From: a virus
Reading direction: 5' to 3' (one strand)
IMG/VR virus record: IMGVR_UViG_3300030693_000028
Location: 1 to 22,332 of that record
DNA length: 22,332 bases
In this document: positions 1-22,332 of the stretch, one piece after another
Layout of the letters: every line of letters starts with the position of its first letter
Position numbering within the stretch: position 1 is the stretch's first letter
Made by a program: the position numbers and the translations under genes
Notes under the pieces: generated by a model
Told to the model about the DNA's origin: nothing
Database searches by the model: none
Seen by the model: only the letters and a program-made list of their open reading frames with translations

Positions 1-166
1 CTGCGAATCCCACCACTGTTTCATCAGCATAGGCCACCCATGCATCTGGAGAATTGTTCAATGACCGAGCCATTGTTTCCTGCTGATCCATAGGTAGCAT
101 GGCTAAGCATTGAGGATAAATCAAGCCGTGTAGACGAGGCCCATCGGTGTGGTAGATTTGAATCAT
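1..166 (-). CDS. Partial N-terminus of a possible acetyltransferase-like virion protein
   Basis: The reading frame opens at an ATG whose first bases overlap the TGA of the nozzle gene (ATGA) and runs off the left edge, so only about 55 residues are visible (MIQIYHTDGPRLHG onward). A GGGG run just before the ATG can serve as a ribosome-binding site. The last visible stretch, DAWVAYADETVVGFA, resembles the first strands of GNAT acetyltransferases, where a sensed 'vAe.dg.vvGf' motif is usual. Acyltransferase-like proteins are known at this position, after the tail tubular genes, in several podoviruses. The assignment is inferred from a short fragment; another internal virion protein is equally possible. 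Confidence 0.5.
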   Translation of the reverse strand, partial: MIQIYHTDGPRLHGLIYPQCLAMLPMDQQETMARSLNNSPDAWVAYADETVVGFA

Positions 167-2970
167 CCCCCGCGCGATCCTTGATCGCCTTGGGTGATGG
201 AAGGGAAGACCCCTAGGATAGTGGCCGGGTATGGGAGGGATTGCTGAATGCAATACTGGCCGGGGACGTTGTAGGTGGGGTCGAGAAAGGTCCGGGCATC
301 ACCGGTGACGAGATCGGATACCACCTGGGAAGCTTGACCGGTGAGCATTGAGGACACATTGCCGACGACAAGGTCCTTCATCGGGACGAGATTGTTGAAG
401 GTCGAACCGATGGAAAGGCCAAGGGTCTCGGTTACTCGGATATCGACGTTGTTGATCTTCTTGACCTTGCCTTGAATTGTGGGCTCGCCAAGGTCTAGGG
501 CAAGGGTCTGGAGTTGAGCGATGAAGCCGAGACCGACGGTGACCTTACTAGCGGCCGTGCCAATAGTGAACTCTCCGTCCGCCGGCATCACAAATGGCGT
601 GATCACCTTGCCATCGGCAAGACCTGTAACAGTCTGCCCAGCGAGGAACTGTGCACCGGAGAACTCGGTGGCAGGTGCTCCGACGTATTGAATGCCGCAA
701 TCCACAGTCCAAGCATCAACAGCACCGCCAGGGTAAGTACGCTCGGCCACTCGCTCAATGTATTGGACAGACTGGCCTTCAATCGTTCGCGCAACCACTG
801 TGTAAATCGCATCGACTTCTCCCGCGGTGGCTGTGCCTTCGGTGACGGTGGCGACCGATTTGAACAAGCCGCCGGGGGTGGAGGAATGGCACCATGCGGT
901 GAACTCCTGCTCTTTGAGGAAAGTGAGGGTGAGCATGACGCCATCGTTGCGTACAGCCCAGACTACCTTGAAGGGTTCCTCAGCCCATGCCCATTCTTGA
1001 ACGGTGAAACCGTAGAAAAGGTGGCTGGAGATAACGGATATATCGGTTCCGGTGAAGACATTGGCGTAGATGTTATAGGCGCTGTCGCGGACGATCGAAC
1101 CTTTGGATTGCATATAGAGCACATCAAAGTTCGACACAATTGGCGGCACATCGCTCGCGCCATTGAAGGATTGGGCGTTAGCAACGAGGGCACTTGGGGA
1201 TACAGCAGTTCCATTCCCACCTCCTGTAATCAACCACGAGGCCTTGTTGGTGAGGATGAGAAGGCCAGTGGTTTGTGAGATCATTGACTTGATGGTGTTA
1301 AGTTGGCCTGAGACAAGAGTCCCTGTGATCGAGTCGGTGGCCTCACTTGGATTGCTGACGTTGAAGTTAAAGTACGACCCCGGCTGCGACATGTAGAAGG
1401 TTTGTGGAGCGCCAGTGGGCGCGGCCAGCACTAGGCGTTGTTGGAAGAATCCCGGGACCGATGGATAGCCATTTGAGCTTGCCGCAAGAGTTGCGGTCGC
1501 AGTGGCGCCAGTTGGAGAGAAGGTCATCGTCGGCACTGAGGTGTAACCAGCGCCAGGGTTGAGTACCTGTACCACCCCAACGCCCCAAGTTAGATTCGCG
1601 GTGGCGCCAGTTCCAGCCCCTGAAGTGGTTAGCTGAGCCACTGGATTGGTTGGGGTCGAACCAGAAGTCACTGCACCATTGACGACTAAGCTCCATGTGG
1701 CTATAGCACTGCCTGAAAGTGTAGCTACTTTGAGGACTACACCGTTAGTAAACGAAACAGTATCACCGATAGCATATCCAGTACCTCCGGAGGCAACAGT
1801 GAAAGTAACCAAAGTCAAAACAGCAGCCAGGGATGCTGCAATGGTACTAGATGCCACTGTAGGAGTTACCGATGGCACCATTGTGTAGGTGCTACCATTG
1901 GTAATGGTGACCGACGCAATCCCCTCACCCTGAAAAGGGTTCTTAGCGATCGGTGGGGTTTGGGAAAAGTCGGGGCCGATATTGGAATCGACAAAAGTAG
2001 TGCCGGTGGTTGTGCCAATGAAACCATAAGTTGAACCCGGCGGAACCACACCGAAATAGCTGACGTCGGATTCGTAGACATTATACGCCACTGCGCTCGG
2101 TGCTGGGTCCCATGTTATTGAGATTGATCCAGCTATACTACGAATGTCATAGGTTGGTCCGATAGTTGCCGGTACGCTCTGGGATGATTCCTGCCCATTG
2201 GCATCGATTGAGGTGATAACGTATGAATAATATGTTGATATTGGGGCTGAGCCGGGTGATGGAAAATTCTCCGCAGTAGCAGCGATACCCGGTGGGGCTG
2301 AGGCTGTGGAGCCTATTACGATTGGAAGCAGAGTCCAATTGGCCGCAGTGATAATGGTAAGGACATAAGGCGTGTAGCTGGGATGACATAGTATTAGTTC
2401 GGAGACGTTCTGAGCGAACTTGACAACGGCAAGATCAGCTGCGGCGTAAGGTGAGACGATGGTGTAAACACGCGAGGCGGCAGCAGGAAGGGTGAAAGGA
2501 TTACTGACGATTACATTACCGAATAGATCAGTTAGAGTAAAGGTATTGGTAGTAATACCTTGCACGATGTAGTAATTACCATCAGCAAATATCCAATCAT
2601 TGTTGGCATAGCCATGATTTGCATCGGTGAAGACTTCTGGCGGGCCTGCGGTTGCTGATGTGATCGAGGTGGCCGTTTCGAGAACCGGTGCACCATCAAC
2701 GATGAATCGAATGTATTGATCGCCGAACTCCAGCACGTAGCCAACGTCGAAGGTCACCTGCATGGGGATCAGGCGGACGGGTGTGGCGGACTTGTAGCAC
2801 TGGAGGATGTACTTGGTGCCAGAGCGGGTACTGGCACCACCACGGTAGTCGACGAAGAAGTTGGAAAGAAGTGCAGCGCCAGAGCGGTACTTAGCGAGGT
2901 CCACGCGGGCGTAGAGGGACGGGGCCCATTCACCGGTGTTGAAGCTGGCTTGAATTGCAAGGTCGCTCAT
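163..2970 (-). CDS. Tail nozzle protein (tail tubular protein B-like)
   Basis: This 935-residue protein would form the distal ring of the short tail, below the adaptor. Its N-terminus (SFNTGEWAPSLYARVDLAKY, then RGGASTRSGTKYI) carries the family signature of a gain of 'GEW.P.l..RvDl.kY' followed by 'GG...RpGT'. The second signature block begins near residue 503 (GFFQQRLVLA) and continues with LTNKASWLI, PIVSNFDVLYMQSKG and RNDGVMLTLTF, ending in QYIERVAERTY. Between them lie a fibronectin-III-like region (about 225-338, with TYYSYVITSIDANGQES and AYNVYESD) and an inserted Gly/Thr-rich beta module (about 350-497, with GGTGY and GAGY turns). The insert is related to one in the adjacent adaptor. 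The gene starts 3 bases after the adaptor stop. The middle of the gene is lower in GC than its ends, which fits inserted modules. Family assignment is secure; the ring role comes from the family. Confidence 0.9.
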   Translation of the reverse strand: MSDLAIQASFNTGEWAPSLYARVDLAKYRSGAALLSNFFVDYRGGASTRSGTKYILQCYKSATPVRLIPMQVTFDVGYVLEFGDQYIRFIVDGAPVLETATSITSATAGPPEVFTDANHGYANNDWIFADGNYYIVQGITTNTFTLTDLFGNVIVSNPFTLPAAASRVYTIVSPYAAADLAVVKFAQNVSELILCHPSYTPYVLTIITAANWTLLPIVIGSTASAPPGIAATAENFPSPGSAPISTYYSYVITSIDANGQESSQSVPATIGPTYDIRSIAGSISITWDPAPSAVAYNVYESDVSYFGVVPPGSTYGFIGTTTGTTFVDSNIGPDFSQTPPIAKNPFQGEGIASVTITNGSTYTMVPSVTPTVASSTIAASLAAVLTLVTFTVASGGTGYAIGDTVSFTNGVVLKVATLSGSAIATWSLVVNGAVTSGSTPTNPVAQLTTSGAGTGATANLTWGVGVVQVLNPGAGYTSVPTMTFSPTGATATATLAASSNGYPSVPGFFQQRLVLAAPTGAPQTFYMSQPGSYFNFNVSNPSEATDSITGTLVSGQLNTIKSMISQTTGLLILTNKASWLITGGGNGTAVSPSALVANAQSFNGASDVPPIVSNFDVLYMQSKGSIVRDSAYNIYANVFTGTDISVISSHLFYGFTVQEWAWAEEPFKVVWAVRNDGVMLTLTFLKEQEFTAWCHSSTPGGLFKSVATVTEGTATAGEVDAIYTVVARTIEGQSVQYIERVAERTYPGGAVDAWTVDCGIQYVGAPATEFSGAQFLAGQTVTGLADGKVITPFVMPADGEFTIGTAASKVTVGLGFIAQLQTLALDLGEPTIQGKVKKINNVDIRVTETLGLSIGSTFNNLVPMKDLVVGNVSSMLTGQASQVVSDLVTGDARTFLDPTYNVPGQYCIQQSLPYPATILGVFPSITQGDQGSRGG

Positions 2971-2973
2971 TGT

Positions 2974-4053
2974 TCACCAAGCCGGGAATGCTTCGCCCCA
3001 GTCAAAGCCGGAGTACGGCCCTGACATGAAGCCTTCGGTGTAGGCGACGCCGCGGATGCGAATCCAATCGGGGGTGACATCGTTGATGGTGAGGCCTTCA
3101 TTGCCGTCGATAGAGCGGGCCTGCTCGATGGAGCGGTTAGCGAGGCCGACGAGATCGTTGGCGCGCTTCTTGTCCCCAGTGAGGGCAACCGAGAGGTGGG
3201 CCCCAAGGATATCCGCCCAAGCCTTTTGGAACAGCGGGTCCATCACGTTGGGATCGGTGACCTGCTTCACGTAGGCGAGGGTGGCGAACTCTTGATTGGT
3301 GAGGATTACTCGTTGGTCGGCCGCTGGGCCGAAGGTCAGGTTGAAGGTGGCGCCGATGCCTGAACCAGTGGTGGTTCCTTGGGCTACCGGGTTGGCTTGG
3401 GCAACGAAGTAGGAGCCACCTGCGGTTCCACCATTGAGGACCGGGACCACACAGACTGCGGATACCACGCCACCGGGGGCTGCTGTGACGAGTAATTGCA
3501 CGGGCGCACCAATTGGTGGATTGGTATTGAGCCCAGCAATGCCTGTGATAATGTCTCCAACATTGTATCCAGTTCCACCATCAACGACGGCAGCGGCTGT
3601 GACGGGAATGAATGTGTCATTCTGAACCTTGTAAACAACCGGCTGCCCCCGCCAGAACGCGGCTGCGCCCCCGGTGACCGCGGTGGTGATCGGGACTCCA
3701 GAGGCATAGCCGGTCTGGTTCGCGGGGATGATCCAACAGGCACGGAGGCAATCGACGGGGTATTGATATTCGTAGGCCCATGGGGGTGGGGGCTGACCCG
3801 GTGACCACAATGGGGTGGCCGCTGAGGTGTTCTCTGGAGTGCCGGGTACCGATGAGATGTAGGTTAGGTTCGCCGTTTTGAGGTGGGAGTCCCATGGCGC
3901 GAGTCGGGCCAAATCATCACGAAGCTGGTTCATGATGATGTTGGCCTGTATTGCCTCATTGGTTGAGTTCGCAGCCAACTCCGCATCGGTCACAGTCGTG
4001 CGGGTGCCGAGGCACTGTAAAGCTCTATTTACTATATCAGTATTTGTGGTCAT
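2974..4053 (-). CDS. Head-to-tail adaptor (tail tubular protein A-like)
   Basis: The 359-residue product matches the adaptor family that joins the portal to the tail nozzle. The N-terminus (TDIVNRALQCLGTRTTVTD) is the usual 'i.NraL..iG....i.d' helix. It is followed by RDDLARLAPWDSHLK and by WAYEYQYPVDCLRACWI, the conserved 'W.Y.Y..P.Dcl' block near residues 92-107. The C-terminal helical part (QEFATLAYVKQVTDPNVMDP, then WADILGAHLSVALTGDK) is also typical. Residues about 150-245 are an insertion with a GGTGYNVGD turn, homologous to an insertion in the nozzle. It starts 3 bases after the preceding stop with a GGGAAG-type ribosome-binding site. At 359 residues it is longer than the T7 gp11 type, largely because of the insert. 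Confidence 0.87.
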   Translation of the reverse strand: MTTNTDIVNRALQCLGTRTTVTDAELAANSTNEAIQANIIMNQLRDDLARLAPWDSHLKTANLTYISSVPGTPENTSAATPLWSPGQPPPPWAYEYQYPVDCLRACWIIPANQTGYASGVPITTAVTGGAAAFWRGQPVVYKVQNDTFIPVTAAAVVDGGTGYNVGDIITGIAGLNTNPPIGAPVQLLVTAAPGGVVSAVCVVPVLNGGTAGGSYFVAQANPVAQGTTTGSGIGATFNLTFGPAADQRVILTNQEFATLAYVKQVTDPNVMDPLFQKAWADILGAHLSVALTGDKKRANDLVGLANRSIEQARSIDGNEGLTINDVTPDWIRIRGVAYTEGFMSGPYSGFDWGEAFPAW

Positions 4054-4056
4054 CTG

Positions 4057-4242
4057 TTAGTACTTCCCTTGGGTCCCGCAACAACCGTGATTGGTGCCGT
4101 TCCGTCCGACCTCGGTCTTGTTCTTCGGGCCGACGGGTTCCGAGTATGGGATCGGCTTCGGGTCGCATTTGCCACCGTTGGTCGCCCGAGCGACCTGACC
4201 AGCACCAGAGTCCTTACCGTATGCGTCGAGGATATCGCTCAT
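4057..4242 (-). CDS. Small hypothetical protein (61 aa)
   Basis: I do not recognise a named family. The protein is 61 residues, rich in Gly, Asn, Lys and Pro, with no hydrophobic core, so it is probably extended or disordered. The C-terminus reads NHGCCGTQGKY. The short ending G-T/S-Q-G-K plus an aromatic residue is shared with the gene two places upstream (4544-4753). The start overlaps the upstream stop by one base (TAATG), and the adaptor begins 3 bases after its stop, so translation is probably coupled within the operon. Being placed between head and tail genes suggests a minor virion or assembly role, but nothing in the sequence proves it. Confidence 0.7.
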   Translation of the reverse strand: MSDILDAYGKDSGAGQVARATNGGKCDPKPIPYSEPVGPKNKTEVGRNGTNHGCCGTQGKY

Positions 4243-4547
4243 TACATTCTCCTATCGATGTTGGCGTCAGCGATCGTTGCGGTCTGGGAGTCACGGGGGA
4301 AGACCGAAGGGCGAAGTGGGGCTTCGGTTTCCTCTTCGGTCTCCTCTACAGCGGCCTGTTTCTTCGAGGCCTCCGCGGCCTGAGCTTCCTTCTGTCGAGC
4401 CACACCAGCTTCCTTGATCTTGGCGTTGAGTTCCAGAAGCTCGGTCATCGCCGCATTGGATAGCGAGCCCAGCTTGCCACTATGCCCAGCGCATTGGGCG
4501 ACGATGTTGAGCAGATGCGAAACGTGTTCGTGATCGAAGTCGCTCAT
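4242..4547 (-). CDS. Hypothetical helical, charged protein (101 aa)
   Basis: Two ATG codons lie six bases apart. I choose the second (4547) because it forms an ATGA overlap with the stop of the upstream gene and because the AAGGA element sits 8 bases before it; only 2 bases separate that element from the first ATG. The protein begins MSDFDHEHVSHLLNIV. It has a predicted helical middle (AAMTELLELNAKIKEAGVAR), then an Ala/Glu/Lys-rich stretch ending in ETEEETEA, and a short C-terminal tail. That pattern suggests a coiled or disordered accessory protein. No family is recognised. It is co-translated with its neighbours in the head-tail region. Confidence 0.75.
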   Translation of the reverse strand: MSDFDHEHVSHLLNIVAQCAGHSGKLGSLSNAAMTELLELNAKIKEAGVARQKEAQAAEASKKQAAVEETEEETEAPLRPSVFPRDSQTATIADANIDRRM

Positions 4548-4753
4548 TTCCATTTTCCTTGTGATCCGTGTTCATGGGACGTGCAGGAGCCCATCGGTGC
4601 TTCGAATCCGCGGCCGGAGTAAAGCTGTGGGCCGGAGCCATTGACGTGAACCTGATGGGACCCGATCTCCGACACCGCTGCGGGTGATACCACGTTAGGT
4701 GAGGGATCGGTCTTGCGACCGCCGTTCGAGTTGTTGCCTGAACCTTGTTTCAT
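4544..4753 (-). CDS. Small hypothetical Gly/Ser-rich protein (69 aa)
   Basis: A strong ribosome-binding site (AAAGGAGA, 5 bases before the ATG) and ATGA overlaps at both ends support this as a real gene. The 69-residue product (MKQGSGNNSNGGRKTD...) is polar and low-complexity, with a GRGFEAPMGSC segment and the C-terminus EHGSQGKWK. The ending resembles GTQGKY of the 61-residue protein at 4057-4242, so the two may share a short recognition tail. It is unlikely to be enzymatic. Function unknown. Confidence 0.75.
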   Translation of the reverse strand: MKQGSGNNSNGGRKTDPSPNVVSPAAVSEIGSHQVHVNGSGPQLYSGRGFEAPMGSCTSHEHGSQGKWK

Positions 4754-5151
4754 GTCTTCTCCTTTACTGGCGCTGCCAGTTGCTTGGTGTGGTCGTAACG
4801 GTTGTTGGGGTCCTCAGCCATCTCACGACGGACCTTCGTGAATGCCCCATCATCAGCATGGAGTTCTTGGAGAGCTTGCCGAAATCGATCGTGGCACCGT
4901 TCCATCTCGCGATCGATCCACGGTGGCGGGGTGATACCTAGGGTGACGTACTCGCCCTTGATATGGACGATGTCATGGAAGTAATTGGCAAACCTCCGCA
5001 TCTTCTCGGGGATTTCCTTCTCGGCTTCGCCCATGGCGAAGAGGGCCTTGGAGGTGAGTTCGCGGATAGCCTTGAGTTCTCGAGCGATGCGAAGGAGTAG
5101 ATCTCGGTCGGTCACAGAGTCGTCGAGCTTCGGCTCGGATTCATCAGCCAT
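4750..5151 (-). CDS. Hypothetical helical protein (133 aa)
   Basis: This is a soluble, charged protein with long amphipathic helices (DRDLLLRIARELKAIRELTS, and EKEIPEKMRRFANYFHDIV). A conserved-looking turn, YVTLGITPPPWIDREMERC, is followed by a further helix. Its stop overlaps the start of the next gene (ATGA), and its ATG overlaps by one base the stop of the fibre-like gene upstream (TAATG). There is no signal peptide, unlike that neighbour. I do not recognise the family. The heptad-like helices and the position just after a fibre gene would fit a chaperone or a connector, but that is inference. Confidence 0.75.
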   Translation of the reverse strand: MADESEPKLDDSVTDRDLLLRIARELKAIRELTSKALFAMGEAEKEIPEKMRRFANYFHDIVHIKGEYVTLGITPPPWIDREMERCHDRFRQALQELHADDGAFTKVRREMAEDPNNRYDHTKQLAAPVKEKT

Positions 5152-6521
5152 TAGTTAACAACTCCTCCATTGCTAGACGTACAAGCCGAGGCCCCCGGCA
5201 AGGATGCGGACGTACCTCCGGTGTTTATAACGCCGTTCAAAGTCGCGGTGCATTTAAGGCCAGTAGAAGCGCCAGAGAATGTTGGAACAAAGTCGAAGAA
5301 TATCGTCCCGCCAGTTTGCGCCAAGGCGAACTCATTTCCCCAATTGGGCCCACCAACGACTGTGATTGTGATACCGGCGGCTTCAACGGATATATAGCCG
5401 CCATTGTTGGCGTTCCAATGTACAGGCGTTGAGGCGGAACTAACCGTACCGACTTGGTAATTGCCGATGATGCGTAGGTTGCCGCCAGATACCGCAGTGA
5501 GCGATGTTCCACCACTGGTCCCTTGGGTTATGTTATTTTGCCAATTAACCACGGCGTTGTTGGTGACGACTAGTTGCTGCCCCGCGATGAAGTTGAATTC
5601 CACCCCCTGAAGCTGAGCTTGCACACCATCGAGAGTGAGGGACACCCCCGTGGCCGCTCCAATTGTGATATTCGCCGGAGTGGTGGTATTACCTTGAATG
5701 ATGTCGCAGGCCGGTCCGCACGAGCCGACTTGTGATCCGGTTAGCGTGGTATTGACTGCGTAGTTGCCAGTGGCGATGGAATAGGTGACTACCAAGCCAT
5801 TGTGGTCTAGTATAGTCTGGGCAAACGACCATGCTTTGAGTAAGGTAGCAAAAGCGGTGGTGATACCATTGCCGGTTGTGTCAGAGCCGGTTGTGGCAAT
5901 GAGGAGGGTGGTGTTAGCGCCCAGTTTGGCTCGTCCGGGTGAATTGACAATCCAGTAGTTGGAACCATCAGAGTAGAATTGAAGCGTTTGTCCAGGACCG
6001 ATGTAGGTGAAGCCGTTGAAGAGAAGTCCACCCCCTTTAATCAAACTGCCTGATCCTGTGGCTATGGCTAGAAGACCCGCGGTATCGGAGTTGGTGACTG
6101 ATATGATGGTGTTAGCGGCAAGCACTCCCGGGCTGGTGCCGGGGAGGGTATCGACCATTGGCGATCCGGAGTTGCTCCGATGGACCAGAATGTTATTCTG
6201 CGCCACCGTATAAGTTGTGCTGGCTCCGGTAATGGATGAAGTACTGGTGATTGGAGCTAGGGTAACTACACCGGTCGAGGTATTGATGGTGGCACCCCCG
6301 GATGGGGTGAAACCACCAAGGGCTCCGGAGTTGTTGTATTGAACTTGGCCATTGGTACCACCGGCCGAACCGAGAAGGGAAGCGGGGTTGATTGCCCGAG
6401 GAGTGTTGCTTGCGCCGGTGGCATTGCCACAGACTGTAGCATTCGGGAACACACCGTTGCATTGGGCCATCGCGAGGGATGGGAGGAGGAAGAGCCCGAG
6501 GGCTAAGAGGAGCTTTTTCAT
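5151..6521 (-). CDS. Beta-helix-like fibre/spike protein with Sec signal peptide
   Basis: This 456-residue protein starts with a clear Sec leader: MKK, a Leu-rich core, then S-L-A-M-A before Gln20. After the leader comes CNGVFPNATVCGN and a tail-fibre-type linker, GGTNGQVQYNNSGALGGFT (about residues 54-72), which occurs widely in phage fibres. The C-terminal half opens with IATTGSDTTGNGI and FATLLKAWSFAQ, the usual entry into right-handed beta-helix tail-spike domains. It continues with Thr/Gly/Asn-rich strand repeats. No catalytic residues can be assigned with confidence. The start is 1 base after the upstream stop, with AGGA as ribosome-binding site. A fibre carrying an export signal is odd, because tail fibres normally assemble in the cytoplasm. 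It may be exported or the hydrophobic end may have another use. Confidence 0.8.
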   Translation of the reverse strand: MKKLLLALGLFLLPSLAMAQCNGVFPNATVCGNATGASNTPRAINPASLLGSAGGTNGQVQYNNSGALGGFTPSGGATINTSTGVVTLAPITSTSSITGASTTYTVAQNNILVHRSNSGSPMVDTLPGTSPGVLAANTIISVTNSDTAGLLAIATGSGSLIKGGGLLFNGFTYIGPGQTLQFYSDGSNYWIVNSPGRAKLGANTTLLIATTGSDTTGNGITTAFATLLKAWSFAQTILDHNGLVVTYSIATGNYAVNTTLTGSQVGSCGPACDIIQGNTTTPANITIGAATGVSLTLDGVQAQLQGVEFNFIAGQQLVVTNNAVVNWQNNITQGTSGGTSLTAVSGGNLRIIGNYQVGTVSSASTPVHWNANNGGYISVEAAGITITVVGGPNWGNEFALAQTGGTIFFDFVPTFSGASTGLKCTATLNGVINTGGTSASLPGASACTSSNGGVVN

Positions 6522-6522
6522 G

Positions 6523-6954
6523 TTATTGTCCTAGGGTCCAACCGCCATTAACTAGTTCGGGTTCAAGAAGAATGGTGCCAAAGGGGGTTGCGAGTTGGAC
6601 TTGAGCAAGGTCGGAGATTAGCTCGGAACCAAAAGGGTTCACGTTGATTGTGGTAGCACCACCAGCATCGCCAGATTGGTCCACAATGATCACCGGGTTA
6701 TAAACCCATTGACCGGGGATTGCCTGTGGGCCTTGGGTTGAGGCCTTGGAGGAGGGTAGGTCGATGTTGACGACTCCGGCCGTGACCTTGAGCTTGATCA
6801 AGTTGGTCCACCGCTGGATGGGGTAGGTCCCAGCGGCGGAGATCGTGAGGATAGCGGTCACAGGAACGGTCAGCCAGCCGACAGAGGGACCTTGCCAGAC
6901 ACGGGTATACTGCCTAAAAGTACCACCCTGATCCAAATCCAATTGGCTGGCCAT
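6523..6954 (-). CDS. Hypothetical virion-associated beta protein (143 aa)
   Basis: The product begins ASQLDLDQGGTFRQYTRVW and has alternating strands throughout. A VVNIDLPSS motif sits in the middle, followed by NPVIIVDQSGDAGGATTINV and the terminal GGWTLGQ. I recall similar proteins of this length in podovirus structural operons with no assigned function, where they lie among fibre genes. No signal peptide is present, unlike the genes on both sides of this block. The start is 3 bases after the upstream stop. A small beta-sandwich attached to the tail or capsid is plausible but unproven. Confidence 0.75.
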   Translation of the reverse strand: MASQLDLDQGGTFRQYTRVWQGPSVGWLTVPVTAILTISAAGTYPIQRWTNLIKLKVTAGVVNIDLPSSKASTQGPQAIPGQWVYNPVIIVDQSGDAGGATTINVNPFGSELISDLAQVQLATPFGTILLEPELVNGGWTLGQ

Positions 6955-6957
6955 TGG

Positions 6958-7470
6958 TTAGGCCCTACGTTCGGCGACAGCAGGCTTCGCAGCAGCTTCC
7001 AACGCCAGCACTCGCTTGAGCAAGGCATCGTAGTCCTCTTTGGGCACGGTCTGGTTTGGAGCAGAGGCTGCCCCAGCGAAGGCGAGCATCATCTTCTCCA
7101 TGAATGCCTTCTCAGCGTCGTTCATTCCGCCGTTGGCTGGTAGGGTGTCGATCGGGTGGGCCCATTTGTCTTTGAGGGAATCGGAGATGGCCTCGGCCTC
7201 ATCGTTCATCGGCTCCATATCGAGGGTAGGATCACCGAGGAAGATGAAGTCGCCACGGACGAGACGAGCCCCTTCGATTTCATGAGTCACTACGCAATCG
7301 CCATCACGATTACAGTCCTGCGGATTACGAGGGTCGAGAAGGAGGCCGACCGAGAAGAGCTTTCGCACCGCTTTACCAGTGGTCCGGTCGGATTCGTTAT
7401 GTTCCCATTCGGTGCCGGGGACATTGAGGTAGTGTGAAGTCATAAGCCTCCACCTTGGTGCGTCAACCAT
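6958..7470 (-). CDS. Hypothetical conserved podovirus protein (170 aa)
   Basis: AGGAG, 7 bases before the ATG, fixes the start. The N-terminal part (WRLMTSHYLNVPGTEWEHNE, then DRTTGKAVRK and LLDPRNPQDC) belongs to a family I have seen in podovirus structural regions without a function. The middle holds a basic/acidic beta region (GDFIFLGDPTLDMEPMNDEA). The C-terminus is helical (GGMNDAEKAFMEKMMLAFAG, then EDYDALLKRVLALEAA), which suggests a coiled-coil oligomerisation tail. It has no signal peptide. It follows a 72-base gap, the largest gap in this part of the operon. Confidence 0.75.
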   Translation of the reverse strand: MVDAPRWRLMTSHYLNVPGTEWEHNESDRTTGKAVRKLFSVGLLLDPRNPQDCNRDGDCVVTHEIEGARLVRGDFIFLGDPTLDMEPMNDEAEAISDSLKDKWAHPIDTLPANGGMNDAEKAFMEKMMLAFAGAASAPNQTVPKEDYDALLKRVLALEAAAKPAVAERRA

Positions 7471-7508
7471 ATCAGACTCCTGTGGTTAGATGTTTCCAGA
7501 TTTCTCTA

Positions 7509-7532
7509 CGTTTGATTCTTCCAATCAGAACG
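7509..7532. other. Short intergenic hairpin
   Basis: Within the 72-base gap between two structural genes, a nine-pair stem (CGTTTGATT against AATCA-g-AACG, one bulged base) closes a 5-base loop. Neither flank has a clear T tract, so it is not a convincing terminator. An mRNA processing or stabilising role is possible. Confidence 0.35.
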
Positions 7533-7542
7533 CGCTTGAACA

Positions 7543-8451
7543 TCAGCACTGACCCGTCGTGCATGAGATAATCACGATGCCGGAGCCTCCAATTGCTCCG
7601 GTGCCCGAAGAACCATCAGTACCGCCGCCCCCGCTGCCGGTATTAGCCGCCCCCGCTGTGGGAGATGTCGGCCCGGTGCCATTTCCACCGGTGCCCCCAC
7701 CGCCTGTCCCTCCAGGGTTTGATGTTCCTTGTGTAATAGCGCCGCCACCACCGCCAGCGTAAGTGACTGGGGCTCCGGTAATTGACGATACGAGACCATT
7801 GCCGCCGACGCCGCTCGGCGTGCTTGTAGTCGCATTTCCACCACTCGTACCAGCGCCGCCACCACCGCCACCACCGAAAGGTAATGGAGAGTTGTTACCG
7901 ATGCCGCCGTTAGTTCCTTGGCTAGCGGTTCCGGTTCCGGCCGCGCCGCCATTGCCGCCACCACCGCCAGAACCGCCGCTCTGCCCTGCCGAACCATTAT
8001 TTCCACCGGCGCCACCGCCTATAGCGGTAGCAAGTGAGCCTAAAACTGAGTTGGCGCCGTTGGTCCCGGATGTACCGCCCGCACCAACCGTTATCGCTGT
8101 GGTACCTGATGGAATAGTAACGCTCGACCCCAAGCCGCAAGTCGGCGTTCCCGTTGTGGTGCAAAACCCACCGGCCCCGCCGCCTCCGCCGTTTGCACTG
8201 TTGCCACCACCGCCACCACCTGCAATAACCAGGGCTTGCGCCGTGAAGCTGGACGAGCAGATCAGCGAGCCGCTCGCCGTAAATGTGATGATCGTGTTGC
8301 CGCCTGAGGTGGAGCGCATGCCGCCGGTGCAATCGCTAGGTAGGACCCCACCTGCCTTAGAACCGGCACCGGTTTGGGCGAGTTGGGCAACGACGAGTGT
8401 GGGCCATAGGCAGATGGCGAGGACTAGGGCGAGGGCTTTAGAAAATCGCAT
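7543..8451 (-). CDS. Polyglycine adhesin-like protein with Sec signal peptide
   Basis: This 302-residue protein has a leader (MRFSKALALV..., cleavage predicted after V-V-A before Gln23). A small N-terminal domain with two cysteines follows (DCTGGMRSTSGGNTIITF), then a long glycine-rich region from about residue 78. This contains GGGGGG runs, ITVGAGG, and the closing GGSGIVIIS. The layout matches the glycine-rich domains found in phage receptor-binding proteins, including the T-even gp38 adhesin type whose tip is a polyglycine-II sandwich. The closing 'GG.GiViI' strand is typical of those domains. It overlaps the upstream gene by 14 bases. The opposite strand shows a long Pro-rich open frame only because GGN codons read as NCC. 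Receptor binding is inferred; the leader is unexpected for a virion tip protein. Confidence 0.8.
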   Translation of the reverse strand: MRFSKALALVLAICLWPTLVVAQLAQTGAGSKAGGVLPSDCTGGMRSTSGGNTIITFTASGSLICSSSFTAQALVIAGGGGGGNSANGGGGGAGGFCTTTGTPTCGLGSSVTIPSGTTAITVGAGGTSGTNGANSVLGSLATAIGGGAGGNNGSAGQSGGSGGGGGNGGAAGTGTASQGTNGGIGNNSPLPFGGGGGGGAGTSGGNATTSTPSGVGGNGLVSSITGAPVTYAGGGGGAITQGTSNPGGTGGGGTGGNGTGPTSPTAGAANTGSGGGGTDGSSGTGAIGGSGIVIISCTTGQC

Positions 8452-8842
8452 AGCTCAGGCTTCCGTACATGCCGACCGCGGCGGAGGTTACGGCGCAGAT
8501 GTTGTAGCCAAGGGGTGGGGCCCAGAGGACGCCGTAGCCGTTGCCTTTGGTGAAGCCGACCTGGGCAGTGAGGTTGTAGGCACCGGAGAGGTTGACCGGG
8601 GTGCCGCCGGCGCAGGTCGAGCCGGTACCGGCGATGAATTGGATGTTGCCGGTACCGGCAGCGATTACGTCGACGGCGGTTACGTAGGCGTAACGATTGG
8701 CGACGCCGGTGATGAGTAGGGTGGTTGTGGCAGTGGAGATGGAAATGGGAACGGAAGCGGTGGTGGAAGGGACGAGTTGCTGGGCCAGCGCGGCGCTAGC
8801 TAGCCCGATGTAGAGGAGTAGCGCCGCGATGGCTTTGATCAT
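8438..8842 (-). CDS. Small beta protein with Sec signal peptide (134 aa)
   Basis: The open frame extends further upstream, but the true start is the ATG at 8842. It overlaps the preceding stop as ATGA and begins a clean leader (MIKAIAALLLYIGLASAALA, then QQ). The mature part (NRYAYVTAVDVIAAGTGNIQ, GTGSTCAGGTPVNLSGAY, NICAVTSAAVGMYGSLSYA) matches a beta-sandwich type I have seen in phage structural regions. There a Cys-Gly-containing loop and a C-terminal 'v.v.G.lsY' strand recur. The two cysteines could form a disulfide after export. Function unknown; its neighbours on both sides also carry leaders. Confidence 0.78.
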   Translation of the reverse strand: MIKAIAALLLYIGLASAALAQQLVPSTTASVPISISTATTTLLITGVANRYAYVTAVDVIAAGTGNIQFIAGTGSTCAGGTPVNLSGAYNLTAQVGFTKGNGYGVLWAPPLGYNICAVTSAAVGMYGSLSYAIF

Positions 8843-9294
8843 GATACACTCGTGCAGATGTATGCGATCTTCGAGGATGCATTCGAAGTCTGGGTGATAG
8901 TGAGTGCAGTGGTGGAGGTGGCCCAAGACATCGCGGCCAATGGGCCGGATTGCCAGGAGACTACGCAGTTGGGGGCGGTTTGGAAGGCGGTACCAAAGGT
9001 AACGACGCAAGAGGTGGAGGCTGTGGTGCCGCCGGTGATGACGCCTGAGAGATCAGTGCCAACAAGGGTCGGGGTACCACCGGTGATGCAAGCGGAGAGA
9101 ACTGGCGCCGGGCCGAGCCTGGTGGTGGATAGAAGATGGCCAGGGAGGTACATACCGCCTTGAACGTTGTCAAAGCCGACAAAGCCGGTGGAGTCCTGCG
9201 AAAGTTGAACCCCGCGGTTTGCGGATTGAGCGAGAGCAAAGCCGAGGCCCAGAAGCAGGACCAAGGCTGATGGAAGGAGATATTTGCGCATCAT
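8839..9294 (-). CDS. Secreted-type beta protein with Cys-containing domain (151 aa)
   Basis: The protein begins with a 22-residue leader (MMRKYLLPSALVLLLG..., ending A-L-A before Gln23). The C-terminal half (PVLSACITGGTPTLVGTDLS, STSCVVTFGTAFQTAPNCVV, KIAYICTSVS) is a phage-associated beta domain with four regularly spaced cysteines. It is often seen at the end of fibre-like proteins. Even cysteine number plus a Sec leader fit disulfide formation outside the cytoplasm. AGGA lies 5 bases before the first of two tandem ATGs, and that ATG forms the ATGA overlap with the upstream gene. Role unknown. Confidence 0.78.
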   Translation of the reverse strand: MMRKYLLPSALVLLLGLGFALAQSANRGVQLSQDSTGFVGFDNVQGGMYLPGHLLSTTRLGPAPVLSACITGGTPTLVGTDLSGVITGGTTASTSCVVTFGTAFQTAPNCVVSWQSGPLAAMSWATSTTALTITQTSNASSKIAYICTSVS

Positions 9295-9746
9295 TGTATC
9301 CTAAACCATGTTTTGGAGGAAAGTTGATAGTGGAACACGACCGGAGTCAATGCTGTCAGTGTCTGTGAGGTGTAGGTTGCATGAAGGGTGGCACCGGTGT
9401 TGGCGGTGACGGTTACCATTGAAGTGAGGGTGGTGTCAGTATCGATGGTAACAAGTTCACCAGCAAACGGCGTGAGAGGAAGGGTGATAGCCCAAGTTGT
9501 TGGGGCGGTGCCGATCCAATAGAGGGTGCCACCGAAGGCGGTAGAGGTTGCAGCGCCAGTTTGGCCAGTGGTGCTTTGGAACGCAGTGCCATTGCGAATG
9601 GAGTCGAGGGCATAGTCGTAGCCGGTGCCACCTTCGCCTTCAGCGCCACGGATGACCGTATTGGAGGAGACCTGGGTCTGCACTTGGGCTATTGCTGAAG
9701 CGATGAACCCTAGCAATAGCCCTCCGATGAGGAGAAGCTTTTTCAT
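9291..9746 (-). CDS. Secreted-type fibre-domain protein (151 aa)
   Basis: A leader (MKKLLLIGGLLLGFIASAIA, then Gln21) is followed by VQTQVSSNTVIRGAEGEGG. A beta-rich C-terminus ends VVFHYQLSSKTWFRIQ. The last 70 residues (LVTIDTDTTLTSMVTVTANT, then HATYTSQTLTAL) look like the small beta domain that closes many phage fibres, where a 'G..v.l.Y..s...W' ending is common. It starts 7 bases after the cement gene stop with GAGGG as ribosome-binding site. It is the first of the four consecutive leader-bearing genes that follow the capsid genes. Function unknown. Confidence 0.78.
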   Translation of the reverse strand: MKKLLLIGGLLLGFIASAIAQVQTQVSSNTVIRGAEGEGGTGYDYALDSIRNGTAFQSTTGQTGAATSTAFGGTLYWIGTAPTTWAITLPLTPFAGELVTIDTDTTLTSMVTVTANTGATLHATYTSQTLTALTPVVFHYQLSSKTWFRIQ

Positions 9747-9753
9747 AGTGCCC

Positions 9754-10290
9754 TCAGTTCGCCACGTTGACGCCGGCGGGGTATCCGCCCATGATGGCGT
9801 TGTTGGTGCCGTTGTACATCTGGTCGTCGCGGTCGAGGACGACGTAGGATGAGATAGTTCCGGCGGTCATGGTGGCGCCCGCGACGGTGTAGAGCAGACG
9901 GACATAACGGGGGACCGCGATGCCATCTGGTGGGCGAGGGAAGTCCATGTCGAGAAGGCGGCCGCCCGCGGAGAGGGTGGCTAGGGCATAGGCCGGGGAG
10001 ACCCACCAAGTGGTAAAGGCACCGGGGACGCCTGCGCCGGAGTCAGGGGCGCCTTGGATGGCGACCGAGAGGGTGCCTGCGCCGCCTGAGGTGAAGGTGG
10101 TGCCGACCTGGACTACGAACTTTAGGGCGGGATCATCACCGATACCCATGTCCCGAGCGCCACCACCGTTTGCTGAGGTGGGGATGCCAGAGGTGATGCC
10201 GTAGTCGAGGGTGTTGGCTGAGGGCTGGGTCCCGACTGCGATCGCGAGAGAGGACCCGATGTCGAAGGTTTGATAATTGTCGAGGATCAT
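9754..10290 (-). CDS. Capsid cement protein (Bbp16-like)
   Basis: The frame opens further upstream inside the capsid gene, but the start at 10290 (MILDNYQTFDIGSS) is right: it lies one base after the capsid stop and begins with the family's 'MILD...F' signature. The 178-residue protein matches the Bbp16 family of BPP-1, which stabilises the capsid by binding outside the major capsid lattice. Visible family traits are LDYGITSG, RDMGIGDDPALKFVV, a GAGTLSVAIQGAPDSG strand pair, and PRYVRLLYTVAGATMTAGTI near the C-terminus. Position right after the major capsid gene is the same as in BPP-1. No signal peptide. Confidence 0.87.
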   Translation of the reverse strand: MILDNYQTFDIGSSLAIAVGTQPSANTLDYGITSGIPTSANGGGARDMGIGDDPALKFVVQVGTTFTSGGAGTLSVAIQGAPDSGAGVPGAFTTWWVSPAYALATLSAGGRLLDMDFPRPPDGIAVPRYVRLLYTVAGATMTAGTISSYVVLDRDDQMYNGTNNAIMGGYPAGVNVAN

Positions 10291-10291
10291 G

Positions 10292-11335
10292 TTACACCAC
10301 CTGAAGTTCGTTGTTGAGGATCGCGTCACAAGTGCGGATGGGGATGCCGCGGAAGGTAGTCACAACCTTACCATTAAATTCCTCAAGCCGTAGCAGCACG
10401 TTCGTCTTGTTCATTGCCTGAAGGTCCAAGTAGGTCCGAATGACGCGGTTGGAGTAGATCACCACTCGGCCCTGATTGGCCCGAACTTCGGGAGTGTCAG
10501 AGGTCTGGATGGCGGTGGCTTGAGCGGGGGCAGTGGGGAGGCGGTAGAGCCCGCGGACGATCAGGTTGATGAGGTTGGCTGCGGAGACGCCGGTGAGTTG
10601 GGTGACGTCGATATTGGCGATCCGGGCTTGGTAACGCCAGTCGCGAAGGGTGAGGCCGATCTCCCATTTGAAGTGATCGCGGTAGGCTTGGTAGGTGTTG
10701 CCGTTCGCGTCCTGGACCGGCCACTCACCCATGTCGCGATGCTGGAGCCCGGTGATTTTGCCCTTGGGGAAGATACCATGCATGGTATCGGCGCCCCAAG
10801 TGGTGATCCAGAGCGAGGTGTTGGTATTGGAGGTGCCGCCAGCGTCGAGGACGTTGTTGGCGGTTTGGGAGTTAGCGGTGTTGATGGTGGAGTAGCGCGG
10901 GGCAAGGCCTGTGAAGCGTTCCGGGTTGATGTGCTGGTTGCCGTAGATGTAGGTCGAGGCGACCTGCTGGGACATGCCCTCGAGGAACGCGCGGACTTCG
11001 GAGAGGCGGAACTCAGCGGTGTTGCCGTTGAGGTCGGCGATGTCCTTGTCGATGACCGAGTAGGTTTCGAGGTTGCCGCAGGTGTCGGTGATCTGGGCGG
11101 TGGTGGACTTGGCATTGGGGACACCGGCGTTGAGCAGGCGCCAAGTTGCTTGGGGCAGACCGGTCCGGACGGTGGTCTTGTGTCCGGTCGGGAGGTTGCC
11201 TTCCATGACGATCATGTCGTCAAGGATTTCGTTCGTCTGGGAAAGGAGTTCGATGATGGTCGCGACGCGATAGCCATCATCCATGCGTTTCGCCCAGTCA
11301 CTATAGGTTAGGGCAAGTGAGCCAATTACGGCCAT
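10292..11335 (-). CDS. Major capsid protein (Bbp17-like)
   Basis: The 347-residue product belongs to the BPP-1-type major capsid family, which has an HK97-like fold. Strong family signatures are LTYSDWAKRMDDG, IELLSQTNEILDDMIVMEGN, LPTGHKTTVRTGLPQATWR, STTAQITDTCGNLE, VDKD-type VIDKDIADLNGNTAEFRLSE, ASTYIYGNQHINPERFTGLA, and LTLRDWRYQARIANIDVTQL. The SD AGGAG is 9 bases from the ATG and partly inside a stem. The gene lies after the scaffold and before the cement protein. The 263-residue open frame on the plus strand here is a shadow. Confidence 0.93.
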   Translation of the reverse strand: MAVIGSLALTYSDWAKRMDDGYRVATIIELLSQTNEILDDMIVMEGNLPTGHKTTVRTGLPQATWRLLNAGVPNAKSTTAQITDTCGNLETYSVIDKDIADLNGNTAEFRLSEVRAFLEGMSQQVASTYIYGNQHINPERFTGLAPRYSTINTANSQTANNVLDAGGTSNTNTSLWITTWGADTMHGIFPKGKITGLQHRDMGEWPVQDANGNTYQAYRDHFKWEIGLTLRDWRYQARIANIDVTQLTGVSAANLINLIVRGLYRLPTAPAQATAIQTSDTPEVRANQGRVVIYSNRVIRTYLDLQAMNKTNVLLRLEEFNGKVVTTFRGIPIRTCDAILNNELQVV

Positions 11336-11344
11336 GGGTTAAGT

Positions 11345-11430
11345 CTCCTGAGAGAGGTTGAGGTTGAAGCTGTGGTGTAGTGCATCATCCGGGGAACCAT
11401 TCTGAGCTTTGCTGTTCAACCTCTCTGAGG
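11345..11430 (-). promoter_or_regulatory. Leader hairpin overlapping the capsid gene ribosome-binding site
   Basis: The 100-base gap before the major capsid gene contains two arms, 11347-11361 and 11416-11430, that pair at 14 of 15 positions (CCTSAGAGAGGTTGA) around a 54-base loop. In the transcript the 3' arm ends in AGG, which is the start of the AGGAG element at 11345-11349. So the stem covers three of the five SD bases. A second register is possible because the loop repeats GGTTGA. It could delay or tune capsid translation, or act as a processing site. Confidence 0.5.
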
Positions 11431-11435
11431 TATAG

Positions 11436-12209
11436 TTAGCCGGGGAGATTTGGGAAAAGGGACTTAGCAGCGGTCGGTCGGGACGCTGCGCCGGGAGCGG
11501 TTTGGCCGGCGGGGGATGGGTTGGAGCCGTTAACGTGTTTGCCTTCGGTGATGAGTTGGGAGAGTTTCCAGAAGGCCTTGACGAAAGCGGGGTGGTCTCC
11601 GACGCCGGTGAGGTCCATGGCGGCTTTGAACTCGGCGGCTTCGGCCGGGGGGAGGTGAGTGATGGCTCGGCCAATATCGAGCTTTACAGCGTCGAGGCCG
11701 GTCTTGTCGCCGTTGACGGCCTTTGCGAGTTCGGGGTCGGCAGTGACTTTGGCTCGCCAGTCGGAGCGCATGGTTTCGACGGCGTTGGTCGGGGCCTTGG
11801 CGAGTTCGATCTCACGAGCGGTTTGGAGATCGACCAAGCGTTGGGCTTGATCTTGGGTAAGGCCGAGTTCTTTGAATACTGGGAGGGCAGCTTCGACGGC
11901 CTTCGGGTCGAGGGTGTAGTTCTCGGGAGCCTTGAATGCGGCATAGGTATCGGGGGCCTTGCCGGGTTCGGGGGGCTTGGCTTCGATCGGTTTGCCATCT
12001 TTGTCGAGGGTGGGCTCGATGGGCTTGTCAGTTGACGAGGTTCCACCCTTCGGCGGCTGGGTCTGGAGTGATGGGTCCTTCGGCTGATCCGGCGTCCTGT
12101 CGATAATCTCCCCCGTCGCCGATCGGGCTGCTGCGTCGTTCGGAAGAGGGGTCGTGGTCGGGGTCGGGGAGATCGGGGGCGCTTCGGTCGTTACTGTCGT
12201 GTCGGTCAT
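11436..12209 (-). CDS. Capsid scaffold protein
   Basis: This 257-residue protein sits between portal/Bbp19-like gene and major capsid gene, the usual place for a scaffold. It has the usual traits: a long Pro/Thr-rich disordered N-terminus (about 1-85), a compact region with YAAFKAPENYTLDPKAVEA and LGLTQDQAQRLVDLQTAREI, and helices including DWRAKVTADPELAKAVNG. Towards the end is GDHPAFVKAFWKLSQLITEG and the short C-terminal motif SLFPNLPG. Its start is set by AAGGA 8 bases before the ATG. The first 60 codons overlap the end of the Bbp19-like gene in another frame. The scaffold should leave the head before DNA filling. Confidence 0.88.
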   Translation of the reverse strand: MTDTTVTTEAPPISPTPTTTPLPNDAAARSATGEIIDRTPDQPKDPSLQTQPPKGGTSSTDKPIEPTLDKDGKPIEAKPPEPGKAPDTYAAFKAPENYTLDPKAVEAALPVFKELGLTQDQAQRLVDLQTAREIELAKAPTNAVETMRSDWRAKVTADPELAKAVNGDKTGLDAVKLDIGRAITHLPPAEAAEFKAAMDLTGVGDHPAFVKAFWKLSQLITEGKHVNGSNPSPAGQTAPGAASRPTAAKSLFPNLPG

Positions 12210-12495
12210 TGTTGGCTTCCTTGGTCATCTGGAGGTAGGCATCGGGACAGTGGGCCATGATATCGGAGAGTAAGCGCTGGCCGAAGTTACGCTCACCTTT
12301 AGTGTAGGCTTCGCGGAGTGCGTCGCCGGTGAATGGATCGGTGAAGATATGGGCTTCGGTGAGCTTCCGCCACATCCACGCGCGACCTGGAATGGTGGAC
12401 ATGATGGCGGCTACGGCCTCGCGGTCTTGGAGGACGCGAAGCTTCGAGGACTTCTCGGCTGAGCGGATTTGCTTGCGGTCGGCTGCGTTGTCCAT
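12028..12495 (-). CDS. Bbp19-like protein
   Basis: The 155-residue protein begins one base inside the portal stop (TAATG). Residues about 27-95 match the Bbp19-like phage domain: AAIMSTIPGRAWMWRKLTEA, HIFTDPFTG, YTKGERNFGQRLLSDIMAHC and PDAYLQMTKEANND follow the 'GR..l..ll......y.eG.R..G..l...i....p..y..m..E' pattern. Its function is not established; it is a constant neighbour of portal and scaffold in BPP-1-type phages. The last 60 residues are Asp/Pro/Ser-rich and disordered-looking, and lie in the region that also encodes the N-terminus of the scaffold. Confidence 0.82.
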   Translation of the reverse strand: MDNAADRKQIRSAEKSSKLRVLQDREAVAAIMSTIPGRAWMWRKLTEAHIFTDPFTGDALREAYTKGERNFGQRLLSDIMAHCPDAYLQMTKEANNDRHDSNDRSAPDLPDPDHDPSSERRSSPIGDGGDYRQDAGSAEGPITPDPAAEGWNLVN

Positions 12496-14219
12496 TAGGA
12501 GGCCTGTGACTGTTGGCCCTTGGGCATTAGGCCAGCCCCAGAGAGATTGGCTGCGCCCTTGGAGAGTTGCTCAGCGATCTGCGCCTGCTGCTCTGCCTGC
12601 TTCTGTTGGGCGCGATCTGCACGGATTTGGGCCAAAGCCTCGGGACTCCTAATCATCTTGGGGTCATTGTTCTGGAGTGCAGAGAATTTGTCAAGGGCAT
12701 AATCGGTGTCGATGTTGTCCATGGCGGCAGGGACGACCGCCACGAGTTCGCCGGCGAGTTGGAGCAGGGATTGGATGCCACCGGCCGCGGTTGCGTCTTG
12801 GGCCTGTTTGAGCATGGAGACGTAGTTGATGTTGATCATCTTGCCTTGGATTTCGGGCGGGGAGGGCGGGAGGATGCCAGCACGAGCGGCCATAGCGAAG
12901 ACCCGATCGATGGTTGGGCCGAGGGCTTCGTTGTCGACGCGGTCGATCGCTGGGCCGAGGGCGACGAGGGACTCGGATTTGCGCATGTTCCATTCAACGG
13001 CGGTTACGTTGGAACGGGTTTCGTATTGGGAGGCAGTCATGAGAACGTCGTTGAAGAAGGTCTTGCCGAGGCGGGCTTTGACCTCGTTGAGGTCCTCGGT
13101 GATGGCTTGAACTGGGAACTGGTGGGTGTCGTAGACTGACGCGATACCCGGTTTGCCACTGGTGGTGAAGCCTTGGACGTAGGTCATACCACCGGGGAGG
13201 AGCGAAGCGGGTTGGTTCTTGAGTTGGACATCGGCGACGAGCGGTGGGTTGACCATCTTGTCGATGGCTTGAGCTTTGCGTCGGGTTTCGAGTTGGACTT
13301 GCTTCTGATCCGGGAGGGCGTCCATTGCGGGGGATCGGCCGTAGGCGTCGTTGGAGACGGTGTCCCAGCGATCGATTATGGCGAACTGTTCGAGGTAGCC
13401 CTTTTTGCGGAGGAAGCCACGGCTTTGGACGTTGGAGCCTTGCGGAGCAGCACTTCCACCCCATTCCCAGTAAAGCTCACGGAATGCAAACCTGGCTGGA
13501 AATCCAAACTCTGCAGCGCGGCCATCATCGTTGGGCTCAACTGAATGAGCAACGATGACCTCTCGAGTGAGATTTGCACCACCTGGGTCCTTGTACAATC
13601 GTTGAACTGATTCACTACAATTCTCCAATCCGAACTCAGCGACAAGGCCGCTGACGGTGAGGGTGAACTCGCGGTAGAAGATGGTGGGGCGATACTTGCC
13701 ATCGATGTCAACGTAGTATTCACCGAGGCATGGGTTGATGCAGTTGATAACGTTTTCGAAGTCTTCGTAGATCAGCATGGCGGCGGTGCCGAAGATCACG
13801 AGGTCGAAGTAGAAGACCGCGATGGCGTTGTAGAAGTTGGACTCAGAGAAGATGAGGTAGAGGATGCGTTCGCATTCGGCGAGCCAGAGGGAGACGGGAC
13901 TTGTTTGAGTACTGTCGATGGTGCCGACTCGGAGCTTGAACCATGGGCGGGTAGGTGACGACTTGCCAGAGACGAGACCTGACGCAAGGTTTCGTGCGCA
14001 GATCACGCCGGTGGAATCGAGAATGTGTTGGTTGATGGGCGACCCGCGAGCCATCTGGTTGGGGGTGATTATCCACTTGTACCGCCTAGGTAAGAAGTAA
14101 TCGGCTAGTTCGCGCCAGTGGCACCACCATGAATAGCGATTGACGCGAAGGCCCAGGAGGCGACCTTCGCTGTATTTGAGCGCCGCGAGGTCGGTGGAGG
14201 TGGGGGCGGAGTCACTCAT
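12495..14219 (-). CDS. Portal protein (Head-tail_con type)
   Basis: This is the dodecameric portal of podoviruses, built into one capsid vertex for DNA packaging and tail joining. Matching blocks include SWWCHWRELADYFLPRRYKW, LDSTGVICARNLASGLVSG, SSPTRPWFKL, YFDLVIFGTAAMLIYEDF, DRWDTVSNDAYGRSPAMDAL, NPPLVADVQLKNQPASLLPG, and TASQYETRSNVTAVEW. The C-terminus is Gln/Ala-rich and helical (DRAQQKQAEQQAQIAEQLSK). The frame is open up to 14270. I prefer the ATG at 14219 (MSDSAPTSTDLA) because it overlaps the last codons of the small 14212-14373 gene, giving 574 residues. The 17 residues upstream would lie wholly inside that gene in another frame. Start confidence is moderate; family confidence is high. 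Confidence 0.92.
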   Translation of the reverse strand: MSDSAPTSTDLAALKYSEGRLLGLRVNRYSWWCHWRELADYFLPRRYKWIITPNQMARGSPINQHILDSTGVICARNLASGLVSGKSSPTRPWFKLRVGTIDSTQTSPVSLWLAECERILYLIFSESNFYNAIAVFYFDLVIFGTAAMLIYEDFENVINCINPCLGEYYVDIDGKYRPTIFYREFTLTVSGLVAEFGLENCSESVQRLYKDPGGANLTREVIVAHSVEPNDDGRAAEFGFPARFAFRELYWEWGGSAAPQGSNVQSRGFLRKKGYLEQFAIIDRWDTVSNDAYGRSPAMDALPDQKQVQLETRRKAQAIDKMVNPPLVADVQLKNQPASLLPGGMTYVQGFTTSGKPGIASVYDTHQFPVQAITEDLNEVKARLGKTFFNDVLMTASQYETRSNVTAVEWNMRKSESLVALGPAIDRVDNEALGPTIDRVFAMAARAGILPPSPPEIQGKMININYVSMLKQAQDATAAGGIQSLLQLAGELVAVVPAAMDNIDTDYALDKFSALQNNDPKMIRSPEALAQIRADRAQQKQAEQQAQIAEQLSKGAANLSGAGLMPKGQQSQAS

Positions 14220-14373
14220 TGAGTGGGGACTTTCCAGTGGGTTCGGCTTTGAGGAGTCGGCCTTCGGCATGCATCTGGGCAGCCGCCATTAGGGCAAAGG
14301 GTTCGCTTGGGGGCGGGACTGGAGGGAGTCCTTTGGGGCGGGGGGTGGATGAGGTGAAGGGGACTACGGGCAT
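14212..14373 (-). CDS. Small conserved phage protein between terminase block and portal (53 aa)
   Basis: A 53-residue frame fills the gap before the portal. It starts 8 bases after the upstream stop, with AGG as a modest ribosome-binding site, and its stop lies 5 bases into the portal start region. The N-terminal half is Pro-rich. The C-terminal half, PFALMAAAQMHAEGRLLKAE, is a short helix-like motif I have seen in tiny proteins at this place in other phages. The exact spacing to both neighbours and the motif favour a real gene. Function unknown. Confidence 0.68.
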   Translation of the reverse strand: MPVVPFTSSTPRPKGLPPVPPPSEPFALMAAAQMHAEGRLLKAEPTGKSPLNE

Positions 14374-14381
14374 GGGTTAAC

Positions 14382-14612
14382 CTAACACATTGGGCCTTTA
14401 GGACCTTTAGGGTAGATGTTATGAATGCCTTCTGCCCAAGTCAATCGTGGTGGATGGCTAGTAAGAAAGGCACAGGTAAAGCCTGAGTTGTTTTGTTGGT
14501 GAAGCCATTGATGGACGTTTGGCTCTGCTAATAGAGCCGCGGTAATTCGAGCCTTGCAGGATTCGGAGCAAGGCTTAGGGTGTTGATAGCATTTGTTGAG
14601 TAGAGTGCTCAT
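14382..14612 (-). CDS. Small hypothetical Cys-containing protein (76 aa)
   Basis: The start overlaps the upstream stop as ATGA. The 76-residue protein has five cysteines, three in the N-terminal part (KCYQHPKPCSESCKARI), then PNVHQWLHQQNNSGFTCAFL and the ending KGPKGPMC. The spacing does not match a standard zinc finger. This stretch is visibly richer in A+T than the portal and terminase genes on either side, so it may be a later insertion into the operon. I do not recognise a family. Confidence 0.7.
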   Translation of the reverse strand: MSTLLNKCYQHPKPCSESCKARITAALLAEPNVHQWLHQQNNSGFTCAFLTSHPPRLTWAEGIHNIYPKGPKGPMC

Positions 14613-14875
14613 TGTCCTAGGAGACTCTTCTGGCCATAGCCGGTCGCGGGGACTGCAGCTGAACCAACGAAGCTTGGGGTGGAGCCTTGGGAGCCGGAAT
14701 TCTGGGAGCCGATCGGTTGTTGAACGGGTGGAGCAGCTTCGGCGGGGGTGGGTGGAGCGGTGGGGGTGGCGGTGGCGGTTGGGGCAGTGGCAGCACTCGA
14801 TCCAAAAAGGAAGCTCCCGATAGCTTCTAAAGGGCTAACGGAACAGAGGCCATGGGGTTGGTCATGAGGCTTCAT
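14609..14875 (-). CDS. Small Ala/Pro/Thr-rich phage protein (88 aa)
   Basis: An 88-residue low-complexity protein: a short N-terminal helix (SPLEAIGSFLFG), a long Ala-Pro-Thr linker, and a C-terminal block SFVGSAAVPATGYGQKSLLG. The ending '...sFlgsaA.P......qKsLLGq' recurs in small proteins next to terminase or portal genes in several podoviruses, so this seems to be a conserved but uncharacterised partner. It has ATGA overlaps at both ends, with TerL upstream and the 76-residue gene downstream. A short tail peptide that binds the portal or capsid would fit the shape, but that is a guess. Confidence 0.75.
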   Translation of the reverse strand: MKPHDQPHGLCSVSPLEAIGSFLFGSSAATAPTATATPTAPPTPAEAAPPVQQPIGSQNSGSQGSTPSFVGSAAVPATGYGQKSLLGQ

Positions 14876-16473
14876 CGGTATTCTCCTTCCCCAGTGTGGG
14901 GGTTGTAGTGGTAGGACTTGGGGCCGGAATGGGCGTAGACGCCGGACATGTGGGATTCGGCGTATGGGTCGTATTCGGTTTCGATGAGCGGGCGATGGGG
15001 ATGGTCGCCACCGGCGAAGGCGTTGCGGGCTAGGGGGCCACCGAAGGTTAGGACGAACGCATCGAGATCATCCATGATGATCCCGGGGTTGTCCTCCATG
15101 ATGTCTTCCTTTGACACCAGTTGGATTTGATCGGCTTTGTTGAAGGTGTAGCGGATCGCGAGCATAGCTGTGCGAAGGTCGGGGTCGAAGGGGAGCGCGC
15201 CGGATTTCAGCCACGCTCGGGCGGCCCCGTACATGGCGGCGCGCTTGTTGGCGTAGGATTCACCGGCGTTATCGAAGACGATGCCGGTGATGTCATCTTT
15301 GCCGCCGAATTGGACTTCGATGCAATAGAGGCGTTGGTTGCGGACTTGGTCCACGACGCCACCGCCAACGCCACCGCCATCGATGAAGATACCGTCGGGA
15401 CGGAGGGTGGTGTAGGTGGAGTGGATTCGGTTGGCTAGCTCGGTGGTGGAGATGCCATTGAAGACCTCGCGGGGGATTGATCTGGCGTCTCGGCCTTTAC
15501 GGGGAAATATAACTGAATTGTTAGAACCGAATCTTGCAACGTCCACGCCAATGGCAAGGGGGGTGAAGGCATCAACGAATACTTCTCGATCTGCTGACAT
15601 AGCTGCATCAATGTCTGCTGCTGAGAAGAATTCCATTTCGCCGATTCGAGGGAATTGACCGAGGACACGAACTCGAACAAAGTCTGAATCCGCTCCATAG
15701 GCCTTGATCCATTTCTCGAACCGGGCCTTGTTGGTGATGGCGACGGTGCGAGAGTCGATTTGCTTGGTGAGCCAAAATTCCGCATGTTTGCCTCCTGTGA
15801 AGCATTCTTTGAACCGGCCGGAGTTGCGGGTGGGATTGCCAAAGGCGATCCACATGATCTGGGTGTTGTCATCGGTGAGGGCGCCCTCGGCGGTTTCCCA
15901 GATGAGGTCGTTGATGGCTGAGGCCTCGTCGAAGATTACGAGGACCCGTTTGCCTTCGTTGTGCATACCGGCGAAGGCTTCGGGGTTCTTCTCGGACCAT
16001 GGGATCATGTCGATCCGCCAAGTGCGCTCGCGGGTGGGGTCCTTGGAGGTGAGGGAGGTGGCGTTGAGGGTGAAGTGATCGCGGGCGAAGAAGCAGAGGT
16101 TGAACCATTTCCCGACTGCAGCCCAGGTTTTGGTTTTGAGTTGGGTTTCGGTATTGGCGGTGACGATGCCGAGGGTGTCGGGGTAGGTGGTGAAGGCCCA
16201 AAGGATGATGATAGCGACGAGCGCGGACTTGCCGATGCCGTGGCCGGATGCGACGGCGATTTGGATGGCCTCGGAGGTGTTGATCAGGCGATCGCGAAGG
16301 GCGCAGAGGACCCAGACTTGCCATAGGTCGAGGACGTGGTCGGCGAGGACGGTGCCGGGTTCGCCCCATGGGAAGGCACCAAGAGCGAAGGCGTAGGGGT
16401 CGTCTGCGACTGAGGCTAGCCATTCAAGAAGTTCGGCGGTCATGGCCTCGGGTGGAGGGGTGGGGGCTAGCAT
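14872..16473 (-). CDS. terL: Terminase large subunit
   Basis: The 533-residue protein is the DNA-packaging motor. The ATPase half shows a Walker A-type loop, SGHGIGKS (residues 76-83), and Walker B, RVLVIFDEAS, with D182 and E183. The GNP motif near 212-214 fits the coupling segment. The nuclease half has the three acidic positions expected for an RNase H-like fold: D311 in AIGVDVARFG, D365 in GIFIDGGGVGG, and the MDDLDAF cluster at 467-473. Start choice is uncertain: ATG at 16473 has only a weak GTGGA upstream, and an in-frame ATG at 16443 has GAGG 3 bases before it. A structured leader precedes it. The longest reading frame on the other strand is a shadow. Confidence 0.94.
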   Translation of the reverse strand: MLAPTPPPEAMTAELLEWLASVADDPYAFALGAFPWGEPGTVLADHVLDLWQVWVLCALRDRLINTSEAIQIAVASGHGIGKSALVAIIILWAFTTYPDTLGIVTANTETQLKTKTWAAVGKWFNLCFFARDHFTLNATSLTSKDPTRERTWRIDMIPWSEKNPEAFAGMHNEGKRVLVIFDEASAINDLIWETAEGALTDDNTQIMWIAFGNPTRNSGRFKECFTGGKHAEFWLTKQIDSRTVAITNKARFEKWIKAYGADSDFVRVRVLGQFPRIGEMEFFSAADIDAAMSADREVFVDAFTPLAIGVDVARFGSNNSVIFPRKGRDARSIPREVFNGISTTELANRIHSTYTTLRPDGIFIDGGGVGGGVVDQVRNQRLYCIEVQFGGKDDITGIVFDNAGESYANKRAAMYGAARAWLKSGALPFDPDLRTAMLAIRYTFNKADQIQLVSKEDIMEDNPGIIMDDLDAFVLTFGGPLARNAFAGGDHPHRPLIETEYDPYAESHMSGVYAHSGPKSYHYNPHTGEGEYR

Positions 16474-16758
16474 AGGGGAAGTCCACTTGGGCGGGCCAGG
16501 TGCGGACTACGTCCGTGGGTCCCACGTGTACACCTGGCCCAAGAGTGGCTTGTTGCTTGCAGCGTGCTGCTTACACCGAAGATCATTCGACACCGCTCCT
16601 GTGGGACTGAGGACACCAGGTTACGGGGGATGAATGGTCTTAGCACTAGCGGGGTTCTAGCTGAACCCTTGGGGCCTGCCCTTTCGCAAGGTTGAGTGCG
16701 CCCGGGTCCACTGGGCGTGGGCTCGATCGGGCCAAGGAAAGGCGGGGTGGAAGTTTGT
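16474..16758. other. Structured gap before terL
   Basis: This 285-base gap has a minus-strand open frame of 99 codons (16467-16766), but its Pro/Ser/Arg-rich product looks like read-through of GC-rich non-coding DNA, so I do not call it. What stands out is structure: 16486-16543 folds as a 13-pair outer stem (with a 4-base bulge), with CGGAC/GTCCG and GTGGG/CCCAC dyads inside it. A 6-pair hairpin GGGTTC/GAACCC lies at 16652-16668. Lying between the TerS-like and TerL genes, it could be a packaging-recognition site, an mRNA processing element or a terminator. None has a T tract. Confidence 0.45.
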
Positions 16759-17046
16759 TTAAGCATCTGAACAGAGCCTATGTTGAAGCAAAGCCACTGC
16801 GCCCATTAACATTCCAGCTTGCTCACATCGACTAAAGCCTGTTCCAATAGCTCCATCATTGCTAACATAAGCTACGGCTACACCAACTACTTCACCTTTA
16901 CGAGCTAGTTCAAGTGCACTTTCAAGCCGTTCGATTACATCCTTATGGGTAAGTTCTGGCCGAGTGACTAACTTCACAGGGGTGGGGAGAGACCCAGCGC
17001 GATCGAACTCGGAGCCTGCCGATCCAAACTCTGGGCGATCAAGCAA
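16759..17046 (-). CDS. Small hypothetical protein, TTG start likely (95 aa)
   Basis: The frame is open back to a GTG at 17178, but that codon has no ribosome-binding site and its first 44 codons only shadow the end of TerS. I choose the TTG at 17046 because AAGGAG lies 8 bases before it, just after the TerS stop. The C-terminal part is clearly protein-like: HKDVIERLESALELARKGEV, then VGVAVAYVSNDGAIGTGF and AGMLMGAVALLQHRL. It has an uncharacterised helix-strand-helix look that I associate with small phage proteins ending in '.L.GAv..L..rl'. Lower GC than TerS and TerL suggests a separate origin. The start remains uncertain. Confidence 0.62.
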   Translation of the reverse strand: MLDRPEFGSAGSEFDRAGSLPTPVKLVTRPELTHKDVIERLESALELARKGEVVGVAVAYVSNDGAIGTGFSRCEQAGMLMGAVALLQHRLCSDA

Positions 17047-17058
17047 CTGGGTCTCTCC
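16986..17058. repeat. Perfect 12-base inverted repeat after terS
   Basis: GGAGAGACCCAG at 16986-16997 is matched by CTGGGTCTCTCC at 17047-17058, 12 of 12 positions, with a 49-base loop. In the leftward transcript the first arm starts inside the AAGGAG ribosome-binding element used for the TTG start at 17046. The pair could control that gene or form a weak stop for TerS transcripts; no T tract follows. Confidence 0.6.
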
Positions 17059-17071
17059 TTGGGTGAGGGCG

Positions 17072-17719
17072 CTAGCCGAAGCGCCGGATGGGGGACGAGC
17101 CCGGCGATGGACCGGGGGTGGCTTTCGCCGGGCTCGATTGAGGTCCCGTGGATGAGGCCTCAATGGTTTTGACTTCACGCTGGGCCGGGGCCGAACGCCG
17201 CCGGGCCGCTTCGAGGTTGGCCGCGAAGTCGACGTTGACGTTGACGGATTTGGTGACCTTAGAATAGCCGAGTCGGTCGTAACGATCGCTGGTGACTTGA
17301 ACCAGCTGGGAAAGGGGAATGGTTTCGTCCTCTTCCATGGCTTTATCGAGCCGGTCCGAAATCAATTGTTCGGCCTTGAGGGCGTTCGAGCGCATGTAGT
17401 CGGTGACCGGATCGGCGGTCTCGCGCCATTCCTCAGTCAACATGGTCCGGTAATGCGCGACTAGCTCAATGAAGGAAGGATCATCCTTAAGTTGACTGAC
17501 CCTATTGTAGCTCATGCCACAAGTCTCAGCCACTTCACGATTGCTCATACCGGATGCTACGGCACGGGCTACCCGGTGGTGGGAATCCTTAAGGCTTTGA
17601 ATATGCCCTTGGGGCCTGGGCGCTTGGAGATGGGTCAGGTCAGCCCGGGTCACCTCACGGATATCGGTGATCTCCGGAAGGGACTCGATTGCGCGGCCGC
17701 CGTGTTGAAGTCGAGCCAT
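17072..17719 (-). CDS. terS: Terminase small subunit-like DNA-binding protein
   Basis: The 215-residue protein has a helix-turn-helix region at about residues 47-90: HHRVARAVASGMSNREVAET followed by CGMSYNRVSQLKDDPSFIEL. This fits phage small terminases, which bind the packaging start and pass it to TerL. The middle is helical (DYMRSNALKAEQLISDRLDK) and has YDRLGYSKVTKSVNVNVDF, an ending often found in this type. The C-terminus is Pro/Ser-rich and disordered. The start is 2 bases after the GIY-YIG gene stop. Its distance from TerL, with another gene and a structured gap between them, is larger than usual. A general HTH regulator is the alternative. Confidence 0.78.
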   Translation of the reverse strand: MARLQHGGRAIESLPEITDIREVTRADLTHLQAPRPQGHIQSLKDSHHRVARAVASGMSNREVAETCGMSYNRVSQLKDDPSFIELVAHYRTMLTEEWRETADPVTDYMRSNALKAEQLISDRLDKAMEEDETIPLSQLVQVTSDRYDRLGYSKVTKSVNVNVDFAANLEAARRRSAPAQREVKTIEASSTGPQSSPAKATPGPSPGSSPIRRFG

Positions 17720-17721
17720 TG

Positions 17722-18078
17722 TTAGAACCGTCGGTGCACTGGGGCTGGGGGTGAGCGGAAGAGGTGAGCGATAGGAACTGGGTTCGGCGATTTGAGCTTG
17801 ATGTTATATCGGGGCTTGTAAAGTTCGATCATGGCCTTCTCGATTCGGTCGAGGTCTTCGACGAGGGTCGGGAGAACGTACACTTGGTCGAACAGAACCC
17901 CCCGGAGGGAGGCCGGCATCCACGACGGGGTGGACTTCCGACCCCAGTTCGATCGATGGGCTTCGATCCGTGACAGCGGCTTCTTCGACTGGCCCACATA
18001 CACCACAACCCCATCCCTCAGCAGGGCATACACCGCTGGCTTCAAAATGGGGCTAACCTCAATGAATCCCTCAAGCAC
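17722..18078 (-). CDS. GIY-YIG nuclease domain protein (118 aa)
   Basis: The product is a compact GIY-YIG domain. The two signature strands appear as AVYALLRDG (about 15-23) and VVVYVGQSK (24-32), with YVG in place of YIG. The expected Arg follows at about 37 in SRIEAHR, the Glu at about 80 in DRIEKAMIELY, and the closing KPRYNIK with Asn92. It starts with GTG, 9 bases after AGGAG, and is the first gene behind the late promoter. No extra DNA-binding domain is visible, so a free-standing homing enzyme, a nuclease assisting terminase cutting, or host DNA degradation are all possible. Position beside TerS favours a packaging role but does not prove it. Confidence 0.8.
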   Translation of the reverse strand: MLEGFIEVSPILKPAVYALLRDGVVVYVGQSKKPLSRIEAHRSNWGRKSTPSWMPASLRGVLFDQVYVLPTLVEDLDRIEKAMIELYKPRYNIKLKSPNPVPIAHLFRSPPAPVHRRF

Positions 18079-18105
18079 CGGATCGGTCTCCTATTCTCAC
18101 CTTCG

Positions 18106-18134
18106 ATTCTCCCCCATTCCCCCGCGTAAGTCAA
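18106..18134 (-). promoter_or_regulatory. Candidate sigma70-type late promoter
   Basis: On the minus strand TTGACT (18129-18134) and GAGAAT (18106-18111) are separated by exactly 17 bases. Initiation would fall near 18099, giving a leader of about 20 bases before the GTG of the GIY-YIG gene. The -35 match is strong and the -10 match is 4 of 6. A terminator just upstream isolates this promoter from the previous gene. Confidence 0.5.
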
Positions 18135-18213
18135 GCGGCTCGTGTGTATGTTTCATATGCATGATTCGATTTTTGAGTACAGGATATCCAACACCTCTGC
18201 CCCAACGCGAGCG

Positions 18214-18268
18214 ACAAAATTTTGGCCCCACCCCCGCCCGACGAACGATGCCGGTGGAGTGGGGCCAA
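18214..18268 (-). terminator. Intrinsic terminator of the 77-residue gene
   Basis: TTGGCCCCACTCC and GGGGTGGGGCCAA (arms 18256-18268 and 18222-18234) form a 13-pair stem with one G-U pair. The transcript then reads AATTTTGT. The T run is short, so termination may be partial. It separates the small 18289-18522 gene from the late operon. Confidence 0.6.
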
Positions 18269-18288
18269 GCCGAAGGCCGGAGGGCAGG

Positions 18289-18522
18289 TCAGGCCTTGAC
18301 GGCGAGGAGGGTATCGTTCGCCTTGACGAACGCTTCGATGGTCGGCTTGGCCGCGAGCAGGCGCTCAATCTGACCACGGTAGAGGGTGACCGGGAAGCGG
18401 CCAAGGCCGTAGATGGACAGGGCGCCCTTTTCGGAGACCTTGAGGGAAAGCGCCTTAGGGGCGGACTGCGCAGTGATCATGGCAATGAGTTCGGCTTGGG
18501 ACAGCTTGGTGAGATCGGTCAT
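18289..18522 (-). CDS. Small conserved hypothetical protein (77 aa)
   Basis: GGAG, 7 to 8 bases before the ATG, supports the start. The protein is MTDLTKLSQAELIAMITAQS, a helix, followed by LSLKVSEKGALSIYGLGRFP and VTLYRGQIERLLAAKPTIEA, then FVKANDTLLAVK. The core 'l..kVsekGa.svyGlgRFPvtLY..Q...ll' is a motif I recognise from small uncharacterised phage and plasmid proteins. The fold looks like helix, beta hairpin, helix. It is transcribed alone, leftward, between the dyad region and its own terminator, so it may be expressed apart from both arms. Confidence 0.8.
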   Translation of the reverse strand: MTDLTKLSQAELIAMITAQSAPKALSLKVSEKGALSIYGLGRFPVTLYRGQIERLLAAKPTIEAFVKANDTLLAVKA

Positions 18523-18569
18523 GCGCTTAGCTCCGGTTCATGCATCGACGCCGTGTTGGCGACAACCCG

Positions 18570-18599
18570 AATATGCGCCCGGCCATCGCCGTTGTCCAA
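18570..18599 (-). promoter_or_regulatory. Weak candidate promoter for the 77-residue gene
   Basis: Minus-strand TTGGAC (18594-18599) and CATATT (18570-18575) are 18 bases apart, about 40 bases ahead of the start codon. Both hexamers deviate from consensus at two positions, so this is only a candidate. The -35 abuts the inverted repeat at 18599-18634. Confidence 0.3.
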
Positions 18600-18634
18600 T
18601 CACGAAATGTTTCATCGATGTAATCGTTCGTGAT
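18599..18634. repeat. Operator-like inverted repeat
   Basis: ATCACGAA (18599-18606) and TTCGTGAT (18627-18634) are perfect inverse copies 20 bases apart, with the palindrome CATCGATG (18613-18620) between them. The position next to a candidate -35 suggests an operator. The internal ATGTTTCAT (18607-18615) also occurs at 18148-18156, upstream of the late promoter. Confidence 0.4.
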
Positions 18635-18675
18635 CGCTGCCACTCTCTGGTATCTCTCTCATGTCCCCCTAAGTC

Positions 18676-18852
18676 ACCTCTCATGAACTCATGTACAGAC
18701 CGTACCCCGTGTGTACCCCTCCCACCGTCTATCTTGGGTCTGTCTGTCTTACCGTCTCAATATATATCCTGATTAGGACAAGGACACACCAACACAGACA
18801 CCGACCTACCCATACACACGGGGTATACCCTGTAGATCAGGTCATGAGAGGT
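18676..18852. repeat. Large concentric dyad centred at 18764
   Basis: Two perfect inverted repeats share the same centre: ACCTCTCATGA (18676-18686) with TCATGAGAGGT (18842-18852), and TACCCCGTGTGTA (18703-18715) with TACACACGGGGTA (18813-18825). Between these arms 9 of 16 positions also pair in register, so the 40-base arms match at 33 positions. The centre falls in TATATAT (18761-18767). The arms can form a long cruciform or bind a looping multimer. Confidence 0.75.
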
Positions 18853-18931
18853 AGGTTAGAGGGACATTAGGGGCGGATTAGAGTACGATGAATTGGGCCT
18901 AATCTAACGAAGATTTGGCTAAAGATCATCG

Positions 18932-18978
18932 TTGAGTTTCAACAGGTTGTGTGGTATGATATGCTTACAATCAGGAGA
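18932..18978 (+). promoter_or_regulatory. Early promoter and leader, copy 1
   Basis: TTGAGT (18932-18937) and TATGAT (18955-18960) are 17 bases apart, a near-consensus sigma70 pattern. The expected start, about 18967, falls in TACAATCAGGAGA (18966-18978), so the transcript would begin with a very short leader already holding AGGAG. A second copy of the module lies 3,200 bases to the right in identical spacing. Confidence 0.72.
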
Positions 18979-18984
18979 GGGAAG

Positions 18985-19341
18985 ATGGGCCGCAAGCTGC
19001 CACCGCCGATCATTCTAAAGGTTGAAGGAATAAGCCAAGCTGAGAATGGTGATACCTTTGTTGATGACTTCACAGGTGAGGTATTACCTAGACTCAAGGG
19101 TGAGGAGCGCGTTGGTAAGACCATCTCAGGCAATGAGGCTGATCTTGAGCGGCATAGGCTCAAGCGGGCTAAGCAGGATGCTGTTCTCAAACTCGCCGGG
19201 GTATTGCCAACACGGGCCGAAACGGTTGGCCGATTGGTTACGCCAACGCTTGTTGGGCAACGGCCGATTGCTACCCTTGAGGTCAATGGTAAGCCGATAG
19301 CGTTGTATATTCCAAGCATTGATCCTATTCGGAGATGGTGA
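18985..19341 (+). CDS. Hypothetical early protein (118 aa)
   Basis: The frame is open from 18949, but that start would lie within the promoter's -10 region. The ATG at 18985 has AGGAG 7 bases upstream and begins MGRKLPPPIILKVEGISQAE. The protein has a basic N-terminus, a charged helix (NEADLERHRLKRAKQDAVLK), and a C-terminal part with beta character (IATLEVNGKPIALYIPSIDP). No catalytic motif or named domain is seen. It is the first gene of the rightward arm, so it should be made first. Early phage genes in this place often encode host-takeover or regulatory factors; here that is only inference. Confidence 0.78.
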   Translation: MGRKLPPPIILKVEGISQAENGDTFVDDFTGEVLPRLKGEERVGKTISGNEADLERHRLKRAKQDAVLKLAGVLPTRAETVGRLVTPTLVGQRPIATLEVNGKPIALYIPSIDPIRRW

Positions 19342-19343
19342 CT

Positions 19344-19547
19344 ATGCTTACCTATAACCAATATCTACAGGTTGTTCGCATTATCCTAGCAGATGATGAA
19401 GCTTATAAGCATGGAGCATGGGCTATTCGTATTGAACCCGGTCCTGTCATTGTTAGCTTCCTTCGCTTTGACCTCAGGTATAGACTTGACGGTCAAGGTA
19501 ATCTCACTCACGACAATGATAACATAAAGCGCCTCACGCTTTCGTGA
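19344..19547 (+). CDS. Hypothetical early protein (67 aa)
   Basis: An ATG at 19335 overlaps the previous gene with no room for its SD, so I choose 19344, where GGAG is 9 bases before the ATG and the gap to the previous stop is 2 bases. The product (MLTYNQYLQVVRIILADDEA...) has an N-terminal helix, then IRIEPGPVIVSFLRFDLRYR, a beta hairpin, and a polar tail. No family is recognised. It is probably co-transcribed with the 118-residue gene. TCACG/CGTGA forms a small hairpin across its stop codon. Confidence 0.72.
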   Translation: MLTYNQYLQVVRIILADDEAYKHGAWAIRIEPGPVIVSFLRFDLRYRLDGQGNLTHDNDNIKRLTLS

Positions 19548-19575
19548 TCGATGTTCCCGGTTCGTTCACGCCGCT

Positions 19576-19597
19576 CGCCACAATCGCGCCACAATCG
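19576..19597 (+). repeat. Tandem 11-base repeat
   Basis: CGCCACAATCG occurs twice in direct tandem (19576-19586 and 19587-19597) in the gap between two early genes. The next bases, GGGCGCATGATGCACC, contain a short palindrome. Two copies are too few to call iterons, but they are exact. The rest of the 135-base gap holds nothing clear until the AGGAG of the next gene. Confidence 0.5.
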
Positions 19598-19682
19598 GGG
19601 CGCATGATGCACCGATCGCCGAATGCTGATAGCGCAGCGTGAAGCGTGTACTTCGAACTAACCCACAACCCTAGGAGATAGC

Positions 19683-19844
19683 ATGAGCCTTAGACGATTG
19701 AACCGTAAGGTTAAGACCTTAGCTAACAAGGGTAAACCCGGTATACCTAATCGAAGGATGACAACTCGGATTGATAGCAATGGTGATCTACGTGAGTATC
19801 ACCCAACTAAGGGGTATAAGCGCAAGGTCGAAACCGGGAACTAA
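19683..19844 (+). CDS. Small basic protein (53 aa)
   Basis: AGGAG lies 6 bases before the ATG, giving firm support to a frame too short for a usual search. The protein, MSLRRLNRKVKTLANKGKPG then IPNRRMTTRIDSNGDLREYH and PTKGYKRKVETGN, is very rich in Lys and Arg with no hydrophobic core. That points to nucleic-acid binding or a partner of an acidic protein, but no family is recognised. It is followed at 11 bases by the first of two similar hairpins. Confidence 0.75.
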   Translation: MSLRRLNRKVKTLANKGKPGIPNRRMTTRIDSNGDLREYHPTKGYKRKVETGN

Positions 19845-19850
19845 TCCCCC

Positions 19851-19886
19851 GGTCTGTGGGTTATGCCCACACTGACGAGACCAACT
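19851..19886 (+). ncRNA. Hairpin module copy 1
   Basis: TGTGGG-TTATG-CCCACA (19855-19871) is nested in a GGTCT/AGACC stem (19851-19855 and 19878-19882, sharing a T). GAGACCAACT (19877-19886) follows. The same arrangement recurs at 20046-20081. No T tract follows. It may be the 3' end or a processing element of the upstream transcript. Confidence 0.35.
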
Positions 19887-19901
19887 TGAGAGTGCGGACC
19901 A

Positions 19902-20021
19902 ATGTTCAAATGCACTTGTGGACGTAGCTTTAAGTTTGAGTATCAACTAACTAATCACATTGGTATGTTCATTCTCTTGAATGATAATGTCGATGGACAT
20001 AAGCGAATAGTTTGCGAATAA
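19902..20021 (+). CDS. Tiny zinc-finger-like protein (39 aa)
   Basis: This 39-residue frame begins MFKCTCGRSFKFEYQLTNHI and ends HKRIVCE. The first half resembles a C2H2-type finger: Cys4 and Cys6, a Gly-Arg-Ser-Phe turn, Tyr14, Leu16 and His19 at the right spacing. The Cys pair is one residue apart instead of two to four, and no second His follows at the usual 3 to 5 residues; Cys38 is the only later candidate. The ribosome-binding site is weak (GAGAG 12 bases away). It may be a real small regulator, a decayed finger gene, or chance. Confidence 0.45.
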   Translation: MFKCTCGRSFKFEYQLTNHIGMFILLNDNVDGHKRIVCE

Positions 20022-20240
20022 GCGGGGACGCTATAACAATCCATGCGTGGGCATTATCCCACGGGCTGTTTGAAACCAACTAGGATATGGTAGCCGAAGC
20101 GTAGGTTATCATGGGATTGTATCCCCGGCTAGAGTATGAGGGCGAGTGGGTTTCGTCTCCACCGCTTAATTATGAGGTAAGCAAAAATCTGCCTCATACT
20201 CTAGCTCGGCGTGCAATCCCGCACGACTAACCCACTAACC
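20022..20240 (+). ncRNA. Candidate structured RNA with possible pseudoknot
   Basis: No coding frame is convincing between 20022 and 20381. The region has a GTGGG/CCCAC hairpin (20046-20063) and ACAATCC-ATG at 20036-20045 facing CATGGGATTGT at 20110-20120. A 15-pair stem (20127-20141 with 20192-20206) and a CGTGC/GCACG hairpin (20210-20225) follow. The loop of the 15-pair stem contains AGTGGGTT (20145-20152), which matches AACCCACT outside it (20229-20236), giving a pseudoknot. The rest, to 20381, has an AGGC-TTCG-GCCT tetraloop hairpin (20286-20297) and the AAGAAGG of the next gene. Confidence 0.45.
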
Positions 20241-20381
20241 AAAGCCCAAGCTGGCTTAGGGGCAATGTTAGGGTAAGTGAACACTAGGCTTCGGCCTGAC
20301 GTTCCATAGACCCTTCCATCCCTTACGATAGCCGCTCCGCCTGGGGACTGCCCGTGGGTTTAACCAAGAAGGCAGAAACTT

Positions 20382-21056
20382 ATGTCTGACTTGCTTACCA
20401 CAGACGACGCTCCGACAATCGCTCCCGACGACGAAAAGTTCTTCGTTACCGTTCCCCTGAAGAACGGTGCAGGCGAAGTCCGTGTGGATACTCGTTCGTT
20501 CAATGACGAAGTCTACAAGGAGGTGCTCCTTCAGGGGATCAAGGCAATCGCCGAACGGAATATGTCGAAGCTCACCAAGGAAGCCTACCCCGTGGAGACC
20601 GAACGCAAGGCCGCTATCTTGGCGAAGGCGCAAGCCAACGTCAAGGCAATGGCCGAAGGCACGATCAAGATCACCGGCAAGACCATCAAGAAGGTCTCCG
20701 GTGCGATCATGACCGAAGCCATGCGGCTTGGTCGGAACTTGGTCAAGGACGCCATGAAGGCGAACAAGATCAAGATCTCCCATGTGAAGGCTTCTGAGAT
20801 CACTGCGGCGGCTAAGGCCTTGCTGGAGAGTGACCCCTCCATCATCGCCACCGCCGAGGCCAATCTTAAGGCCCGAGAGGCAACCCCGATGAAGATCAAC
20901 ATTGCTTCGTTGATCCATGTCGATCCGGAACTCGTTCGCAAGGACGAAGCCAAGAAGGCCAAGGAGAAAGCCGAAAAGCCCTTGAGTGCAAAGCAGGCGG
21001 GGAAAGTCGCCCCGCGTGCTAAGGGTTCAAAGCCGGTTGCGCAGGTGAACGCGTAG
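20382..21056 (+). CDS. Hypothetical Lys/Ala-rich early protein (224 aa)
   Basis: AAGAAGG lies about 9 bases before the ATG. The protein begins with an acidic stretch (MSDLLTTDDAPTIAPDDEKF), then FVTVPLKNGAGEVRVDTRSF and NDEVYKEVLLQGIKAIAERN. Its middle is a chain of helices rich in Ala and Lys (EGTIKITGKTIKKVSGAIMT, then AMRLGRNLVKDAMKANKIKI). The C-terminus is a basic, Lys-Ala-Glu tail with a PRAKGSKPVAQVNA ending. I cannot place it in a family. The basic tail and helices fit DNA or RNA binding. Its GC content and codon choice are closer to the late genes than to its early neighbours. Confidence 0.8.
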   Translation: MSDLLTTDDAPTIAPDDEKFFVTVPLKNGAGEVRVDTRSFNDEVYKEVLLQGIKAIAERNMSKLTKEAYPVETERKAAILAKAQANVKAMAEGTIKITGKTIKKVSGAIMTEAMRLGRNLVKDAMKANKIKISHVKASEITAAAKALLESDPSIIATAEANLKAREATPMKINIASLIHVDPELVRKDEAKKAKEKAEKPLSAKQAGKVAPRAKGSKPVAQVNA

Positions 21057-21363
21057 TCTGGTAACAAAGCGTTAAGCGTAGACGTGAACTTCTGACGCGA
21101 AGCGCAGGTCTGCGTACCACCACACTGTACAGAGCGAGTAATAGGAACCTCTAGCACGAAGAAGCAATGCCGATCTGCTAGTTGATGCAAAGCCTAGGAT
21201 CGCTCTGTACCCGGTGAATAAGGCCCCACTACCCATGAGGCACCTAGCCTAGATTGTGCTGTACGCAATCGAAGCTCGATGGCTAAGGCCCTCATGGTCC
21301 CTTTCACAAGATGATCGTAGATTGCTGATCCAATCAAAGACGATCATAGAAGGAACAACCCAA
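21057..21363 (+). ncRNA. Second structured gap of the early arm
   Basis: This 307-base gap has no supported gene. GTACAGAGCGA (21127-21137) faces TCGCTCTGTAC (21200-21210), an 11-base perfect pair that encloses CTAGCA/TGCTAG. A 17-base arm at 21233-21249 pairs 14 positions with 21281-21297 and holds GATTG/CAATC and ATCGA/TCGAT hairpins. ATGATCGT/ACGATCAT plus GATTG/CAATC form a hairpin at 21311-21347, ending one base before AGAAGGA of the next gene. GAAGCGCAGGT (21099-21109) nearly repeats GAAGCGTAGGT at 20096-20106. Confidence 0.42.
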
Positions 21364-22059
21364 ATGACAGGCCACCAAATCAATTCCCTCGTCGGCGATC
21401 TTGTTGCTATGGCGAAGGCGATGGAACGTGTACCAGAGCTTGAACGAGAAATTAACACTCTTCGCAATGAGAATGAGTACAAGCTTGGAAAGATTGCTGA
21501 GATTGAAGCCGATCTTGAGCAATCCCGCGCCTATGTCGTCTCCCTTCAAGCCAAGTTCCATGAGGCGGAGGTAGCCAAAGACGCGGCCGAGACCATGTTT
21601 CTCGAAGCTGATGATAAGCTTGGAAAGGTTGCCAAGGCTTTTCAAGTGGCTCTTGAAGCCATGGATCACACTGACAAAGTGATCACCGAGGTTATAGCCA
21701 AGCCGGAACCCGAAGTGAAGGCTGAGAGTGCTGAGGACCCTACTTCTGCTCAGTCTGTCGATCATATGCAGACTGCGAACACTTCGGCGCAGGGTCAGAG
21801 TGAGCCGGACCCTACTGTGAAATTGGCCTACACTATCCATGCCTCGACTGTAACAGAAAGCGGGCCTGCTGGTGGAGTTAATGAGCCTCATCCGTTTGGA
21901 GAACATGGAGGCGGAATGAGTCAACCTATTACTAGCTGGCCCACTACGCCCGCTCAACCTTACCTCGGCCAAAACTACTTCGATTGGCCCGCTTACGTCC
22001 CGCATGACCAATGGATCGCCGGTGGCGGAACTGAGCATGACTACTGGACCCGTCGTTAA
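21364..22059 (+). CDS. Hypothetical coiled-coil early protein (231 aa)
   Basis: The frame is open from 21256, but the region before 21364 is hairpin-forming and lacks an SD. At 21364 AAGGA sits about 9 bases away, and the protein begins MTGHQINSLVGDLVAMAKAM. Residues about 20-105 are strongly heptad-like (VPELEREINTLRNENEYKLG, then AEIEADLEQSRAYVVSLQAK), a long coiled coil. The rest is acidic, then disordered, with a C-terminus rich in Pro, Trp, Tyr and His (SQPITSWPTTPAQPYLGQNY, DWPAYVPHDQWIAGG). No catalytic motif is seen. It may be a structural organiser or anti-host factor; nothing shows which. A strong terminator follows at 8 bases. Confidence 0.8.
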   Translation: MTGHQINSLVGDLVAMAKAMERVPELEREINTLRNENEYKLGKIAEIEADLEQSRAYVVSLQAKFHEAEVAKDAAETMFLEADDKLGKVAKAFQVALEAMDHTDKVITEVIAKPEPEVKAESAEDPTSAQSVDHMQTANTSAQGQSEPDPTVKLAYTIHASTVTESGPAGGVNEPHPFGEHGGGMSQPITSWPTTPAQPYLGQNYFDWPAYVPHDQWIAGGGTEHDYWTRR

Positions 22060-22066
22060 CTAACCC

Positions 22067-22102
22067 AATGGCCTCGCTCTAACCCAGCGAGGCCATTTCT
22101 TT
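22067..22102 (+). terminator. Strong intrinsic terminator
   Basis: AATGGCCTCGCT (22067-22078) and AGCGAGGCCATT (22086-22097) pair at all 12 positions around a 7-base loop, and the tail reads TTTCTTT. It lies 8 bases after the stop of the 231-residue gene. Its presence implies that the next gene needs its own promoter, which is seen. Confidence 0.92.
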
Positions 22103-22131
22103 ACCCACTAGACCGATCAAAGCCAAGGTTG

Positions 22132-22178
22132 TTGACTTCCCTGCTATGATATGGTACTATGGTAGTACAATCAGGAGA
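22132..22178 (+). promoter_or_regulatory. Early promoter and leader, copy 2
   Basis: TTGACT (22132-22137) and TACTAT (22155-22160) are 17 bases apart, followed by TACAATCAGGAGA (22166-22178) and an ATG at 22185. All four elements have the same offsets as in copy 1 at 18932. The likely start near 22167 gives a leader of under 20 bases. Confidence 0.72.
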
Positions 22179-22184
22179 CCGATC

Positions 22185-22332
22185 ATGCCAACCCCAATCC
22201 ACTACCTAGGCCAATCCTTCACCGATCACTCCGTGACCTTTTCCATAAACGGCGTCCGTTGGGAATATCACCTAACCCAACATGGCTGCCACTCCGTTGA
22301 TTGGTTATCCCATAAGGTCTCCATCGGCAAAG
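22185..22332 (+). CDS. Partial hypothetical protein at right edge
   Basis: The ATG follows AGGAG by 8 bases and the frame stays open for 49 codons to the window end. The visible part, MPTPIHYLGQSFTDHSVTFS followed by INGVRWEYHLTQHGCHSVDW and LSHKVSIGK, matches small phage proteins I have seen with a 'svtF.lnGvrWeY.Lt......v.yl..Kvs.gKa' pattern and no assigned function. It has its own promoter copy 2, so it begins a new transcription unit. Confidence 0.75.
   Translation, partial: MPTPIHYLGQSFTDHSVTFSINGVRWEYHLTQHGCHSVDWLSHKVSIGK

Follow-up and report, generated by a model that had tools for sequence, protein, structure and literature searches.

Five genes that begin with Sec leaders in the virion operon of a podovirus probably encode components of the receptor-binding apparatus of the virion (tail fibres or tail spikes) that are exported. 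Judged from their sequences, the products are very likely exported, cleaved and oxidized; that they end up on virions is a reasonable but less secure deduction from the slot that their genes occupy, from their domains and from the lack of alternatives. More broadly, we lean slightly toward the view that in several tailed-phage lineages heads and tail tubes are cytoplasmic, the fibres are exported by Sec or Tat, cleaved and disulfide-bonded in the periplasm, and the virion is completed outside the cytoplasm.

Leader genes in the virion operon

A podovirus virion operon lies on the minus strand of the window (the whole stretch of DNA analysed here, an IMG/VR virus record of 22.3 kb), with the following features.

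163..2970, minus strand: tail nozzle protein, without leader (phrog_376, E 4.7e-154; Phage_nozzle weak)
2974..4053, minus strand: tail adaptor/tubular protein, without leader (phrog_394, E 1.7e-29)
4750..5151, minus strand: leaderless conserved protein, downstream edge of the leader cluster (family comparison)
5151..6521, minus strand: leader protein 5, 456 aa, conserved N-terminus, variable C-terminal part, 6 Cys; leader at 6465-6521
6523..6954, minus strand: leaderless conserved protein among the leader genes (leader in 0/17 relatives)
6958..7470, minus strand: leaderless conserved protein among the leader genes (leader in 0/44 relatives)
7543..8451, minus strand: leader protein 4, 302 aa, glycine-rich, adhesin-tip-like, 6 Cys; leader at 8386-8451
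8438..8842, minus strand: leader protein 3, 134 aa, mature part a predicted 8-stranded jelly roll, 2 Cys; leader at 8783-8842
8839..9294, minus strand: leader protein 2, 151 aa, 4 Cys in two pairs; leader at 9229-9294
9291..9746, minus strand: leader protein 1, 151 aa, mature part 131 aa, beta-rich, predicted XD-type fold; leader at 9687-9746
9754..10293, minus strand: Bbp16-like capsid cement protein, without leader and without Cys (PF21190, E 5e-9; phrog_427, E 6.5e-16)
10292..11335, minus strand: major capsid protein (MCP), GP7 type, epsilon15/phiV10/BPP-1 lineage (PF20911, E 8.5e-134)
11436-12209, minus strand: scaffold/protease-like protein of the virion operon
12495-14270, minus strand: portal of the virion operon
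14872-16473, minus strand: TerL of the virion operon

The MCP is 48-56% identical to those of Salmonella 66FD, phiV10 and BPP-1, and the GP7 capsid, Bbp16 cement, portal and nozzle by which an epsilon15/BPP-1-type podovirus is recognised are all present. The stretch between the cement and adaptor genes contains the leader genes; the cement gene is the upstream edge of their cluster, two leaderless conserved genes are interspersed and a third follows just downstream. The initial annotation had described Sec-leader ORFs at 5151, 7543, 8438, 8839 and 9291, and all five are present on the minus strand with ATG starts. Their leaders are MKKLLLIGGLLLGFIASAIA in leader protein 1, with the cut predicted before QV, MMRKYLLPSALVLLLGLGFALA in leader protein 2 (before QS), MIKAIAALLLYIGLASAALA in leader protein 3 (before QQ), MRFSKALALVLAICLWPTLVVA in leader protein 4 (before QL) and MKKLLLALGLFLLPSLAMA in leader protein 5 (before QC). 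As had also been noted, Gln stands right after the predicted Ala cleavage point in every case, the site having the form A-x-A or V-x-A with Gln at +1.

Each leader has a positive n-region and a hydrophobic core free of charged residues (best 8-residue Kyte-Doolittle mean 2.8-3.3), so that the sequence features of a Sec (signal peptidase I) substrate, an n-region, a core of 8 or more residues and an A-x-A type site, are all found. Leader calls were made with a rule-based detector, which, across the whole window, flagged these five ORFs and no other plausible gene; its five other hits were GTG/TTG or antisense frames within other genes. This rule-based prediction agrees with the Sec assignment, and beyond the leader none of the mature parts contains a further membrane segment (best 19-residue mean 1.0-1.4). 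A lipoprotein (signal peptidase II) reading was rejected because the +1 residue is Gln in all five and Cys occurs at +2 only in leader protein 5.

Relatives gathered by searches with the MCP and leader protein 1 comprised 86 viral loci, in which the detector called 208 leader ORFs on the virion strand and about 5 on the opposite one. One or more leader genes were found in 59/60 soil podovirus contigs with at least 2.5 kb after the MCP, and the 39 contigs with at least 7 kb after it have up to eight (median four). When the proteins were clustered, the leader families were leader-bearing in 35/39, 28/32, 25/30, 21/21 and 13/14 members, compared with 0/100, 0/100, 0/88, 0/77, 0/46, 0/44 and 0/32 for core virion families; leader hits in TerL (3/53) were judged to be start artefacts in fragments. 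The leaderless members of leader families reflect wrong start choice or the strictness of the detector's threshold, and in the family of leader protein 1, leader-bearing in 35/39 by the rule, the other four are mis-called starts. The comparison across related phages that the initial annotation had proposed therefore showed whole families bearing leaders and core virion families almost never doing so. Its assumption that leaders are missing from phage virion proteins is borne out by relatives outside the clade and, within the clade, by the core virion families; the leader cluster is absent from this slot in Acetobacteraceae, Gastranaerophilales and Agrobacterium relatives.

Paired cysteines and exchangeable leaders

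Structural disulfides normally form outside the cytoplasm. The mature parts of leader proteins 5, 4, 3, 2 and 1 contain 6, 6, 2, 4 and 0 Cys, respectively, all even numbers, so that four of the five have pairs where at least two had been claimed. Among leader proteins reduced at 50% redundancy, the mature Cys count is even in 104 and odd in 12, compared with 17 even and 22 odd among core virion proteins (Fisher p 2e-8 for the parity contrast), and Cys density is 1.66 versus 0.55 per 100 aa. Alignments of four families (A3-A6, 85 sequences) have 0, 2 or 4 Cys in each row, and the optional pairs are present or absent jointly: the pair at columns 23 and 51 of A6 occurs in 8 sequences and is missing from 8, and that at columns 55 and 82 of A4 (relatives of leader protein 2) is present in 15 and absent from 6, always jointly. 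Relatives of leader protein 3 acquire a second covarying pair. Paired and covarying in this way, the cysteines look like disulfides, which points to folding outside the cytoplasm; oxidation itself we infer from this pattern. Disulfides cannot be the sole reason for export, because leader protein 1 of the window lacks Cys altogether. Leaders accompany the Cys pair in the DNSNAC fibre family (some were recognised by eye only, one is cut by the contig end), and the leaderless fibres of L137/L259, which belong to the same clade as the window, and of L277 lack the pair (p 4e-4, from few independent cases).

The type of leader can itself be exchanged. In the QFxxCLPxxC family, the leaders of three members are of the Tat type (TRRGLLRAAG, TRRKFLTGA and TRRSLLKTAG) and others carry Sec leaders, which suggests that what is kept is export and not a hydrophobic stretch as such. 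Together with the covarying cysteine pairs, the occurrence of Tat and Sec leaders within one family supports the common export fate that had been suggested for the five proteins. Further, leader DNA is up to 82% identical ahead of mature parts without similarity, compared with up to 60% for codon-shuffled leaders, the best-matching pairs come from one gene slot each (clusters 15/22 and 7/10), and the family of leader protein 1 and an alternative slot-1 family are mutually exclusive (37 versus 32 loci, none with both). From the slot-sharing leader DNA and the exclusive slot-1 families, it seems that cargo has been exchanged behind a resident leader. The common origin also proposed by the initial annotation thus stands in part for the leaders, which precede unrelated mature domains. 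By the same rule, Gln occupies +1 in 99/130 phage leaders versus 3/19 bacterial leaders (Fisher p 6e-7); the bacterial baseline is small, and its sources, Alphaproteobacteria and an Acidobacteria MAG, are not necessarily the hosts.

Fibre likeness and the probable destination of the exported proteins

Leader protein 4 is the only one of the five recognised by family searches (Gly_rich_2, PF21722, E 1e-13; phrog_2295, E 5.6e-39). The 81 large leader proteins of the related loci include matches to tail fibre, spike and collar PHROGs, and their Pfam matches include Collar, Beta_helix, Pect-lyase and SASA. Pfam recognised no C-terminal translocator barrel in these 81 proteins, and an autotransporter or self-secreting adhesin was rejected on that ground. 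Leader protein 5 starts with its leader followed by QCNGVF..C..NGQVQYNN and has a variable C-terminal part, as in tail fibres. In its family an invariant QCNG.F...T.C.N follows the cleavage-site Ala and the rest diverges, so that the conserved N-terminus, divergent C-terminus and location in the tail gene region that mark tail fibres and spikes are all found; leader protein 5 itself has no PHROG or Pfam tail-fibre match, though several relatives do. In the model of leader protein 1 (pLDDT 84.7), residues 33-131 match CBA120 TSP4 (Z 10.7, 92 residues, rmsd 2.4) and T4 gp10 (Z 9.1), and the predicted fold is of the XD type seen in T4 gp10/gp9 and CBA120 TSP4, a likeness that is no proof of virion location. 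The model of leader protein 3 (pLDDT 92.3) is a jelly roll, and it matches Ena1B, the HFTV1 turret and phage cement moderately well.

In cultured phage records, leader proteins 1 and 2 and the relatives of two leader families in L078 had no match, leader protein 5 had one weak match, and a 540-aa leader fibre matched over a short internal stretch only. In three relatives of about 50 kb each (G001, G003 and G004, near-complete, with no completeness value stated), no leaderless fibre or spike was found, and those large leaderless proteins to which a function could be assigned act in ejection, lysis and replication. The receptor-binding protein could be among the proteins without assigned function.

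Leaders on fibres also occur beyond the clade. A P22-like phage (L145) encodes a 1082-aa protein with a leader ahead of a tailspike head-binding domain, and the same arrangement is found in L345, L347, L348, L349 and L351 (two of them by eye) versus 40 leaderless cases; L143 and L147 have leader clusters adjoining other tail and capsid genes. On the evidence of these loci, leader addition to fibre proteins probably happened more than once. Cysteine parity does not separate leader from leaderless tailspikes with this head-binding domain (leaderless: 21 even, 12 odd, 7 zero), and they therefore support the leader prefix and not the disulfide argument.

The export evidence (Cys parity and covarying pairs) would also fit if the products were exported non-virion proteins, namely fibre-derived decoys, receptor masks, superinfection-exclusion factors or adhesins of the infected cell, and across the related loci the leader proteins are indeed very diverse and rapidly exchanged, some of them carrying lectin-like or glycine-rich domains. 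We nevertheless regard such a role as rather unlikely, because the leader genes lie downstream of capsid genes in the virion operon in all but one of the 60 contigs, in L137 this slot is filled by leaderless fibres, other phages have leaders ahead of a virion-attachment domain, and the three near-complete relatives have no other fibre that could be found. Moreover, eight long relatives showed neither an integrase nor a resolvase, and lysogenic conversion is therefore unlikely. Of the exported system put forward by the initial annotation, export was thus upheld, and decoys, masks or adhesins became less favoured in view of the tail-fibre slot, the fibre/spike profile matches and the points just given.

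The suggestion that the hydrophobic ends act as membrane anchors inside the virion fared worse. The N-terminal segments are hydrophobic and their cleavage is predicted from sequence, so they could stay uncut and serve as signal anchors, fastening the proteins to the inner membrane or to some part of the virion that touches a membrane; however, most leaders have A-x-A with Gln at +1, Tat leaders substitute for Sec, the cores are short as is typical of cleaved leaders, and the mature domains are soluble and beta-rich, all of which indicates a cleaved export signal and makes anchoring improbable. A separate extracellular fibre or coat, such as Ena-like jelly-roll, disulfide-linked filaments distinct from tail fibres, would accord with the top structural match of leader protein 3, the disulfide-linked endospore appendage Ena1B (Z 9.2, 95 residues, rmsd 3.3). 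However, jelly rolls match many structures at Z 7-9, including phage turret and cement proteins, no Ena-style N-terminal Cys connector is seen in leader protein 3 (no Cys in its N-terminal stretch), and the other leader proteins are tail-fibre-like; we give this reading very little credence. Chance hydrophobic N-termini without function are scarcely conceivable, given family-wide leader conservation and the zero rate in core virion families. Overall, the evidence favours exported proteins of the receptor-binding apparatus.

A possible assembly route and known systems

If the five proteins are exported fibre components, they would be made late, alongside the rest of the virion operon, and carried out by the host Sec translocon. 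Signal peptidase I would cut after A-x-A, so that the mature protein starts with Gln, which may cyclise, and in the periplasm disulfides would form in those leader proteins that contain Cys. Cytoplasmic assembly would meanwhile follow its usual course for heads, portal, adaptor, nozzle and ejection proteins, and the exported fibres would dock onto the tail either at the envelope or once lysis mixes the compartments; leader protein 1, being gp10/TSP4-like, is a plausible branching or docking piece. Docking at lysis is the simplest idea, because purified P22 tailspikes are known to bind tailspike-less heads in vitro.

Tail fibres set which bacteria a phage infects, and both their synthesis and their attachment are assumed to take place within the cell. 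Export and oxidation before attachment, if true, would be a second assembly route for tailed phages and would account for disulfide-stabilised adhesins in soil phages; completion of the virion after lysis would allow fibre mixing between phages of one burst, and export signals would be a new marker for receptor-binding proteins missed by profile searches. In the literature searched, largely without subscription papers, searches for a precedent for exported tail fibres turned up lysis proteins and reviews and no such case.

Secreted endolysins (Lys44 of fOg44 and the SAR endolysins) are phage proteins that use the host Sec system (PMC6116005). They are, however, lysis enzymes and form no virion-operon cluster, whereas the leader proteins described here are fibre-like and clustered. 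The coat proteins of filamentous phages are virion proteins with Sec leaders that are assembled at the membrane, but those phages are unrelated and are extruded without lysis, whereas the phages considered here are tailed with cytoplasmic capsids. The lambda morons lom and bor are exported proteins encoded beside tail genes; they are single host-surface proteins of a temperate phage, in contrast to the up to eight fibre-like proteins of the present loci, in which integrase was not detected. With the epsilon15/phiV10/BPP-1 podoviruses, the window has MCP, Bbp16-like cement, portal, adaptor and nozzle in common. Leader protein 1 resembles the XD-type domains of T4 gp10/gp9 and CBA120 TSP4 in its predicted fold and differs from them in being short, stand-alone and Sec-led. 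Finally, the head-binding domain LLPxGKQxFxDNxGxPLxGGKxYTY of the Xanthomonas PBR31 tail spike, Rhodoferax P26218 and the Shewanella X14 tailspike is also that of L145 and the five contigs like it; the tailspikes of the cultured phages begin directly at this domain, whereas the L145-type contigs add a Sec leader in front of it.

Leader proteins in related phages and beyond

Leader-protein clusters also occur in phages lacking the GP7-type major capsid protein of the window, with five to seven genes in each of two loci:
L143:6620-14192, leader-protein cluster beside tail or capsid genes
L147:6755-17347, leader-protein cluster beside tail or capsid genes

Close to the lysis genes, the near-complete relative G001 encodes a leader protein of a second kind:
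L173:4878-5576 (-), leader protein of 232 aa with 4 Cys
Its mature part begins ADLPPLITKGGG or DLPPLITKGGG, and searches of Pfam and PHROG returned no match for it. In contrast to the leader proteins, the giant ejection-type proteins (1584-2105 aa) contain no cysteine:
L173:6655-12456, giant ejection-type protein
L182:169-4923, giant ejection-type protein

For the mature part of window leader protein 3 (8438-8779), the top structural matches include Ena1B, of disulfide-linked endospore appendages, and the PBSX exported protein XepA, a likeness that may stem from the common jelly roll alone.

Other genes

One gene adjoining the small terminase is found in many relatives too:
17722-18078 (-), GIY-YIG-type endonuclease match

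Within the leader cluster of several relatives lie a membrane protein and other members of its protein cluster:
L013:12656-13654 (+), membrane protein with weak O-antigen ligase/polymerase similarity (Wzy_C, E 0.0018)
Such a protein could possibly act in receptor modification, as in the seroconversion by epsilon15, a known example.
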